Shown piece by piece: positions 1 through 64,000 of a DNA stretch of 64,000 nucleotides. This DNA is from Williamsia faeni. Lineage in GTDB: Bacteria > Actinomycetota > Actinomycetes > Mycobacteriales > Mycobacteriaceae. Each line of letters begins with the position of its first letter. Position 1 is the stretch's first letter. The stretch is from contig QJJF01000011.1 in the NCBI GenBank assembly GCA_003202005.1, positions 1 through 64,000 on the forward strand, in the 5' to 3' direction. The position numbers and the translations under genes were made by a program. The notes beneath the pieces are model-generated. The model ran no database searches. It had not been told where the DNA came from and worked only from the letters and a program-made list of their open reading frames with translations.

Positions 1-1040
1 TTCATGCTGGTGCGCACGGTTGCCAGGCGTTGACCGGCATCGGCGTGGTGGGTGCCCAGGTTGCACATCAGGAGCCCGAGCCGATTCCCGGATTCAGATT
101 CGGACTCGGATTGTCCGCGCAACGAAACCGGGACCATCGCGACCAGCGGGTCGGTTGGCAATGCGTCCAGAGAGTGTAAGTAAGTGCGCAGCGCCCCCGA
201 ACACAAGGCCAGCACCACATCGTTGATGGTGGAGTCGGCGTGTTTGGCGATCATTCGGAGCCGTTCCAGTGGCCAGGTGCGGGCGGCAAAGTCCCGCGCA
301 CCACTGATCGGGACGTTCAGCAGGGTGTGCGGCGCCCTCAACGACACCGGACCACCGCGGCCATGTACGGCGTGATTCACCGTCCGGGTCAGCGCCGGCA
401 CCAACCCCGCAACCTCGCCCACCGCATGGCGGACGGTGGACGAAGCTGCGCCCGGCAGCTGCAGTAGACGGGTACCGGGCGCACCGTCATTCGAGGCAGG
501 CCGAGGCCCGGCAGTCGCCGCCACCGGCGGCTCCCACGGTGCGGGCATGCCGCGCTCGTCCGGGTTCTCGTTCAGCGCGCTACGCAACAGTTTCATTGCC
601 GCCGTACCGTCGGCGAGTGCGTGATGGATCTTGACGTATACCGCCAACCGGCCATCGTCCAATCCTTCGATCAGGTGCATCTCCCACAGTGGCCGACCGC
701 GGTCGAGGAGGTTTGCGTGTAAACGGGAAACCAGGACCATCAGTTCAGCCATGCCGCCGGGTCTCGGCAGGGCATCGCGGCGGACGTGATGACCGAGGTC
801 GATCTCGGTCTCGACATCCCAGCCCCACTGACCGAGTGTGGTCACCGAGCGTCGAGCCATCTTCCGAAACAGCGGCGCCACCACATCCCGGGCCAGCGCG
901 GCCTCGAACAAGGCGGACAAATCAGCCGCGTCGCCATCGTCAGGCGGGGTGAACAGCGCCAAAGCCCCGACGTGCATCGGGTGCTCGCGGGACTCTCCTA
1001 ACAAGAACATCGAATCGGTCGGGGACATCGGCAACAACAT
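1..1040 (-). CDS. Wax ester synthase/diacylglycerol acyltransferase (WS/DGAT), 3' end outside window
   Basis: The minus frame stays open from ATG 1040 to the left edge (346 residues; the family is usually 450-480, so about 110 C-terminal residues are missing). The N-terminus MLLPMSPTDSMFLLGE is typical, and the acyltransferase active site HHxxxDG is present as KIHHALADG near residues 135-143. The conserved block LGTHHADAGQRLATVRTSM lies at the cut end. Enzymes of this family esterify acyl-CoA to diacylglycerol or fatty alcohols to make storage triacylglycerol or wax ester at the inner membrane. The start codon overlaps the stop of the upstream GAF stub (TGATG), so the two are probably translationally coupled. 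A DosR-box-like palindrome lies upstream of the pair, recalling the hypoxia-induced tgs1 of M. tuberculosis. Family assignment is firm; substrate preference cannot be read. Confidence 0.88.
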   Translation of the reverse strand, partial: MLLPMSPTDSMFLLGESREHPMHVGALALFTPPDDGDAADLSALFEAALARDVVAPLFRKMARRSVTTLGQWGWDVETEIDLGHHVRRDALPRPGGMAELMVLVSRLHANLLDRGRPLWEMHLIEGLDDGRLAVYVKIHHALADGTAAMKLLRSALNENPDERGMPAPWEPPVAATAGPRPASNDGAPGTRLLQLPGAASSTVRHAVGEVAGLVPALTRTVNHAVHGRGGPVSLRAPHTLLNVPISGARDFAARTWPLERLRMIAKHADSTINDVVLALCSGALRTYLHSLDALPTDPLVAMVPVSLRGQSESESESGNRLGLLMCNLGTHHADAGQRLATVRTSM

Positions 1041-1243
1041 CAATAACGGCCCTTCGTTTTCAGAACCCCGAACTCTCGGGAGAAGCAGTCGGAGGCAACG
1101 ACGCTGACATACTCGGCGGCAGGCACGATCTGTCTGGCAGCTTTCGAAATCGCCACCAGCAGGGCACCGTCAGAGTGTGCGGTGACCAATGCCCGAGCCA
1201 CCCTAGCGAGGTCTTCAGGAAGGTTCTCTGCGTACTCGTTCAT
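1040..1243 (-). CDS. Short GAF-domain N-terminal stub (67 aa)
   Basis: It encodes MNEYAENLPEDLARVARALV followed by about 45 more residues ending in KTKGRY. This resembles the first third of the GAF domain of mycobacterial GAF-ANTAR proteins; the rest of the GAF domain and the ANTAR domain are absent, so it is probably a truncated relic or a small coupling ORF. An ATG also occurs at 1249, but the GGAGG ribosome site directly abuts it and sits 6 nt from the ATG at 1243, so 1243 is preferred. The stop overlaps the start of the WS/DGAT gene. It would be the first gene of a transcript starting downstream of the DosR-like box. It may serve only to deliver ribosomes to the acyltransferase start; no function is assigned. 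Confidence 0.5.
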   Translation of the reverse strand: MNEYAENLPEDLARVARALVTAHSDGALLVAISKAARQIVPAAEYVSVVASDCFSREFGVLKTKGRY

Positions 1244-1332
1244 GGTCATCCTCCACTCTCTGGATCACCAATTTTCGGCTCTCGATCTCATAGCATCACG
1301 TGCGCTCACATGCGTCTATGACATCGACGACC

Positions 1333-1352
1333 CATAGGACTAAAGTCCCTGT
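1333..1352 (-). promoter_or_regulatory. DosR-box-like palindrome
   Basis: The sequence contains GGACTAAAGTCCC, the core of the known DosR (DevR) consensus TTSGGGACTWWAGTCCCSAA. The core matches well and the outer positions poorly. It lies about 90 bp upstream of the GAF stub/WS-DGAT pair. In M. tuberculosis the DosR regulon includes the WS/DGAT gene tgs1, so the position makes sense. Binding itself is inferred. Confidence 0.55.
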
Positions 1353-2066
1353 GCCACTGGACCATCGACACGCCCATATTCATCCGGATAGACGATTGTA
1401 TGGGCGCCCAGGATCACCTATGGGCGGCCACGAAGCGCGCTCACCAAACCACGCGAAGGTGCTGTGCCGCGGTCGATACTCGCCGTCTCTGTTCCTCCCC
1501 CGGCGCGGCCTTGGTCCGACACCACGCGGTAGACCACGCTCCGCCATCAGTGCCGGTCTCCCGACAACAGACGACCCGTCTCCGATAAGCCGCCCTTATG
1601 TCGGGTTCAGGCGGTCGCAGAGCGAACAAGCCTTTACAGTTGGCCGATGTTCTCGCAAACCGTAGGTGTCCATTCCCTGTGAGGAGTTGAACTGGCCCGC
1701 GCATCGAATAGTGCGGCATGCGCACCTTTGGTACCCACCTAAAGAGTTCGATCGCACCGACTGGCCTCGCAATGTCTGAATTATGCAGTGCACCAGGCAC
1801 TTTCAAGTCGGTGACGGTCTCACCGATCCAGACACATCAACCCCGCACGATGGGAACTGCACGACCTCCACCCAGACGCCCGGCGCACCATGGATTCACC
1901 AAGTGCCTAGTGAGATTGCGCTGCAGGCGAATCGAGAACCGGAGCGATTGTGGACTGATTTCTGAATTCACCGGAGTGCGATTTGGTGGCCGAAACAGAC
2001 ATAGAAGACCTCGGGCGTCAGTTCGCGAGGCGAACGACGCCGCTGCACAATGAGGCAACAGCCTCT
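1353..2066. other. About 0.7 kb without a recognisable gene
   Basis: Several overlapping open frames exist on both strands, but none has a recognisable domain, a good ribosome site or matching codon use. A short frame with a GTG start runs into 2089 and ends in EFAHAS; it was not recognised. The stretch separates the WS/DGAT unit from the 3' end of the oxidoreductase. Confidence 0.4.
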
Positions 2067-3212
2067 TCAGAGTTTGCGCATGCCTCTTAGCGCCCGAATA
2101 AATGGAAGAGCTGTCCCGAGCCCCTTGCGCAGTCGCGGGTGGAAGGCGCCGAGATCGCAGACGACTGCGTATCGGAGTCCGTTGTCACGCCACAGGGCAA
2201 CTTGGTCGACGATCTCCGCCGGCGTTCCCGTCAGATAGTGCTCGCGAACGAGTGACTCAGGAACCCGTTCGACGTAGTCGAGGACCGTTGCCTCATCGAG
2301 GGTCTGCGGCAAGATGTCCTGGAACCCCGTGAACGAATCACCCATCGGGTGAACCGCGCCGTGACGTACCCATTCCTTGGCCGGGAAGTTCAGGGCAAAT
2401 GCGCGAACGAGGACGCTGCCCACCAACTCATCGACGTCCGCTCGTGTTGTTCCGGCCAAAGCAAAGAACACGCCGGCCGGAATAATCTTCGCCGGGTCGC
2501 GGCCGGCGTCGGACGCGGCAGCGCGGACCGACTCGAGCATCGTCGCGTATTCGGTGGCCTGCATCGTCGCAACCGGGAACCATGCATCTGCATATTTGCC
2601 CGTTGCCCGCAACATGCGCGGACCGTGAGCAGCTATCCACATTTCTGGCCAAGTACCGCGATGCTGCGGGAGGTCGAACATCGCGTTCCGCAGCGGGAAG
2701 AACTCCGAATCACGGTTGACAGGCTGGCCTTTCGATTCCCACAGGGCTCGAATGGTCGCCAACGCCTCCTCGAACCGGGCGACTGGCCGCGTCCAGTCCA
2801 CGCCATATGGTTCGTTTCCTTCGCGTTCGCCGGTGCCGATACCAAGGATGGCTCGACCACGACTCAACAGATGCAGTGTCGCTGCTGCTTGTGCGGTCAC
2901 GGCTGGATTGCGTCGTGCGGTATCGGTGACGGCTGAGCCCAGTCGCAGTCGGCTGAGTCGATTCCGAGCGGCGAAATATCCGAGGGCGGTCCATGGCTCG
3001 TAATACGCGTCCACTCTGGGTACCAGTTTCGCTGCGCCTACGTATTTGGGCGACCACACCGACCTGGGAATAAGCGACATCAAGTGGTCTTGGACCCAAA
3101 TCGAATCTGCTCCCGCACTCTTCGCGACAGCCTGTGTATTCCGCATCATTAGGTTCGGCGTGAGGCGAGGGTTGACGGTAGGGTCGACGACGCCTGTCCT
3201 GAAGGTACTCAT
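2067..3212 (-). CDS. Luciferase-like (F420-type) ketoreductase, phthiodiolone ketoreductase family
   Basis: The 381-residue protein has the TIM-barrel layout of bacterial luciferase-like oxidoreductases. It closely resembles, in length and sequence, the mycobacterial phthiodiolone/phenolphthiodiolone dimycocerosate ketoreductase (Rv2951c type, as remembered): shared blocks include [46 protein letters not shown] and AVHPMG. Members use reduced coenzyme F420 to reduce ketones. The start is ATG 3212, with GAGGGG 5 nt upstream; an in-frame extension to 3452 lacks family similarity. It lies 283 bp downstream of a P450 on the same strand and probably shares its transcript. No PDIM polyketide genes are nearby, so the substrate is probably a different keto lipid or xenobiotic. 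Family is confident; substrate unknown. Confidence 0.85.
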
Positions 3213-3495
3213 CGCGCACCCCTCGATGTTCGGGTTTGCCAATCGTATCCGCTTCGTCGCAGGTCGGCAGACGAATAGCGCACGCGCGCTCCGGGTCGGG
3301 GCAGGTATACGACTTTCCGTACTCGACCTTGCCCAGTCAGCCGGACCGAGACGACCGCCGAGTCGTCGCCAGCAGTGCCGCGCTGGCCCGAGCAGCGAAA
3401 GCTGCTGGCCACAAACGGGTTTGCTATTCCGAGAACCAGATATGCCGACCAATGCGCAAGGCCCGCCGGCGTTCGACGGTCAATAGCGGTGGAAC

Positions 3496-4830
3496 TCACC
3501 GTGCGGGTATGGCGGCGAGTTGCTGATCGTCGCACATCCGTTGAAGCTTGACCAGGGTCGCGTCCAGACCCGGTCCGAGCTTGGGGCCCGGAGTGAAAGT
3601 TGCTGGTAGGTGCCGCATTCCCTGGATTATCCCGATGGTGTCGTAGTGCACGGCAGCAGCCGGGTCGCACCGGTAGTCGGGCATCCGGTCCAGCACGCCC
3701 AACAGCATTGTCTTGAACACCGTGCGTGCGACGTTCGACCCGATGCAGCGGTGGGTTCCCAGTCCAAAGCTAAAGTGCCGATTCGCACTGCGATCGATGT
3801 GGATGGTGTTGGGTTCGGGGAAGACCTCGGGATCGCGGTTGGCCATGGCAAACGAAAGCCACAGTCGCTCACCTTCTTTGAGGTCGGTCCCGGAAAATGT
3901 GCAGTCTGCTGAAATGGTCCGCCCATCACCGGCTGCGGGGGTGAAGTAGCGCAGGAACTCTTCTGTAGCCGGATCGAGGAGATCATCTCGCTCTTCGCTC
4001 AACCTGGCGCGTTCGTCCGGGTTGTCCGACAGCCATTCCAGAGCATGTGCGGTCAGCGCGGTCGTGGTGTCAAAGCCGCCAGCGATGAGTAGCCCCAGCA
4101 TGCCCAGGATCTCTCCTTGGGAGGCCGGTTCGTCATCGATCCGCAGGTCGATCAGCGCCCCGATCAGGCCAGGACGTCGGTGCTGACGAATCGCGTCGAC
4201 AGTGGACAACAGATCGACGTACATAGCCTCAATCTTCTGATGTAAGCGAGCCGCGTCGGGTGAGTTCATCGGTGTGTACACCGCGGCATGCATGGGTTCG
4301 CTGTAGACCGACCAACGCTCGAGCCGAATCCCCAGAATCGCCAGGGTCAGGACTGCGGGAGCAATATTGGCGAGGTCGTCGACAAAATCGATGGTGCCGC
4401 TCTCGATCCGCTCATCGATACTCGCATCGACCACCTCCTGGATAAACGGTTCCCACCGTTTCACTGCGGCCGGGGACAGGTAAGGATTGAGGATCTGGCG
4501 GTACTGGTGGTGTTCGGGGTCGTCCATCTCGAGGATGCCCGATCGAGGGTGGCTTTCACTTTCCATGCTGGGGATGGTGACCCCCTTGTAGCCCTTTCGA
4601 AGGCCCTCAGGATCGCGGTCACTGGAGACCTGCCCAGAACGCGCCAACTCGAACACTTCGCGGTTACCGGCGGCCACCCAATGCCCACCATCAGTATCAG
4701 TCCACGCCAAAGGACATTCTCGGTGCATCTCCTGGGTAATCGACTCGAACTGATGTCGATACTCGGGGCCATGGCGGTCAAAGTGAATTCGCTTTGTCGA
4801 CGGCCGGTCGCCGGGCTGTTCGGCAGTCAT
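3496..4830 (-). CDS. Cytochrome P450 (copy A)
   Basis: A soluble 444-residue P450 with no membrane anchor. It has the C-helix HxxxR (H107/R111), the oxygen-binding I-helix motif AGGFDTTT at 250-257, the K-helix ExxR (E291/R294) and the heme loop FSFGLGTHRCIG with the ligand Cys362. Such enzymes hydroxylate small hydrophobic compounds using electrons from a ferredoxin. It is about 90% identical to the P450 at 8537-9874, and the two upstream regions are also alike, so this is a recent module duplication. No ferredoxin or ferredoxin reductase gene lies beside it. A luciferase-like oxidoreductase follows downstream, as it does for the second copy. The substrate is unknown; the neighbouring epoxide-hydrolase-like and F420-type enzymes suggest breakdown of a terpenoid, alicyclic or steroid-like molecule (inference). 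Confidence 0.93.
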   Translation of the reverse strand: MTAEQPGDRPSTKRIHFDRHGPEYRHQFESITQEMHRECPLAWTDTDGGHWVAAGNREVFELARSGQVSSDRDPEGLRKGYKGVTIPSMESESHPRSGILEMDDPEHHQYRQILNPYLSPAAVKRWEPFIQEVVDASIDERIESGTIDFVDDLANIAPAVLTLAILGIRLERWSVYSEPMHAAVYTPMNSPDAARLHQKIEAMYVDLLSTVDAIRQHRRPGLIGALIDLRIDDEPASQGEILGMLGLLIAGGFDTTTALTAHALEWLSDNPDERARLSEERDDLLDPATEEFLRYFTPAAGDGRTISADCTFSGTDLKEGERLWLSFAMANRDPEVFPEPNTIHIDRSANRHFSFGLGTHRCIGSNVARTVFKTMLLGVLDRMPDYRCDPAAAVHYDTIGIIQGMRHLPATFTPGPKLGPGLDATLVKLQRMCDDQQLAAIPAR

Positions 4831-4970
4831 GATGACCAGTCCTTCCTTGCCCTCTGTCCACTAAGTGTTCAGCGACAAAACAACTGAACTCATGGGCACT
4901 GCCCACGGGTGTATCATATTCGCCTGTCAAGCTCGGGTTGAACGATTTCACGTAGATCTAATTCTTTGTT

Positions 4971-4984
4971 TGGTTATGCAACAA
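4971..4984 (-). promoter_or_regulatory. Candidate operator upstream of P450 copy A
   Basis: TGGTTATGCAACAA lies about 140 bp upstream of the P450 start. It is a near-palindrome (TGGTT-ATGC-AACAA). The matching position before P450 copy B carries the perfect version TTGTTATGCAACAA. Its conservation in otherwise diverged upstream DNA suggests a repressor site. Confidence 0.4.
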
Positions 4985-5242
4985 AGGTTTTTGTCCATTT
5001 GATTGACCTTGGGGCCGGACGGTGGAATCAGCTGGTCGATTCGACGATCAGACGACGGGTTAAGGTTTCGATGACTGAATGCCGCTCAGTGGGAGTTGAT
5101 TTCGGCGTTGATGCCGACGATGGGCGGGGCGCAGTGGCCATCCCTTTGGGGATGATCGCTGCTGCGAGGCAAGAAGGAATGTGCTAGCCGCGGCGGGAGG
5201 CCACAATGAGCTCGACGAGGAACCCTAGATATCGAGGGCGGT

Positions 5243-5341
5243 TCAGTTGGCAGATATCGGTTGCATCATCGCCAACTCGTCGCCAGCCGGGTCCTGCAAC
5301 CACTGCACGCCATAGCCGACCTGCCAATGAACGCCATCTAG
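5243..5341 (-). pseudogene. C-terminal remnant of a VOC/glyoxalase-like protein
   Basis: Read on the minus strand, this stretch gives about 32 residues including GYGVQWLQDPAGDELAMMQP and then a stop. The pattern resembles the last strand of a vicinal-oxygen-chelate domain protein. No start codon or N-terminal domain remains, and the fragment directly abuts the 3' end of the hydrolase gene. Function lost. Confidence 0.35.
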
Positions 5342-5350
5342 GCGGTAGTC

Positions 5351-6103
5351 CTAGTCGAGGGTTTCCCAGAAGTTGGTGAGTGCGGCTGCGCCGCGAGCGG
5401 GGTCTTGCACCATCCACCAGTGGCCCAGTCCGTCGAGTACTTCCGTGTGCGCACCAGCTCTTTCGGCCGCGCGCCGCCGTATTTCCTCGGAGCCGCCGTA
5501 GGGATCCTCGGTCGCCAGTAGTGATAAGCCGGGACGAGCCCGAGCGTTCTCCAGCCCGCGTCCAGCTTCAACCATTGCTGGTTGATGGGCCGAGCGGTAC
5601 AGCGACAGGATCGCCTGACCCATCTGCGGACCCTGGGCCTGAGCAATCGGTGTTGCGATGTCCGTCGATAGGTACGGGGCCCACCGGGCGACGCGATCTT
5701 CGACGGTGCCGCCGAGCATTGTTTCGACCAATTGCTCGCCTTCGCCGGGGGTCTGCCACACCTGGGCCAGGTCATGCCAGTGGTAGTCGGGGTCGTATAT
5801 TCCGACGGCGTCACTTGCCCAGCTGCGTACCAGCTCGGGTCGATGCATCATCACATTCACGACGTGTCCGCCGCCCCAGTCGTGACCGACGAGATCGACC
5901 GGTCCGTCGATGCCGGCCAGCTCGTCTTCGAGCCAGTCGCGGTAGGCGAGGCAAGTCGCCGGGAAGCCGTCAGGTAGAGGCGCACCGAATCCTGGCGGGG
6001 ACAGCCGCACCACATCGTCGCGCTCGAGAGCTTCGACGAGCGGGCCCCAGATCGCCTCGGTCTCCGGATTGCCGTGCACCAAAACCACAGTCATGCTGAT
6101 CAT
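5351..6103 (-). CDS. Alpha/beta hydrolase, epoxide hydrolase/haloalkane dehalogenase type
   Basis: A 250-residue alpha/beta-hydrolase fold protein. The first strand ends in VLVHGNPETEAIW, giving the HGNP oxyanion loop. The nucleophile elbow VGHDWGGG carries an aspartate instead of serine, as in epoxide hydrolases and haloalkane dehalogenases. The catalytic histidine is in GLGHWWMVQDP near the C-terminus. The chosen start is ATG 6103, with GAGG about 7 nt upstream; 6124 and 6094 are alternatives. It lies between the two P450/oxidoreductase modules on the same strand, so it could open epoxides made by a P450 (inference). Its 5' end abuts the IS3 element, which may have displaced its original promoter. 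Confidence 0.8.
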   Translation of the reverse strand: MISMTVVLVHGNPETEAIWGPLVEALERDDVVRLSPPGFGAPLPDGFPATCLAYRDWLEDELAGIDGPVDLVGHDWGGGHVVNVMMHRPELVRSWASDAVGIYDPDYHWHDLAQVWQTPGEGEQLVETMLGGTVEDRVARWAPYLSTDIATPIAQAQGPQMGQAILSLYRSAHQPAMVEAGRGLENARARPGLSLLATEDPYGGSEEIRRRAAERAGAHTEVLDGLGHWWMVQDPARGAAALTNFWETLD

Positions 6104-6188
6104 CTTCGCACCTCGGTACGGCATGGCAAAAGCTCTTTGAAGCGTCCCGGGTCTGGTGGAGACCGTGATCTCACCCGGAGAATACGAA

Positions 6189-6515
6189 TTGGCTGCACCG
6201 AGGAAGTTCGTTCAGGAGACCCGTGAGCGGGCTGTGAGGATGTATGAGGACCGGCTCGCGGAGTATGGCGGGTCCGAGCTCTCTGCGCGTAAGCATGTCG
6301 GTGCGTTGCTGGATATCAAGCCGGCGACCTTGCGTAACTGGATCGAGAAGGACATGCCAGTGGCCGCGGCGCATGACTCGAAAACAGTGGCCGATCAGGA
6401 TGCCGAACTCGCTGCGCTGCGTAAGGAGAACGCCGAATTACGTAGGGCCGATGAGATTCTGAAGACTGCGTCAGCGTTTTTCGAAGCGGAGGAGGTCGAC
6501 CGCCGACTGCGGTGA
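6189..6515 (+). CDS. IS3-family transposase OrfA (HTH protein)
   Basis: It encodes about 108 residues starting AAPRKFVQETRERAVRMYED, a typical IS3 OrfA helix-turn-helix protein, with DIKPATLRNWIEKD as recognition region and a leucine-zipper-like C-terminal part (AELAALRKENAELRRADEIL). OrfA binds the element's ends. The preferred start is TTG 6189 with GGAG 8 nt upstream; the frame opens at 6156. The 3' end overlaps orfB in the -1 frame, and a TTTTTC tract near 6477 would suit the programmed -1 frameshift used by this family. Because orfB is broken, it cannot make an active transposase alone. Confidence 0.82.
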   Translation: MAAPRKFVQETRERAVRMYEDRLAEYGGSELSARKHVGALLDIKPATLRNWIEKDMPVAAAHDSKTVADQDAELAALRKENAELRRADEILKTASAFFEAEEVDRRLR

Positions 6516-6898
6516 TCGTCGACTACATCGACGCTCACAAAGACCGGTTCGGGGTCTGCGGTGTGCTCACCGAGCACGGAATGCAAATCGCCCCGTCCAC
6601 TTACTACGCCCGCAAGAAGGCGGGCCCGATGTTGGCCGATGCGTACGACGCGCACGCCGTCTACCGCGAGTATATCCGCCAACGTGGTGTCCACGGGTGC
6701 GCAAGATGTGGCACGCGATGTGGCGCTGCGGCCACTCGATGGGCCGCGACAAGGTGGCCGATTGATGGGATCTGCGGAATCTCCGGAGCGATCCGCGGCA
6801 AGCACCGCACGGTCACGACCCGACGTGATGACACCGCGCAGATACACCCCGATCATGTTAAGCGTCAATGGAATTCACCGACCAGCCCAGATCAGTGA
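6512..6898 (+). pseudogene. IS3-family OrfB, degraded 5' part
   Basis: The frame begins IVDYIDAHKDRFGV and continues through LTEHGMQIAPSTYYARKKAG, the normal start of an IS3 OrfB integrase. A frameshift near 6700 (after RQRGVHG) disrupts it, and family-like sequence returns as KHRTVTTRRDD and HPDHVKRQWNSPTSPDQ before a stop. The DDE catalytic core does not follow in this orientation. Confidence 0.8.
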
Positions 6899-7002
6899 CC
6901 CGCCGCCCCAGAATGCGCCGAAAACACATCAACGAGAAACGCCACATACACGAACCCGGACAGAGTCCACACGTAGGCTGAATCAACAACCCACAAGGGT
7001 GC
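6892..7002 (-). pseudogene. Inverted central fragment of IS3 OrfB
   Basis: On the minus strand this reads LWVVDSAYVWTLSGFVYVAF followed by LVDVFSA, the conserved block containing the first catalytic region of IS3 OrfB. In a normal element it would follow the SPDQ residues that end the plus-strand part at 6898. The segment is therefore inverted in place. A small indel after VDVFS shifts the frame. Confidence 0.7.
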
Positions 7003-7011
7003 GATCAGGCG

Positions 7012-7065
7012 ACATGGCCGGTGTTAGACTTCGCCAGGTCTGACACCCCACCGAGGATTCGTGAC
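7012..7065. repeat. Short dispersed repeat, copy 1
   Basis: About 55 bp containing CGCCAGGTCTGACA match 62812-62866 at roughly 80%. The second copy overlaps the 3' end of the glutamine amidotransferase gene, so this may be a displaced scrap of a related gene end beside the IS. Confidence 0.5.
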
Positions 7066-7236
7066 TCGGTCCGCGCACCCGAAAGGGACGGGTATAAGGA
7101 CGTTGCATCTGCCAGACGCCCTGGGTTATGGCCGCATGAGGTCCTCAAGAAATCCTCCTCTATCACCTCTATCACCGCGGCAAGGCGTTTCGCGTCCTCA
7201 GCCCGCATCCACCAGGACCAAATCGGTGCATCCAGG

Positions 7237-8157
7237 CTAGGGCACTTTCGGTTTGATTTCCTCGATGACCCACTGGGCGTAGTCAAGGTAGGCGTTCACA
7301 TCGTCCACCGGCGGAATGGGCACCGACGACATCGTGACGCCCAACTCGGCGAATCTTCCGAGCCGGTCGATGATCTCGGGCGCAGTCATGCCGGGCCTCT
7401 GAGTGGGGTCATCGATCAGCACATGGCCTTCTCCGACCAGGGAGGTGCCCAAGCCGTAACAGACTTCGAACGTGCCGCCGTTGTAAGTCGGCTGGGACTT
7501 GATGATGTCGATCTTCGCCGGAAACTCTTCGGGTTGGGTGAGAAACGGCATCCAACCCGAGGCAAACCGGGCCGCACGCTTGAGTTGAGCGTCGGCGTCG
7601 CCACCGATCCAGATCGGTGGATGGGGCTTTTGTACCGGCTTCGGCGCGAACGCCACATTGTCGAACGAGACGTATTTGCCGTGGAAACTCGGCGCTTCGC
7701 TTGTCCACAATTCGATGATCGCGGCAAGGTATTCGTCGGCCATGCGCCCGCGCTCGTGAAAGGGAACCCCGAGGATCGTGAACTCTTCCTCGTCCCAGCC
7801 GACGCCGAATGTGCACATGATCCGACCGGCGCTCATCCAATCCGCGGTCGCCAAGGCTTTCGCCATAATGACGGGATGCTGCAGCGGCAGCAGTGTGACA
7901 CAGGAGTTCACCGGAATGCTTCGCGTCGCGCCGGCCAGGTAGGCCTGCGCAACAATCGAATGAAAGTAGTGCGGCCCCGACAATTCTATATGCGCGTGCG
8001 GGACGACGAAATGTTCAGGTACGGCAAGCATGTCGTAGCCGAGCTCTTCGGCACGCTGGGCCATGACCGCCTGATCGGCACCGGTCACGCTGAACTCCCA
8101 TGGCTGGGTCAGCGCTTTGAGCTCCATCATGTGCGGCATCGGGAATACGAACTTCAT
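7237..8157 (-). CDS. Luciferase-like (F420-type) oxidoreductase
   Basis: A 306-residue single-domain luciferase-like TIM-barrel protein. Typical blocks are AEELGYDMLAVPEHFVVPHA, the LLPLQHPVIMAKALATAD strand, the FGVGWDEEEF loop and PHPPIWIGGDADAQLKRAAR. These enzymes use F420H2 or FMNH2 to reduce or oxidise small substrates; cofactor choice cannot be decided here. The start ATG 8157 gives the standard N-terminus MKFVFPMPHMM. It lies 379 bp downstream of P450 copy B, parallel to the P450-A/ketoreductase pair, although the two oxidoreductases are only distantly alike (306 versus 381 residues). A role in the same degradative pathway as the P450 is inferred. Confidence 0.85.
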   Translation of the reverse strand: MKFVFPMPHMMELKALTQPWEFSVTGADQAVMAQRAEELGYDMLAVPEHFVVPHAHIELSGPHYFHSIVAQAYLAGATRSIPVNSCVTLLPLQHPVIMAKALATADWMSAGRIMCTFGVGWDEEEFTILGVPFHERGRMADEYLAAIIELWTSEAPSFHGKYVSFDNVAFAPKPVQKPHPPIWIGGDADAQLKRAARFASGWMPFLTQPEEFPAKIDIIKSQPTYNGGTFEVCYGLGTSLVGEGHVLIDDPTQRPGMTAPEIIDRLGRFAELGVTMSSVPIPPVDDVNAYLDYAQWVIEEIKPKVP

Positions 8158-8536
8158 GGCACCATTTCTTTCACTCGGACCAGGCTGTAAGGGCGTATTG
8201 GCGACTGTGGCAGGGCGCGCATCGTTCTCGCCCGCGCCGAAGCTCGGAGCCGACGCAAACCCACACGCAGGGGCGCGTTGTGAACTGTCCCGCGTGTGAT
8301 GCGCACCTTGATGTTTGGGAACGTGCTTTCATACCGCGCTGATCGGACGTCGCGCCATCAGAAGCTGATCTCGACGCAAAACCCTCCACTCCAATACGTC
8401 ACCTCATCGGGCCGCCGCGTCCAGTCACCACGATCGCCAAGCGTCCATCGTCTCGGTGCCACTGCGCCGCGGGTGGTGTGAATATCGGTTGAATGTGTGC
8501 AGAGCCACAGGGCATTCGACGAACAATTTGCTGTGA
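8158..8536. other. Spacer without recognisable gene
   Basis: About 380 bp between the oxidoreductase and P450 copy B. No coding frame with family similarity, no clear terminator and no promoter were found. Confidence 0.35.
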
Positions 8537-9874
8537 TCACCTCCTTGCGGGTACGGCGGCGAGTTGCTGCTCGTCGCAGATCCGTTGGAGGTTAGCCAGG
8601 GTTGCGTCCAGACCCGGACCGAGCTTGGGGCCCGGCGTGAACGTTGCTGGTAGGTGCCGCATTCCCTGGATTATCCCGATGGTCTCGTAGTGCACAGTGG
8701 TATCCGGGTCGCACTGGTAGTCGGGCATCCGGTCCAGCACGCCCAACAGCATCGTTTTGAACACTGTGCGTGCAACATTGGACCCGATGCAGCGGTGGGT
8801 ACCGAGCCCGAAACTGTAGTGCCGATTCGCACTGCGATCGATCCGGAGGGTGTTGGGGTCAGGAAAAACCTCGGGATCGCGGTTCGCCATGGCCCATGAA
8901 AGCCACAGTCGTTCACCCTCTTTGAGGTCGGTACCGGAAACACTGCAGTCCGCTGAGATGGTCCGCCCGTCACCAGGTGCCGGGGTGAAGTAGCGCAGGA
9001 ACTCTTCGGTCGCCGGATCGAGGAGATCATCTCGTTCGTCGCTCAACCGGGTGCGTTCCTCGGGGTTCTCCGACAGCCATTCCAGAGCATGCGCAGTGAG
9101 CGCGGTGGTGGTGTCGAACCCGCCGCCGATGAGTAGCCCCAGCATGCCGATGATCTCTGCTTGAGAAGCGGATTCGCCGTCGATCCGCTGGTCGATCAGT
9201 GCTCGGATCAGGCCCGGACGCCGGTGCTGACCAATCGCCTCGACGGTGGACATCAGGTCCACGTACATGTCCTCACTCTTCTGGTGCACGCGAGCCGCGT
9301 CGGGTGAGTCCGGTGGTGTGTAGATATTTGCGTGTACGGGTTCGCAGTACACCGACCATCGCTCGAGCGGAATACCCAGCATCGCCAGGGTGAGGACCGC
9401 GGGAACAATATTTGCGAGGTCGTCGACAAAATCGATGGTGCCGCTCTCGATCCGCTCATCGATGCTGGCGCCGACCACCTCCTGGATAAATGGTTCCCAC
9501 CGTTTCACTGCGGCGGGAGACAGGTAAGGATTGAGGATCTGACGGTGCTGATGGTGTTCGGGGTCGTCCATCTCGAGGATGCCGGCCCGGGGCATGCTTT
9601 CACTGTCCATGCTGGGGATGGTGATCCCCTTGTAGCCCTTTCGAATGCCATCGGGATCGCGGTCGCTGGAGACGTGCGCAGAACGCGCCAACTCGAAGAC
9701 TTCGTCGTTACCGGCGGCCACCCAGTGCCCGCCATGAGTGTCAGTCCAGGCCAGCGGACATTGTTGGTGCATCTCCTGTGTAATCGACTCGAACTGGTGT
9801 CGGTACTCAGGGGTGTGGCGGTCAAAGTGAATGCGCTTCGTCGATGGCCGGTCGCCGGGCTGTTCGGCGGTCAT
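8537..9874 (-). CDS. Cytochrome P450 (copy B)
   Basis: A 445-residue P450, about 90% identical to copy A at 3496-4830. The same signatures are intact: HxxxR in the C-helix, IGGGFDTTT in the I-helix, EFLRYF (ExxR), and the heme loop YSFGLGTHRCIG. Substitutions cluster in the region around residues 175-240 (substrate-recognition loops and F-G helices), as expected for paralogues drifting in substrate range. The upstream 200 bp resemble copy A's upstream DNA and carry the better-preserved TTGTT-ATGC-AACAA palindrome. A luciferase-like oxidoreductase follows. No dedicated ferredoxin is adjacent. The substrate is unknown. Confidence 0.93.
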   Translation of the reverse strand: MTAEQPGDRPSTKRIHFDRHTPEYRHQFESITQEMHQQCPLAWTDTHGGHWVAAGNDEVFELARSAHVSSDRDPDGIRKGYKGITIPSMDSESMPRAGILEMDDPEHHQHRQILNPYLSPAAVKRWEPFIQEVVGASIDERIESGTIDFVDDLANIVPAVLTLAMLGIPLERWSVYCEPVHANIYTPPDSPDAARVHQKSEDMYVDLMSTVEAIGQHRRPGLIRALIDQRIDGESASQAEIIGMLGLLIGGGFDTTTALTAHALEWLSENPEERTRLSDERDDLLDPATEEFLRYFTPAPGDGRTISADCSVSGTDLKEGERLWLSWAMANRDPEVFPDPNTLRIDRSANRHYSFGLGTHRCIGSNVARTVFKTMLLGVLDRMPDYQCDPDTTVHYETIGIIQGMRHLPATFTPGPKLGPGLDATLANLQRICDEQQLAAVPARR

Positions 9875-10017
9875 GATGACCAGTCCTTCCCTACCTTCTC
9901 CTGTCCGCTACGTTGTCAGCGACAAAACAACTGAACTCATGGGCATTCCCCACGCGGTCTATGGTATTCCCCTTGGCGTCGCGGTCGAATCCATTTCGGT
10001 ATGTCATTTACTTTGTT

Positions 10018-10031
10018 TTGTTATGCAACAA
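10018..10031 (-). promoter_or_regulatory. Candidate operator upstream of P450 copy B
   Basis: TTGTTATGCAACAA is a perfect inverted repeat (TTGTT-ATGC-AACAA) about 144 bp upstream of the P450 start. It is conserved with one change before copy A. A further conserved block (CAGCGACAAAACAACTGAAC) lies nearer the gene in both copies. Confidence 0.45.
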
Positions 10032-10530
10032 GATATTTCGTCCACTTCTGACTGACTTTGGGGCCCGAGGGTGGAATTGGCTGGTTTCGAGGCGGGTTAC
10101 CTCGCTGCCCGGCCGGATGCTGGAACAGGGTTCTGAAAGATTCTGCGCCCCTGCTGATCTCGTACCCAGTCTGATCCACAATTGATCCACACGGGTTCTG
10201 GCTCGCAGGGACGGTCACGAGCCTGCGCACCGATGGCGTCGGCTTCATCACGACGTAGACCGCTTCACTTATTGCCGTGCATATCTTGGAGCCTATGTCG
10301 GTCAATGCATACCCTTCGCCTGATGTGGACGTTGCCACGGGCTGTTGCTTGGACCTGCGATGCAGCGCGATCGCAGCCCGAAGACTTGCTGACACGGGTC
10401 TAAACATTTTCGGTGTGGCGACTACAATCCCGCGATAAAATCCACTGATGTGGTCCCATCTGGGGCGGTTGATGCAGGAACAGCGAGAACCAATTCTCCG
10501 CACCGTAGTTGCAATAAGTGGGGCCGACAA
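10032..10530. other. Spacer before the PE-PPE gene
   Basis: About 500 bp. An open frame on the minus strand (to 10530) has no recognisable domain. This is the likely promoter region for the rightward PE-PPE gene. No specific motif was identified. Confidence 0.3.
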
Positions 10531-11721
10531 ATGTCCGGTTTGAGTTTATTTGCGCCGCGAGTCAAGAATCTTCGTCGGACCGGCACCTGGATGAGCGCGT
10601 CGATCAGTGTCGCAGTGCTGGTGGCGATGTCCTTGGTTCTGCCGGTGTCAACAGCGTCGGCGTCATCGGACGTATCGCCGGCTTACAGAACCGCTTTAAT
10701 CGTGGGTGGGACCGCCATCCCGACACCGGACGCCGCCTACATCGACGTTGTGATGAACCAGTACCTCGGGCCGACTCATCCGAACGAGAACCTAAAGCCC
10801 GTCGCGGTGACCACACCCGAGGAGTTTTGGCCCTTCACAGGACTCCTTCGACTCGTCGGGCTCGCGCTCGGGCCTCCGAGCCTGACCGGTTTTGGTGGCC
10901 CAGCGTGGCCCGACGAGCCGTGGTGGAAACTCTCGGGGCTCCTCGACCTCACCGCCAATCAAACAGTGCAGGTCGGGGCGGACGATCTGGACGCAGCGAT
11001 AGCCAAAAACGGCAGCGATCATCTGTTGATCTACGGCTTGTCTCAGGGCGCCATCGTCGCAAACGTGTCGAAGGAACGGCTGGCCGAGCGGTATCCGGCG
11101 GGAACCGAGGCCCCCGATATCGACTTCGTGTTGAGCGGTGACGCCAAGCTGCCCAACGGCGGCCTGCTGTCAAGGTTCGCAGGCATCTACATCCCCATCC
11201 TCGATTATTCGTTCAGCGGCCCTGCAGCGACCGATACCCAGTTCGACACGGTCGAGATCAACCGGCAATATGACGGGTTCTCCGATTTCCCGTTGTATCC
11301 GCTCAACCTCGTCGCCGATGTGAACGCGATCCTGGGCACCGTCTACGTGCACATGTACTCGTTCGACGTGAGTCTGCCTCCCGACCCGACGACATCACCC
11401 GCCTACCAAGGCACCCACAGCGACACCAGCTACTACTTCTTCGAGTCCCAGGACCTGCCGTTGTTCGGTCCGGCGCGCACTCTGGGGGTGCCTGAGTCGC
11501 AGATCGACGTGGTCGAGCCGTCTGTCAAGGTGATCGTGGATCAGGGCTATGACCGCAGCATCCCGCCGTGGGAGCCGACCCCGGCGCGGTTCCCGACGTT
11601 CGACCCGGCGACGGTGGCCACCGATCTCGTCAACGCAGTCGGCGACGGTATCAACAACGCCGCGGCCCTCGCAGGGTTGCCACCGCTGCCGACGATCCCC
11701 GCTGTCGCTGGCGCGGGGTAA
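10531..11721 (+). CDS. Secreted PE-PPE-domain alpha/beta hydrolase
   Basis: A 396-residue protein with an N-terminal signal peptide: positively charged start, hydrophobic core ISVAVLVAMSLVLPV and a cleavage site near TASASS. The mature part is a PE-PPE domain (PF08237 type), a serine-hydrolase-like fold found in mycobacteria and relatives, with the nucleophile elbow IYGLSQGAIVAN near residue 190. Family members are thought to be cell-envelope esterases or lipases. The start ATG 10531 (GTGGGG 6-7 nt upstream) gives a proper signal peptide; the frame continues upstream to 10450 without one. The C-terminus is Pro/Ala-rich. No partner PE or PPE gene is adjacent. A typical marker of Mycobacteriales. 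Confidence 0.85.
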   Translation: MSGLSLFAPRVKNLRRTGTWMSASISVAVLVAMSLVLPVSTASASSDVSPAYRTALIVGGTAIPTPDAAYIDVVMNQYLGPTHPNENLKPVAVTTPEEFWPFTGLLRLVGLALGPPSLTGFGGPAWPDEPWWKLSGLLDLTANQTVQVGADDLDAAIAKNGSDHLLIYGLSQGAIVANVSKERLAERYPAGTEAPDIDFVLSGDAKLPNGGLLSRFAGIYIPILDYSFSGPAATDTQFDTVEINRQYDGFSDFPLYPLNLVADVNAILGTVYVHMYSFDVSLPPDPTTSPAYQGTHSDTSYYFFESQDLPLFGPARTLGVPESQIDVVEPSVKVIVDQGYDRSIPPWEPTPARFPTFDPATVATDLVNAVGDGINNAAALAGLPPLPTIPAVAGAG

Positions 11722-12092
11722 CCCTCTCAATCCGTTGAGCACCGATCGTGCAGCGGGCAGGTCGGAACGGGCCCGCCGGACCATGGAAATCAGGACGAGT
11801 GAGGCCGGACAAGTCGGAAGCACCGGCCCGCCCGACTACACCCTGCGGCTGTCCAGCCCTGGCACACTCGACGTATGGAATCGAGCGGGAAAGGGGACGC
11901 CTCGATGTTCGATATCGAGCGAGACGCCTTGCGGAGCGAGGGTTTTGACCCTGACGCTCCAGAGACTAAAACGGCGATCGATTCGGTCAGATGCGAGCTC
12001 TCGCTGCTCTGCCCCGATCCTGAGACGGAGCAGGGTTAGGAAGTCAGCGATGTATACATCGCTGGAACCCAACTTTCTTGCGCGTAGCTAAC

Positions 12093-12302
12093 GCGGATCA
12101 ACCACACGGATGTCGTCTTCTGCCAGAGTGCTGCGACCCACCCACCACGGACTGCGGCGTCGGTGATCTCACGGAGCCGAGTGAACATCCATTTCCCGTC
12201 AATCTTCGCGAAATCGTCAAGGCATCGACCCCAGTGGTCCAGACCTGATCCGAGGAGCACTTGGTAGACGGCCCGGCCACTTGGCGACCTCTCCGCGGCG
12301 CC
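12093..12302 (-). pseudogene. C-terminal remnant of a SnoaL-like (NTF2-fold) protein
   Basis: Minus-strand translation gives GRCLDDFAKIDGKWMFTRLR, the usual C-terminal signature of SnoaL-like/NTF2 proteins (GRYxDxFxKxDGRWxFxxR). The upstream half of the domain is missing and the sequence merges into the tRNA-like repeat. It is likely cut off by the integration scar beside it. Confidence 0.4.
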
Positions 12303-12415
12303 GTCAAACAGTGCTCCTATTCCCTCGTGCCCGACATTGGGTTAGCCGTTGGTTTCAAGAATGCCGAATCGCACCACGACTGCCCCCAGCGTTTGCAGGC
12401 CAACTTCGCGGAGCA

Positions 12416-12612
12416 CCGAATTTTCACCAGACCCGGTGCACGGCAACGACCTGCAAACATCACGACGGCAGGTTCAAACCCGTACAGTGTCCGTTCAAGT
12501 CCGACCGGGGGCACCACGTTTACACAGGTGAGAGGTCATTGTTCGTGACACTGAACTCGCCCAACCTTGGCGATACCCGCTCGGTACGCAGTAGGTACGC
12601 AGCAATCTCAAC
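12416..12612 (+). repeat. Dispersed integration-scar repeat, copy A (tRNA 3'-end-like)
   Basis: Contains CTGCAAACATC, GGTTCAAACCCGTACAGTGT and then TTCAAGTCCGACCGGGGGCACCA, which resembles a tRNA T-arm, acceptor strand and encoded CCA (broken here by one word: T-loop TTCAAGT, stem CCGAC, acceptor CGGGGGC). The sequence GGTACGCAGTAGGTACGCAG follows at 12583. There is no complete tRNA. Related copies lie at 21.98, 34.17, 34.45, 38.79 and 62.46 kb. An integrase C-terminal scrap lies directly beyond (12.64-12.70 kb), so this is best read as a decayed att site. Confidence 0.6.
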
Positions 12613-12639
12613 TACAGCTGACTGCCATGGCAAATTTTC

Positions 12640-12705
12640 CGTCAAGATCATCCGACATCAGACGCAACAATCGAATGTCATCGTCGCTGTCGGTCCCCCC
12701 GGCGG
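12640..12705 (-). pseudogene. Tyrosine integrase C-terminal scrap
   Basis: About 60 bp closely match the integrase C-terminal remnant at 50.77-50.83 kb (shared GTCATCGTCGCTGTC and GATCATCCG in the same order). On the minus strand it reads TATMTFD, compared with the usual TATMTLDRYGH. It is too short and degraded to function. Confidence 0.45.
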
Positions 12706-12829
12706 CCCTGGCGAACCTGACGTTGGCTCCACCGCTGAATGTAAAAAAGGCGTCCGTGTGACGTAAGTGCCGGCATGACAATGGCAAAACCGCCTCGCCG
12801 ATGCCCCGGGCGGCCGGTGTGAACGTGCT

Positions 12830-14335
12830 CTAGAACCCTTGTGCGAGACGGTAATAGGCTTGGTTCCAGCGGAGTTCGTTGGTAATGTCCCGAAACTTGG
12901 TGTCGGCGTCGATGACTATCAGTTCGGTGCCGGTGATTTGCGCCAGATCCCACATGTGTTCTGAGGTCAATGCACTGGTCAAGACTGTGTGGTGGGGTCC
13001 ACCGGCGGTCAGCCATACCTCGGTTGACGTCCTCAGGTTCGGCTCCGGGCACCAGACTGCCCGGGCAACAGGAAGATTCGGCAGTGGGTGGTCTGGGGAT
13101 ACGACCTCGACCTCGTTGGCGATGAAGCGGAAACGTTCACCGATATCAACCAGACCAAGGACCAAAGCGCGGCCGGGTGCGGCATCGAAGACCAGCCGGA
13201 CGGGATCCTCGCGGTTTCCTATACCCAACGGGTGAATCTCGAGTGAGGGTTGACGTTCTGCGATCGATGGACACACTTCGAGCATGTGCGCGCCGAGGAT
13301 CTTTTCTTCGCCGGGGACCAGGTGATAGGTGTAGTCCTCCATAAAGGAGGTGCCGCCTGGCAGTCCGTCGGCCATGACCTTCAGTGTGCGGAGTATGACT
13401 GCTGTTTTCCAGTCGCCTTCCCCGCCGAATCCGTAGCCGTCATTCATCAGTCGTTGAACGGCCAAGCCCGGCAACTGGCGCAGACCACCAAGGTCTTCGA
13501 AGTTTGTTGTGAACGCCGTGAATTCGCCGTCTTGCAGGAATCGTCGCAAACCGAGCTCGATGCGGGCGCCGTAGCGTAGCGACTCATGGCGGCATTCCCC
13601 TCGCCGGAGCTCCGTCGCGACCGAATACCGCTCTTCGTACTCGGTGACAAGTACATCGATCTCGGTGTCCGCCACATCGTCGACGACTTCGACCAGACTG
13701 TTGACCCCAAAGGTGTTGACGGAGACGCCGAAGCGGAGTTCGGCGTCGATCTTGTCACCTTCGGTGTCGGCGACATCGCGCATGTTGTCACCGAACCGGG
13801 CAACCCTCATCGATCGCATGGCGGCGGCACCGGCTGCCGCGCGAGCCCACACGCCGATTCGACCGGCGACGTCGGGATCACCAGCATGTCCGGCCACGGT
13901 CTTCCGGGCTACGCCGAGTCTGGTCTGGACATAACCGAATTCGCGATCCCCGTGCGCTGCCTGGTTGAGATTCATGAAATCCATGTCGATGTCAGACCAG
14001 GGAAGTTCGCGATTTGCCTGGGTATGCAGGTGCAGAAGGGGTTTACGCAATTGGTCGAGGCCGGAGATCCACATCTTGGCTGGGCTGAAAGTGTGCATCC
14101 AGGCGATGACACCGATGCAGCTGTCGTCGGCGCCGGCCGATACCAACAGCTTCCGGATGGATGTGGCGTCGGTGAGGACTTCCTTGCCAACGATGCGAAA
14201 CGGAATGTGCCCGGAACTGTTGAGTGTGCTCACCACCTGTGCAGACTGCTCGGACACCTGACGAAGCACCTCGTCGCCATAGAGCCCTTGGCTGCCGGTC
14301 AGAAACCAGATCTGCTGTGTGGAGTCAACGGTCAT
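12830..14335 (-). CDS. araA: L-arabinose isomerase
   Basis: A full-length 501-residue AraA (family about 500). It isomerises L-arabinose to L-ribulose in the cytoplasm, the first step of the pathway. Family blocks include [14 protein letters not shown] at the N-terminus, the metal-binding region with DEAHL replaced by the local [15 protein letters not shown], the [13 protein letters not shown] block and [12 protein letters not shown]. The ATG at 14335 has AAGGA 8 nt upstream and overlaps the araD stop by 4 nt, so the araBDA genes are translationally coupled in the order araB, araD, araA. Expression is expected to follow the LacI-type operator before araB. No obvious hairpin terminator was seen in the 130 bp after the gene. 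Confidence 0.96.
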
Positions 14336-15018
14336 CGATCGGTCCTTTGTCCGTAGCTGTTCTGGTAACGGTGGAACAAGCTGGTCACTTGTCCGGAGGG
14401 GATCTCGATAGGTTCGCCCAGTTGGCGGGCGATGTGCACGGTGCGGGCGACGTCCTCGAGCATCACCGCGGCCTTGACTGCGTCGCGGGCAGTCTTTCCG
14501 GTGGTGAATGGGCCATGATTTTGCATCAGCACTGCCGGCGACCGACTGCCGTGCAGGGCCTCGACAATGCCGCGCCCGATCGACTCATCGCCGATGAGTG
14601 CGAAGGGCCCGATCGGGATCTCACCACCGAACTCGTCGGCCATCATGGTGAGCACGCATGGGATCGGTTCTCCTCGAGCGGCCCATGCGGTGGCGTAGGT
14701 GGAGTGGGTGTGGACCACTCCCCCGACCTCGGGCATGTGCCGGTACACATAGGCGTGCGCGTCGGTGTCCGACGATGGAGCCTGGTCTCCATCTACGAGC
14801 CGTCCATGGAGGTCGGTGACAACCATCCGCTCCTCGGTGAGGTCGTCGTATGAGACACCGGATGGCTTGATGACCATCAGATCGCGACCGGGAACGCGCG
14901 CAGATATGTTTCCGGCGGTCCAGGTGACCAATTCGTATCGAGTGAGCATCCGATGCAAGTCGGCCACATCGGCTCGCAGCCTTGCCAGCGTGTCTCGAAC
15001 GCCGTCGCCGGCGGTCAC
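14332..15018 (-). CDS. araD: L-ribulose-5-phosphate 4-epimerase
   Basis: A 228-residue class II aldolase/epimerase family protein. It converts L-ribulose 5-phosphate to D-xylulose 5-phosphate, which enters the pentose phosphate pathway. Visible signatures are [21 protein letters not shown] for phosphate binding, the zinc ligands in [13 protein letters not shown], and the second histidine region MQNHGPFT. It overlaps araB upstream and araA downstream by 4 nt each, so it is the middle gene of a compact operon. The assignment as AraD rather than a fuculose aldolase rests on the sequence pattern plus the adjacent araA and araB. Confidence 0.94.
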
Positions 15019-16703
15019 GCCCGAACATCCTGAATGGCTTTGCGCCGGCGCGCTTTCAGCCTGTGCATCAGGTCGGCGCCGTCGAGGCCGAAGTAGTCAT
15101 GCAACAGCAGATAGTCGGCATACAGCTCGTTGTAGGCGACAACGTTGGCGGCGATAGGCCGAAAAGCATCTCGTCGCACCCGACCCATTGCTCGTGCCGC
15201 TCGCCGCACATCGGGATACGCACCGGCAGCGACGGCCGCATGGATCGCCGACCCCAGCGCTGGGCCCTGCTGCGAGTCGATCACGCTCAGGGGAAGGTTG
15301 GTGACGTCGGCGTAGATCTGCATGAGGAGCCGGTTCTTCAACAATCCGCCCGCGATCACAAGCTCGGTGACCGGTACATCGGAATCGTTGAACGCCTCGA
15401 TGATTCGACGTGTTCCGAATGCGGTCGCCTCGAGCAGAGCTCGATAGGTGTCCTCCGGAGCAGTCGACAACGTCTGTCCCACAACCAGACCGGACAGATC
15501 GTGATCACCGAGCACGGAACGGTTCCCGCTATGCCAGTCGAGCGCGACAAGCCCGTGCCCGCCGATTGTCTGACCAGCCGACAACTCGGTGAGGTACTCG
15601 TGGAGTGATTGGCCGCGGACTCGTGCTGCGTCGCTGTAAGACGCCGGCACACTCGTCCGGAGAAACCAGGCAAAAATATCACCCACCCCGCTCTGGCCTG
15701 CCTCGTATCCGAACAGGTCTGGGACGATTCCGCCATCGACGACTCCACACATCCCGGGCACGTTTCGGCGCCGCGTGGAGTTCATGACGTGACATGTCGA
15801 GGTTCCCATGATCGCGACCATCTGCCCGGGTTCCACCGCCTGCGCTGCCGGAGCAGTGACGTGGGCATCGACGTTGCCGACCGCCACGGAAATACCTGGC
15901 GGCAACCCTGTCCATGCTGCGGCCTGGACACTGAGCCCGCCCGCCCGGGCGCCCAGGGGCGCGATCTGCTGGTCCAGTTTGTCGGCGACAAAACATGCAA
16001 ACCCTGGATTCAAGGCGGCGAGAAAACTCTCGCAAGGGTATGCGCCGTCCTGGAAGTTCCCTTTGTATCCCGCAGTACACGCATTGCGCAGGTAGTTGCC
16101 GGTCAGCTGCCAGACGATCCAGTCCGCGGCTTCCACCCACCGATCCATCGCCGCGTAGACGTCCGGGGCTTCCTCCAGCATCTGCAGCGCCTTGGCGAAC
16201 TCCCACTCCGACGAGATCTGACCTCCGTATCGGCCGAGCCATTCCTCTCCCCGTGCCCGGGCGAGTTCGTTGATCCTGGTTGCTTGTGGCTGGGCCGCGT
16301 GGTGTCGCCACAGCTTCACGTAGGCGTGCGGATTGGAGGCGAACTCTGGCAGCTCACAGAGCGGAGTTCCCTCCGCGGTGGTCGGCACCATCGTGCAGGC
16401 GGTGAAGTCAGTGGCCAGTCCGACGACCCTGGTAGGTTCGATTCCACTGGCACGCAAGGCTTCCGGCACCGCAGTCTTCAGCACCCCGATGTAATCGGCG
16501 GGAACCTGCAGAGCCCAGTCGTGACCGAGTGGTGTGCTGCCATCGGGCAGCATTCGATCAAGGACCCCGTGCGGGTACTCGTATGTCCCGCAACCCAGTT
16601 CAGCCCCATCACTGACCCTGACCACAGCCGCCCGTCCCGACAGCGTGCCGAAGTCCACACCGATCACGACCGCGTCAGGATGTAGTTCGCTCGTGGAGTG
16701 CAA
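15015..16703 (-). CDS. araB: Ribulokinase
   Basis: A 562-residue FGGY-family kinase that phosphorylates L-ribulose using ATP. The N-terminal phosphate-binding motif is VIGVDFGTLSGRAAVVRV. FTACTMVPTT and the AYVKLWRHHAAQ block are typical of ribulokinase, and GTSTCHVMN with VIAGGLLKNRLLMQIYADV form the C-terminal nucleotide site. Translation probably starts at TTG 16703; GGAGGAAGG lies 6-10 nt upstream. The LacI-type palindrome is only 18 nt upstream of the start, between promoter and ribosome site, so repressor binding would block transcription. First gene of araBDA. Confidence 0.95.
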   Translation of the reverse strand: MHSTSELHPDAVVIGVDFGTLSGRAAVVRVSDGAELGCGTYEYPHGVLDRMLPDGSTPLGHDWALQVPADYIGVLKTAVPEALRASGIEPTRVVGLATDFTACTMVPTTAEGTPLCELPEFASNPHAYVKLWRHHAAQPQATRINELARARGEEWLGRYGGQISSEWEFAKALQMLEEAPDVYAAMDRWVEAADWIVWQLTGNYLRNACTAGYKGNFQDGAYPCESFLAALNPGFACFVADKLDQQIAPLGARAGGLSVQAAAWTGLPPGISVAVGNVDAHVTAPAAQAVEPGQMVAIMGTSTCHVMNSTRRRNVPGMCGVVDGGIVPDLFGYEAGQSGVGDIFAWFLRTSVPASYSDAARVRGQSLHEYLTELSAGQTIGGHGLVALDWHSGNRSVLGDHDLSGLVVGQTLSTAPEDTYRALLEATAFGTRRIIEAFNDSDVPVTELVIAGGLLKNRLLMQIYADVTNLPLSVIDSQQGPALGSAIHAAVAAGAYPDVRRAARAMGRVRRDAFRPIAANVVAYNELYADYLLLHDYFGLDGADLMHRLKARRRKAIQDVRA

Positions 16704-16720
16704 CGCAACCCTTCCTCCGG

Positions 16721-16738
16721 AATGTTAGCGCTAACATT
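16721..16738 (-). promoter_or_regulatory. LacI-type operator before araBDA
   Basis: AATGTTAGCGCTAACATT is a perfect 18-bp palindrome with the central CG typical of LacI/GalR operators. The 16-bp core is repeated exactly at 17858-17873. It lies between araB and the regulator gene, just ahead of the araB ribosome site. Confidence 0.88.
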
Positions 16739-16796
16739 ACGCGCCGAGCCGTGGCTGTCAATGGCACGATGCCAGCGATCCGCCGGGCTGGTGTCG

Positions 16797-17816
16797 CTAC
16801 TTCACCGGCGATCGAGTCGACGCACGCACAACAAGGGCCGGGTTGACCAACTCACTACTCGGCCGCGATTCCCCGTCCAGCGCCCGGACGATGACATCGA
16901 TCGCCCGCCGTCCCAGTTCGGCAAAGTCCTGGTGGACCGTGGTCAACGGCGGCGAGAAATAGGCGGCCTCGGGAAGGTCGTCGAAACCGACAACGCTGAT
17001 GTCCTCGGGCACCCGTAGACCCGCTTCCCGCAGAGCACACAATACCCCCAACGCCATGTGGTCGTTGGCCACGAAAACCGCTGTGGCACCAGACCTCGAG
17101 AGGGCCTTCCCCGCTTCGTAACCGCTTGCCGCACTCCAGTTTCCAACCAGTTCGGGGCCCACCCGCTTGCCGGCTGCCACGTGTTCGGCCTGCCAGCCGG
17201 CCCGACGCGCAACCGATTCGATCCACTCCTGCGGCCCACCGACGAAGGCAACCGACTCGTGGCCCAATTCCAGCAGGTGCCGAGTAGCGAGTCGGGCGCC
17301 GAGCTGCTGGTCGACACCCGCCGTCCACGGGCCACCTGCCACAACGCCTTCGACCACGACCACCGGAATCCCCGGCTTCAGCGACTCTGCCAACGCCAGG
17401 CCCTCACGGTGCGCGACCGCAACGATGATCCCCTCCGACGACTGGTCCAGAAGTCGGTCCGCGGCTCCGCGCAGTGTGTCATGCGTGATCTCCGGGAGCC
17501 CGACGAGAGAGACGTGGTAGCCGGCGTCATATCCGGCTTCCTGCACCGCATTGGCGATCATCGACGGACCGTAAAGGCCCAGATGCGCGGCGATGACCCC
17601 GAGTCGCCCCGAACGGTTCGTAGCGAGTTCACGCGCAGCGGTGTTGCGGCGGTAGCCCAGGTCGCTGATGGCCGCGAGCACTCGATCACGGGTGTCCGCG
17701 CGCACCAACGCAGAACCATTGAGCACCCGTGAAACCGTTTGATGCGAAACTCCCGCCACATCGGCGACGTTCGCCATGCTGGGCTCACGCCGACGACGGG
17801 ACTTGCGATCGTTCAT
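16797..17816 (-). CDS. LacI-family transcriptional regulator of the arabinose regulon
   Basis: A 339-residue LacI/GalR repressor. The helix-turn-helix is at the N-terminus (ANVADVAGVSHQTVSRVLNG), followed by the hinge helix RNTAARELAT and a periplasmic-binding-protein-like sensor domain of about 270 residues. The ATG at 17816 is preferred over GTG 17822 because AGGA lies 7 nt upstream. The gene sits between two identical palindromes: one before araBDA (also just downstream of this gene) and one before the gene itself and the divergent GH2 operon. It should therefore repress araBDA, the glycosidase operon and probably itself. The inducer is presumably L-arabinose or a related sugar (inference). 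Actinobacterial arabinose genes are often under LacI-type rather than AraC-type control. Confidence 0.93.
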   Translation of the reverse strand: MNDRKSRRRREPSMANVADVAGVSHQTVSRVLNGSALVRADTRDRVLAAISDLGYRRNTAARELATNRSGRLGVIAAHLGLYGPSMIANAVQEAGYDAGYHVSLVGLPEITHDTLRGAADRLLDQSSEGIIVAVAHREGLALAESLKPGIPVVVVEGVVAGGPWTAGVDQQLGARLATRHLLELGHESVAFVGGPQEWIESVARRAGWQAEHVAAGKRVGPELVGNWSAASGYEAGKALSRSGATAVFVANDHMALGVLCALREAGLRVPEDISVVGFDDLPEAAYFSPPLTTVHQDFAELGRRAIDVIVRALDGESRPSSELVNPALVVRASTRSPVK

Positions 17817-17856
17817 AGCCACATCCTAAGGGGTTGACTCGCCACAACGATCGTCA

Positions 17857-17874
17857 TATGTTAGCGCTAACATA
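17857..17874 (+). promoter_or_regulatory. LacI-type operator in the regulator/GH2 divergent promoter
   Basis: TATGTTAGCGCTAACATA is a perfect 18-bp palindrome sharing its 16-bp core with the site at 16721. It lies 41 bp upstream of the regulator and about 95 bp upstream of the GH2 gene, so one repressor could control both directions. Confidence 0.88.
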
Positions 17875-17968
17875 GCGTGCGGATGACGGCTTTCGACCAG
17901 TGTCGCGCCGCTGTGATGGTGCACTGTCGGCATGCCACACGGCCGGCGTCCAACGATCAAGGAGAATC

Positions 17969-20443
17969 GTGATCCGAGCGCCCTTCAACGAGGATTGGCA
18001 GTTTTCTCCACGCCTGTCCATGTTCGAACAGCTCAGCAGCACCGGCGGGGGAATCGAACCCATCGCCGTGACGTTGCCGCATGACGCCGTGCTGACCGAG
18101 GGCCGATCAGCAGACAGTCCCAACGGCGCACATACGGGCTTCTTCCGATCCGGCGCTTGGCGATACGAGAAAACCTTCGATGTGCCTGCGCACTGGGCCG
18201 GCAAACGCGTGAGCCTCGAGTTCGAAGGTGTGTACCGCGACGCGATGGTCTACATCAACGGCGCGTTCGCCGGTCAATGGGCCGGCGGCTACTCCACCTT
18301 TCACATCTCCGCCGACCCTTATCTGAACTACGGGAAGTCCAACACCGTCCGCGTTGAAGCACAGGCGTACAAGGATTCCCGGTGGTACACCGGTGGAGGA
18401 ATCATCCGCCCGGTCTATCTACTGGTCGGCGATCTGGTCCACATCACTCCGACCGGACTGCGGGTGAGCACCCCCGATATCGACGAACAGATGGCCGTCG
18501 CAACCATCACCACCGAGATCATCAACGAGGACATCGCCACCCGTACCGTCGACCTGGTCGTCGAAGTGCGGGACAGCGATGGCGTCATCGTCGCTTCCGA
18601 CCAGGCTCAAGCAACCGCGCTCGCAGGTGAGCGGATCACCATCCGCCAGCGGGCCTACATCCACCGACCGGCGCTGTGGAACGTCGATACCCCCAACCTG
18701 TACACCGCCACTGTCCGAGTCAATGGCGTTGACGGACTACGCGACGAGGCAACAACGACGTTCGGAATCCGCAGTGTCACAGTGGATCCGGCCCGAGGCC
18801 TGCGCATCAACGGACACGCGACGAACTTGCGCGGTGCCTGCGTTCATCACGACAACGGGTTGCTGGGTGCAGCCACCATCGCCCGGGCCGACGAGCGGCG
18901 GGTCGAACTGCTCAAGGCAGCCGGATTCAACGCGATCCGCTCGGCCCACAACCCGATGAGTACCGCGATGCTCGAGGCCTGCGACCGTCTCGGAATGCTG
19001 GTGATGGACGAGACATTCGACATGTGGGCGGTGTCCAAGACAGACGACGACTACTCACGCCGGTTCCCGCAGTGGTGGGAACGCGACATCGATGCGCTCG
19101 TTGCCAAGGACTTCAACCACCCGAGCGTCATATTCTACTCAATCGGCAACGAAGTCATCGAAGTCGGAACAGCGCACGGCGCCCGGTGGGGACGGCGCCT
19201 TGCCGAGCACCTCCGCTCGCAAGATCCCACCCGTCTGGTGACCAACGCCCTGAACGGGATGATGGCGGTGATCGACGACCTTCCGACCCTCATGGCACTT
19301 GCCCAGGGCCAGTCCGGCGACGCAGCAGACGGCGGATTCAACGCAGCACTCGGACAAACAGCCGATCCGATGGACCAATTGATGGCCATGCCCGAAATCG
19401 GTGTGCGACTGGCCGAATCCGCATCAGTGCTCGACGTGGTCGGCCTGAACTATGGTGACGCCCGATATCTCCTCGACAAGGAGGCGTTCCCCAACCGCAT
19501 CGTGGTCGGGGCCGAGTCCTTCCCCACCCTGATCGACCGTTATTGGAAGCTCGTCAACGAGCACGCGCACGTAATCGGCGACTTCACCTGGACCGGTTGG
19601 GATTACCTCGGCGAGGCCGGAATCGGTCGCCCCACATATCCGGGCGAGGCCCCATCGTTCACTGCAGGGTTTCCATGGTTGACCGCACACACCGGCGACC
19701 TCGACATCATCGGCCGACGGCGACCCATCTCCTACTACCGCGAGGTCGTATTCGGACTTCGTCAGACCCCGTACCTCGCCGTGCAACGACCAGAACACCA
19801 CGATCATCCCTTCGAGCCACAGCGGTGGTCCTGGACCGACTCTGTGGCCAGCTGGACGTGGGACATTCCGGTTGGTTCGCCGATCACCGCCGAGGTGTAT
19901 ACCGACGCCGACGACATCGAGTTCGTCCTCAACGGCGCAACGGTCGCGAAAGTTGCGGTCGGACAGACCAAATCATTCGTCGCATCGGCCGAATTGACCT
20001 ACGAACCAGGAACTCTGGAGGCCGTCGCCTATAAGGCCGGCATCGAGACCGGTCGCTGCAGACTCGTCACCGCCGGCGATACCAAGCGCCTGCACGTCCA
20101 GCCCGATCGAGAGCAGATCAGCGCAGACCCACAAGACCTTCTCTTCGTGGACATAGCATTCGTCGACGAGGACAACACTGTCGATCCGGCCACAGACCAC
20201 ACCGTCACGGTCAACATCGAGGGTCCGGCAACACTGCAGGGTTTCGGGTCGGCGCGACCTTCGACCGAGGAAACATTCCTCGAGACAGCGTGCACCACCT
20301 ACGAGGGCCGAGCCCTTGCCATCCTCCGGCCCACCGGAACCGACGGGATCGTGAAACTCAGAGTCGACGCCGACGGATACCCAACGGCAGCGGCAACAGT
20401 CACCGTTACGAGCACCAAAGACGCTGAAGGAGAAGAACAGTGA
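17969..20443 (+). CDS. Glycoside hydrolase family 2 exo-glycosidase
   Basis: An 824-residue GH2 enzyme without a signal peptide, so probably cytoplasmic. Domains in order: jelly-roll sugar-binding domain (residues 1-170; YRDAMVYINGAFAGQWAGGY), immunoglobulin-like domain (175-280), TIM barrel (285-600) with the general acid/base Glu in IFYSIGNEVIE and a probable nucleophile Glu in VVGAESFPT, then two C-terminal beta domains with the DUF4982-like pattern. The start is GTG 17969, with AAGGAG 4-5 nt upstream; the frame extends to 17900 without similarity. Co-regulation with araBDA suggests it frees L-arabinose, or beta-galactose-like sugars, from imported oligosaccharides or glycosides (inference). 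It overlaps the next gene by 4 nt. Confidence 0.88.
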   Translation: MIRAPFNEDWQFSPRLSMFEQLSSTGGGIEPIAVTLPHDAVLTEGRSADSPNGAHTGFFRSGAWRYEKTFDVPAHWAGKRVSLEFEGVYRDAMVYINGAFAGQWAGGYSTFHISADPYLNYGKSNTVRVEAQAYKDSRWYTGGGIIRPVYLLVGDLVHITPTGLRVSTPDIDEQMAVATITTEIINEDIATRTVDLVVEVRDSDGVIVASDQAQATALAGERITIRQRAYIHRPALWNVDTPNLYTATVRVNGVDGLRDEATTTFGIRSVTVDPARGLRINGHATNLRGACVHHDNGLLGAATIARADERRVELLKAAGFNAIRSAHNPMSTAMLEACDRLGMLVMDETFDMWAVSKTDDDYSRRFPQWWERDIDALVAKDFNHPSVIFYSIGNEVIEVGTAHGARWGRRLAEHLRSQDPTRLVTNALNGMMAVIDDLPTLMALAQGQSGDAADGGFNAALGQTADPMDQLMAMPEIGVRLAESASVLDVVGLNYGDARYLLDKEAFPNRIVVGAESFPTLIDRYWKLVNEHAHVIGDFTWTGWDYLGEAGIGRPTYPGEAPSFTAGFPWLTAHTGDLDIIGRRRPISYYREVVFGLRQTPYLAVQRPEHHDHPFEPQRWSWTDSVASWTWDIPVGSPITAEVYTDADDIEFVLNGATVAKVAVGQTKSFVASAELTYEPGTLEAVAYKAGIETGRCRLVTAGDTKRLHVQPDREQISADPQDLLFVDIAFVDEDNTVDPATDHTVTVNIEGPATLQGFGSARPSTEETFLETACTTYEGRALAILRPTGTDGIVKLRVDADGYPTAAATVTVTSTKDAEGEEQ

Positions 20444-21819
20444 AACTGCCGTGGATGGTTATCACCCTGGTCGCCGCAATGCTGTGTGTTGCCGGTTGCA
20501 GCAGTCGAAGCGGCAGCGCTGACGACGAGGGCGGTGGTGCAACCACCGCAGCGGACTCCGTGATTTCGGCCGACTTCGGCTCATTGACCAACGTCTGCCA
20601 GAAGGGGGACGCACAAAGCTCACCCACACAAGGCGTTACCGGCAGCGACATCAACGTCGGAGTGTTCACCGACGTCGGCTTCACCAAGCAACCGGAGTTC
20701 GTCGACGCGGCCAAGGTCTTCACCTCGTGGTGCAACGAACTCGGCGGTATCAACGGCCGCAAGCTGATCGCGAACACCCGCGATTCAAAACTGATGGAAA
20801 CCCGTCAACAGATGATTGCCGCGTGCCGTCAGGACTTCGCCCTCGTCGGCGGCGGCAGCGCCCTGGACGGACTCGGTGTCAAGGAACGACTGGGCTGCGG
20901 GCTGCCCAGCTTCCCAGCCCAGGTCGCGCAGTTGACCTCGGTCGGATCAGAACTCGAGATCAGTGCGGCACCCACCCAGACCCCGGGTTACGACTCCTAC
21001 TACCAGTTCCGGACGTGGCTCCTCAAGGACGCCTACCCCGAATCCGCCGCCGCAGTCGGAATGATCAATGGTGACTCGCCGGTCACCAAGGTCATCGGCG
21101 CGCAGTCCCTCGAGTCGATCGAGGCCGCCGGCGGCACCATCGTCTACAACGATCTCTATCCCGCGATGGGTGTCTCGGATTGGACACCATACGCACAGGC
21201 CATCAAAAGCAAAGGAGTCAAAGGCCTTGTGTACAACGGTGATTTCAAGCAGTTGGCCAAGCTCGAGGCCGCGCTCACCGAGATGGACTACAAACTCGAC
21301 TGGATCGACACGAACAGCAACGCCTACGGCGAGCAGTTCATCGAGCTGGCGGGAAACTCTACGGAATTCCAGAACAACTACCTCGATCTGGGCGGTGTGG
21401 CGCCACTGAACAGCGATGAACCCGCGATCACAACCATGAAGGCCCTCTACGCGAAATACGCCCCCGATGCCACGCTGACGGGCCCATCGATTCGCGCAAT
21501 GTCGTCCTGGTTGTTGTTCGCGAAATCCGCCGCAAGCTGTGGCGACAACCTGACCCGCACCTGCCTCTACAACACCGCCAAATCCGAAACTTCCTGGACT
21601 GGTGGCGGATTGACGGCGCCGCAGAACCTGGCTCAACCGGCGCCACCATCTCCGTGCTTCAATGTTCAAAAGGCCACCCCACAAGGATGGGAAGCTGCCG
21701 ATTTCCATCCGGACAACGGCCTATACCGCTGCAACATCCCGCCGCTGAAATACACAACCGTCTTCGGTACACCGCTGACCCTGGCCGACGTCGGCAAAAG
21801 CATGAGCGACGTCAAGTAA
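20440..21819 (+). CDS. Lipoprotein substrate-binding protein (Leu/Ile/Val-binding-like)
   Basis: A 459-residue lipoprotein: the signal MKLPWMVITLVAAMLCVAGC ends in a lipobox with lipidated Cys20, then an acidic/Gly linker, then a two-lobed type I periplasmic-binding fold (DINVGVFTDVGFTKQPEFVD, NELGGINGRKLIA). It resembles branched-chain-amino-acid-type receptors rather than the usual sugar-binding proteins. It is translationally coupled to the GH2 gene (ATGA). No permease or ATPase gene follows; the operon ends and repeat DNA begins. It must therefore either work with a transporter elsewhere or be a leftover of a truncated uptake operon. The ligand is unknown; a plant glycoside or arabinoside is a guess from its neighbour. 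Confidence 0.85.
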   Translation: MKLPWMVITLVAAMLCVAGCSSRSGSADDEGGGATTAADSVISADFGSLTNVCQKGDAQSSPTQGVTGSDINVGVFTDVGFTKQPEFVDAAKVFTSWCNELGGINGRKLIANTRDSKLMETRQQMIAACRQDFALVGGGSALDGLGVKERLGCGLPSFPAQVAQLTSVGSELEISAAPTQTPGYDSYYQFRTWLLKDAYPESAAAVGMINGDSPVTKVIGAQSLESIEAAGGTIVYNDLYPAMGVSDWTPYAQAIKSKGVKGLVYNGDFKQLAKLEAALTEMDYKLDWIDTNSNAYGEQFIELAGNSTEFQNNYLDLGGVAPLNSDEPAITTMKALYAKYAPDATLTGPSIRAMSSWLLFAKSAASCGDNLTRTCLYNTAKSETSWTGGGLTAPQNLAQPAPPSPCFNVQKATPQGWEAADFHPDNGLYRCNIPPLKYTTVFGTPLTLADVGKSMSDVK

Positions 21820-21977
21820 TTGGGGGCTGGTGCTGCAAACCGACTTCCGGTCCGTTGTGAGCTGGTGGCATCTACCTGGTTCAGAGTGGCCGGGGACGAG
21901 CAGTACCTGGCCAACCCTCATGAAGTCCGGATCGGAGCGTTGACCGATGACACAGAAGGATGATGAAACCCAACCCG

Positions 21978-22050
21978 CGGTACGCAGAGAGTACGCAGTA
22001 GCACCCAACAGCCCAACGCAACTAGCACGAAAAGTGCTCCCCCACTGCGA
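21978..22050 (+). repeat. Dispersed integration-scar repeat, copy B (partial)
   Basis: Has the 5' part of the repeat family: GGTACGCAGAGAGTACGCAG, then GCACGAAAAGTGCTCCCCCA. The tRNA-like 3' half is missing or unrecognisable. The remaining 21.82-22.26 kb shows no gene. With copy A at 12.4 kb it brackets the whole arabinose block. Confidence 0.55.
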
Positions 22051-22263
22051 ACTCGGGCCCGTTTGCTAGCGGCACGTGACGGTCGCATCTACACGATTGG
22101 CTTGGGCGGAAAGACAGGTCCGCCGGACAAGTTCACTCCGACCAGGTCCGCGCGGGACAGGTCGATTGCGGCCGACTTCTTGGTACGAGTATCTCGGTAG
22201 TCGGTCCAGGTCGTCGGAGCACGGCAAAGGCAGCGACCACGTAGGCCCGGTCCCCCTCTCGCC

Positions 22264-25200
22264 TCATCCCCGACATTCCGACTGTTGCAGCCTTTTCAGT
22301 TCAGTGTCCACGATGGGTCCGATCAGGGCCAGGATGTTGGGGTTGGTCATCTGAGCGTGAACGGCGTCGATGGGGTGCTCGGTGATTCGCCCAGAGACGT
22401 AGGGGCGCCATTGTTGTCCGGTGAGTTCGCCAGTGATACCCCGCGTCGCGGAGAAGTAGTGCAAGTCTCCGTCGTACTGGGCGGGTCGATAGTGCGCCGA
22501 CATCTGAACGCAGTCGAGGTATCCCTGATGCAATCGTTCGAGCTGCTCGCCCGTCAGGCCGCGGCCCGGTCCCGTGGAATGTTCAAGCAGTTCGACGGCT
22601 TCGTCAAGGTTGAGCGGGCTCGTATCCGCCTCTTCGGCCTCGTTGCCTTGTAGATGGGTGACGAGATCACGCAGGGTTGGCAGTTCCGGCTGTGTAGTGC
22701 CTTCAGCAAAGGCCACGCTGTCGAGCATGACGAGCAAGCCGACCTCGTCGCCCCGGGCGCGTAGCCGGACTGCGAGCGCATGGGCGAGTTGACCGCCGAG
22801 CGACCAACCCAACAGGTTGTAGGGGCCGGTGGGCTGCACTCGGGTCAGTTCGTGGAGATAGATCTCTGCCAATTCTTCGATCGTGTGAAACCGTCGTGGC
22901 TCTGCGGCGATGGTCGGAGACTGCAGCCCGTATATCGGCCGGTCGGTGACGTAGTGAACCAGTCCGGCATAACACCACGACAATGGAACTGCTGAGTGCA
23001 GACAGATCAACGGAGCATTCGCGCCGCTTTCACGCAACGGAAGCACTGTCCGCAGGGCCGAGTCATCCTCTGTAACAGGACTATTGGCACTGTTGGCCGT
23101 GAGTGCTGTCTCTATCCGGCCCGCTAGAGTCTGAACCGTCGGCGTGAACAGCCACGAGACCGCCACCGCTGCGCCGGTGTCGGCCGACAACCGATTGCAC
23201 AGCTCGACGCCCAGCAAGGAGTTCCCGCCGAGCTCAAAGAAGTTGTCGTCCAATCCAATCTGCGATTGTCCGGTCACTGCAGCGATGGCGTTCACCACGG
23301 CATGCTCGACGGGGGATCCGGGCGGACGAAATGCTGGGCGCGGCAGCAGTTGCGGATCCGGGAGCGCCTCGCGATCCACCTTGCCGCTGCTTTCGTTTAC
23401 CGGTATTGCCGTGATCGGCACCAGCGTCGCCGGAACCATCGCTGACGGCAACACCGCCCGAAGGCGTGCGAGCACCGCATTACGGTCGAATTCGGAGGTA
23501 GCTGCCGGCACGACGTAGCCGATCAGGCGGTCGCCGAGCTGCGCGCTATGCCATATCCGGACTGCCGCGTGGTCGACGGTCTCATCGGCCGTCAACGCTC
23601 GCTCTACCTCGCCCGGTTCGATGCGTTGCCCGCGCAGCGATATCTGCACATCAGCCCGCCCGATGAACTCCAACGTCGCATCTGGTCGCTCACGCACCAC
23701 ATCACCGGTGCGGTACATCCGAGAACCATTGGAGCCGTACGGGTTTGCCACAAAGTATCCCGAGGTTGTGCCAGCTTGCCCGAGATACCCGCGCGCCAGC
23801 TCGTCACCACCGAGATAGAGCTCACCACTGGCGCCATGCGGCGTGGGTCGCAGCCGCCTGTCAAGCACCATGCTCTGCACGCCGGGCAGCGCCCGACCGA
23901 TCGTAATGTCCGGCACTGGGTCCAGAACATCGGTTTGGGTGACCACCACAGTCGATTCTGTGGGCCCGTATGAGTTGAACATCGCCACCCGGCCGGCCCA
24001 GCGCGCCGCCAAGGCAGGCGGACATTTTTCGCCGCCAACGGCGACGGTCCGCAACGATGGCAGCGCCCGGGGATCCAGCGTCGCCAAGATTGCTGGGGTG
24101 ACCAGCAGATGCGTGACCGAGTGACGCTTGATCAGTTGCGCGAGGGCTTCGCCTGCAACAACGTCCGGCGGCGGGACGATTAGCTCGGCCCCGGCAGCGA
24201 ACGCGGTGAAGTACTCAAGCATCGACGCATCGCAATACGGCGAATGGCTTTGCAGCACAACGGAGTCTTCGCCAGCGCGGTAGCGGGTGACGAGATCATC
24301 TGCCAACGCCGCCAGCCCCTGATGGGTGGTCAGCACGCCTTTGGGCTCGCCACTGGAGCCCGACGTGTAGATCAGATATGCCGGATTGTCGGCACGGACC
24401 GGCCGGATCCGCTCGGCACCGGTGACCGGTGACGACGCTGCGGGGGCGAGTCTTTCGCCGTCGAGCATCACCCAACGGATCGGTGCATCGGGCAGCTGGG
24501 GACGCCAACTTGTCGACGTGATCCCCAGCGCCGCACGTGAATCGGTGATCAGTTTGGCTACCCGGGCCGGCGGACCGCTTGGATCCACGGGAAAGAATAC
24601 CGCACCCACCTTGGCAACCGCCCAGAGCGCCACCACAGACTCGATCGATCTGGTCAAAGCAACCGCAACAACAATTTCGGGCCCGGCGCCTACCGAGATC
24701 AACTCCTGCGCCCACCGCGAGGACACGCAGTCGAGTTCGCCATAGGTCAGGGACCTGCTCTCACCGGTCAGCGCCGGCCGCTCCCCGGGACCCATACCGG
24801 TGGAGAGTAATTCCGGCAACAACCGGGGCGTCTGCCGCTGTGCGAGCGGAATCACCCGGCGATCGCCCAGGATTGCCAATACCGACTCATCCGCTGGTGC
24901 GCAGAGGAATTGGTCAAGAAATTGCGTGAAGTGCCGGTGATACCGATCAAGGTCATCGGTGCTGTAGAGCTCTGGGTTGGCGTGAAAGTCAATAGTGAGC
25001 GGGGCATTGCCGAATCGGTAACAGTTGATCGCCAAATCCTCGACGGGACCAACTGACAACAAGTGAGGCTTGCCGCGGACCGGACCCAAAGCAATCGTCT
25101 CGGAAAAGGTGAGGACATTGACCACGGGGCCGTAACCACTTCGCCCGGTGAGGCCGAGCCCGTGATCTCGCCGCAGATCCTCGTGCCGATACAGTTGGTG

Positions 25201-26160
25201 GCGCAGCGCACCGATCATGGCGAGACGAACGTCCTGCACAAGTGTGCTGATTGTGTGACCAGCCATGCCACGCACGCGCAGCGGCACAACATTCGAGACC
25301 ATGCCCGCGGACCGTCGCAGTGCCGCGGTCGTGCGGCCGGCCACCGGCAGCGACACCGTGACGTCGTCGTCACCGGTCATTCGGGCCAAGAACGCGATCA
25401 CCGCGGCAACCATCAGCTCGGCTACGCCGGCGCCGTGCTGGGCCGCGACCGCGTTCAGTCGCGCCATTGGAATTGGCTCCAGCTTCGCGGACACAACATG
25501 CGGTCGCGCCGTCGCGGTGGCGTAGCGATCAATGAGTCGGGTCGCGTGATCCATGTCGGCCAGCTGCGCACGCCAGAACTCACGGTCGGCGTCGAATCTC
25601 GCCGAGGACCGGTAATCACGCTCGGCGCCCACGATTTCGGCCAACGTCATCGCGCGGCACGTCGAGGCCTCCTGCCCAGCTACCGCGGCCGAATAGAGCT
25701 CGGCCACCCGATCCAGCACCTGCGCGGCACCATAGCCGTCGATCGCGATGTGGTGGCTACGGCCGTATAGACGGTGCAGTTCCGGGCCGAGCTTGAACAG
25801 CACCGTCGTGCTCACGTTATCGCCGAGCAAGTCGACGTCGACTTGGCTATCGTTGGCCATCCATAGCCTGGCTGCGTCGTCGGGGCAGTCGCTTTCGGTC
25901 AGGTCGACGTATTCGAACCGGGCTTCGCCCTCGTCGAGATATTGATGAGGCCGGCCTTCGATCATTGCAAAGCGCACGTGCGGCGATTGCATTTCCCGCC
26001 CGGCCCGTCGGCCGCAGCGTTGCAGTAGTTCGCGATCGAGTGGACCATGCAGGTCTGTGTAGTGTGCGACGCAGATCGGCACCGTTGGATGTATCAGCTG
26101 GGCGAGCCACAACTCCGATTGAGCGAGCGACAATTCGAAGGGCGTTGTCGTCTTGTCCAC
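22264..26160 (-). CDS. Single-module non-ribosomal peptide synthetase (C-A-T-TE)
   Basis: About 1298 residues. Domain order: condensation (residues 5-430; intact HHIAIDG at 136-142), adenylation (about 460-935; LIYTSGSSGEPKG at 596-608, YRTGDVV, NESSGKVDR), carrier protein (phosphopantetheine Ser981 in DNFFELGGNSLLG) and thioesterase (about 1045-1298; Ser1120 in GWSLGG). Aligning the A domain by eye to GrsA gives the specificity residues D-A-L-L-A-G-S-V-V-(K), close to the published tyrosine-type code DALVTGAVVK. The start is uncertain: GTG 26160, or TTG 26178 overlapping the stop of the hydroxylase gene; the frame extends to 26367 without similarity. It lies directly behind an aromatic amino acid hydroxylase. 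Its C domain needs an acyl or peptidyl donor not encoded here. No MbtH-like gene is nearby. Product unknown. Confidence 0.92.
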   Translation of the reverse strand: MDKTTTPFELSLAQSELWLAQLIHPTVPICVAHYTDLHGPLDRELLQRCGRRAGREMQSPHVRFAMIEGRPHQYLDEGEARFEYVDLTESDCPDDAARLWMANDSQVDVDLLGDNVSTTVLFKLGPELHRLYGRSHHIAIDGYGAAQVLDRVAELYSAAVAGQEASTCRAMTLAEIVGAERDYRSSARFDADREFWRAQLADMDHATRLIDRYATATARPHVVSAKLEPIPMARLNAVAAQHGAGVAELMVAAVIAFLARMTGDDDVTVSLPVAGRTTAALRRSAGMVSNVVPLRVRGMAGHTISTLVQDVRLAMIGALRHQLYRHEDLRRDHGLGLTGRSGYGPVVNVLTFSETIALGPVRGKPHLLSVGPVEDLAINCYRFGNAPLTIDFHANPELYSTDDLDRYHRHFTQFLDQFLCAPADESVLAILGDRRVIPLAQRQTPRLLPELLSTGMGPGERPALTGESRSLTYGELDCVSSRWAQELISVGAGPEIVVAVALTRSIESVVALWAVAKVGAVFFPVDPSGPPARVAKLITDSRAALGITSTSWRPQLPDAPIRWVMLDGERLAPAASSPVTGAERIRPVRADNPAYLIYTSGSSGEPKGVLTTHQGLAALADDLVTRYRAGEDSVVLQSHSPYCDASMLEYFTAFAAGAELIVPPPDVVAGEALAQLIKRHSVTHLLVTPAILATLDPRALPSLRTVAVGGEKCPPALAARWAGRVAMFNSYGPTESTVVVTQTDVLDPVPDITIGRALPGVQSMVLDRRLRPTPHGASGELYLGGDELARGYLGQAGTTSGYFVANPYGSNGSRMYRTGDVVRERPDATLEFIGRADVQISLRGQRIEPGEVERALTADETVDHAAVRIWHSAQLGDRLIGYVVPAATSEFDRNAVLARLRAVLPSAMVPATLVPITAIPVNESSGKVDREALPDPQLLPRPAFRPPGSPVEHAVVNAIAAVTGQSQIGLDDNFFELGGNSLLGVELCNRLSADTGAAVAVSWLFTPTVQTLAGRIETALTANSANSPVTEDDSALRTVLPLRESGANAPLICLHSAVPLSWCYAGLVHYVTDRPIYGLQSPTIAAEPRRFHTIEELAEIYLHELTRVQPTGPYNLLGWSLGGQLAHALAVRLRARGDEVGLLVMLDSVAFAEGTTQPELPTLRDLVTHLQGNEAEEADTSPLNLDEAVELLEHSTGPGRGLTGEQLERLHQGYLDCVQMSAHYRPAQYDGDLHYFSATRGITGELTGQQWRPYVSGRITEHPIDAVHAQMTNPNILALIGPIVDTELKRLQQSECRG

Positions 26161-26171
26161 CGCGTTATCAG

Positions 26172-26933
26172 TCAGCAAATGACTGACCCGAGGAAACTCT
26201 TGACTTCCTCCAGCAAGTGGGTGACCGATTCCGCGACGAAAAGAACAGGCTGACAATCGCTGTCGTCGATGCTCTGGGCGATCATGTCCTCGACGCAGAA
26301 ACCACGTAGTTCGGCGTGCCGGAACGATTGCATTTCGGCCACCGAAGACAGTATGGCCGCGCCACACGCCCGCGGCGTGCCATTCTCCATGACCACGCCG
26401 GTCTCCATGCTGAACCAGAACAGTCTGGACAGCACTTCCATCGCCGCTATGGAGTCAGCACATTGAGCGGCCCGCCCAAACCAGCGGTAGATCGACGCGA
26501 AATCAGCATCGGCAAGCGTCACAGCATGGCCGACCAGGTCATGGATCACGTCGGGTTTCGGCGAATAGTACTGTGCCGATACCGGACGCAGGTTCTGCGT
26601 GACCTGCAAGATGTTGTCCGCGAACGGCGCATAATAGGGTCTGCTCGGCACCAAGCCTGTCACTGGTGCCAGCGTGAACCCGGTAGTCGAGGTCAGCCGC
26701 CGCGAGACTTCACCCAATTGGGGTACCCGGTCGGTCGCCAGCGCAACACGGCGAGCGGCCAGACTATATTGCTCACAGGCAAATTCTTCGTGCATCTCGG
26801 TCAGCGCACCGAAGACCTGCGACCATAGCTCGTCCTGCTCGGCACTATAAAATACGTCGGGAATCGCTCGATCACAATCGAATTCGTACCCGATAGCTGA
26901 GTGTTCGTCTACGCTGCCCCGAAGATCGCTCAC
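26172..26933 (-). CDS. Pterin-dependent aromatic amino acid hydroxylase
   Basis: A 253-residue protein of the phenylalanine/tyrosine/tryptophan hydroxylase catalytic-domain family. The iron site is intact: PKPDVIHDLVGH supplies His131 and His136, and FWFSMETGVV supplies Glu177. These enzymes use tetrahydropterin and O2 to hydroxylate the ring of Phe, Tyr or Trp. It is short, with no regulatory ACT domain, as in bacterial single-domain enzymes. The NRPS begins at or just before its stop codon, so the two form one transcript. The natural reading is that it makes a hydroxylated aromatic residue (for example tyrosine or m-tyrosine) for the NRPS or tailors its substrate. Regiochemistry cannot be deduced. 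Confidence 0.88.
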   Translation of the reverse strand: MSDLRGSVDEHSAIGYEFDCDRAIPDVFYSAEQDELWSQVFGALTEMHEEFACEQYSLAARRVALATDRVPQLGEVSRRLTSTTGFTLAPVTGLVPSRPYYAPFADNILQVTQNLRPVSAQYYSPKPDVIHDLVGHAVTLADADFASIYRWFGRAAQCADSIAAMEVLSRLFWFSMETGVVMENGTPRACGAAILSSVAEMQSFRHAELRGFCVEDMIAQSIDDSDCQPVLFVAESVTHLLEEVKSFLGSVIC

Positions 26934-27519
26934 AGTTCGTCATCCCTTCGGTTCCTCGGACTGCTAGGCACCAGACGTACCTGCGCGACAGCGGGCGGAG
27001 TACATCAACGAACAACGCCACCGGCGCGTGCAGACCATCCATTCTAATTGCAAAGACGTATTCCTTGCTGGCGGCTATCTCGCACCATACCGAGTTTATA
27101 CAGAGATTCCGGGACGACCGCTACGTGTCAACTGACCCAGTGACGTCCAGAACGCTTTCACTCGGTGCCGTCACTGGCGAAATCTATAACCAAACGACCG
27201 CATTGCCCACTAAGCCAATCACGAGCAGAACTGCCGCAAAATAGAAATCGCACAAAACACACAAATCGTACAAAGTGCTGCCTTCAAATGGGTTCGGCTC
27301 GGCCGCCGCATACGAGTCGCGGGGTTGGGACTCAGATTCTCGATCCTCACAGCGAGACCACCGGCGCCGTGAACGCCGGCGCCGGATTCACCGACCCACT
27401 CCGCCGGTCTGACGCAATCCGGCGAAACAGGCCAACCGACCACCATATGACGGCATCCCCGTCCAAAACGGGGCACTGGGACCACAAGGAGTTCCTCGTC
27501 ACTCAGCGGCCCGACAGTG
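26934..27519. other. About 0.6 kb without a recognisable gene
   Basis: It lies between the hydroxylase start and the mycolyltransferase end. It is locally less GC-rich than the surroundings (27.04-27.28 kb). It holds the expected promoter of the NRPS operon, but no clear -10/-35 pair could be chosen. Open frames on both strands lack similarity. Confidence 0.35.
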
Positions 27520-28674
27520 CTACGCGCCGATCGCGGCACCCAGGGTCGGCCAGGAATCATGCAGGGCGTCTTGCCAATACGGCCACGAATGCGTACCGGC
27601 TCCGGCAACGTTCACCGTGACCGGGATGTTTAAGGCATGCAGCCGGCCAACCAGCGTGCTGGTGCATTGATTGACGACGGCTTCCATTGCGCCGCCGACG
27701 GTGGCCCGGTCCACGAGCGCACCGACGTTTCCGCCGATTCCGGGCGACGTCAACGTATCGTGCGGGCCGGCGAGTCCAGTACCCGACGAGATATACACCC
27801 TTGTGCCACGTAAGCGGGTGGCCTGCACGGTCGGATCGTGATCTGCCCACGCGGGATCCCCCGGCGGGCCCCACATGTTTGCAGCATTGGCGCCGAACGC
27901 CGCCAGCTGTGAGTACACATACGCTTGCCCCAGCGCGTCGCTTGCGCGAGCACATCCACTGTAGGAACCCACCGCCTGGTAGAGCCCGGGTGCATGAATC
28001 GCCAGGTCCAATGACGAAGTTGCCGACATTGACACTCCCGCAACCGCATTGCGGCCAGTCATGCCAAATCTGGAGTTGAGCAACGGCGGAAGCTCGCGGG
28101 TCAGAAAGGTCGCCCATTTGTTGCGACCGAGAACGGGATCGTCATGTTCCCAGTCCGTGTAGTAACTAGCGCGGCCGGTCATCGGGATCACCACGTTGAC
28201 GTTCTTGTTCGCGAAGAACGACGCCACGTCGGTCCGCGCAGTCCACGCACCGCCTCCCTCACCACCATCAACGGCGTTGAGAAGATACAGGGCCGGTGCC
28301 GAACCCCCAGGATGCGACACCCATAGCGGTATCTGGCGATTCATCGCCGCTGAATAGACGGTCACGTCGAACGCACGGCCACCCAACGGTCGCACCGCTA
28401 CTATTGCGGACCCACCGGACAACGGGTCCGCTTCGGCTGCGGTGACTGCGGTTGAAGCGATCAACGCACTGGCTAGCGTCATTATCGTCAAGAGCGACCG
28501 CAGCCATCCCTGCCGACTGAACAAGGGCCGACATTTTCGTGATCGGACGAAATATACGTCGCGAGAACTCGGTTCAGACACGCTCCGATCGTACGCTGGG
28601 ATCACATACTCCGCGAGACGCAACGCCTTCTTGCGGGAACTCGTGTCAGCGACGATCCCGTTGAGTTTCACCAC
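27520..28674 (-). CDS. Antigen 85-type mycolyltransferase/esterase
   Basis: A secreted alpha/beta hydrolase of the antigen 85 (mycolyltransferase) family. A signal-like segment (LLTIMTLASALIASTAVTA, cleavage near AEADP) precedes about 300 mature residues. The nucleophile Ser lies in AVAGVSMSATSSLDLA, and the catalytic His in GTHSWPYW, matching Ag85. Family members transfer mycolic acids between trehalose monomycolate and arabinogalactan or trehalose in the cell envelope. The N-terminal 70 residues before the signal look untranslated, so the true start is probably downstream of 28674; the exact codon is unclear. It shows that the host makes mycolates. An O-methyltransferase gene lies upstream on the same strand. 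Confidence 0.85.
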   Translation of the reverse strand: MVKLNGIVADTSSRKKALRLAEYVIPAYDRSVSEPSSRDVYFVRSRKCRPLFSRQGWLRSLLTIMTLASALIASTAVTAAEADPLSGGSAIVAVRPLGGRAFDVTVYSAAMNRQIPLWVSHPGGSAPALYLLNAVDGGEGGGAWTARTDVASFFANKNVNVVIPMTGRASYYTDWEHDDPVLGRNKWATFLTRELPPLLNSRFGMTGRNAVAGVSMSATSSLDLAIHAPGLYQAVGSYSGCARASDALGQAYVYSQLAAFGANAANMWGPPGDPAWADHDPTVQATRLRGTRVYISSGTGLAGPHDTLTSPGIGGNVGALVDRATVGGAMEAVVNQCTSTLVGRLHALNIPVTVNVAGAGTHSWPYWQDALHDSWPTLGAAIGA

Positions 28675-28755
28675 CCCGATTGACGTAGATCACGTCAACT
28701 AGTCCCCATCGAGTACCAGCAGTGTTGCCGTACCCCACGCCTCCGGAAGATGGGT

Positions 28756-29691
28756 TTACCGGGTCGTCGATTCGTTGCGGTCAATGTATGTCGATTCGAA
28801 TACCACGTCCTTCACAATCTTTTGATACTCGAGGTGTGTCTGGTGTTCTTGGGTGTGCCAGGTCAACCCTTCTTGGCTGCGCATGAATGCCCGATATTCG
28901 GGCGCGCCTGGACGTTTCACATTGTCCGCGACCACAATCGACCCCTGATGCAGCCAACCCTGGTCAACAATCCGTTGCAGGTCGCGTAGGTATTCGGCTT
29001 TGTCATGATCGAGGAAGACGAAATCTAGTGCGCTACAGGCGAACCCGAATTCGTCGCGCAGCTTGCTGAGAGTCGCGCCATCGTCACCGAGTGTTCCAAC
29101 TATCCCCACGATGCGGTCACCAATCCCGGCGTGATCCCATATCCGTCTGGCCACAACAGCGTTGGCGGAACTGAACTCGATCGAGTACAAGGTGGCATCG
29201 CTGGGCATGGTTCGCGCGATCCGCAGTGCGCTGTAGCCGCAGTATGTACCGAGTTCGAGAAGCCTGTGTGGATTTGCAGTTGTCACTGCGCGGTCGAGGA
29301 TCTGACCCTTCTCGTCGCCGACGTTGATCAAGAAACTCTTGTGGTAACAGAAGTCGTCGATCACACGGATAACGTCACCTACATCATTGCGCCGGGCGTT
29401 CGTGCATACGTACTCAGCGAGGGCTTGCTCACGACCATCGCCGACCTGCCATGTCGCACCCATGTGCCGCACTCCGAATACGGCGCGCAGAAACGACCAC
29501 CGCAGAAACAGAATCGGCTTGCCGCTGCACTGATTGACTGCCACCGCCAGGCCTATCGCGGCGACAAGTGCCAGCACATAGGTCCTGATTGACCCGCGGC
29601 CGGTCCGTGTTCGTGTTCGTTGCACGAGGAGCGAGACCGATGAAGCCACCGAGCCATTGAGCGACACGCTCGCACCAGCACCTTTTCTCAC
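28756..29691 (-). CDS. Membrane-anchored catechol O-methyltransferase-like protein
   Basis: A 311-residue protein. The first about 70 residues contain a hydrophobic segment (YVLALVAAIGLAVAV), suggesting an N-terminal membrane anchor. The rest is a class I SAM-dependent methyltransferase of the COMT type, with LLELGTYCGYSALRIA as SAM-binding motif I, LYSIEFSSANAVVARRIWDH as motif II and the metal-site DFVFLDHDKAEYL. Such enzymes methylate catechol-type hydroxyls. With an aromatic hydroxylase and NRPS 2-3 kb away, methylation of a hydroxylated aromatic product is possible, though the genes are separated by the mycolyltransferase and a gap (inference). The start may lie downstream of 29691. Confidence 0.78.
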   Translation of the reverse strand: MRKGAGASVSLNGSVASSVSLLVQRTRTRTGRGSIRTYVLALVAAIGLAVAVNQCSGKPILFLRWSFLRAVFGVRHMGATWQVGDGREQALAEYVCTNARRNDVGDVIRVIDDFCYHKSFLINVGDEKGQILDRAVTTANPHRLLELGTYCGYSALRIARTMPSDATLYSIEFSSANAVVARRIWDHAGIGDRIVGIVGTLGDDGATLSKLRDEFGFACSALDFVFLDHDKAEYLRDLQRIVDQGWLHQGSIVVADNVKRPGAPEYRAFMRSQEGLTWHTQEHQTHLEYQKIVKDVVFESTYIDRNESTTR

Positions 29692-30221
29692 CCCTTATCT
29701 ATACGCTCCGGAATCCATGGGCGTCGATATGCAAGTACTCATCTCCGATTGCGCAATACCGACGATGCTCAACGATGTGGCGCCTGGGAGGTGAGAAATC
29801 TCAGTGAGAGCCTATCCAGCGCGTTTTACTTCTCTGGGACGTTCCGTGGTCCAACGTCGTCAAGTTCGCTTGTTCGGTACGGCAGAACCGGACGCTGGCG
29901 GTCGGTCATGACTGGTGGGCTACCTCCGGTGCGGCCTCGGACAGGAGTTGTTGTAAGTCCGATCTGTGCTTCGTTCACGGATGAGATTGCGTTCAAATTC
30001 AGCGATGGAGCGAAGATGGTGATGATCTATCGGCCGCCGGATGTGGCGGTGTCGTCACTGGAGACAAAATATGTTGTGCCACAACGCTAATAGCCGCAAC
30101 GGTGGAGAATCGTGATGATGAACTATTTGGGTACTATCTGACGATCTGCCCACCGCTGGACGGTGCCACACACTCCGGAAGAATGCCCCAACACACGGTC
30201 GCCGCCCAGGATATGAACCGT
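29692..30221. other. About 0.5 kb without a recognisable gene
   Basis: A 113-codon plus-strand frame (29749-30090) shows no domain and no convincing ribosome site. The region ends at an IS scar. Confidence 0.35.
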
Positions 30222-30437
30222 CCGGAGGTCTGGTGGACACCGGTGATCTCATCAGAAGAATACGGACATGACTGCACTGATGAAGTTCGACCAGGAGACC
30301 CGTGAGCCGGGCTGTGAGGATTTGCGAGGAGTATGGGCGACCATCCGGCCGGCACCTCTACCGGACCCGGCTTACCGGCCCACAACCGGATTCCGGCGAT
30401 CACCGGCGCGGGCTGCTCGGTGCTGATCTTGGCACGT
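30222..30437 (+). mobile_element. Composite IS3/IS1380 scar, copy 1
   Basis: The first about 110 bp match the left end and orfA start of the IS3 element at 6.15 kb (GAAGTTCGACCAGGAGACCC). The next about 100 bp on the minus strand read ISTEQPAPVIAGIRLWAGK, a piece of an IS1380-family transposase. The same IS3/IS1380 junction recurs in the same orientation at 35.7-35.9 kb (about 85% identical), so the two scars are direct repeats around the redox operon. Confidence 0.65.
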
Positions 30438-30549
30438 CTGCGCTGATCCCTACCCATCCACACAGGCCTGCCTCAGCGAGCTCACAGCGAAGATCCGGAT
30501 CGTGGTTATCAGGTCCGATCGTGGACTTACCAATGCCGAGGAGGCCAGC

Positions 30550-30822
30550 ATGGATACCCCCGAGTCCGGTTTCCGACGCACCCGAGCCGCCACCGCGACG
30601 ATCGTGGCAGTCAGCGCTGCAACGGTCATCGGAACATCAACGCTGGCCTACCTCGACACCCATACGGCAGGCAGCAGCAACTCCACATCGACCCGGTCCA
30701 CCACCACCACGGCCGGCGAATCGAATGGTTCGACCTCCGATTCTTCGTCGACTCTGTTCGGATCAACGCCGAACGTGTCGTCGGGAACCGGCGGCGGACA
30801 CACAACATCGCGGGGCTCATGA
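30550..30822 (+). CDS. Small Ser/Thr-rich membrane-anchored protein
   Basis: A 90-residue protein starting at ATG 30550 with GGAGG 6 nt upstream. One membrane segment (TATIVAVSAATVIGTSTLAYL) is followed by a low-complexity Ser/Thr/Gly tail (SSNSTSTRSTTTTAGE and onward), probably outside the cell. Its stop overlaps the ApbE start (ATGA), making it the first gene of the five-gene redox operon. Comparable operons usually encode an FMN-binding-domain protein here as the ApbE substrate. No such domain is visible, but the Ser/Thr-rich tail could hold a flavinylation-like site or be a truncated relic (speculation). Function unknown. Confidence 0.72.
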   Translation: MDTPESGFRRTRAATATIVAVSAATVIGTSTLAYLDTHTAGSSNSTSTRSTTTTAGESNGSTSDSSSTLFGSTPNVSSGTGGGHTTSRGS

Positions 30823-31769
30823 ACGTCGACACCGCGGCCAGCGATCTCGCGCAGTCCGCGTGGACGGTGTGGGGAACCGACGCACACCTGATCGTCACCG
30901 AACGAGCAGCGCTCGAACAGGCCGAGGCCCTCGTGCGCGGCGAGTTGGCGGCGATAGATCTCGCGTGCAGCCGTTTTCGCGAAGACTCCGAGATCGCCGC
31001 ACTGATGCGATCACACGGACGGCCCCTGACGGTGAGCGCGCTACTCGCAGACTTCCTCGATGCCGCCCTCGATGCCGCACGAAAAACCGCTGGCATGGTC
31101 GATCCCACCGTCGGATCGGTGATGATCGACCTCGGCTATGACCGTGATTTCGCGATGTTGGGCGCACAAACACCCAGTGATCACGCCGGTCGCCGCGCGG
31201 TACCACACTTTGCTCAACGCGCCTCGTGGGAGATGGTGACGCTGAAGAATCGGGTGTTGACCGTGCCCGATGGTGTGGTCCTCGACCTGGGTGCAACCGC
31301 GAAAGCCCTTGCTGCCGACAGGTGCGCCGCCATCGTCACCGAATCGCTCGGGTGCGGCGTGTTGATCAACCTCGGGGGCGACATCTCGATCACCGGTCCC
31401 CCACCTGCCGGTAGCTGGCAGATTCGTGTGCAGGACGGCGATGACCAGCCGGCAACGGTCGTCGAAATGCGCTCAGACAGCGGGATCGCCACCTCGAGCA
31501 CGCTGCGGCGACGTTGGCACCACGCTGGAGAGAGCGTCGATCACATCATCGACCCGGCGCTCGGGAGGAGTGCCGAAACATGTTGGCGCACAGTAACAGT
31601 CGCGGCATCGAGTTGCCTCGTCGCCAACACGGTCAGCACCGCATGCATGGTACGCGGTCGTGATGCACATCGGTGGGTCTCGGAGGCTGGACTACCGGCC
31701 CGATTCGTCGATCGCAACGGCCTCGTCACCCACACCGTCACCTGGCCCGACGAATCGAGGGACCGGTGA
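30819..31769 (+). CDS. ApbE-family FAD:protein FMN transferase
   Basis: A 316-residue ApbE-type flavin transferase. It moves FMN from FAD onto a Thr/Ser of target proteins. Signatures: ACSRFREDSEIAAL near the N-terminus, VDPTVGSVMIDLGYDRDF, VLDLGATAKALAADRC for FAD/Mg binding, INLGGDISITG, and DHIIDPALGRS near the C-terminus. There is no lipoprotein signal, unlike many periplasmic ApbEs, so it may act in the cytoplasm or be anchored by the neighbouring protein. It overlaps genes on both sides (ATGA upstream, TGATG downstream). The operon partners are electron-transfer proteins, which fits maturation of a flavinylated redox protein. Confidence 0.9.
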   Translation: MNVDTAASDLAQSAWTVWGTDAHLIVTERAALEQAEALVRGELAAIDLACSRFREDSEIAALMRSHGRPLTVSALLADFLDAALDAARKTAGMVDPTVGSVMIDLGYDRDFAMLGAQTPSDHAGRRAVPHFAQRASWEMVTLKNRVLTVPDGVVLDLGATAKALAADRCAAIVTESLGCGVLINLGGDISITGPPPAGSWQIRVQDGDDQPATVVEMRSDSGIATSSTLRRRWHHAGESVDHIIDPALGRSAETCWRTVTVAASSCLVANTVSTACMVRGRDAHRWVSEAGLPARFVDRNGLVTHTVTWPDESRDR

Positions 31770-32326
31770 TGGATCAGGCATTGTGGGCACTGGGCCGCGG
31801 CACCGGTATCTCGGCACTCATCATCCTCACCCTGTCGCTCGCGTCGGGCATCGTCGTCCGCTCCGGTCGCCCACTGCTGACACTGCCGCGGTTCGGCGTC
31901 GTCGAACTACACCGCAATACATCCCTGCTCGGAACACTCTTGATTGCAATCCATGTGGGAGCACTGTTCTTTGATCCCTACGCGCAGCTGAACCTCGTCG
32001 ACTATGTGGTGCCATTCTTCGGGAACTACCGTCCGTTCTGGTTGGGGTTGGGCACCCTCGCACTCGACTTGATCATCCTGATCGTGATCACCAGCCTCCT
32101 CCGACACCGTCTGGGGCACAAAGTCTTCCGGACAGTGCATTGGTTGGCCTACGCACTGTGGCCGATCGCCTTGGCGCACGGCCTGGGCAACGGCACCGAC
32201 ACCGGACACCTGTGGTTCCTCACGATCGCCGCGGGGTGCATCGCAGTGGTCGGCGCAGCGGGCGTGTTCCGACTCCGTCACGACTTCCTCGAACACCACA
32301 GCACCAGAATGAAAGTGCCCACATGA
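31769..32326 (+). CDS. Ferric-reductase-like heme-b membrane protein
   Basis: A 185-residue integral membrane protein with about five helices. Two helix-borne His pairs (VVELHRNTSLLGTLLIAIH and KVFRTVHWLAYALWPIALAH) are spaced to bind two b-type hemes across the membrane, as in the ferric-reductase-like/YedZ family. It probably carries electrons from the cytoplasmic NuoF-like and ferredoxin partners to the outside. The ATG at 31769 overlaps the apbE stop; a longer upstream frame lacks similarity. Its stop overlaps the next start (ATGA). Confidence 0.85.
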   Translation: MDQALWALGRGTGISALIILTLSLASGIVVRSGRPLLTLPRFGVVELHRNTSLLGTLLIAIHVGALFFDPYAQLNLVDYVVPFFGNYRPFWLGLGTLALDLIILIVITSLLRHRLGHKVFRTVHWLAYALWPIALAHGLGNGTDTGHLWFLTIAAGCIAVVGAAGVFRLRHDFLEHHSTRMKVPT

Positions 32327-33567
32327 CAACAACAACGCCATTACATCCGACGGTCTCGTACCCGAGTCGGGTGCTATCCGGGGCAGGCCACGACCTGGCC
32401 CGCCACGCCGCCAGATTCGGTCCGTGCCCCCACTCGGGACCTGACCTCATCGGGGTCGTGGCGGCAGCAGGCCTGCGCGGTCGCGGCGGCGCCGGGTTTC
32501 CCGCCGCGCGCAAAATGGCCGCGGTCGCCGGTGGCAGACGGCCCGTACTCATCGCCAACGGATCCGAGGGTGAACCACTGAGCAGCAAAGACGCCGTCCT
32601 GCTTCAGTCCTCACCACACCTGGTGCTCGACGGAATGGCTGTGGTCGCTGCCTCTATCCGCGCTCGAGAATCCTTCCTGTACGTACCGGCCCACATGACA
32701 GCGATGATGCGCCAACTCATCGCTGACCGCCGGGTCGCCGGCTGGGATTCGACGGACATCAAGGTCATCGAAGCACCACGGCGATTTGTCGCCGGTGAGA
32801 AGTCGGCGGTCATCGCCGCGATCGCCGGCAAAGCAGCGATTCCGAGCGACTCCGCGGTCAGCACATCGGAATCGGGATTGCACGGCCGCCCGACCCTTGT
32901 TCAGAACGTCGAAACTCTCGCGCACATTGCGACGATCGCCCGCTACGGAGCTGCCTGGTTCCGCACACTCGGCACTCCCGACGAACCCGGCACCATGCTC
33001 ATCAGCCTGACCGGCGCCTGCAGTGCCCCAGGTGTACTCGAGGTTCCGGTCGGAATTCCGTTGGATTCACTCCTCAAGACCACGACCACCGGCCACCCCG
33101 ACCGACTCCGCGCAGTGCTGATCGGCGGATACCACGGAACCTGGCACGGCACAGAGCAATTGCGTGGTCACACCCTGTCGAGGAGTTCGCTGCATTCGCT
33201 GGGTGCGAGCCCCGGTGCAGGGGTTGTCCACACCCTCGCCGTCGGTTCGTGCGGACTCGCCGCCACCGCCGACATCGTCGCGTACCTGGCGCGCGAAAGT
33301 ACAGGCCAATGCGGCCCCTGCCTCAACGGACTCCCCCGACTCGCCGAATCGATGACGACCCTGGCCCGGGGGCATTGGAGCGGTGACGTGGTGGCCGACC
33401 TGCGTCGGTATGCCGCACTCGTCGACGGACGCGGCGCCTGTCACCACCCCGACGGCACTGCCCGGCTCGTCCGCTCAGCGATGACCACCTTCGCCCGCGA
33501 TGTCGACCTCCACCTGCGTGGCCGCTGCGAAACGAGCCACCCCGACGGCCGGAGGAGAGTTCCATGA
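32323..33567 (+). CDS. NuoF-like NAD(P)H dehydrogenase flavoprotein
   Basis: A 414-residue homologue of the 51-kDa (NuoF) flavoprotein of complex I. It keeps the FMN/NADH glycine-rich motif GLRGRGGAGFPAARKM, NGSEGEPLSSKD, and the ubiquitin-like and C-terminal iron-sulfur domains. The cluster motif reads ESTGQCGPCLNG plus a later Cys in GRGACHHPDG: the first Cys of the canonical SCGxCxPC is Thr. Three cysteines remain, so the cluster may be altered or use another ligand. It probably oxidises NAD(P)H and passes electrons to the ferredoxin and the heme-b protein. It overlaps both neighbours. Confidence 0.88.
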   Translation: MTTTTPLHPTVSYPSRVLSGAGHDLARHAARFGPCPHSGPDLIGVVAAAGLRGRGGAGFPAARKMAAVAGGRRPVLIANGSEGEPLSSKDAVLLQSSPHLVLDGMAVVAASIRARESFLYVPAHMTAMMRQLIADRRVAGWDSTDIKVIEAPRRFVAGEKSAVIAAIAGKAAIPSDSAVSTSESGLHGRPTLVQNVETLAHIATIARYGAAWFRTLGTPDEPGTMLISLTGACSAPGVLEVPVGIPLDSLLKTTTTGHPDRLRAVLIGGYHGTWHGTEQLRGHTLSRSSLHSLGASPGAGVVHTLAVGSCGLAATADIVAYLARESTGQCGPCLNGLPRLAESMTTLARGHWSGDVVADLRRYAALVDGRGACHHPDGTARLVRSAMTTFARDVDLHLRGRCETSHPDGRRRVP

Positions 33568-33800
33568 GCCACAACGACAACGGGTCGATACGCCTACACA
33601 TCGATTGGACCCGGTGCGACGGGCGAGGCGTCTGCACCGAACTGCTGCCCCGGGAACTCGGTCGCGATGAATGGGGATATCCCCTACCGAAAGATGGGTC
33701 AACCGAACCGATCATCCGCCGCGAGTCGATGAGACGAGCCCGCGACGCCGTCCGCCTGTGTCCACGACTCGCCGTCACCTTGCGTGCGGGCGGCAAGTGA
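33564..33800 (+). CDS. Small ferredoxin, 3Fe-4S type
   Basis: A 78-residue ferredoxin. The motif CDGRGVC (C-x5-C) plus LCP near the C-terminus gives three cysteines, the pattern of single 3Fe-4S actinobacterial ferredoxins. ELLPRELGRDEWGYPL is typical for this group. Last gene of the redox operon, starting inside the NuoF-like stop (ATGA). It could shuttle electrons from the NuoF-like protein, and might also serve the window's P450s, though it is 24 kb away (inference). Confidence 0.87.
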   Translation: MSHNDNGSIRLHIDWTRCDGRGVCTELLPRELGRDEWGYPLPKDGSTEPIIRRESMRRARDAVRLCPRLAVTLRAGGK

Positions 33801-34173
33801 AATCCTCGCAACCCCGATGATCGCTAACAACAGAGTCGAAAAGGTCTGCCATGCAATCGAACCAATCAACCCGAGTTCTGGTGTCCATCCTTGGTGGTAT
33901 TGACGCTCGTCGCGGGCCGCTTGCAGCGATGACGACGACACGCAGCCCTGCACGCCAACGCAGTCGATGCCGTAGATCGGTCCCTGTTCGCAACATCTGA
34001 CGTCGTCGACCTGATCCAAATCGTCGACTTTCGTGGGCACTTCCCCGAGACCAGCAAACCTGTTGGTCACGGGTCTGCGCGTTCTTACCGCAACCTACCG
34101 ACAGCAAAGTGTCGGCGCTGGTGACACGCCCGCGCCCTGCGCTAATTGGATTTAGCGCAGCAGGCAGCCTGGC

Positions 34174-34353
34174 CGGTACGCAGAGGGTACGCAGTAGCCT
34201 CGAAACCGGCAACAATGTCCAACGCCCCAAACACGAAAGGTGCTCCCCCACTACACGATCCAACAACTCTCAACCATGCCAACGATCTGCAAACTTCCAC
34301 AACCACAAGTTCAAAACCCGTATAGTGTCATTCGAGCCTGACCGGGGGCACCA
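34174..34353 (+). repeat. Dispersed integration-scar repeat, copy C (most complete)
   Basis: Full order of the repeat: GGTACGCAGAGGGTACGCAG, CCGAAACCGGCAACA-like block, CAAACACGAAAGGTGCTCCC, CCAACGATCTGCAAAC, CACAAGTTCAAAACCCGTAT, then a T-arm-like ATTCGAG loop, CGGGGGC acceptor strand and encoded ACCA. The 5' half of a tRNA is absent. The preceding 33.80-34.17 kb has no recognised gene. Confidence 0.65.
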
Positions 34354-34449
34354 CATTCACGCAGGTCATCGTCAGTTTCCTGCTTCAAGGCTATCGGAAC
34401 GGTTCAAATACCCCCCCCGGCTACCCAAGCGGCGGGCCAGGCCGTTCTG

Positions 34450-34585
34450 TCGACATCTCTACGACCACAGGTTCAAACCTGTCCAGTGCCAGTTACAGTC
34501 TGACCGCCGATACCAAACCGCAGTTCACAGCGGCATATACAAGTGCATGAATGCTCGGTACGCGTTGGGTACGCAGCATCTTAGG
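34450..34585 (+). repeat. Dispersed integration-scar repeat, copy D (degraded)
   Basis: Contains CCACAGGTTCAAACCTGTCC, AGTCTGACCG and, further on, GCTCGGTACGCGTTGGGTAC, in the same order as copy A at 12.4-12.6 kb. The acceptor-like end is lost. Confidence 0.5.
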
Positions 34586-35105
34586 GAAGCGACAGACGAG
34601 GATAGAAGGCCTTCGACTGCAGCACCACCGAGTAACCCCGCAGGTACCATGGCGCGCCCAGTTGATCGTAATTCACAACCAGCACAACGAATCTGCAGCA
34701 TCTGAGCCGAGACTGACAACTTTCGCCTCCGTCCACCCAGATTGGGGAGCCAGGATCGAGACGGCGGGACATACTGCAGCCCTGCATTATTGAACCCGAC
34801 ACGCAGGTATGCTGCGGTACACGTCACTGGCGTCGACGCTCACAGCGGTGGCAGAGTTCGAGAATGCCCCGTTTAGCCTGGATGCACTGATGTGCCTGTG
34901 ATCTTGGCGTGAGATATGTTGCGGGCGTGGATGATCATCCGACCTCGGTAGTGGGGTTGTTTTACTGGGGTTTTCGCGTTGTGGGCGGAAGCCCTTCGGG
35001 GTCATCCGACGTCGACCCCCGCTGCTAGAACACTACGAGAAGACACTCCACTACCCGGGGGGGGGGGGGACGGCAGATCATTGTTTGGGTTGTGGCCGTT
35101 GACGG
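34586..35105. other. About 0.5 kb without a recognisable gene; long G run
   Basis: No gene seen. A homopolymer of about 13 G residues lies near 35057-35069. It may be a real slippage tract or an assembly uncertainty. Confidence 0.4.
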
Positions 35106-35438
35106 TCAGTAGTCGTTGTGTGGCCTCGACGCGGAGGTCTTGGTTTGGTCTGGGGCCGTGCGCTCGCTCAATGTGGCGGTCGTGCGGCGCACCAACCCTA
35201 CGACGAAACCGGTCGTCGTCATTGACAGGTCCTCGTAGTAGTCCGCGACGGCGTGCACGACCAGCTTTCGCAACTCTCGGTCATCCACGATGGCAGGCAC
35301 TGCATCGTCGAGGCGGTCGATGAACTTCCTGATAGCCACGATCGCTGCCCGCTGCGAAGCTTCGGTCTGGTCAAGGACCGCGTCGGACTGCTCGATCACC
35401 CTTCTTGTTGCATTTCGCACCTTCGCACTCGCCGCCAT
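35106..35438 (-). CDS. Hypothetical 110-aa protein
   Basis: ATG 35438 has an excellent ribosome site (GAGGGGG, 4 nt). The product MAASAKVRNATRRVIEQSDA and onward is Arg/Asp-rich and probably all-helical, with AAIVAIRKFIDRLDDAVPAI and LRKLVVHAVADYYEDLSMTT as amphipathic segments. There is no signal peptide or membrane helix and I recognise no family. The frame extends upstream into the IS scar, which is not part of the gene. It lies alone between the tRNA-like repeat and scar copy 2. Confidence 0.6.
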   Translation of the reverse strand: MAASAKVRNATRRVIEQSDAVLDQTEASQRAAIVAIRKFIDRLDDAVPAIVDDRELRKLVVHAVADYYEDLSMTTTGFVVGLVRRTTATLSERTAPDQTKTSASRPHNDY

Positions 35439-35699
35439 GTTTCCCCCTCGGGAATCTGAAATTAGAGCGAGCGTACCGTCTGTCTCCTTCCCGCGAAGCT
35501 CAGCTCGGCGTGTCGAACCTAGAACCGGATCGGGCCTACTGAATTGCCGGTGGTTCTGCGACAGACGGGTCGTGCGCGAGCCGTCGACGGCGGCGCGCAT
35601 AGGCGGCGTTTTGTTTCGCGCACAGCGCCTTCCGTTCACTCGTCCATCGAACACACCTGCCGGCGAGCTCGAGCGCCATGTATCGGTCCCACATGCGTA

Positions 35700-36225
35700 G
35701 CGCATCAGAAGAATACGGACATGACTGCACTGAGGAAGTTCGATCAGGAGACCCGTGAGCGGGCTGTGAGGATGTGCGAGGAGTGACTCGAGGAGAGGGG
35801 CGACCATCCGGCCGGCGCCCGTACCGGACCCAGTCTTACCGGCCCGCAACCGGATTCCGGCGATCACCGGCGCGGCCTGGTCGGTGCTGATGGTGGTAGC
35901 CAGTGGCGACAGACCTTTCCGCAGGATCTGTTTCCCGGCGATTTTGGTGTGCCCGGTGGGGGCGTCTTGTTTGGCGGGCAAGGTACACCGGGGGAAGCAA
36001 AGTGTCGATATCGATGAACGTCCGCTCGGCGGCGCCGGGCAGCAGATCTACATCACTCCGGCCGACGCCACTACCGATGACCTGATCCAGACTTTCACGG
36101 CCAGCAACTGATGCAGGCCGCTCTGCTGCGCCAGGGTCAGAACCGGAATCACTCCGGCATGCGACACGCGGTTGTCGTCGTCGAATACTGCAGAATCCGC
36201 CGCGTACCTATGGGATACGTGCACT
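35700..36225 (+). mobile_element. Composite IS3/IS1380 scar, copy 2
   Basis: 35705-35790 matches the IS3 orfA start (TCAGGAGACCCGTGAGCGGG), and 35800-36225 is an IS1380-family remnant read leftward. The IS3/IS1380 junction is the same as at 30.3 kb and in the same orientation. Both elements are inactive. Confidence 0.68.
35786..36225 (-). pseudogene. IS1380-family transposase remnant
   Basis: Reading leftward from 36225 gives an N-terminal piece (VFDDDNRVSHAGVIPVLTLA), then a gap and frame change, then HTKIAGKQILRKGLSPLATT and STDQAAPVIAGIRLRAGK. These match the start and the DDE-region surroundings of IS1380 transposases (typical length 450-500). A large internal deletion and frameshifts make it nonfunctional. 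Confidence 0.7.
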
Positions 36226-36252
36226 GAAAGTACCTTTTCTTGGACTGTACGA

Positions 36253-36267
36253 TTGTTGCCTCAACAA
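36253..36267 (+). promoter_or_regulatory. Candidate TetR-type operator upstream of the MFS-TetR gene
   Basis: TTGTTGCCTCAACAA is a perfect inverted repeat (TTGTTG-CCT-CAACAA) about 215 bp before the gene. It could be a target of the repressor domain fused to the transporter. The palindrome is seen; the link is inferred. The rest of 36.27-36.48 kb shows nothing else. Confidence 0.35.
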
Positions 36268-36483
36268 CTTCAATCATCCCAGTTCAGAGGGCACTTTCGT
36301 TTTTTGCGACACCCGAAAATCGCCCGGTCAGTCCGCGGATCCAGGTTTGGTCAGATCCGAGCCGGTCACGGGATCGCCGAAACCGCGTGGTGAGAGATCG
36401 CCTTGTTCAACGTGATTGCGCCCGTCGTGGAAGACTGAGTCGGACCGTGACCCCGCAGTTGTGGAATGGACAGGGAGCGTCTT

Positions 36484-38649
36484 ATGGCAACACCAGCGAA
36501 TGACCTCGATATCGAGTCACCGGCAGGTGGGGCCCGGCTTGATTCTCGTCGCTGGGCGGTGCTGGGAGTCCTGGTTTTCGCGTTGATGGTCGTCGGCATC
36601 GACGGATCGATCGTCAACATCGCGTTGCCGACCCTGGTTGATGAACTCGACGCCACCTCCAGCCAGTTGCAATGGATCGTCGACGCGTACACGATCGTGT
36701 TCGCGGCTTTTCTGTTGATCGCCGGCAACACCGGTGATCGCCTGGGTCGCCGCCGCTTCTTCATACTCGGCTTGGTCATCTTCGGGGCCGGGTCGTTGGC
36801 GTGCTCGCAGGTTGATTCGGCGAATGCACTGATCCTGTTTCGGGGCGTCCAAGGTTTCGGAGCGGCGTTCATCATGCCGGCCACCTTGTCGATCATCGCC
36901 AATGTGTTCACCAATGAGCGCGAGCGGGCACGGGCGATCGCGGTGTGGGCGGGCGTATCTGGCTTCGGGGTGGTGATCGGCCCGTTGGCCGGCGGTTACC
37001 TGCTGGAGCATTTCTGGTGGGGATCAATCTTTCTGATCAACGTCCCCGTCGTGACCGTGGCGATCGTCGGTGCGATCGTGTTCGTGCCGGAGTCGAAGGA
37101 TGCGCACGCAGCGCGCCTGGACATCGTCGGCGCAGTGTTGTCGGTCGTCGGCTTGATCACGCTGCTGTTCGGCGTTATCGAGGGCCCGAGCAAGGGCTGG
37201 ACCGATCCGTTGGTGATCGGCGCGTTCGTCGTCGCGGTCGTGTCGTTGGTGTCGTTCGTGTTCTGGGAACGCCGTACCGACCATCCGATGCTCGAACTCG
37301 GCTTCTTCGCCAATCCACGTTTCACGGCCGCGTCGATCGCGGTCACATTCGTGTTCTTCGCCATGTTCGGGGCGCTGTTCTTCGTCAGCCAGTACATGCA
37401 GTTCGTGCTCGGCTACTCGGCACTCGAGTCCGGTATCGGCTTGTTGCCGCTCGCCGCGTCGTTGATGATCGCGGCGCCGGCGAGCGCCAAGTTGGTGCCC
37501 CGGTTCGGCACCAAGATCGTCGTGACCTTCGGTCTTGTCCTGGTGGCGGCGGCGCTGGCGGTGTTCTCGTTCGTGTCCGAAACGAGTGGCTATCCGTTGG
37601 TTGCGGTCGTGCTGATCCTGATCGGTGTCGGCATGGGCTTGGCGATGGCACCGGCGACGGAGTCGATCATGGGTTCGGTGCCACCGGAGAAGGCCGGCAT
37701 CGGCTCGGCAATGAACGACACAACACGCGAGATCGGCGGCGCCCTGGGCGTGGCGATCCTCGGCAGCATCACCGCCGCGGTATATGCGTCGACGATCTCC
37801 GGTGATCCCCGTTTCGCGACCGTACAGGCCGCGTCGCCGGAATTGGCCGACGCCGTGAAGAATTCGGTCGGTGCGGCGTCATTCGCCTCGGCTCAGTTGC
37901 CCGCAGACGTGGCGAACCTGCTCACGGCGGCAGCCAACTCGGCGTTCATCCATGCCCTCGACCGCACCGTGATCGTCGGCGCGATAGTTGCCCTGCTCGG
38001 AGCGTTCATCGCGTTTCGCTACCTTCCGGCGCGGTCCGAGGACACCGACATCGAGCGCCTCATCGGGGGTGTTGCGCAAAAGCTCCCCGACGATCCCGAG
38101 CTGCGCCTCGGAATCGCCTATGCGACGCTCGGACTGCTCGCCGAGGCGGGTATGTCGAGCCTCAGCTACAACGGGATCGCGTCGCAATCAGGCATCAGCA
38201 CCGCGACGCTCAAGCAGTATTGGGGATCGCGTGTGGACGCGGTGAGCGATGCCGTTGCCGAGGTGTTCGCTGCACATCTGCTACCCGACACAGGAGACCT
38301 CCGCGGCGACCTGCGCGCCTACCTGCTTGAGGTTAGCCGGGTCCTCTCCGAGCCACGAGCGCGACAGATCATCGGCGCGCTGGTGTCAGAGGCTGCATCG
38401 GACGAGTCCCTCGCCGCGGCCCTGCGGGAACGTGTCAGCGAATCGCGTCGGCACGAGCTCGAAACCCGCCTCCAGCCGCACATGGCGATGGTCAAGGTGC
38501 CGATCAACACGGCAATCGATCAACTCGTCGGCCCGATCTATTACCGCACGGTCATCACCGAATCGGCGCTCGACGAGGAACTCGTGGACGCCGTGCTCGA
38601 CGCCGTGCTGAGACCGAGCGACGACATGATCGACACCTTGTCCAAGTAG
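36484..38649 (+). CDS. DHA2-type MFS drug transporter fused to a C-terminal TetR repressor domain
   Basis: A 721-residue fusion. Residues about 20-520 form a 14-helix EmrB/QacA-type exporter (DHA2 family): GIDGSIVNIALPTL in helix 1, GDRLGRRRFF in loop 2-3, and the helix-5 antiporter motif GVSGFGVVIGPLAGGYLL. After helix 14 (VIVGAIVALLGAFIAFRYL) a 30-residue linker leads to a TetR domain (about 540-721): LRLGIAYATLGLLAEAG, the helix-turn-helix YNGIASQSGISTATLKQYWG, and a helical ligand-binding region. The frame is uninterrupted, so this is not two overlapping genes. ATG 36484 has AGGGAG 7 nt upstream (36466 lacks one). Drug or lipid export coupled to transcription control is inferred; the substrate is unknown. 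Confidence 0.88.
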   Translation: MATPANDLDIESPAGGARLDSRRWAVLGVLVFALMVVGIDGSIVNIALPTLVDELDATSSQLQWIVDAYTIVFAAFLLIAGNTGDRLGRRRFFILGLVIFGAGSLACSQVDSANALILFRGVQGFGAAFIMPATLSIIANVFTNERERARAIAVWAGVSGFGVVIGPLAGGYLLEHFWWGSIFLINVPVVTVAIVGAIVFVPESKDAHAARLDIVGAVLSVVGLITLLFGVIEGPSKGWTDPLVIGAFVVAVVSLVSFVFWERRTDHPMLELGFFANPRFTAASIAVTFVFFAMFGALFFVSQYMQFVLGYSALESGIGLLPLAASLMIAAPASAKLVPRFGTKIVVTFGLVLVAAALAVFSFVSETSGYPLVAVVLILIGVGMGLAMAPATESIMGSVPPEKAGIGSAMNDTTREIGGALGVAILGSITAAVYASTISGDPRFATVQAASPELADAVKNSVGAASFASAQLPADVANLLTAAANSAFIHALDRTVIVGAIVALLGAFIAFRYLPARSEDTDIERLIGGVAQKLPDDPELRLGIAYATLGLLAEAGMSSLSYNGIASQSGISTATLKQYWGSRVDAVSDAVAEVFAAHLLPDTGDLRGDLRAYLLEVSRVLSEPRARQIIGALVSEAASDESLAAALRERVSESRRHELETRLQPHMAMVKVPINTAIDQLVGPIYYRTVITESALDEELVDAVLDAVLRPSDDMIDTLSK

Positions 38650-38785
38650 CCAGATTGCCCGCTCGGGGCGTAGTCGAACTCGCGGTGGGCCATCGAACGT
38701 CCTGCTATCTCACCGGTGCTTAGACAATGGGTCCGGACTGCGGGAAGTGTGCGGACGACCTGGTTCGTCCGAAGATCGACGAGCG

Positions 38786-38962
38786 CGGGTACGCAGTAGC
38801 ACCGAAACCGGCCAACTCTTTCCAACAGCGCAAACACGAAAAACTCTCCCCCACTGCAGAATCCAACCATCGTCAACAACGCCAACGATCTGCAAACATC
38901 CACAACCACAAGTTCAAAACCGTCCAGTGTCAGTTCGAGTCTGACCGGAGGCACCCATTTCC
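38786..38962 (+). repeat. Dispersed integration-scar repeat, copy E
   Basis: GGGTACGCAGTAGCACCGAA, CAAACACGAAAAACTCTCCC, CCAACGATCTGCAAACATCC and CACAAGTTCAAAACCGTCCA are followed by a perfect T-arm: stem GTCAG, loop TTCGAGT, stem CTGAC, then CGGAGGC and ACC. An integrase N-terminal pseudogene lies just beyond (39.0-39.3 kb). 38.65-38.78 kb holds nothing else. Confidence 0.65.
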
Positions 38963-39022
38963 GCAGTTCAGAGGCTATTCCTAGTCCATTTTCACGATAA
39001 CCCGCCTGCGACGTCAGTTCAG

Positions 39023-39305
39023 TCCAATCTTGCTCGCCATCCAACGATCCGCGACGGCCCGAACTCTTCGGTGCTCTTTGCGGGATCGACCCGCGTGCCC
39101 GCCACCACCGCCGCGATGATGCTGTCCAGTCAGCCCTGCGCATCGGCCTTCGTCCGGAAGGCTCGGGTGTGTTGAGTTCCCATCGTGTCGACATACACAG
39201 CACGCCAACGCATCCCACGGCCATACCGCCACGTTCGTCTCTTCGTGAACCGCGCGCGCCACAGGTCTTGCACATCGGCACGCCGATTACGACGCACCCG
39301 CACTA
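39023..39305 (-). pseudogene. Tyrosine integrase, N-terminal remnant with one nonsense codon
   Basis: One minus-strand frame reads RRNRRADVQDLWRARFTKRR, then YGRGMRWRAVYVDTMGTQHT, RAFRTKADAQG, a TGA, and LDSIIAAVVAGTRVDPAKS. This is the arm-binding N-terminus of actinophage/ICE tyrosine integrases, in which the stop position is normally Trp (AQAWLD). The catalytic domain is absent. Together with repeat copy E it marks a decayed integration event. Confidence 0.72.
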
Positions 39306-39587
39306 CCGAACACTGACCGACTCTCCCGGCTCGTCCGGCACCGCCATCGTTCCAACCAGACGGTGGCGACTCCTCCCGCCATCTGAGATCACAAGTAGCG
39401 ATTGACTTTTCGGACCACTCACCCCGCCAACGCCAGATCCCGCAGGAAGCTGCTCAGATACCGACAACTCAATCCGAATCCAGATTGTCGAAGTCATCAA
39501 CTCCGCACCTCAGATACTTTCCCTCCAGGCAACATGACCGTGCGTGCCAGACGCGAAGCGCGTGCAACGCCGACCACGGGCACGCCC

Positions 39588-39680
39588 GCGTCGACCGGTA
39601 CTCCGTCATCCCTTGCAGTGCAGAGTTCGGGAGTGACGACCGGTGGTCAATCAGCGGTGCCCTCCATACAGTCGATAGAC
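39588..39680 (+). repeat. Dispersed repeat shared with 51.15-51.24 kb
   Basis: About 90 bp including GACCGGTACTCCGTC and GTGCAGAGTTCGGGAGTGAC match the minus strand of 51145-51235 at about 80%. Probably an IS end or transposase scrap; not identified further. 39.31-39.59 kb shows no gene. Confidence 0.5.
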
Positions 39681-39705
39681 CGACTGAAAAGAAGGGACCA
39701 GGTTG

Positions 39706-40218
39706 ATGTCCGCAATAATTTCTGACGACGGCCTGTACCGATACCGGCTCCGACGCGACCTACCTCCCACGTTCGCCAATCGTAAGAAAGACGCCGTCAC
39801 CTGCACCTTCATCATGCTCAACCCGTCGACCGCAGATGCCGACGACGACGATCCAACCATTCGGCGCTGCAGCGGATTCGCGGCCTCCCTCAGATGCACC
39901 AGACTCGAGGTGGTCAACCTCTATGGCTACCGCGCCACCGACCCCGCCGAGTTGCACACAGTCGACGATCCAGAAGGCCCGGAGAACACCCTCCACCTAC
40001 GAGTCGCGCTCAGCACACCCGGACCCACAATCGCCGCCTGGGGCACACTCGCACCACCGGACAGAGTCGCGAAGATACTGGCGATGCCTGGCGCCGACAA
40101 TCTCTATTGCCTTGGCACCAACCAAGACGGAAGCCCTCGCCACCCCCTCTATCTGCGTGCGGACGCAGCAATCAGAACGTTTTTGCCGTATTCACGTGAC
40201 AACAGATCACAGCGCTGA
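39706..40218 (+). CDS. DUF1643-domain protein
   Basis: A 170-residue cytoplasmic protein of the DUF1643 family. Diagnostic blocks: CTFIMLNPSTADADDDDPTI, RRCSGFAASLRCTRLEVVNL and the AAWGTLAPP segment near the C-terminus. Biochemical function is not established; members are scattered on phages, plasmids and islands. ATG 39706 is chosen (GGGACC about 9 nt upstream) over TTG 39703. It stands alone between scar DNA and the convergent esterase, so it may have arrived with a mobile element. Confidence 0.85.
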   Translation: MSAIISDDGLYRYRLRRDLPPTFANRKKDAVTCTFIMLNPSTADADDDDPTIRRCSGFAASLRCTRLEVVNLYGYRATDPAELHTVDDPEGPENTLHLRVALSTPGPTIAAWGTLAPPDRVAKILAMPGADNLYCLGTNQDGSPRHPLYLRADAAIRTFLPYSRDNRSQR

Positions 40219-40407
40219 TCGCCGAGTGGGTGGATTCGTCCCGCACCATCGGGCATAGGTATCCGTAGAAGTCGAGTGTCGTCTTGTCGGAGCAATCGAG
40301 ACAGCCCACCGCCTACGAGGGCTCGCCAGTTTCCCGCTCACTCCGAAGGTCGAGAGGACGACCTTCCTCATCCGGGTACGCGGCCGAAGCGCGACGATCG
40401 GCCCGCG

Positions 40408-41376
40408 TCAGGCCGTTTGTCCCGTCGATTGTGCGGCGAGCGCCACCGACATCGCGGCGTGCAGGGCCTCGATTGCGGTGTGACCGATGGCGGTGTCAAG
40501 CATGGTGAAACCGTGAAAGGTGCCGTGCCACTGCCGTAGATCGACAGGCACTGCCGCAGTCCTCAGCCGCTCGGCGTAACGAAGTCCTTGGTCGCGGAGG
40601 GGGTCGAGTTCATTCACGGTGAGGTAGGTCGGTGGCAGGCCGGTGAGGTTGGGATGGCGCGCGGGAATGGTACGCGAGTCGAGGCGATTGCCGGCCAGGA
40701 AGAGTTCCCAGCTTCGTTCCGCCAGCGCTCTGGTCCAGAACACGGTGTCGGTTCCCTGCTGCATCGAGGTTGTGTCGCAACGGTTGTCGAGGACAGGTTC
40801 CAGCAACGCCTGGCAGGCGAGAGCCGGTCCGCCCTGATCACGCGCCCGAAGTGCGGTCGTAGCCGCAAGGTACGCACCCGCGCTGGCACCGAGTATGCCG
40901 ATGCGGGCCGGGTCGATTCCGAGTTCGAGATGACGGCCCGCAACCCACAACAACGCCGCATAGCAGTCGTCGACCGCAGCCGGATGAGGATGCTCGGGTG
41001 CCAACCGGTAGTCCACCGACACCACGACGGCGTCGGTGGCGTTGGCCAACTCGCGGTTGGCGGCGTCGTTGTCGGCTGCCGAACCGAGAACAAAGCCGCC
41101 ACCGTGGATTTCGATGATCGCCGCACGCGTCCGTGAGCGCGCGGCATCGGGACAGGTGATCCGCAGCGGCACCCGTGGGCTTCCGGCCGGTCCCTCGATC
41201 TCGACGAGCGATGGCCCCGTGCCCGACGCATCCTCGACCCGGCGGGGCGCCCGCCCGTCGAGAGCTAGCCGCATCGCCGGAACATCTGACAGGTCCAGTG
41301 CAGGCATCTCGTCAACGAGATGTTCGAGATCGGGTTGAATGGTGCCGGGAACGATCATCCCGCCTTCCGGCATCAT
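40408..41376 (-). CDS. Hormone-sensitive-lipase-family esterase
   Basis: A 322-residue alpha/beta hydrolase of bacterial family IV. The oxyanion motif HGGGFVLG, the YRLAPEHPHPAAVDDCYAAL block, the nucleophile elbow GASAGAYLA (a GDSAGG variant), the acid in NELDPLRDQG and the His in WHGTFHGF are present. It hydrolyses short-chain esters or lactones in the cytoplasm. Its ATG shares a base with the pyruvate carboxylase stop (TGATG), so it is coupled to that gene and is the last gene of the leftward branch of the sugar cluster. Its role there could be removing acyl or lactone groups from the imported substrate (inference). Confidence 0.85.
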   Translation of the reverse strand: MMPEGGMIVPGTIQPDLEHLVDEMPALDLSDVPAMRLALDGRAPRRVEDASGTGPSLVEIEGPAGSPRVPLRITCPDAARSRTRAAIIEIHGGGFVLGSAADNDAANRELANATDAVVVSVDYRLAPEHPHPAAVDDCYAALLWVAGRHLELGIDPARIGILGASAGAYLAATTALRARDQGGPALACQALLEPVLDNRCDTTSMQQGTDTVFWTRALAERSWELFLAGNRLDSRTIPARHPNLTGLPPTYLTVNELDPLRDQGLRYAERLRTAAVPVDLRQWHGTFHGFTMLDTAIGHTAIEALHAAMSVALAAQSTGQTA

Positions 41377-44300
41377 CAGACGACTGTTCGCCGACCGCTG
41401 TGGCCGCCGTCGATGACCAGCAACAGGTCACCGCCCTCGACTTGCTGCACTTCGCCGACCGCGACGCGGCCAACGACACCAGTCGACGACGCGGTGATCG
41501 CCGCCTCCATCTTCATCGCCTCGATGGTCGCGACAACATCGCCCGCCGCAACCTGATCGCCGACGGCGACCGACAGGGTGATGACACCGGCGAACGGAGC
41601 GGGCAGATGCGCGGGATTGTTCGGGTCGGCCTTTTCTGCTGATGGGGTGTCGTCGACGATCGAGCGGTCACGGACCGACACCGGACGTAGCTGCCCGTTG
41701 AGGACGCACATCACCGTGCGCATACCGCGCTTGTCGGCGTCGGAGATCGCCTCGAGGCCGATCAGTAATTCAACCCCCTTCTCGAGTCGCACCCGGTGTT
41801 CCTCACCCTGACGCAGACCGTAGAAGAACTGGTTGGCCGACAGCCGCGAGGTGTCCCCGAACTGGGTTCGATGCGCCTCGAAATCCGCTGTCGGCCCTGG
41901 GAAGAGCAGTCTGTTCAACGTGTTTCGACGCTGCTGCGACGTCGAGGCGAGCCCCTGTTCGTCGTCGGCACTCAGGCGCGTCTCGGTCTTCGCCGCTGCC
42001 CGGCCTTCCAACGCTCTCGTCCGCAGGGGCTCGGGCCATCCTCCCGGCGGGGTGCCCAATTCTCCTCGGAGGAAGCCGATCACGGACTCCGGGATGTCAA
42101 TCTTGTCAGGCTTCGCGACAAACTGCTGTGCCGAGGCACCCGCGCCCACCAGAGCCAAGGCAAGGTCGCCCACGACTTTCGAGCTCGGTGTCACCTTGAC
42201 CAGGCGACCCAGAGCGCGGTCAGCGTCGGCGTAGTTCATTTCGACCGTCTCGAACCTGTCGCTTAGCCCAAGCGCAACTGCCTGCTGACGCAGATTCGAA
42301 AGCTGTCCGCCGGGGATTTCATGGGTGTACACCCGTCCGGTAGGTGCTTGTAGACCAGATTCAAACGGGGCGTAGACCTTTCGCAGTGCCTCCCAGTACG
42401 GTTCGAGATCGCACACGGCCTGCAGATCGAGTCCGGTGTCCCGTTCGGTGTGGGCTGCGGCCGCGACGATGGCCGACAATGCCGGTTGCGAGGTGGTCCC
42501 GGCCATGGCCGCCGACGCGCCGTCGACCGCGTCTGCCCCGGCCTCCCATGCCGCCAGATAGGTCGCCAACTGCCCGCCCGGGGTGTCGTGGGTGTGGACG
42601 TGCACGGGTAGATCGAAATTGGACCGCAACGCCGACACCAGCGTCCGCGCTGCTGGGGCCCGCAGCAGCCCGGCCATGTCTTTGATCGCCAGCACGTGCG
42701 CGCCGGCGTCGACGATTTGTTCGGCGAGTCCCAGGTAGTAGTCAAGGGTGTACAACTGCTCGCCGGGATCGGACAGGTCACCCGTATACGACAGTGCCAC
42801 TTCGGCAACCGCCGTTCCGGTATCGAGGACGGCGTCGATCGCCGGGCGCATCTGATCGACGTTGTTCAGTGCGTCGAAGATCCGGAAGATGTCGATCCCG
42901 GTGGCGGTGGCCTCCGCGACGAAGGCCCGCGTCACCGTATCCGGGTAGGGGGTGTAGCCGACGGTGTTACGTCCGCGCAGCAACATCTGAAGTGCGATGT
43001 TAGGGACCGCCTCACGCAGCAGTGCAAGCCGTTCCCAGGGATCCTCGTGCAGGAACCGCAGCGCGACGTCGTAAGTGGCGCCGCCCCAGCATTCGATCGA
43101 CAGCAGTTGCGGCGTCGTACGTGCCACGTGTGGCGCCACCATCACCAACCCGGACGTTCGCACCCGAGTGGCCAGCAGCGACTGGTGGGCATCGCGGAAG
43201 GTGGTGTCGGTGACCGCCAGTGCTTTCTGGGCGCGTAACGCTTGCGCGAACCCGACCGGCCCGAGCGCCAGCAGCCGTTGCCGCGAGCCATCTGCAACCG
43301 GCTCGGAGACGTCGAGGGGCGGCAGTTTGTCTTGCGGATAGACCGGGGAGGGTCGCTCGCCGTGCGGTTTGTTGACCGTGACATCGGCGAGGTAGCTGAG
43401 GATCTTCGTGCCCCGATCACCGGACGTACGCGCGGTGAGCAGCGCGGGGCGCTCCTCGATGAACGAGGTGGTGACCCGGCCGGCGATGAAGTCGGCATCA
43501 TCGAGCACCGCCTGCAGAAACGGGATGTTGGTCGCCACGCCCCGGATACGGAACTCCGCGACCGCGCGGCGCGCACGGGTTACCGCCGTCTCGAAATCTC
43601 TTCCTCGACAAGTCAATTTGACCAGCATGGAATCGAAGTGGGCCTCGACCGCCGCGCCCGTGGTGGTTCCACCATCGAGTCGGACGCCGGCTCCCCCAGG
43701 ACTGCGATAAGCGGTGATGCGTCCGGTATCCGGCCGAAATCCGTTGGCCGGATCCTCGGTGGTGATGCGGCATTGCAGGGCTGCACCCCGCAGCACGATC
43801 GTCTCCTGGTCCAGGCCCAGGTCGGCCAAGGTCTCCCCGGCCGCGATCCGCAGCTGAGCCTGAACCAGGTCGACGTCGGTGACCTCCTCGGTCACCGTGT
43901 GCTCGACCTGGATTCGCGGGTTCATCTCGATGAACACGTGGTTGCCTCGACCGTCGAGGAGGAACTCGACGGTGCCGGCGCATTCGTAGCCGATCTCCTT
44001 GGCGAATGCGACAGCGTCGGCACATATCTTCTGCCGCAACGACTCTGGCAGGTTGGGTGCCGGCGCCATCTCGATGACCTTCTGGTGGCGCCGTTGCAGC
44101 GAACAGTCCCGTTCGAACAGGTGCACCACGTTCCCGTGACCGTCGGCGAGGATCTGTACCTCGATGTGGCGCGGATCGATGACCGCCTGCTCGAGGAAGA
44201 CCGTCGAATCCCCGAATGCCGACTGCGCTTCCCGCGCCGCGGCTTCGATCGACTCGCGCAGCTGCGCAGGCTCAGCAACCCGCCGCATCCCTCGGCCACC

Positions 44301-44807
44301 CCCGCCGGCCACTGCCTTGACGAACAGCGGGAATGTCATCGATTCCGACGCCGACACCAGCTCGGAGACGTCGGTCGACGGCTCCGACGACGCCAGCACC
44401 GGCAACCCGGCCCGTCTCGCCGCGGCGATGGCCCGGGCCTTGTTGCCCGTCAGTTCCAGCACCTCGGCCGACGGTCCGACAAACGTGATGCCCGCGCTCG
44501 CGCACGCCGCGGCGAGATCCGGGTTCTCCGAGAGGAACCCGTAGCCGGGATAGATCGCATCGACACCCGCCTGTACCGCAACGTCGACGATCTCGTTCAC
44601 CGACAGATAGGCACGTACGGGATGCCCGACCTCACCGATCTGATAGGCCTCGTCCGCCTTGGTGCGGTGCACCGAATTGCGGTCTTCGAACGGGAACATC
44701 GCAACGGTGGAGATTCCGAGTTCATACGACGCGCGAAACGCGCGGATCGCGATCTCACCCCGATTGGCGACCAACACCTTGGCGAACTTCGGCACAACAA
44801 CATCCAT
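41376..44807 (-). CDS. pyc: Pyruvate carboxylase
   Basis: A full-length 1143-residue single-chain pyruvate carboxylase: biotin carboxylase (1-460; FAKVLVANRGEIAIRAFRA, the ATP loop KAVAGGGGRGMRRV, and NPRIQVEHTVTEEVTDVD), carboxyltransferase (about 530-800; DTTFRDAHQSLLATRVRTSG, with metal-binding HVHTHDTPGG), allosteric/PC domain, and the C-terminal biotinyl domain with the biotinylated Lys in EAMKMEA. It makes oxaloacetate from pyruvate, feeding the TCA cycle. Placement inside a sugar-catabolic cluster suggests that the pathway yields three-carbon units needing anaplerosis. The esterase start overlaps its stop; the SDR gene is 75 bp upstream. Confidence 0.96.
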   Translation of the reverse strand: MDVVVPKFAKVLVANRGEIAIRAFRASYELGISTVAMFPFEDRNSVHRTKADEAYQIGEVGHPVRAYLSVNEIVDVAVQAGVDAIYPGYGFLSENPDLAAACASAGITFVGPSAEVLELTGNKARAIAAARRAGLPVLASSEPSTDVSELVSASESMTFPLFVKAVAGGGGRGMRRVAEPAQLRESIEAAAREAQSAFGDSTVFLEQAVIDPRHIEVQILADGHGNVVHLFERDCSLQRRHQKVIEMAPAPNLPESLRQKICADAVAFAKEIGYECAGTVEFLLDGRGNHVFIEMNPRIQVEHTVTEEVTDVDLVQAQLRIAAGETLADLGLDQETIVLRGAALQCRITTEDPANGFRPDTGRITAYRSPGGAGVRLDGGTTTGAAVEAHFDSMLVKLTCRGRDFETAVTRARRAVAEFRIRGVATNIPFLQAVLDDADFIAGRVTTSFIEERPALLTARTSGDRGTKILSYLADVTVNKPHGERPSPVYPQDKLPPLDVSEPVADGSRQRLLALGPVGFAQALRAQKALAVTDTTFRDAHQSLLATRVRTSGLVMVAPHVARTTPQLLSIECWGGATYDVALRFLHEDPWERLALLREAVPNIALQMLLRGRNTVGYTPYPDTVTRAFVAEATATGIDIFRIFDALNNVDQMRPAIDAVLDTGTAVAEVALSYTGDLSDPGEQLYTLDYYLGLAEQIVDAGAHVLAIKDMAGLLRAPAARTLVSALRSNFDLPVHVHTHDTPGGQLATYLAAWEAGADAVDGASAAMAGTTSQPALSAIVAAAAHTERDTGLDLQAVCDLEPYWEALRKVYAPFESGLQAPTGRVYTHEIPGGQLSNLRQQAVALGLSDRFETVEMNYADADRALGRLVKVTPSSKVVGDLALALVGAGASAQQFVAKPDKIDIPESVIGFLRGELGTPPGGWPEPLRTRALEGRAAAKTETRLSADDEQGLASTSQQRRNTLNRLLFPGPTADFEAHRTQFGDTSRLSANQFFYGLRQGEEHRVRLEKGVELLIGLEAISDADKRGMRTVMCVLNGQLRPVSVRDRSIVDDTPSAEKADPNNPAHLPAPFAGVITLSVAVGDQVAAGDVVATIEAMKMEAAITASSTGVVGRVAVGEVQQVEGGDLLLVIDGGHSGRRTVV

Positions 44808-44882
44808 TCATCGTCGAGTGACACCGGGGCGGCACACCGCGGCGGGAAACAGCTACCGGCCACCGCGGGTGGCCGGAAGGGA

Positions 44883-45656
44883 TCAGTGCATGTGGCTTCC
44901 GCCATTGATGTCGATGGTGGTGCCGGTCAGATAAGCGGCGTCATCGGAGGACAAGAAGGTGATCACCGATGCGATCTCACGCGTGGTTGCGGTGCGGCCC
45001 AAAGGGATCCCGGAGGCGATCGCCTTTTCCTGTTCCTCGGTGCTACCGACCCGGATATTGGTGTCGACCGCTCCGGGGGTGACAGCATTGATCGTGACGC
45101 CTGTGTCCTCGAGTTCCCGGGCCAATGCCTTCGTGAAGCCGAGGACCGCTGCCTTGGCCGACGAGTACGGCACTTTGCCGAACACACCACCGCCGCGCTG
45201 GGCCGAGACGGACGACATGGTCACGATCCGTCCCCATCCGAGGGCGATCATGTCCGGCAGAAATGCCTTGGTCACCAGGTATGTGCCGGTCGCGTTGACC
45301 GCGAACACCTTGTTCCACAGCGCGAGTGTGGTCTCGAGGAACGGCACCGGGGAGGTGATCCCCGCGATGTTCGCCACCGCGCCGACCGGAGGAAGGTCGC
45401 CGGCGTCGACTTCACGTTTGGTCGCCAGGTACGCGGCCTGCACGGAGGCTTCATCGGACACGTCTACGGCATGGCCGAAAGCCGGGACATTGTAGGTGCC
45501 CCCGATCTCCGCGGCGACCTTGGCCGATGCCTCGCCGTCGAGGTCGAGAATCACCACTGCCCAACCATCTTCGGCGTACCGCTCCGCGGTCGCGCGGCCG
45601 ATCCCTTTCTCCGAGGTGGCGCCGGTGACAACTGCAGTACGTGTCTTGGTGTTCAT
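44883..45656 (-). CDS. SDR-family sugar/polyol dehydrogenase
   Basis: A 257-residue classical short-chain dehydrogenase. The NAD(P) motif TGATSEKGIGRATA has a two-residue insertion in the glycine loop; ANIAGITSP is the NNAG equivalent; the catalytic residues are Ser in TMSSVSAQ and Tyr/Lys in VPYSSAKAAVLG; the C-terminus ends in YLTGTTIDINGGSHMH. Asp in ILDLDG after strand 2 favours NAD(H). It probably oxidises or reduces a sugar, sugar acid or polyol. ATG 45656 has AGGAGA 4 nt upstream. It lies 25 bp after the isomerase gene, in the same leftward operon. Confidence 0.88.
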   Translation of the reverse strand: MNTKTRTAVVTGATSEKGIGRATAERYAEDGWAVVILDLDGEASAKVAAEIGGTYNVPAFGHAVDVSDEASVQAAYLATKREVDAGDLPPVGAVANIAGITSPVPFLETTLALWNKVFAVNATGTYLVTKAFLPDMIALGWGRIVTMSSVSAQRGGGVFGKVPYSSAKAAVLGFTKALARELEDTGVTINAVTPGAVDTNIRVGSTEEQEKAIASGIPLGRTATTREIASVITFLSSDDAAYLTGTTIDINGGSHMH

Positions 45657-45681
45657 CTTTTCTCCTGTGTGAGTTGAAATC

Positions 45682-46548
45682 TCAAGCGGCGAACGTGAGG
45701 AGTTCGCCGATGTTCTGCGCAGCGGCAGCGGTCGCGGCCGGGCGTTCGTCGTCGGTGACGTCTCGGGTTTCGAGTTCGAGAGTGAAGTGACCGCCGTATC
45801 CGGCAGCGTCGAGCGCGCGCAGACCGGATGCGAAGTCGACATCCCCGCGACCAACACTCAGGTTGATGTTGCCCGGACGGTCGCTGATCGGGTCGGTGTC
45901 GAGTTGGACGTGTCCCCGCAGGGCATCGCGGATGTGCACGTGAGCAATTCGTCCCGCGGTGTCCTGTACGAAGTCCACCGGATCGCCACCAGAGGCGACG
46001 ATGTGACTGAAGTCCATCACGATCCCGATGTCCGGATGCAACCTCTCCGTCAACGCCGCCGCGCGCGTGTGGTTGCAGCACAGCCGCCAGACATGCAGGG
46101 ATTCGACCCACAGATCGACACCGAGCAAGCGCCCCCGGTCGAGTACGAATTCGAGATTGTCAGCCACCCGTAGGAGGTCATCGTCGAGATCTGTCATCGG
46201 GGTGTGCTCGAGCGCCCCGTTGGGCAGGACGATGGCTTTCGCCTCGAGCACGGCGGCCAACTCGAGCAGCCGGAACAGATGCTCGGAATCGTGCATCCGC
46301 ATCCTCGGATCGTTCAGGTCACCGACGTCGACGTTGATCGACCGCACGGTCAGACCTGAATCGCGAACCGCGCCCACCACCCGAGCGATGCCCGCCCTGT
46401 CGAGGTCCAGCGGGACGTGGTCACACACCCCAGGCAATGAGCCCAGGTCGATTTCGGTGAATCCCAGTTTCGCCATCGCCGCCAGTGCGTCCGGCAGATC
46501 GAGATGACGAAACGAGATGCTCGAGCACCCCAGCCTGCTAGCCGTCAT
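45682..46548 (-). CDS. TIM-barrel sugar (phosphate) isomerase/epimerase
   Basis: A 288-residue xylose-isomerase-like/AP-endonuclease-2 fold TIM barrel. Metal-site features: GFTEIDLGSLPG near the start, WVESLHVWRLCCNH (Glu/His), GIVMDFSHIVASGG (Asp/His), AHVHIRDA (His) and FTLELETRD (Glu). Family members isomerise or epimerise ketoses, hydroxypyruvate, erythrulose phosphates and branched sugars. It is the first leftward gene, 176 bp from the divergent transporter, with operator-like palindromes between. Together with a split transketolase and an SDR it suggests a catabolic route for an unusual pentose, tetrose or branched sugar (inference). Confidence 0.82.
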   Translation of the reverse strand: MTASRLGCSSISFRHLDLPDALAAMAKLGFTEIDLGSLPGVCDHVPLDLDRAGIARVVGAVRDSGLTVRSINVDVGDLNDPRMRMHDSEHLFRLLELAAVLEAKAIVLPNGALEHTPMTDLDDDLLRVADNLEFVLDRGRLLGVDLWVESLHVWRLCCNHTRAAALTERLHPDIGIVMDFSHIVASGGDPVDFVQDTAGRIAHVHIRDALRGHVQLDTDPISDRPGNINLSVGRGDVDFASGLRALDAAGYGGHFTLELETRDVTDDERPAATAAAAQNIGELLTFAA

Positions 46549-46605
46549 GGCTTCTCCGTTTCGTCGTTAAGTGATGCGGCCCACAGTAGGACAAATAACG
46601 GTTAT

Positions 46606-46637
46606 CAGTCAACCGTCGCCGGTTGACTGTTGACAGT
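46606..46637. promoter_or_regulatory. Overlapping operator palindromes in the divergent promoter
   Basis: A 10-bp perfect inverted repeat (CAGTCAACCG-TCGC-CGGTTGACTG, 46606-46629) is joined to ACTGTTGACAGT (46626-46637, ACTGT-TG-ACAGT). A related TGTTGACAGTCGAC lies at 46665-46678. The reverse complement ACTGTCAACAG recurs before the GntR regulator at 50.02 kb. Likely the binding array of that regulator. Confidence 0.65.
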
Positions 46638-46724
46638 GACAGTGCAGTGGGTCACACTCGTTGTTGTTGACAGTCGACGGTCACTGGACGAGTTTGTAAC
46701 TACTACCTCTTCAGGAGGGTTCCA

Positions 46725-48086
46725 ATGGGCATCAATGCTCTCGAGATGCGCGGACCGGTCCACGGCACGAAAGACGCCAAACGCGTCGCCGTCGGCTCGT
46801 CGGTCGGCGCAGTCATCGAAACCTACGATTTCATCGGCTTCGGCACGGCCGCAGCACTGTACTTCGGCACAGCATTCTTCCCGGGCCAAAGCTCGGTGGC
46901 CGGCACGCTCGCCGCCTTCGCCACCCTTGGCGTCGGGTTCGCAGCGCGACCGATCGGCGGTGTCATCGGCGGCCACATGGGCGACAAGGTGGGCCGCAAA
47001 CCGGTGCTCGTGGCTTCCTTGATCATCATGGGTCTGGCCACCTTCGCCATCGGCCTCCTGCCGACCTATGCGCAGGCAGGCGTGATCGCACCGATTTTGC
47101 TCGTGCTCGTTCGCATCGTGCAGGGATTGGCGTTCGGCGCCGAATGGGGCGGTGCAATTCTGATGAGCTACGAACACGCACCATGGCGAAAGAAGGGGCG
47201 GTACACCGGCATCGTGCAAGCCGGCTTCCCTGTCGGCCTATTGCTGGCAAACCTGGTCTTTCTCGGTAGCGTCCACCTCGGAGGCGACTGGGCCTGGCGA
47301 GTGCCGTTCCTGGCCAGCATCTTCCTGGTCATCGTCGGACTCATCATCCGATCCAAGGTCCCCGAATCTCCAGTCTTCGAAGACGTCAAAGAGGCCGGCG
47401 ACATCACCGACTCCCCCATCAAAGAGGCGATCAAGCAGGACTGGCGGAACATCCTCCGCGGCATCGGACTTCGTGTCGCAGAGACCGCCGGATACGCGGT
47501 GTCGGTGACCTACATGATCTCCTACCTGCACACCGAGAAGCTGGCATCGACCACGGAAACCATCACCGCCCTGTGCATCGCCTCCGGGATCGGAATCTTC
47601 GCCACCGCGGGCTGGGCGGCACTCACCGACAAAATCGGGCGAAGGCCGCTCTATCTGATGGTCTGCGGCTTCGCCGCCCTGTTCGGGATCCCGATGTTCT
47701 TACTGGTCAATACCGGACTCTCGCTGTTTGTCATCGCAACCATCGTCTTGTCCTACGCCGTGTGCCAAAACGCACTGGCAGGATCTCAAGGACCCTGGTT
47801 CCCCGAGCTGTTCACCGCCGCCCGCCGCGCATCGGGAGCCTCACTCGCCTACCAGATCTCAGCCATGGTCTCCGGCTTCACACCGTTCATCACCACGTTG
47901 CTGTTCGTCTGGATGGGATGGCTGGGCCCGGCGCTGCTATTCATCGCGTACGCCCTGATCGGACTCTTCTCTGCGGTCGTCACCAAAGAAACATGGGGAC
48001 CCACCGAGCGTCGCCTCGCCAAGGAGGCAGAACGCACCACCCCTACTGAACTCACCGCTCCCCAGCGCGAAAAGGAACTGGCATGA
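46725..48086 (+). CDS. MHS-family MFS transporter (metabolite:H+ symporter)
   Basis: A 453-residue 12-helix major-facilitator protein of the metabolite:H+ symporter group (ProP/ShiA/KgtP relatives). Signatures: ETYDFIGFGTAAALYFGTAF in helix 1, the ARPIGGVIGGHMGDKVGRKP loop 2-3 motif, GAEWGGAILMSYEHAP in helix 5, and TDKIGRRPLY in the second half. MHS members import organic acids, betaine-type compounds or sugar acids with protons. First gene of the rightward operon. It overlaps the transketolase N-subunit by 4 nt, so uptake and catabolism are coupled. The imported compound is probably the inducer, but its identity is not evident. Confidence 0.92.
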   Translation: MGINALEMRGPVHGTKDAKRVAVGSSVGAVIETYDFIGFGTAAALYFGTAFFPGQSSVAGTLAAFATLGVGFAARPIGGVIGGHMGDKVGRKPVLVASLIIMGLATFAIGLLPTYAQAGVIAPILLVLVRIVQGLAFGAEWGGAILMSYEHAPWRKKGRYTGIVQAGFPVGLLLANLVFLGSVHLGGDWAWRVPFLASIFLVIVGLIIRSKVPESPVFEDVKEAGDITDSPIKEAIKQDWRNILRGIGLRVAETAGYAVSVTYMISYLHTEKLASTTETITALCIASGIGIFATAGWAALTDKIGRRPLYLMVCGFAALFGIPMFLLVNTGLSLFVIATIVLSYAVCQNALAGSQGPWFPELFTAARRASGASLAYQISAMVSGFTPFITTLLFVWMGWLGPALLFIAYALIGLFSAVVTKETWGPTERRLAKEAERTTPTELTAPQREKELA

Positions 48087-48985
48087 CAACGACCACCACC
48101 GAGTCGGCAACAACCGCAGAGCGCATCGAGCGCGCAGCCCGGTTCGCCTACAACATGCGCCACCACGTCATCGACATGGGCGAAGCCCAAGGACAGGGTT
48201 ACGTCGGACAAGCGCTCGGGGCTGCGGACATCTTCGCCGCCGTCTACGCCGACCGACTCAACTACCGGGCCGACGATCCGCACTGGGAGGGACGCGACCG
48301 ATTCCTGCTCTCCACCGGCCATTACGCCATCGGCCTGTACGCCGCACTCGCCGAAGCCGGGATCGTCCCGGTCGAAGAACTCGAGACCTACGGGTCCGAC
48401 GACTCCCGGCTTCCCATGTCCGGGATGGCAACGTACACACCGGGTATGGAGATCTCAGGGGGCTCACTGGGCCACGGGCTGACCGTCGCGGTGGGCATGG
48501 CCCTCGGACTGCGCTTGCAAGGCTCTCAGTCCACGGTGTTCAACTTCCTCTCCGACGGCGAACTCGACGAAGGATCGACGTGGGAAGCAGCCATGGGCGC
48601 CCACCACCATCGCCTGGGCAATCTGATCGCCATGGTCGACATGAACGCCCTGCAGGCAGACGGACCCACCGAAGGCATCCTCGGAATCGAGCCCGTCCAC
48701 GAGAAATGGGCCGCCGCCGGATGGTTAGTGCAACGCGTCAACGGAAACGATCCCGCCGCTCTGCTGGCCGCCTTCGACAACGCCTGCGCCGCGGCGACCC
48801 CCACCGGTAGGCCCGCGATCATCATCTGCGACACCAAGATCGGCTACGGCGTACCACTGCTGGAAACACGAGAGAAGGCGCACTTCATGCGCATCGACGA
48901 GCACGAGTGGAGCATCTGCCGCGACCAGCTCACCAGTCGCTTCACCGACCCTACATATTTGCAAGAAGATGAGGTTCAGGCATGA
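48083..48985 (+). CDS. Split transketolase, N-terminal (TPP-binding) subunit
   Basis: A 300-residue protein equal to the first half of transketolase. It holds the substrate and thiamine-diphosphate side: RFLLSTGHYAIGLYAALAEA, GGSLGHGLTVAVGMALGLRL, and the Mg/TPP motif SDGELDEGSTWEAAMGA ending in MVDMNALQ. It ends after GYGVPLLE, where single-chain enzymes continue. The next gene encodes the second half with a 4-nt overlap, so the two form a heterodimer pair. Split transketolases are known both as ordinary transketolases and as dedicated enzymes of unusual sugar pathways (for example apulose and sulfosugar transketolases). Position in a regulated catabolic operon favours a dedicated role (inference). 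Confidence 0.92.
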   Translation: MTTTTTESATTAERIERAARFAYNMRHHVIDMGEAQGQGYVGQALGAADIFAAVYADRLNYRADDPHWEGRDRFLLSTGHYAIGLYAALAEAGIVPVEELETYGSDDSRLPMSGMATYTPGMEISGGSLGHGLTVAVGMALGLRLQGSQSTVFNFLSDGELDEGSTWEAAMGAHHHRLGNLIAMVDMNALQADGPTEGILGIEPVHEKWAAAGWLVQRVNGNDPAALLAAFDNACAAATPTGRPAIIICDTKIGYGVPLLETREKAHFMRIDEHEWSICRDQLTSRFTDPTYLQEDEVQA

Positions 48986-49971
48986 CCGCCACGACAGCAC
49001 CCAAACTCAAGACCTCGGCGATGATCGCGTCGTTCGTCGATCCCGGACAACGCACCGCGACAGCACCTTTCGGGCACGCGCTGGTCAAAGCCGCCGAGGG
49101 CAACGACAAGATCGTCGGCCTGAGCGCCGATCTCGCCAAATACACCGACATGCACATCTTCGCCCAAGCCTTTCCGGAACGGTTCTTCCAGATGGGCATG
49201 GCCGAACAGCTCCTCCTCGGAGCATCGGCCGGGATGGCCGAGACCGGGCTCATCCCGTTCGCGTCGACATATTCGGTGTTCGCCGCCCGGCGCGCCTACG
49301 ACTTCCTGTGCCTGGACATCGCCGAACCCAACCTGAACGTCAACATCATCGGCGGACTGCCCGGACTCACCACCGGCTACGGCCCCAGCCATCAGGCCAC
49401 CGAGGACATCGCGATCTTCCGTGGGATGCCGAACCTGACGATCATCGACCCGTGCGATTCGGTCGACATCGAGCAGGCGGTTCCACAGATGGCCGCCTCC
49501 GACGGCCCGACGTACCTACGACTCCTCCGCGGAAAGGTCGCCACCGTCCTGGACGAATACGACTACACCTTCGAACTCGGCAAAGCGAAAGTCCTCCGTC
49601 CGGGTAACGATGTCGTGTTGGTCTCGAGCGGACTGATGACGATGCGGGCGCTGCAGGCAGCGACCAACCTGGAGAAGCACAACGTCGACGTCGCCGTGGT
49701 ACACACCCCCACCATCAAACCGTTCGATGCAGTCACCGTCCTCGCCGAACTCGACACCGACCGGCTGGCTTTCACACTCGAGAACCACACCAAGATCGGT
49801 GGACTTTTCGAGACCGTTGCATCGGCAGTGGTGGAACGGGGCCTCGGCAAACGAATCGGCTCCATCTCCCTGCCCGACAAGTTCCTCGACGCCGGCGCCC
49901 TCCCGACCTTGCACGACCGGTACGGGTTGTCCACGTCAAGCATCGAGTCACGCATCCTGGCCGAGCTGTAG
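48982..49971 (+). CDS. Split transketolase, C-terminal (pyrimidine-binding) subunit
   Basis: A 329-residue protein carrying the transketolase pyrimidine-binding and C-terminal domains. Visible are ATAPFGHALVKAAEGNDKIV, the Glu that activates the thiamine ring in FFQMGMAEQLLLG, ASTYSVFAARRAYDFL, GGLPGLTTGYGPSHQATEDI with the active-site His, and a Rossmann-like C-terminal domain from about 200. It works with the preceding subunit to move two-carbon ketol units. The GntR regulator gene follows in the same direction after about 120 bp containing an operator-like motif. Confidence 0.92.
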   Translation: MTATTAPKLKTSAMIASFVDPGQRTATAPFGHALVKAAEGNDKIVGLSADLAKYTDMHIFAQAFPERFFQMGMAEQLLLGASAGMAETGLIPFASTYSVFAARRAYDFLCLDIAEPNLNVNIIGGLPGLTTGYGPSHQATEDIAIFRGMPNLTIIDPCDSVDIEQAVPQMAASDGPTYLRLLRGKVATVLDEYDYTFELGKAKVLRPGNDVVLVSSGLMTMRALQAATNLEKHNVDVAVVHTPTIKPFDAVTVLAELDTDRLAFTLENHTKIGGLFETVASAVVERGLGKRIGSISLPDKFLDAGALPTLHDRYGLSTSSIESRILAEL

Positions 49972-50020
49972 AAACAGCTGGATCAGTGAACCACAGTGCG
50001 CAGAAGGGTGCCGGTAGGAT

Positions 50021-50036
50021 GACTGTCAACAGACAG
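50021..50036 (+). promoter_or_regulatory. Operator-like motif before the GntR regulator
   Basis: GACTGTCAACAGACAG contains ACTGTCAACAG, the reverse complement of the CTGTTGACAGT found in the divergent promoter at 46.63 kb. TCGACTGTC follows at 50040. This suggests autoregulation by the adjacent GntR protein. Confidence 0.55.
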
Positions 50037-50093
50037 CGGTCGACTGTCTGCAGTGGCACGTCACCGAAGTACCGAATGAATGGAGGCTCCGTC

Positions 50094-50759
50094 ATGGGCC
50101 AACCCGGCGCTCTTCTCGGACTGCAAAAAACCAACCTGCGCGAGCAAGCAGTCGCAGCCCTGCGAACGGCCATTACCCGGGGTGAACTCAGGCCTCGAAG
50201 CGCGCTCATCGAGACAGAGCTGTCCGAACGCCTAGGAATCAGCCGCGGTACGTTGCGCGAGGCGCTGCGGCAACTGCAGCAGGAAGGACTTGTTGTTGCC
50301 GGCGCACGCGGTCGCCTCGCCGTCAGAAGCCTCGACCCAGGGGAAATCACGGAGATCTTCGCGGTTCGCGCTGCACTAGAAGCGCTCGCCGCAGCCGAAC
50401 TCGCCGCGCTCGAAGAACGGAGCCCGGTCATCAAACGACTGCGGGAGACACTCGACCGGATGGCACTCGCCGGCACAGAAAACCTGGACGATCGAATTGA
50501 GGCAGACCTCGATTTTCACCGATTGATGTGCGAGCTCACTGGCAATCGAACCCTGCTGCACTCGTGGACTTCTCTCGAGGGATCAATCCGAATGTCCATC
50601 ATGTACGGCGGCACCGACCGCGCCGTCGGCAACATGGACACCGACCGACACTCCGTCATCATTGATGCCATCGAATCCGGTGACAGCGACGCTGCCCGCG
50701 ATTCGGTTGTCACACACATGACGTGGGCTGCAAACAATTTGGTCAGTGCCAACAGGTGA
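50094..50759 (+). CDS. GntR-family (FadR/FCD subfamily) regulator
   Basis: A 221-residue FCD-type GntR regulator. The winged helix is at residues 12-75 (REQAVAALRTAITRGELRP; LSERLGISRGTLREALRQLQ), followed by an all-helical FCD effector domain with the metal-binding pattern DLDFHRLMCELTGN, a His in DRHSVIIDAIESGD and DSVVTHMT. FCD regulators usually sense organic acids or sugar acids. ATG 50094 has GGAGG 8 nt upstream; the frame reaches 49986 without similarity. Shared ACTGTTGACAGT-type motifs before it and in the isomerase/transporter promoter imply that it controls both arms of the cluster and itself. Confidence 0.9.
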   Translation: MGQPGALLGLQKTNLREQAVAALRTAITRGELRPRSALIETELSERLGISRGTLREALRQLQQEGLVVAGARGRLAVRSLDPGEITEIFAVRAALEALAAAELAALEERSPVIKRLRETLDRMALAGTENLDDRIEADLDFHRLMCELTGNRTLLHSWTSLEGSIRMSIMYGGTDRAVGNMDTDRHSVIIDAIESGDSDAARDSVVTHMTWAANNLVSANR

Positions 50760-50761
50760 CA

Positions 50762-50930
50762 ACCAGGCGTCCAGATCATCCGGCATAGATGGCCGTAACG
50801 GTCGAGGGTCATCGTCGCTGTCTTGTGACCCGGCAGGGTCTGCAGGACCTTTGAGTTGGCGCCCGCGCTGATCGCGAGCGTCGCACACACGTATTACGAA
50901 GCTGGTGCGGCATAACCCTGGGAAGCTGCT
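50762..50930 (-). pseudogene. Tyrosine integrase, C-terminal remnant
   Basis: Two minus-strand frames together read VMPHQLRNTC, then CATLAISAGANSKVLQTLPG and HKTATMTLDRYGHL. This is the catalytic C-terminus of an actinobacterial tyrosine integrase, containing the HxLR motif, the GH and the active-site Tyr. A frameshift near 50890 separates the parts. It lies 80 bp from a tRNA 3'-end-like fragment, as expected at an old att site. Confidence 0.78.
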
Positions 50931-51010
50931 GGACACTTGAACCGCATAACCGCAGGTCAACATGTCGCGCGTGGATGGTTGTGGACGGCAGGGATGCAGG
51001 CAGCGAGAAC

Positions 51011-51043
51011 ACGAGGTTAGGGTTCGAATCCCCTCGGGCGCAA
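51011..51043 (+). repeat. tRNA 3'-end-like fragment (att scar)
   Basis: GAGGTTAGGGTTCGAATCCC followed by CTCGGGCGCAAC looks like a tRNA T-arm and acceptor strand. The T-stem has mismatches and no 5' half exists. It is a different tRNA type from the repeat family, beside the integrase remnant. Confidence 0.5.
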
Positions 51044-51144
51044 CAAAATACGGCGTGACCCCAACATATGTGCTCGATCATCTCCTCGTTCAATGAGGTC
51101 TCCGGGACCGTTTGGTGAACTGCTCGAACAGTCCGTCCGGACTC

Positions 51145-51235
51145 GTCAGACTGTTTCTAGGGCGCCGCTGACTGACCCATGGGTCGTCACTCCCGAACTC
51201 TGCACTGCACCGATGGACGGAGTACCGGTCGAGGC
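51145..51235 (-). repeat. Dispersed repeat shared with 39.59-39.68 kb
   Basis: About 90 bp matching the other copy at about 80% in opposite orientation. Just upstream on the minus strand (51.24-51.30 kb) a short frame begins PKHYPEEFRRKRGVVDLVE, like the first residues of an IS3-type OrfA. No gene is intact in 51.04-51.49 kb. Confidence 0.45.
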
Positions 51236-51497
51236 GTGTTTCGACGAGATCGACCACACCGCGTTTGCGGCGGAATTCCTCGGGGTAATGCTTCGGCACG
51301 GACACGGCTCCTTCGACGGCGTCGTGACCAAGAGTCAAGCAAACCGACTCCATGCGACCCGGGGTACATCAAGGTGCGCATCAACCGCGGGGAGGGTCCG
51401 TGACCAATCCGCGGCGCGGCTGAATCCGAATCACTTTCTGCGGCCAGAGTTCTGTGGACGTTCCACAGCTTCCGCCGCTGACTATTGAAGGGAAACT

Positions 51498-52748
51498 ATG
51501 GATGACGACCTGCAGGAATTCGCGCTGACTGGAGAAATCGCCCAGGATGTGCGGCAGCGGATAGAGCTGCTGCGCCACTTCGACTCCGTCGGTCAACTCC
51601 CGTTCTTCCAACAAATCGATGCCGTCGATACACCGTTTGTCGAGGTTCACGGGCGGAAGTGCGTGTTGCTTGGCTCCAATTCCTACATCGGCTTGTCGAC
51701 GCATCCGGACGTCGTCGCCGCGTCGGTCGAGGCGACGAAGGAATTCGGTTCGGGCACCACCGGCAGCCGCCTGCTCAACGGGACCTACAGCCTGCATGTG
51801 GCGCTCGAACTGCAGATTGCGGCATGGTTGGGCCACGAGCAGGCGCTGGTCTTCACCACCGGCTACCAGACGAATGTCGGCACCATCCAGGCTCTGCTCA
51901 GCGACGATTGCCTCGCGGTGGTGGACTCGTTGGCCCATGCGTCGATCCGCGACGGGGTCCGGCTGAGCCAAGCGGTCGAAGCCAAGTTCGAGCACAACGA
52001 CGCCGAGGGGTTGGCCGCAGTTCTGCGCAGCCATGCCGGCACTCAGTACCGCCGGGTTCTGGTAGTCGTCGACTCGCTCTATTCGATGGAGGGCTCGACC
52101 GCTCCGCTGGAACGGATCATCGAGATCTGTAAGAACGCCGGCGCACTCCTGATGGTCGACGAGGCGCACGGCATCGGAGTGTTCGGCCCCACCGGTGGCG
52201 GTTTGACGCAGCGGAACGGGGTCGCCAAGGATGTCGACATCCTGATGGGTTCTTTGTCGAAGGCGATCGGCGGCCTAGGCGGATTCGTTGCCGCATCAAG
52301 GGATTTCATCGACGAGATCCGGCTGAGCGCGAGGTCGTTCTGGTTCAGCACATCGGCGACACCCGGCGCGATGGCGGCGGCGTCCGCCGCAGTCAAGATC
52401 ATCCGCAGCGACGAGGGCAGTGACCGCCGCAGCCGATTGGAGCGCAACTCGCGGCTCATGCGGGAAGCGCTCGCACCCTTGGACGTCGCCCTGCTCCAGT
52501 CGGACGAACACAGCCCCGACTGGTCACCGATCATTCCCATCCGGCTGTTCGATGAGATGCGAACCGCCTTGAGCTGGAATCAACTTCGGGATGCGGGGGT
52601 ATTCGTCACACCGGCGATCTATCCGGCGGTCCCGATCGGCAAGCCGATCCTTCGTGTCTGCATGACCTCTGAACTCAGCGAGGACGATGTCCTCAATTCG
52701 GCCGAACTGCTCGCGAAGGAACTGTCCTGGGCCCAGGCGGATGCATGA
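51498..52748 (+). CDS. Alpha-oxoamine synthase (PLP enzyme, KBL/BioF/CqsA-like)
   Basis: A 416-residue fold-type-I PLP enzyme of the alpha-oxoamine synthase family. Blocks: SNSYIGLSTHPDVVAASVEA, GTTGSRLLNGTYSLHVALEL, DEAHGIGVFGPTGGG (PLP-ring Asp and His) and the Schiff-base Lys in SLSKAIGGLGGFVAAS. These enzymes condense an amino acid with an acyl-CoA or acyl-ACP, losing CO2, to give an alpha-amino ketone (BioF, KBL, serine palmitoyltransferase, the autoinducer synthase CqsA). No biotin, threonine or heme genes are nearby. Its partners are an SDR and an acyl-CoA-dehydrogenase-like protein, pointing to a lipid-like amino ketone or amino alcohol. ATG 51498 gives the full domain, with GAAGGGAAAC upstream. 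It overlaps the next gene by 4 nt. Confidence 0.9.
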   Translation: MDDDLQEFALTGEIAQDVRQRIELLRHFDSVGQLPFFQQIDAVDTPFVEVHGRKCVLLGSNSYIGLSTHPDVVAASVEATKEFGSGTTGSRLLNGTYSLHVALELQIAAWLGHEQALVFTTGYQTNVGTIQALLSDDCLAVVDSLAHASIRDGVRLSQAVEAKFEHNDAEGLAAVLRSHAGTQYRRVLVVVDSLYSMEGSTAPLERIIEICKNAGALLMVDEAHGIGVFGPTGGGLTQRNGVAKDVDILMGSLSKAIGGLGGFVAASRDFIDEIRLSARSFWFSTSATPGAMAAASAAVKIIRSDEGSDRRSRLERNSRLMREALAPLDVALLQSDEHSPDWSPIIPIRLFDEMRTALSWNQLRDAGVFVTPAIYPAVPIGKPILRVCMTSELSEDDVLNSAELLAKELSWAQADA

Positions 52749-53689
52749 GCGGCGGGTTCCGTCTCGCAATCACCGGCGGAACCGGAGATTTCGGACGGTC
52801 CATGCTGAAGTGGGCCATCGAGAACGACGACATCAAAGAGGTCACCGTCCTCGGTCGCCGACCGACCGGGCTGGTGCACCCCAAGCTTCGCGAAGCGTTC
52901 CTCGACTTGAGCAACCATGTCGTTCTCGACGCCGTCGCTGGTTACGACGCGCTGATCCATCTGGCGTACTGCGTGGAGGAACCCAGAAACAAGCGTCATG
53001 CCTATCAGGTCAATGTCGTCGCGACGCGGACACTTCTCGAGGAAGCGAACCGGGTGGGCATGGGTCGGCTGATCCTCACCTCCAGCGCCAACGCGCTCGG
53101 CGTGGCGGCATGCGGCACAGGAAAACAGTTGACGGAGAACAGCTATCCGGCCGGCGATCAGAACTCCGACCACTACTACTTCTATCACAAGGCGCTTGTA
53201 GAGCACCTGGCCAACTGGTACTGGGCGCATCGCACCCCGGGGTGTACGGAGTTAGCGGTGGCACGGCCCTGCTACGTCGTCGGCGAGCACTTCGACAATT
53301 CGGGCCTGCAGGCGTTCCTGGCCAAAACCGTGATCTACCCCGACCCGGCACACTCCTACTACCAGTTCCTCTGGGACTCAGATCTGGTGCAGGCCTACGC
53401 CACCATTCTCACGGAGGGCCTGACCGGGATCTACAACATCGCCCCCACCGACCAGACCAGCGTCAAAGAGATCGCCTCGATGACCCAGGCGCGCTTGATC
53501 TCCGGACCGCTACGCCTGCTGAAACCGGGCGCCGATCTGGCGTTCCGGTTGCGCCTGTCCCGCTTCTCCGGGCACTGGGTGACACCCGGCGACCCACTGC
53601 TCGACTCCCGGTTATTGCGCGAGACGACCGAGTGGAAGCCCTCGGCCAGCTCCGCAGAAGCGCTGCGCCGTTACATAAATCGCACCTGA
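52745..53689 (+). CDS. Extended SDR (NAD-dependent epimerase/dehydratase-like)
   Basis: A 314-residue extended short-chain dehydrogenase. The Rossmann motif is AITGGTGDFGRSMLKW; HLAYCVEEPRNKRHAYQVNV precedes the active site, with Ser in ILTSSANALG and YxxxK in YYFYHKALVE. The C-terminal part resembles substrate-binding regions of UDP-sugar epimerase relatives, but substrate class cannot be told. It starts inside the stop of the oxoamine synthase (ATGA), so the products are likely sequential: reduction of the amino ketone to an amino alcohol, or sugar-type modification. Confidence 0.87.
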   Translation: MSGGFRLAITGGTGDFGRSMLKWAIENDDIKEVTVLGRRPTGLVHPKLREAFLDLSNHVVLDAVAGYDALIHLAYCVEEPRNKRHAYQVNVVATRTLLEEANRVGMGRLILTSSANALGVAACGTGKQLTENSYPAGDQNSDHYYFYHKALVEHLANWYWAHRTPGCTELAVARPCYVVGEHFDNSGLQAFLAKTVIYPDPAHSYYQFLWDSDLVQAYATILTEGLTGIYNIAPTDQTSVKEIASMTQARLISGPLRLLKPGADLAFRLRLSRFSGHWVTPGDPLLDSRLLRETTEWKPSASSAEALRRYINRT

Positions 53690-53707
53690 TCGAGGAAGGA
53701 CTTTTAT

Positions 53708-54841
53708 ATGGACCGCACTGGACTTGAGGCACGGCTGTCGCACGTGGCGGCTGTCCGCCGTCACCTCCCCGAACTCGCTGACAAACTGGATAAGCTCGGC
53801 CTGATGGTCGCCGAAGATCCGGAGACGAACGTCGTCGCACTCTGGAAACAGCACGACGGGCCCCGGCTGACCGCCCCGAAAGGCCTCGGCGGAATCGGCG
53901 CGACCTGTGTGGAAACCCTTGAGCTGCAACGTGGAGTCGGCTACCTCAGCCCCTCGCTCGCCGCGGCGACCACCATGCATTACCTGTCTGTGGCGGGCCT
54001 GGCTGACTTCGCGAACTCCGCCGATGAGGAGACCATCGGCCTGATCAAATCGCTGATCGAGAACCGTACCGTCTTCGCCTCGGGATTCTCGGAGGGCAAG
54101 ATCGCCGGCAGCGTCTTTCGTCCCACTATGCAGGCCAGCCCTGCCGACGGTGGTTACACCCTGACCGGGCAGAAGAAACCATGCAGCCTCGCCGACAGCA
54201 TGGACTGTGTGATGGCCAGCGTGCTGCTCGATGACACCAAACAACGGGCCATCACGGTGATCTTCAACGGCAGCCCCGGTATGAGTGTCAGCCCGCTGTG
54301 GACCAGCTCGCCGCTGTCCGCCGCGCAAACCCACGCGGTGGTCTTCGAGGACGTCTTCGTACCGAACGATCTGATGATGGTCAGCGACGTCGAGGATGCC
54401 GACGGCCGCAACGAGAAATCCGGGTACGTCCTGTTCGGACTTATCATCACGGCAGGCTATGTCGGCGCCGCCACCCGACTCGCGCTCAAACTCGCCGACC
54501 GCGACGACTTCACCCCGGCAGACTTCGTCGAACTGTTCTCGCCGGTCGAAGGAGTGTGGCGCGCGCTGCGGATGATCGCGACGCGTTATGACAACGGTGA
54601 TCGCAGCGACGACCTGTTCGCCGACCTGCTGTGGATCCGTCTCGGTCTGCGCGACCAACTGCAGACGGCCGTGGCCCGCATGGTGGCGAAGGTGGGCGGC
54701 GTCGCCTTCGCGACCGATCCTGAGATCGCCTACCTGTCCTCGTGTATCTCGGCGTATTCGTTCCACCCGCCGAACCTGCGCGAGTCCGGCACCTTCCTGC
54801 TCGATCACGAGCTGGCCGGCGAGATCAACCTGACTCGCTGA
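53708..54841 (+). CDS. Acyl-CoA dehydrogenase-like flavoprotein
   Basis: A 377-residue protein with the acyl-CoA dehydrogenase fold. Visible are a central beta-domain (FASGFSEGKIAGSVFRPTMQ; GGYTLTGQKKPCSLADSMDC), AVVFEDVFVPNDLMM, and a helical C-terminal domain. The usual catalytic Glu could not be placed with confidence, so it may be a flavin monooxygenase-like or atypical member (as in HpaC/DszC-type branches). AAGGA lies about 10 nt before the ATG. It is the third gene of the cluster, and its 3' end overlaps the convergent MmpL gene by 17 bp. It probably desaturates or oxidises the acyl chain of the product (inference). Confidence 0.8.
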   Translation: MDRTGLEARLSHVAAVRRHLPELADKLDKLGLMVAEDPETNVVALWKQHDGPRLTAPKGLGGIGATCVETLELQRGVGYLSPSLAAATTMHYLSVAGLADFANSADEETIGLIKSLIENRTVFASGFSEGKIAGSVFRPTMQASPADGGYTLTGQKKPCSLADSMDCVMASVLLDDTKQRAITVIFNGSPGMSVSPLWTSSPLSAAQTHAVVFEDVFVPNDLMMVSDVEDADGRNEKSGYVLFGLIITAGYVGAATRLALKLADRDDFTPADFVELFSPVEGVWRALRMIATRYDNGDRSDDLFADLLWIRLGLRDQLQTAVARMVAKVGGVAFATDPEIAYLSSCISAYSFHPPNLRESGTFLLDHELAGEINLTR

Positions 54842-57029
54842 TCCCCACTTTGGCGTGCAGCTTCGCCAGGGGTGCGGGCGCCCACCAATTCCAGGTCCCG
54901 GCGAGCTTCATGACGGCCGGTAGCAACACCATTCGGACCAGGGTCGCGTCGACCACGACGGCGAGTGCGAGACCGACACCGATCATTCGCATGAACGCGA
55001 CCTGACCGCCGGCCAGCGCCGCGAAGACGATCACCATCAGAATCGCGGCCGCCGTGATGACCCGCCCGGCGCCGGCGATCCCGAGTGCCACGGCCTCGTC
55101 GTTGTCCTCTTTCCGGCGGGGCGACGCGAGCCAGTGTTCACGGATCCGGGACAGCAGGAACACCTCGTAGTCCATGGACAACCCGAACGCGGTCACGAAC
55201 AGGAACACCAGCACATCGGCGACCAGCGTGCCGGTGGGTGTGGTGCCGAGGCCGCCCAGGTGCCCCTCTTGGAACACCCACACCAGCGCGCCGAGCGTCG
55301 CCGTCAGGGACAAGGTGGTGAGTACCAACGCTTTCACGGGGAGCAGCAGGCTTCCGGTGAGCAGGAAGATCAACACGAACGTCGTGATCGCGATGAGCAG
55401 GAGAACCGTGGGCAGCAGCCGGACGATCTCATCTACCGAGTCCTGGTTGAGCTGGTTGGCACCGGTGAACAGTGCTTCGGCGCCGTGCGGCACCGGGACG
55501 GCGCGCAGCCGGTCGAGCTCGTCCCGCGACAACTCGTCCGACGATGGGTGCTCGATCGCCACGGAAAGCCATACGCTACCGTCTTTCACCGCGGTCGGCA
55601 GCAGCGGCGGGCCGACGGCACGGCCCTGGACGTAGGAGCCTTTCGGGGCAGACACCGCGACGGCACCGGGCACCTCGGACAACGCAGCGGCGTAGGCGGC
55701 AATGTCGTTGTCGGTCAGGCTGCGCCCATCGGGGATCACGATCGAGGTGGCCACGGCGGCATTGTTCGGGAACTCGGCGCGCACGATGTCGCCCACCTGA
55801 CGTGACTGAGCACTCGCGGGCAGCACCCGATCGTCCGGCAACCCGAAAAGCGCACTGAGGAACGGGGCCCCGAGAATCAGCAACAGCGAGACCACCGCCA
55901 GCGCGCACGGTATCGCGTGACCCATGACGAAGGCGGCGGTCCTGTAGAGCATGCTCACTCGGACGTTCTGATCCTTGGGCCCGCGGCGGAACTTGGTACG
56001 GATGTTGAACGATTCGATCCGGTCGCCGAGGAGCTTGATCACCGCCGGGGCGACGATCACGGCGAAGAGGCCGGCGAGCGCTATCACGCCGCAGCCCGCG
56101 TAGGCCATCGATCGCAGGAAGTACATCGGGAAGACCGCGAGTGCGCCGACCGCGAGGAACACGGTGCAGGCCGAGAACAGAATGGTGCGGCCGGCTCTCG
56201 CCACCGCCCGCCGCAGGGCCTCATCGCGATCACCGACCAGTTGATACTCCTCGCGGTACCGGCTGACGAGCAGCAACGTGTAGTCGATCGCGAGTGCCAA
56301 GCCCATGGCGGTGGTGAGATCGAGTGCGAAGATCGAGACGTCGGCGAAAAGAGTTATCCCGCGCAGCATTCCGAGGGTCCCGACGATGGCCAAACCGCCG
56401 ACAACGAGCGGTAGCAGCGCAGCGAACACCCCGCCGAACACCCAGATGAGCACCACCAGGGACAGCGGCAGTGCGATGGCTTCGGCGATGAGCAAGTCCT
56501 TCTCGGACTGCACGTTGATCTCCGCGGAGATCATCGCCGCGCCACCGGCCAGCACGATGAGACCGTCACGCTCGCCGGTGACTCCGTCGGCGACCTCCTT
56601 GCCGTGCTTGGGCGCATCGTCCTCGCCGCCGGTCATCTGGACGATCACCACGGCGGTCGCGCGGTCGGCGCTGAGCAGAGCCTGGCCGGCGGGAGAACCG
56701 TCCCAGGGGGATTCGATGCCGCCGACGTGCGGGGCGGCTCGCAGGTCAGCGACGAGGGCGCGTCCGGCCGCCGCGGCTGCCGGCTCCAGCACACTGCCAC
56801 CACCGGTGCGTCGCACCACGAACGTCAGATCCATGTCGCCCTGGCCGAACGTGTCGGTGAGCACCTTTGTCCCGCGCGCCGATTCGGAGCTCGGGTCCTG
56901 GAAACCGGCAGCGCCAAGATGTTCGGTCACGGTCGCGCCGCACACCCCGGCGATGATGGTCAACAGCCCGACAACCAGAAGCACTCGTTTTGGGGCGGCG
57001 ATGACCACGCGGGCCAGCAAAGTGAGCAC
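54825..57029 (-). CDS. MmpL-family RND lipid exporter
   Basis: A roughly 734-residue RND/MmpL transporter with two repeats, each one N-terminal helix, an external domain and five to six helices. Helix 4 of the first half has the proton-relay-type TTAMGLALAIDYTLLLVSRY, and the matching second-half motif is FLFVTAFGLSMDYEVFLLSR; both contain the Asp-Tyr pair typical of MmpL. The likely start is GTG 57029 (AGGAT upstream); the frame reaches 57173 without similarity. MmpL proteins move lipids across the inner membrane of mycolate bacteria. It converges on the oxoamine synthase operon, so exporting that product is possible but unproven. Confidence 0.9.
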   Translation of the reverse strand: MLTLLARVVIAAPKRVLLVVGLLTIIAGVCGATVTEHLGAAGFQDPSSESARGTKVLTDTFGQGDMDLTFVVRRTGGGSVLEPAAAAAGRALVADLRAAPHVGGIESPWDGSPAGQALLSADRATAVVIVQMTGGEDDAPKHGKEVADGVTGERDGLIVLAGGAAMISAEINVQSEKDLLIAEAIALPLSLVVLIWVFGGVFAALLPLVVGGLAIVGTLGMLRGITLFADVSIFALDLTTAMGLALAIDYTLLLVSRYREEYQLVGDRDEALRRAVARAGRTILFSACTVFLAVGALAVFPMYFLRSMAYAGCGVIALAGLFAVIVAPAVIKLLGDRIESFNIRTKFRRGPKDQNVRVSMLYRTAAFVMGHAIPCALAVVSLLLILGAPFLSALFGLPDDRVLPASAQSRQVGDIVRAEFPNNAAVATSIVIPDGRSLTDNDIAAYAAALSEVPGAVAVSAPKGSYVQGRAVGPPLLPTAVKDGSVWLSVAIEHPSSDELSRDELDRLRAVPVPHGAEALFTGANQLNQDSVDEIVRLLPTVLLLIAITTFVLIFLLTGSLLLPVKALVLTTLSLTATLGALVWVFQEGHLGGLGTTPTGTLVADVLVFLFVTAFGLSMDYEVFLLSRIREHWLASPRRKEDNDEAVALGIAGAGRVITAAAILMVIVFAALAGGQVAFMRMIGVGLALAVVVDATLVRMVLLPAVMKLAGTWNWWAPAPLAKLHAKVGISESG

Positions 57030-57232
57030 ACGGCGGATCCTACGGGTTCGCGCTGATGGACCGTGTGGAGTTCGGTGCTCGCGCACGCGCTCTTTGTGCC
57101 AGTTTCTCGCTGTCACGAGAGTGTTACAACTCGTGCGCGACACCCGCGAGCGCGAACGAACGCCCACGAGCAATATGCGCGGGTAGGACCGCGAATTGCG
57201 TACACCCGCGAATACCCCAGCAGGATCGTTCC

Positions 57233-57706
57233 ATGTTTGGCGCCCGCGCCGGTGGCCGGGCGGTGTTCACCGGGGTGGGGCGGCAGTGTGAGACGGCGAT
57301 GCGGATGACTGGTGTCGATCGCGCCGCGGCGGCGCTATTGACGTCGCGGTCGCGAATGCGGGATCTGGTGTACACGACCAATCCGGTGGCCCAGCGGATC
57401 GACGAATTGCAGTTCACGCTCGGTGAGGGACCGTGCCTCGATGCCTACTCCGAGGCACGGGTGCATATGGTGTCCGATCTACGCCATTCCGAGACGTTCG
57501 CCCGCTGGCCGGGTTTTGCCGACGCCGCGATCGGCGTGGGGGTGCACGCGGTGTTTGTATTCCCGATTGCACATGCTGGTCGGCCGCTGGGGGTACTCGA
57601 GTTGTATCGGGCCACCGCGGGCCAGCGCAGCCATCCTCGAGATCCCGGTAGCGCCGGCGTGCTCGATCCGCCGGACCTGCCGGTGCCGCCGCGATTGGTT
57701 CGGTGA
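57233..57706 (+). CDS. GAF-domain protein lacking an ANTAR domain
   Basis: A 157-residue protein from ATG 57233 (AGGAT upstream; the frame opens at 57056). It has a GAF domain with MTGVDRAAAALLTSRSRMRD, LQFTLGEGPCLDAYSEARVH, GFADAAIGVGVHAVFVFPIA and GRPLGVLELYRATAG, as in mycobacterial GAF-ANTAR proteins. After LELYRATAG it goes out of frame with the family: the alternative frame continues, so a frameshift has replaced the C-terminus with a short Pro/Arg-rich tail. The RNA-binding ANTAR domain is missing. It is likely a damaged one-component antiterminator. It is divergent from the MmpL gene. Confidence 0.68.
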   Translation: MFGARAGGRAVFTGVGRQCETAMRMTGVDRAAAALLTSRSRMRDLVYTTNPVAQRIDELQFTLGEGPCLDAYSEARVHMVSDLRHSETFARWPGFADAAIGVGVHAVFVFPIAHAGRPLGVLELYRATAGQRSHPRDPGSAGVLDPPDLPVPPRLVR

Positions 57707-57710
57707 TCCG

Positions 57711-57830
57711 TTAGGTGGTGTCGGGTTTGCTGGCGGCCAGTGCGCGGGAGATCTCGGCGACGACGACGTTGGAGTCCTGAGACAGCTGCGTGCGTCGCCA
57801 GGCGGCCGCACGCATCATGCGAACGGCAAC
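57711..57830 (-). pseudogene. Possible ANTAR-type C-terminal tail
   Basis: A minus-strand frame reads TQLSQDSNVVVAEISRALAA and then stops. The pattern LSQDSNVxxxxIARxL is common at the end of ANTAR proteins, and a similar string (LSQDSNVTLAQSAQQIVAA) occurs at 59.81-59.90 kb. Too short for a firm call. Confidence 0.35.
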
Positions 57831-57914
57831 AAGGCAAACCCCGATCTGCATCTGGCAGGATGACCGCTCGCACCTGACGGTTCGGATGAAAGCACATTTG
57901 AGACCTGACTGCGC

Positions 57915-58568
57915 CTACGGGGTTGACGGTTCGCCGGTCACGAGGAAGATCACCCGGCGTCCTACCGCGACGGTGTGGTCGCCGAAGCGTTCGTAGAAGC
58001 GGCCGAGCAAGGTTGCATCGACGGCGGCCTCGATGGTGCCCGTCCACGCCGGGTCCTCGATCACGGTGAGCAGTCGTCGGTGCAGGTCATCGAGCTCGTC
58101 GTCGCGCCTGCCGAGCTCCGCGGCCAGCTCAGGATCATGCGTGCGGAGGACCTGTTCGGCGAGGCTGCACAACTCGGTCGCTACCAGCCCCATCCGGGTC
58201 AGTAGTTCTTTCGCCTCCCCGGAGGTGACGGGGTCCGGGTGCCGGCGGCGCACGCTCTCGGCCACATGCTTGGCAAGCCCGCCCATCCGGCTCAGATCCG
58301 ACACCAGATGCACACCGGTGACGACTTGCCGCAGGTCGCGGGCGACGGGCGTCTGCAACGCCAGCAGCGTCATCGCATGCTCCTCGCATGGACGGTGAAA
58401 CTGTTCGATCTCCTCAGTGAGGTCGAATACCCGCTCGGCCAGCACAAGGTCGGCCTGGACAAGGGCGTCGGTGGCAGTCTCCACGGCCTCTCCGGCCAGG
58501 TGGCATATCAGTGCAAGCCGATGGGTCAGGTCGTCGAGTTGCTCGTGAAACTTCATCCGCGTACGCAT
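57915..58568 (-). CDS. phoU: Phosphate-signalling protein PhoU
   Basis: A 217-residue all-helical protein made of two PhoU repeats. Each repeat has the metal-binding pattern: DLTEEIEQFHRPCEEHAMTL with ARDLRQVVTGVHLVSDLSRM in the first; GRRDDELDDLHRRLL and GRFYERFGDHTVAVGRRVIF in the second. PhoU links the Pst phosphate transporter to the sensor kinase and restrains the Pho response. No pst or pho genes are nearby; orphan phoU copies are common in mycobacteria. ATG 58568 is preceded by GGAGG at 13 nt; Met 58553 is an alternative. AT-rich DNA at 58.66-58.69 kb may hold the promoter. Confidence 0.9.
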   Translation of the reverse strand: MRTRMKFHEQLDDLTHRLALICHLAGEAVETATDALVQADLVLAERVFDLTEEIEQFHRPCEEHAMTLLALQTPVARDLRQVVTGVHLVSDLSRMGGLAKHVAESVRRRHPDPVTSGEAKELLTRMGLVATELCSLAEQVLRTHDPELAAELGRRDDELDDLHRRLLTVIEDPAWTGTIEAAVDATLLGRFYERFGDHTVAVGRRVIFLVTGEPSTP

Positions 58569-58719
58569 GATCTTTGTGACACCTCCGGGTGCCGGGTTCC
58601 CCGCAACTGGTGCCTGGATCTCTATTGCCCGACACCAACGCTCCGCCCGGACGCCATCGTAATATGTAGCTAGACAATAAATTTCGAATCAAAGGGGTAA
58701 GTCAACCCGTCGCCCCAAG

Positions 58720-59022
58720 TCAAGAACTGTCAGGGCAGCTGAAACAGTGCCCCGCCGGCAGCGGTGGAGGTGGGGCACTGACAGCTATCCCGGCTGGGCG
58801 TCCTTGGCGTCTTTTGGAGTGGTCGTAGCGCTCCGGGCTGCCCGACTTCGCCAATCCACGAGCAATCATGTATCCGATCGACAGCCAGGTGATGTAACGC
58901 AACGCCTCAGCGGCACCGAAGGGATCCGGACTGCCGTCCTCACCCCCGACAACGAGTGCGTTAATTGTTACCGCGAGCACCGCGAGCGCGTACACGAATC
59001 AATCGCTCGTCTTGGTCGACAT
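58720..59022 (-). pseudogene. Small phage-like membrane protein with an in-frame TGA at codon 8
   Basis: From ATG 59022 the frame reads MSTKTSD, TGA, then FVYALAVLAVTINALVVGGE, continuing through RYITWLSIGYMIARGLAKSG. Two hydrophobic segments and the SIGYMIARGLAKSGS motif resemble small membrane proteins found in actinophages and mycobacterial genomes. The TGA replaces a position that reads naturally as Trp (SDWFVY). A GTG at 58995 could restart translation with loss of only nine residues, so it may still be made. The C-terminal tail is Pro-rich and runs across an inverted repeat (CAGTGCCCC/GGGGCACTG, 58745-58780). Confidence 0.5.
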
Positions 59023-59394
59023 CTTGGTCTCGGTGCTACGCCGCGCTGTGGCATTGGCCGTCGGCACGTTCCCGCCAGGGTTGCCCCGTTTTGCACTGGA
59101 TTGTGAATACCGTCATGGTCTGTCCTGTCCTTTCGGGATGCTCAAAACCTCCGGCTGCAGAGATCGGTACCAAGTGGGTCCCTGGCGTCAGCTACCCATC
59201 GCATGCGAACCGTAAACCGTCTGTCTGCGCTGTGAGTGGTCTCATCAGTGGAATTCGAGTTCGGTCGGTGGTGTTGTGACGCAGCACCTTTCATTCCAAC
59301 AATTCTCTGGATTGGGTGTTGCGGTGGGTGGGGATGGGCGCTAAAACATGTGCTGCACAGTGATTGGTCGCCCGCAAAACATGACGGACCGGTG

Positions 59395-59613
59395 TCAGAA
59401 AGGGACAGCGCCCACCGTGAGCGTCAGCCCGATGACCACGGTGACCAGCAGCACCGCAATGACCCCGACTCCGCCCCACTGCCCCCACAGCAACGCCTCG
59501 ACAGCGGGTTCCGGTGCATTAGTACGCACGACCGCGGCCGAGGCCGACGACGAAGGCGAGGCGAGAGTCCCCTCAGCCTCGCCGCGAACGTCGAAGTCAG
59601 TCGCATCGAGCAT
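59395..59613 (-). CDS. Small single-pass membrane protein
   Basis: A 72-residue protein with a near-ideal ribosome site (AGGAGG 5-6 nt before ATG 59613). The polar, acidic N-terminus MLDATDFDVRGEAEGTLASP is followed by one C-terminal membrane helix (VGVIAVLLVTVVIGLTLTVG). I recognise no family; tail-anchored topology is likely. 59.02-59.39 kb has no visible gene. Confidence 0.6.
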   Translation of the reverse strand: MLDATDFDVRGEAEGTLASPSSSASAAVVRTNAPEPAVEALLWGQWGGVGVIAVLLVTVVIGLTLTVGAVPF

Positions 59614-59812
59614 CTAAACCTCCTGGGCCATGGCGCAGATCCGTTGACAGATCAGCAGATACCCCAAGGTAACCAAGACCGACCTCCGGTAAACCCGAGC
59701 AGCAGGGCATCACGGCGCCGGGCACATCCAGCCACCGCGGAAGTTTCTGGGTGGCCTTGTGAGACGACGGCCCCCTTGGGCTGCCCCGGCTATGGCTCTC
59801 TTTGAATCAGGT

Positions 59813-60070
59813 TTAACCTTCGGGTGCCGGTGCGGTGCCCTCGGCGTCCGCCGCAACGATCTGCTGGGCGCTCTGGGCGAGTGTGACATTGGAGTCCTGG
59901 GACAGGGTCCGTAGCAGGTCGCATGCTTGGTCGGCGGCGATGCCGTAACGCTCCGTTAGCATGCCCATGGCCTGCCCGATGACGTCGCGGCTCTGTATTC
60001 CCCACGGAGTTGTTCGCGTTCGCGGCCGGCTGCGAAGGCACCATTAGCGTGACTGGCGAACAGACCGTGA
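59813..60070 (-). pseudogene. GAF-ANTAR regulator remnant, frameshifted
   Basis: The minus strand reads LFASHANGAFAAGREREQLR (end of a GAF domain), a one-base frameshift near 59.99 kb, then IQSRDVIGQAMGMLTERYGI and LLRTLSQDSNVTLAQSAQQI, a complete ANTAR domain. ANTAR proteins bind paired RNA hairpins to stop transcription termination. The GAF domain upstream is lost. Confidence 0.72.
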
Positions 60071-60205
60071 TCTCAGTCGCAATCATGGCCTCGCCACGAA
60101 GCGTTAGTGTTTCGGGCGGCGACTTATTGATCATCTTGAGATTGCTCAGTGTTCACCCACTGGCGGTACAAAGGCGTAGGACGGGTGAGGGCGAAGGAGC
60201 CAACA

Positions 60206-60439
60206 ATGAGCGAAACCGATGCGTTGAAGCACGAGATGCTTGAGTTCGAGGCACGCTGGTTTCGATTGGGCGGCGGTCCGTCGCACGAGATTCTTTCTCG
60301 TTTCGGCATGACCGATCGGACATTCTTCGCGGAGATCGATGCCCTCATGGACGAGCGGCGAGCGCTCGATCACTTCACCCCACGTGATACTGAGGTGATA
60401 CGCGCTGTGATCCGGCGCCGGCTGTGGCTGGCTAACTGA
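60206..60439 (+). CDS. DUF3263-like small protein
   Basis: A 77-residue protein starting at ATG 60206 with AAGGAG 6-7 nt upstream. EFEARWFRLGGGPSHEILSR and FGMTDRTFFAEIDALM match the DUF3263 family (small, probably helix-turn-helix-like, common in mycobacteria). Function unknown; DNA binding is a guess from predicted fold. Its 3' end overlaps the convergent next gene by 8 bp. Confidence 0.75.
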   Translation: MSETDALKHEMLEFEARWFRLGGGPSHEILSRFGMTDRTFFAEIDALMDERRALDHFTPRDTEVIRAVIRRRLWLAN

Positions 60440-60680
60440 GGGCGGCGAGTGATTCCGGTGTTGTGTTCGCTCGGTCGCCGAGTTTTTCGTGCGCCCGCCG
60501 TTCGACGAGCAGGGGCACGAAGTCACGGATCGGTTGGTCGTCGAAACGGTGATACGCATCCTCGACGACCTGGGCGACGGTGTCAGCCGACAGACTCGCG
60601 TGTTGCTTGGTCAGTTTTTCGGCAATGAGATTGATGTTCTGCCGCTCGTCTTGCTGGCGCTTGTCGGCAAAAGTAGTCAT
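60432..60680 (-). CDS. Three-helix-bundle dimerisation-type small protein, copy 1
   Basis: An 82-residue protein from ATG 60680 (MTTFADKRQQDERQ). Helical throughout, with VAQVVEDAYHRFDDQPIRDF and VPLLVERRAHEKLG, the pattern of the small three-helix-bundle proteins widespread in mycobacteria. It is about 75% identical to the protein at 61042-61290. Each copy has a divergently placed small plus-strand gene. Function unknown. Confidence 0.7.
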   Translation of the reverse strand: MTTFADKRQQDERQNINLIAEKLTKQHASLSADTVAQVVEDAYHRFDDQPIRDFVPLLVERRAHEKLGDRANTTPESLAALS

Positions 60681-60802
60681 GGGTTCTATTTTATGACCGA
60701 AAACAACGAGGCTCCACGTCGGCCACACTCTGTTCTCCGCACATTTGCGTGTCGTTCACTCATCGCCGTGTCGGTGTCAGGAGTCTTACGCTTAGAGCGA
60801 CC

Positions 60803-61033
60803 ATGGCACCGTCACTCAGGCAGGGAGCGGACGCCGAACAGGCGCGCTATTTTGCGGCGGAACTCGAGCATTGGGTCGACAAACTCGAGGCCGAGGGCGA
60901 TGCGGCTCCGAGCAATGACTGGGTCGTTGATCTTCACCCCGGACAGGGCGTAGCTGACGATTGCATCAGGCCTGCCGGTGAGGACGCGTCCAGGAGGGCG
61001 ATCTGGGCGCTGCGCTGTTGCAGCGTTCCATAG
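60803..61033 (+). CDS. Small QGAD-type protein, copy 1 (C-terminus replaced)
   Basis: A 76-residue frame from ATG 60803. The N-terminal half (RQGADAEQARYFAAELEHWV, DKLEAEGDA) is paralogous to the 64-residue protein at 61420. The C-terminal half differs (DLHPGQGVADD and onward) and lacks the LRRQLKALR end, so this copy was probably truncated and joined to other sequence. Divergent from three-helix-bundle copy 1. Confidence 0.5.
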   Translation: MAPSLRQGADAEQARYFAAELEHWVDKLEAEGDAAPSNDWVVDLHPGQGVADDCIRPAGEDASRRAIWALRCCSVP

Positions 61034-61041
61034 AAGAACAG

Positions 61042-61290
61042 CTAGTGAAGATCGTCGAACGATTCAGGCGTTGCCGTGGCCCGGTCGCCGAGTTGCTCGT
61101 GGGCCCGCCGTTCGACCAGCAGGGGCACGAAGTCGCGGATCGGTTGCTCGTCGAAACGGTGGTACGCGTCCTCGACGACCTGGACGACGGCGTCAGCAGA
61201 AAGTCCGGGGTGTTGCTTGATCAGCTTCTCCGCGATCAGATTCATGATCTGCCGCTCTTCGTGCAGGCGCTTGTCGGCATAGGCAGTCAT
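61042..61290 (-). CDS. Three-helix-bundle dimerisation-type small protein, copy 2
   Basis: An 82-residue paralogue of the protein at 60432 (MTAYADKRLHEERQ; VVQVVEDAYHRFDEQPIRDF; VPLLVERRAHEQLG). Same arrangement: leftward, with a divergent QGAD-type gene starting 130 bp away. The pair shows tandem duplication of a roughly 0.6-kb unit. Confidence 0.72.
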   Translation of the reverse strand: MTAYADKRLHEERQIMNLIAEKLIKQHPGLSADAVVQVVEDAYHRFDEQPIRDFVPLLVERRAHEQLGDRATATPESFDDLH

Positions 61291-61419
61291 GAGTCCAGGC
61301 TACGACCGAAGCCGACAAGTCCGGCACCCTGTTCACTTGCTGTTCACTCTTCGGTTGTGTGTCATTCAGCGTGCAGTCATTTTCCGTTTAGGTACCGAGA
61401 GTCGTAAGCTACGCGAACC

Positions 61420-61614
61420 ATGACATTCTCAGACGGGCAGGGAGCGGACGCTGATCAGGCGCGCTATTTTGCAACAGAACTCCAGCGTTGGATCGACAAA
61501 CTCTCGTTAGAGATGGGCCATGGTGCCGAGTCCGCAACCAAACGGAACGAGCTTGGTGATCTCCGCCGTCAGCTAAAAGCGTTGCGCGACAGTTTCCCTG
61601 GCGCGTTCGAGTAA
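61420..61614 (+). CDS. Small QGAD-type protein, copy 2
   Basis: A 64-residue soluble helical protein (MTFSDGQGADADQARYFATE, LQRWIDKLSLEMG, ending LRRQLKALRDSFPGAFE). Divergent from three-helix-bundle copy 2, suggesting a shared promoter and perhaps shared function. No family recognised. Confidence 0.6.
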   Translation: MTFSDGQGADADQARYFATELQRWIDKLSLEMGHGAESATKRNELGDLRRQLKALRDSFPGAFE

Positions 61615-61627
61615 CCCGGGCGCTGCT

Positions 61628-62272
61628 GCTTATCCGCGCGAAAAGGCCTACGTAGAAAGATGATTGGATTCGTTCGAGGTCGTGCATCCGGAGATCCGCG
61701 TAGTGCGGATGCGGCCGGCGTTCATCTTCAAGAAGCGCTCTGCGACCGGACAACGCAGACTGTTCGGAGGCCCCTTCGTACCGGGTCGGCTCGTCTACCC
61801 CAAGCGATTGCCGAGGGTCCCGTCCATTCCGGGTCTGAGTGTGCAGGTGGTCCATACCGAGGACGTGGCAGCCGCATATGCATCCGCCGCCGTTCGTCCT
61901 GTCCGCGGCCTTCAACCTGGGGTCCGACATTGCAGTTGACTCCGCCTTCCTCGCCGACTACTGCGATGCGCGTGCGACACCGGTAAACGTATCGCCCGGG
62001 CTCGTCGAATCAGCATTGCAACTTGCCTGGCGGTGCCGACTGATTCCCGCCACGCCCGGGCTGTTCGATACGGTCATCATTTGCCACTACTCGACGGCAC
62101 CCGAGCACGTCATGAGCTCGGATGGGAGCCCCGCGACCCAGCCTCAGTGCTGGACGAGTTCATCAGCGGACTACACGCGGGTGCGGGTTCATCCACTGCA
62201 CCGTTGGCTCCCGACAGCATTCCAAGGCGATTGAATGAGCTGGGCACCGGACTAGGAGCGCGAGACAGCTGA
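61628..62272 (+). pseudogene. NAD-dependent epimerase/dehydratase, C-terminal remnant
   Basis: The sequence reads AYPREKAYVER, TGA, LDSFEVVHPEIRVVRMRPAF, IFKKRSATGQRRLFGG and VVHTEDVAAAYASAAV, then shifts frame near 61.90 kb (AFNLGSDIAVDSAFLADYC) and again near 62.07 kb (LLDGTRARHELGWEPRDPAS). This is the C-terminal two thirds of an extended-SDR epimerase as found in mycobacteria. The Rossmann N-terminus is gone, and there is one nonsense codon (Trp to TGA) and two frameshifts. Confidence 0.75.
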
Positions 62273-62462
62273 ACCCCGTTCAGCGTCAATATGTTCAGAC
62301 GTAGGGATACCGGCCCCGGAAACTATTTGTCGCGCACTGCGAGCTGCGGAAAGCCCAGTTCGACCGCGACGACTACGCCTTGCGTCAGCTGAGGCCGCCA
62401 GAGCACCGGCATCGATGTTAACCGTATTGGACTGTCATCCCCTTTATCGGGTCAGCGCAGCC

Positions 62463-62550
62463 GGGTACGCAGAGGGTACGTAGTGGCCCCGAAACCGAGC
62501 AACACTGTCCAATGCTGCAAACACGAAATGCGCTCCCCCACTATACGATT
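62463..62550 (+). repeat. Dispersed integration-scar repeat, copy F (5' part)
   Basis: GGGTACGCAGAGGGTACGTA, CCCCGAAACCGAGCAACACT, CAAACACGAAATGCGCTCCC. The tRNA-like end is not preserved; on the minus strand nearby (62.63-62.67 kb) GCGGGTTTCGATCCCTGC resembles another T-arm. 62.27-62.46 kb shows no gene. Confidence 0.55.
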
Positions 62551-62778
62551 TGGCAGGTCCCCGATAGTCGGGCCACGTGGGCCTCGAGGAGGTTGTCCGG
62601 TCCCCAGAACCGCCACACAAAACCGTCCACGGTTGCCGAACGCAGGGATCGAAACCCGCAATCTGTTTGCGTAGCCCGGCTTCTCGGGCCTTCATCATCA
62701 GTTGCCGGAGGCCTCAGCCGTGTGCACCGCCTCCTCGAGTGCGCGCAGCGACTGGCAGACCTCACGGGCAACACTGCC

Positions 62779-63612
62779 TCAGGTGGGTGCGATTGGGTGA
62801 AATGGCCGAAGTTCGTCTGCGCCAGGTCTGACAACCCCCGCCGAGGATTCCGGCACCTCGTTCCACGCCCCCGGAAGGTCGCGCAACGGTTCGGAGACAA
62901 CGAGCCGGGTCTCCGAGCCCAACCTGCGTAGCACCTCTACCTCCGGGTGCAGGGCCTGTAGCCTGGTTATCTCCGTCGAGTAGAACAAAGAGCGCGAGTG
63001 CCGCTCGCTCGAGTAGCGGAATATCCACGTGGATTCGCCATCCGACGTCGCGACGGTCATCTGGACAGGGTCGTCGATCCCATGTGCGTGGCCGACGTCC
63101 TCGACGAAACCGACCGCACGGGCAACAGCTTCGAAAGGCTCCTCGGTCAGACCGAACGTCATCGCGAGAAAGAACAGCGTCTCCGAGTCGGTCGAGCCTT
63201 CGAGGTCAGAGAACAGCGCCGGGTCAATGGCTGTCACCAGGTCGCGCCGGGTTTCATGAAAACCCCGCAGTGCCCCGTTGTGCATCCACAACCACCGCCC
63301 GTGGCGGAACGGATGGCAATTGCTGCGCTGCACCGGAGTCCCGGTCGAAGCACGTATGTGTGCAAAGAACAGCGGCGTGCGTATTTGACCGGCAATCTCG
63401 CGCAGATTGCGGTCGTTCCAGGCGGGTTCGATGCTCTTGAACATGGCCGGTTCGGTGCCTTCTCCGTACCAGCCGATCCCGAAACCGTCACCGTTCGTCG
63501 TTGTCGCCCCGAGACGGGAATGCAGGCTTTGATCGATCAGAGAATGTTTCGGCTTGAACAGCAGTTCCTCCGCGAGTATCGGAGCTCCGGAGTAAGCCAT
63601 CCACCTGCACAT
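62779..63612 (-). CDS. Class II glutamine amidotransferase
   Basis: A 277-residue Ntn-type glutamine amidotransferase domain protein. Cys2 (MCRWMAYSG) becomes the N-terminal nucleophile after Met removal. NGDGFGIGWY, FAHIRASTGTPVQRSNCHPF and WLWMHNGALRGF are the glutamine-binding blocks, and STDSETLFFL is also conserved. It resembles the YafJ/EgtC group. The ergothioneine genes that would make it egtC are not adjacent, so only the family is called. The last 17 codons overlap a short repeat also found at 7.01-7.07 kb. Confidence 0.87.
   Translation of the reverse strand: MCRWMAYSGAPILAEELLFKPKHSLIDQSLHSRLGATTTNGDGFGIGWYGEGTEPAMFKSIEPAWNDRNLREIAGQIRTPLFFAHIRASTGTPVQRSNCHPFRHGRWLWMHNGALRGFHETRRDLVTAIDPALFSDLEGSTDSETLFFLAMTFGLTEEPFEAVARAVGFVEDVGHAHGIDDPVQMTVATSDGESTWIFRYSSERHSRSLFYSTEITRLQALHPEVEVLRRLGSETRLVVSEPLRDLPGAWNEVPESSAGVVRPGADELRPFHPIAPT
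62812..62866. repeat. Short dispersed repeat, copy 2
   Basis: Matches 7012-7065 at about 80%. It includes the 3' coding end of the amidotransferase gene (CGCCAGGTCTGACA on the plus strand). Confidence 0.45.
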
Positions 63613-63745
63613 GCTTCGATTGAAGCAAGTTCACCGTTGGCACCTCACCCAAACAGAGGAATTGCAGCTCGCCGGCCAGCGTGGGCTGTCGGGTCGAAAG
63701 CCATTTCCACCTGGCACCGTCGACCCCAAGACTAAGCTGCGAGCC

Positions 63746-64000
63746 ATGGCATTCGACGCGTTGTTCGCCAGGGACGTGGCGCTCCCCCTGGCCCAGGCCG
63801 CATACGACGCGTCGAACGGCCGTCCTCTCGCACTTCCGCCCGGATTCGTGCAGACCGCCCTCATCGAGCCCGACAACACCGCTCGCACCGCTCTCACCGC
63901 GATGACCGACTCACATCCCGCAGTGAGGGCGATGACGCGGGACAACCTTGTTTTCGGGCTGATGGGACAGAACGCCGGCACCCGCACAGCGTTCGTCTCC
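63746..64000 (+). CDS. Class 3-type lipase family protein, N-terminal part (continues past window)
   Basis: The frame opens at ATG 63746 and is uninterrupted to the right edge (85 residues). FARDVALPLAQAAYDASNGR, PLALPPGF and NLVFGLMGQNAG resemble the N-terminus of mycobacterial class 3-like lipases, where the catalytic GHSLG elbow comes later and is outside the window. Divergent from the amidotransferase gene with a 133-bp gap. Confidence 0.6.
   Translation, partial: MAFDALFARDVALPLAQAAYDASNGRPLALPPGFVQTALIEPDNTARTALTAMTDSHPAVRAMTRDNLVFGLMGQNAGTRTAFVS

Follow-up and report, generated by a model that had tools for sequence, protein, structure and literature searches.

A mobile four-gene cassette in Williamsia faeni joins an SPT-side alpha-oxoamine synthase to a VlmH-like protein and an MmpL exporter and may make an N-hydroxylated sphingoid-base-like lipid

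The described systems closest to the locus presented here are bacterial serine palmitoyltransferase (SPT), the VlmH/Ady3-type amine N-hydroxylases of the valanimycin and azodyrecin clusters, and Rv0032 (BioF2) of Mycobacterium tuberculosis. Passages of PMC12910592 describe Rv0032 as an alpha-oxoamine synthase (AOS) that is most like SPT and whose function is open; they also state that no sphingolipid has ever been described from mycobacteria and question the part played there by an SPT-like AOS. VlmH is given a length of 378 aa in a passage of PMC7347517, against 377 aa for the related enzyme of this study, and the chemistry of VlmH and VlmR, as outlined in excerpts of PMC11705231, PMC9379638 and PMC7347517, is in favour of reading such an enzyme as an N-hydroxylase. 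The pairing of an AOS with a VlmH-like enzyme was not described among the open-access PubMed Central literature matches listed.

The window, that is, the whole analysed stretch of 64,000 nucleotides of W. faeni (contig QJJF01000011.1), carries an AOS gene, an extended SDR gene and an acyl-CoA-dehydrogenase-like (ACAD-like) gene facing a convergent MmpL gene. This make-up was first described in an earlier note drawn from the letters of the window, and the coordinates, the overlaps and the gross Pfam and NCBIfam classes all agree with it. The features are as follows.

50516..51093, minus strand: possible tyrosine recombinase relic in two frames, read by eye
51302..57218, no strand: shared cassette extent, 96.7% DNA identity to Aldersonia sp. 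NBC_00410
51498..52748, plus strand: alpha-oxoamine synthase, SPT side of the family; 416 aa; motif GSGTTGSRLLNGT
52745..53689, plus strand: extended SDR; 314 aa; TGGTGDFG; YxxxK as Y145-K149
53708..54841, plus strand: VlmH-like protein of the acyl-CoA-dehydrogenase fold family (ACAD); 377 aa; FHPP replacing the dehydrogenase EGT
54825..57029, minus strand: MmpL-family exporter; 734 aa, GTG start; converges on the operon

The AOS and SDR genes overlap by 4 bases, a gap of 18 bases separates the SDR gene from the ACAD-like gene, and the latter shares a 17-base 3' overlap with the MmpL gene. Domain matches were PF01370 for the SDR and PF03176 for the MmpL protein, whose reading frame extends to 57173 if begun at an upstream TTG. 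There is little contrast in G+C (window 62%, operon 63%, MmpL 67%). Compared with plasmids by megablast, positions 36500-50800 matched in part only, most closely Nocardia farcinica (76.8% over 24%). A stretch resembling a tRNA 3' end, likewise noted by eye, adjoins the possible recombinase relic; the two ORFs there gave no Pfam domain, ARAGORN predicted no tRNA and Rfam had no match, and the integrase relic is therefore a by-eye reading only.

The AOS, SDR and ACAD genes occurred together in all 24 loci examined, in several orientations, the exception being locus L062, where the SDR gene lies about 9 kb off from the other two. Among 201 genomes searched, all 20 with the ACAD (E<=1e-70) also held the AOS (E<=1e-90), and a single additional genome (G038) had the AOS outside these 20; order-wide samples of 397 genomes gave no further AOS and ACAD genome, the seven found being all among the known 20. 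Evolutionary distances of the AOS correlated with those of the ACAD (r=0.98, 24 loci) and of the MmpL protein (r=0.92, 11 loci), values that shared descent alone also raises. Because the same gene set is found again in other Mycobacteriales, the AOS/SDR/ACAD/MmpL set is a real unit and not a chance grouping, and the module and its enzyme classes are well supported. The operon proposed in the earlier note thus holds, the three genes being conserved together where their never being so would have counted against it. The MmpL exporter, correctly described there as converging with overlapping 3' ends, travels with the operon in the window's clade; 13 of the 24 loci have no MmpL nearby, 6 of these 13 having an MFS exporter instead, and 7 of the 24 have neither MmpL nor a clear MFS nearby.

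Aldersonia sp. NBC_00410 holds a 5.9-kb stretch with all four genes at the identity listed above, and blastn (E<=1e-10) of the window against a 20-kb Aldersonia stretch returned no match beyond the shared extent. Two other window proteins reached only 82% and 49% identity to their best Aldersonia matches, and transfer of the cassette, MmpL included, is evident from this difference between the sequences. The four genes would accordingly constitute a horizontally mobile cassette for biosynthesis and export.

The first enzyme is a true AOS, as had been claimed from its motifs: it is of PLP fold-type I, matches PF00155 with 175 bits and carries the DEAH-type motif DEAHGIGVFG from residue 221 and SLSKAIGG from residue 252, which places the motif lysine at K255. 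Its NCBIfam scores were 333.9 bits for SPT (equivalog cut-off 500), 331.4 for bioF and 203.5 for the CqsA-type model, all below cut-off, and the nearest solved structures were bacterial SPT (2x8u, 8guh). In a tree of 40 rows, two of which are the same own-genome protein, the 24 module AOSs and two others formed one clade (100/99). A split of 99/97 separates BioF/KBL/ALAS from the SPT side, on which this clade lies without any tight grouping with BioF or KBL; the rows across that split are few and long-branched (one each for KBL and ALAS), and the tree program warned of long branches coming together among the BioF and ALAS rows. The fork joining the AOS with 2x8u and two context-labelled SPT rows stood at 86/81 only, and the SPT rows, of which those of Parabacteroides, Roseomonas and Diaphorobacter were labelled from context, do not form a single group. 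The root serves for drawing only, and CqsA is absent from the tree. One further AOS relative (36% identity) was found in the same genome among 8 PF00155 loci examined of 18 matches, and it falls on the BioF/KBL/ALAS side.

The third protein had been assigned chain oxidation in the earlier note. Its PF02770 match is weak and below cut-off, Pfam found no PF00441 domain in it, and its best PDB match is cyclohexanecarboxyl-CoA dehydrogenase (E 4e-8). In an ACAD tree of 37 rows (the ACAD of L047, whose gene was not called, is left out, though tblastn detects it), 33 rows were joined at 100/100, comprising the 23-member module clade (100/99) and 10 VlmH-like proteins, a label that rests on cluster layout, the published VlmH sequence being outside the tree and the comparison. 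The nearest non-module relatives are of VlmH type, and several lie in azoxy clusters laid out like those of valanimycin or azodyrecin. Streptomyces plasmid genes matched at 31-34% identity over 94-96%, two of them in valanimycin-like surroundings (23 plasmid records had a match, and surroundings were read for three, H41, H44 and H47), and the two with valanimycin-like surroundings showed 39-43% identity, among the best matches listed, to ACADs from sister AOS loci.

The EGT glutamate has a role in classical acyl-CoA dehydrogenases, and His-Pro-Pro occupies the EGT site in 33 of 33 family rows. Ten classical loci were taken for comparison, of which six were usable (L099 was in the wrong frame and L091, L093 and L095 gave no row); EGT was present in four, and GGT in L097 and L098, which may belong to an ACAD subgroup with the glutamate elsewhere. 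The third protein thus has neither the EGT glutamate nor the PF00441 domain of a classical acyl-CoA dehydrogenase. Given its VlmH-type relatives and the replacement of EGT by HPP, we consider chain oxidation improbable and hydroxylation of an amine nitrogen likely. These family placements of the first and third enzymes and the EGT loss, like the module, its conservation and its transfer, can be read directly from sequence. The window protein departs at 4 of the 36 positions that are invariant in the other 26 family rows, i.e. those without the window's clade, and at 18 of the 59 that are invariant when only the ten non-module rows are taken; the stem of the window's clade is long in both trees (1.28 changes per column for the ACAD, 1.06 for the AOS), and its substrates may therefore have shifted.

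Substrates and product are what we infer from here. The SPT-type AOS would form a 2-amino-3-keto lipid by condensing an amino acid, of which serine is the most likely, with an acyl thioester; the SDR would presumably reduce the 3-keto group to an amino alcohol, and the VlmH-like flavoenzyme would convert the amine into a hydroxylamine, its reduced flavin coming from a reductase whose gene lies outside the cassette; the SDR and N-hydroxylation steps could come in either order, and MmpL would export the resulting N-hydroxylated sphingoid-base-like lipid. None of the cassette genes encodes a flavin reductase, and the genome has 7 PF01613 matches; a ceramide-type N-acyltransferase, an acyl carrier protein and an AMP-ligase are likewise missing among the four. 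Compared with an SDR of a Diaphorobacter plasmid that neighbours an SPT-like AOS, the window SDR matched at 31% over 80 residues only, and owing to this short match a link to ceramide reductases is not claimed. AlphaFold models from 6-row alignments were too poor for use (mean pLDDT 36.3 for the third protein and 57.9 for the SDR). An amino lipid, as the earlier note had suspected, is the likely predicted product, and that it is specifically N-hydroxylated, sphingoid-base-like and exported by the cassette we consider an evenly balanced proposition.

The same sphingoid-lipid pathway with an ordinary acyl-chain dehydrogenase or desaturase as third gene would agree with the overall fold family, the weak PF02770 match and the dehydrogenase found in the PDB, but the want of PF00441, the uniform HPP and the azoxy-cluster enzymes among the non-module relatives leave it a slim chance. 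Somewhat less improbable, though still doubtful, is a diffusible short-chain signal, either an amino ketone or its N-hydroxy counterpart, in a CqsA-like role: the acyl chain could be short or long and the loci without MmpL, some with MFS, would suit it, whereas the CqsA-type score lies far under that of SPT, MmpL co-travels in the window's clade and an AMP-ligase and acyl carrier proteins are encoded at two sister AOS loci, so that the CqsA-type signal offered in the earlier note is not favoured. That the AOS is a BioF, KBL or ALAS paralogue for biotin, threonine or heme metabolism draws on the bioF score close to that of SPT; with every NCBIfam match under cut-off, the tree split against it and another AOS of the genome already on the BioF/KBL/ALAS side, it is highly improbable.

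A natural product with an N-N bond, azoxy or otherwise, whose N-N enzymes have their genes at other places in the genome, would be in line with a VlmH-like third gene and with L062, which combines an AOS, a VlmH-like enzyme and VlmA-like and VlmO-like genes. Among the eight Mycobacteriales loci without AOS (L063-L070), a class III aminotransferase cluster member occurs in seven, VlmA-like and VlmO-like genes in five each, and a flavin reductase and a VlmB-like gene in four each. Being incomplete, L063, L064 and L069 fall short of full azoxy clusters, even if the tree labelled the whole set azoxy-type, and the ACAD of L069 branches outside the VlmH-like set. Against this reading, a search with VlmO and VlmA queries found no VlmO match in 19 of the 20 AOS and ACAD genomes, this one included, the one match adjoining the AOS; the best VlmA match in those 19 genomes was E 4.8e-19, and in this genome a weak E 1.2e-8. 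This genome thus does not show the VlmO and the clear VlmA homologue that mark an azoxy cluster, and an N-N product appears unlikely.

Overall, the N-hydroxylated lipid proposal leads to a wider one, which we advance tentatively and rate as less probable than otherwise: that N-hydroxylated sphingoid bases, either 2-hydroxyamino-1,3-diol lipids or their oxidised oxime/nitroso forms, are produced and exported by mycolic-acid bacteria, the trait being spread by a small mobile cassette; L062 would then link sphingoid-type to azoxy chemistry. To our knowledge, no example of this lipid class is known. If the third enzyme hydroxylates an amine, it would bring a head-group chemistry new to lipids and place VlmH-type enzymes in a setting new for them, and the cassette together with sister loci L086 and L087 (AMP-ligase, ACP, SDR, MmpL) suggests an SPT-like radiation in mycolic-acid bacteria. 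As the biosynthetic genes number only three, the pathway idea is directly testable.

With reference to the known systems, the cassette AOS shares with bacterial SPT the nearest solved structures, the tree side and a close motif (GSGTTGSRLLNGT here, GSGTTGSRVLNGT in 2x8u), and differs in its separate clade, its coupling to a VlmH-like enzyme and MmpL, and a cassette without ceramide genes. Rv0032 is, like it, an SPT-like AOS in a mycolic-acid bacterium, and is set apart by its description in passages of PMC12910592, namely an extra N-terminal domain and a reported occurrence only in the tuberculosis complex. The third enzyme resembles the VlmH/Ady3-type N-hydroxylases in its match to the Streptomyces plasmid members and in keeping 32 of the 36 positions invariant in the other family rows; it differs in forming its own clade within a cassette devoid of flavin reductase, VlmA, VlmB and VlmO, and the amine that it acts upon would come from an AOS rather than from a decarboxylase or transaminase.

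The operon under study was read in the earlier note as an alpha-oxoamine synthase (AOS), an extended SDR and an acyl-CoA-dehydrogenase-like (ACAD-like) gene facing a convergent MmpL exporter, and the coordinates from the window together with the gross classes given by Pfam and NCBIfam for the four products agree with this:

51498-52748, plus strand, AOS
52745-53689, plus strand, SDR
53708-54841, plus strand, ACAD-like gene
54825-57029, minus strand, MmpL gene, converging on the ACAD-like gene with a 17-base 3' overlap

The genes at 46725-50759 are probably a separate operon: an adjacent ORF at 46725-48086 that by eye resembles an MFS transporter, the two halves of a split transketolase (the first matched by Pfam) and a gene for a GntR-type regulator. 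Two similar 83-codon ORFs lie about 360 bases apart on the minus strand at 60432-60680 and 61042-61290 (cluster c32).

AOS, SDR and ACAD form a conserved module. Among 201 genomes (the source genome and 200 relatives), AOS was matched in 21 (E<=1e-90) and ACAD closely in 20 (E<=1e-70); all 20 ACAD genomes were AOS-positive, the single extra AOS genome being G038, and the co-occurrence gave a one-sided hypergeometric value of ~1e-26 with kinship ignored. Five named records, of which one duplicates the Aldersonia contig of genome G051, brought the set to 24 loci, and the three genes occur together in 24 of 24, collinear or divergent, with the SDR of locus L062 (genome G034) ~9 kb from the rest. 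MmpL adjoins the set in 11 loci, one or two MFS exporters in six, and in seven neither is clearly present. Protein pairwise distances correlate for AOS-ACAD (r=0.98, 24 loci) and AOS-MmpL (r=0.92, 11 loci), as shared descent alone would also give. The SDRs of L049, L052 and L061 carry a C-terminal extension, starting like an alpha/beta hydrolase in L061 (Pfam, below cut-off); no complete hydrolase domain in frame was seen by eye in the three extensions.

The cassette is carried by one of nine genomes of the window's genus. Interval 51302-57218 has 96.7% identity to Aldersonia sp. NBC_00410 (blastn), and no other match was found between the window and the 20-kb Aldersonia stretch; the window pyruvate carboxylase and PhoU are 82% and 49% identical to their best Aldersonia-genome matches, the latter perhaps not orthologous. 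It follows that the four genes, MmpL included, move as one unit, which ties MmpL to the pathway in the window's clade. Four Mycobacterium/Mycolicibacterium loci have nearly the same interval in common (74-82% identity), flanked by genes mostly outside any shared cluster. Two overlapping minus-strand ORFs in different frames at 50516-51093 resemble tyrosine recombinase pieces by eye, beside a tRNA-3'-end-like stretch near 51018-51043; Pfam, ARAGORN and Rfam gave no support to either, and a relic of an integrative element is possible.

The best NCBIfam models for the AOS were serine palmitoyltransferase (SPT; 333.9 bits) and bioF (331.4 bits), none attaining its cut-off, and its nearest PDB sequences are bacterial SPTs; the motif of SPT 2x8u differs by one residue from the window motif GSGTTGSRLLNGT. 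A 40-row tree has a 99/97 split with SPT on one side and BioF, KBL, ALAS and the remaining AOS of the source genome on the other; all 24 module AOSs fall on the SPT side, in a single clade (100/99) that takes in two further sequences. The tight grouping with BioF or KBL that the earlier note named as refuting evidence is not seen, with the BioF, KBL and ALAS rows few and long-branched. The two non-module members, one from G038 and one an additional copy in the Aldersonia genome, have AMP-ligase, acyl carrier protein (ACP), classical SDR and MmpL genes as neighbours, with no VlmH-like gene within the stretch read; this setting favours a long acyl chain for the AOS. The G038 locus (L086, 6254-14749) also holds an FMO-like flavin monooxygenase, possibly standing in for the N-oxidising VlmH-like enzyme, and the Aldersonia locus (L087, 3855-15001) two ACPs and a wax-ester-synthase-like protein. 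Large proteins (~1400-1600 aa) with a C-terminal AOS domain occur at L083 (2296-7119) and L088 (7953-12143), one in a Streptomyces plasmid with an adjoining MmpL gene and one in a Mycobacteriales genome; long open frames among the genome matches suggest more.

Chain oxidation, the role previously proposed for the third gene, is disfavoured by its VlmH-like tree placement and by HPP in place of EGT, and from its sequence the product does not appear to be an ordinary dehydrogenase. In a 37-row tree, the module ACADs, 23 in number, group together (100/99) with L062 deepest, nested in a 33-row VlmH-like set (100/100), with L069 and three distant rows outside. HPP stands at the classical EGT position in 33 of 33 family rows (EGT in four and GGT in two of six usable classical enzymes from the source genome), and of 36 sites that never vary among the other 26 rows, 32 are kept in the window protein. 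According to PMC11705231, PMC9379638 and PMC7347517, VlmH acts together with its partner VlmR to hydroxylate isobutylamine. Against N-hydroxylation count the best PDB match, a dehydrogenase (E 4e-8), and the NCBIfam matches, weak and none over cut-off.

In the pathway favoured here, AOS would condense serine with a long acyl thioester, the SDR, whose active-site residues are present, would reduce the keto group, the VlmH-like enzyme would N-hydroxylate the amine with a flavin reductase acting in trans (PF01613 has seven matches in the genome), and MmpL would export the product. The long stems of the window clade in both trees leave room for substrates that may have changed. Among the open-access matches listed, no description of an AOS and VlmH-like pairing was found. 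The L062 VlmO query matched six of 27 genomes, and the VlmA query strongly (E<=1e-60) the same six; of the 20 AOS+ACAD genomes, G034 alone is among these six, which suggests that the expected end point for the window product is an N-oxygenated amine, without an N-N bond. L062 (1-16880) itself holds AOS, VlmH-like, VlmA-like and VlmO-like genes, a class III aminotransferase relative, a P450, a PEP-utilising enzyme and MmpL, and its product is a candidate AOS-derived azoxy compound.

Streptomyces accounts for 12 of the 23 plasmid records matching the third gene, and the best full-length relatives come from Streptomyces, at 31-34% identity over 94-96%, and from Nostoc (two genes). Two Streptomyces loci that were examined hold a flavin reductase, a VlmB-like protein, a seryl-tRNA ligase and a DUF2156 protein, joined in NBC_00212 by a PLP decarboxylase, MmgE/PrpD and a diacylglycerol kinase, and by gene content have the valanimycin layout. 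In the one Nostoc locus examined, the enzyme is accompanied by a PLP decarboxylase and an NRPS. Among eight Mycobacteriales loci at greater distance, VlmA- and VlmO-like genes are present in five and a class III aminotransferase cluster member in seven, the set described for azodyrecin in PMC9379638. In nine of the 11 non-module loci examined, the VlmH-like enzyme thus shares its stretch with a PLP enzyme that forms amines, either a decarboxylase or a class III aminotransferase; in the module this place is taken by the AOS.
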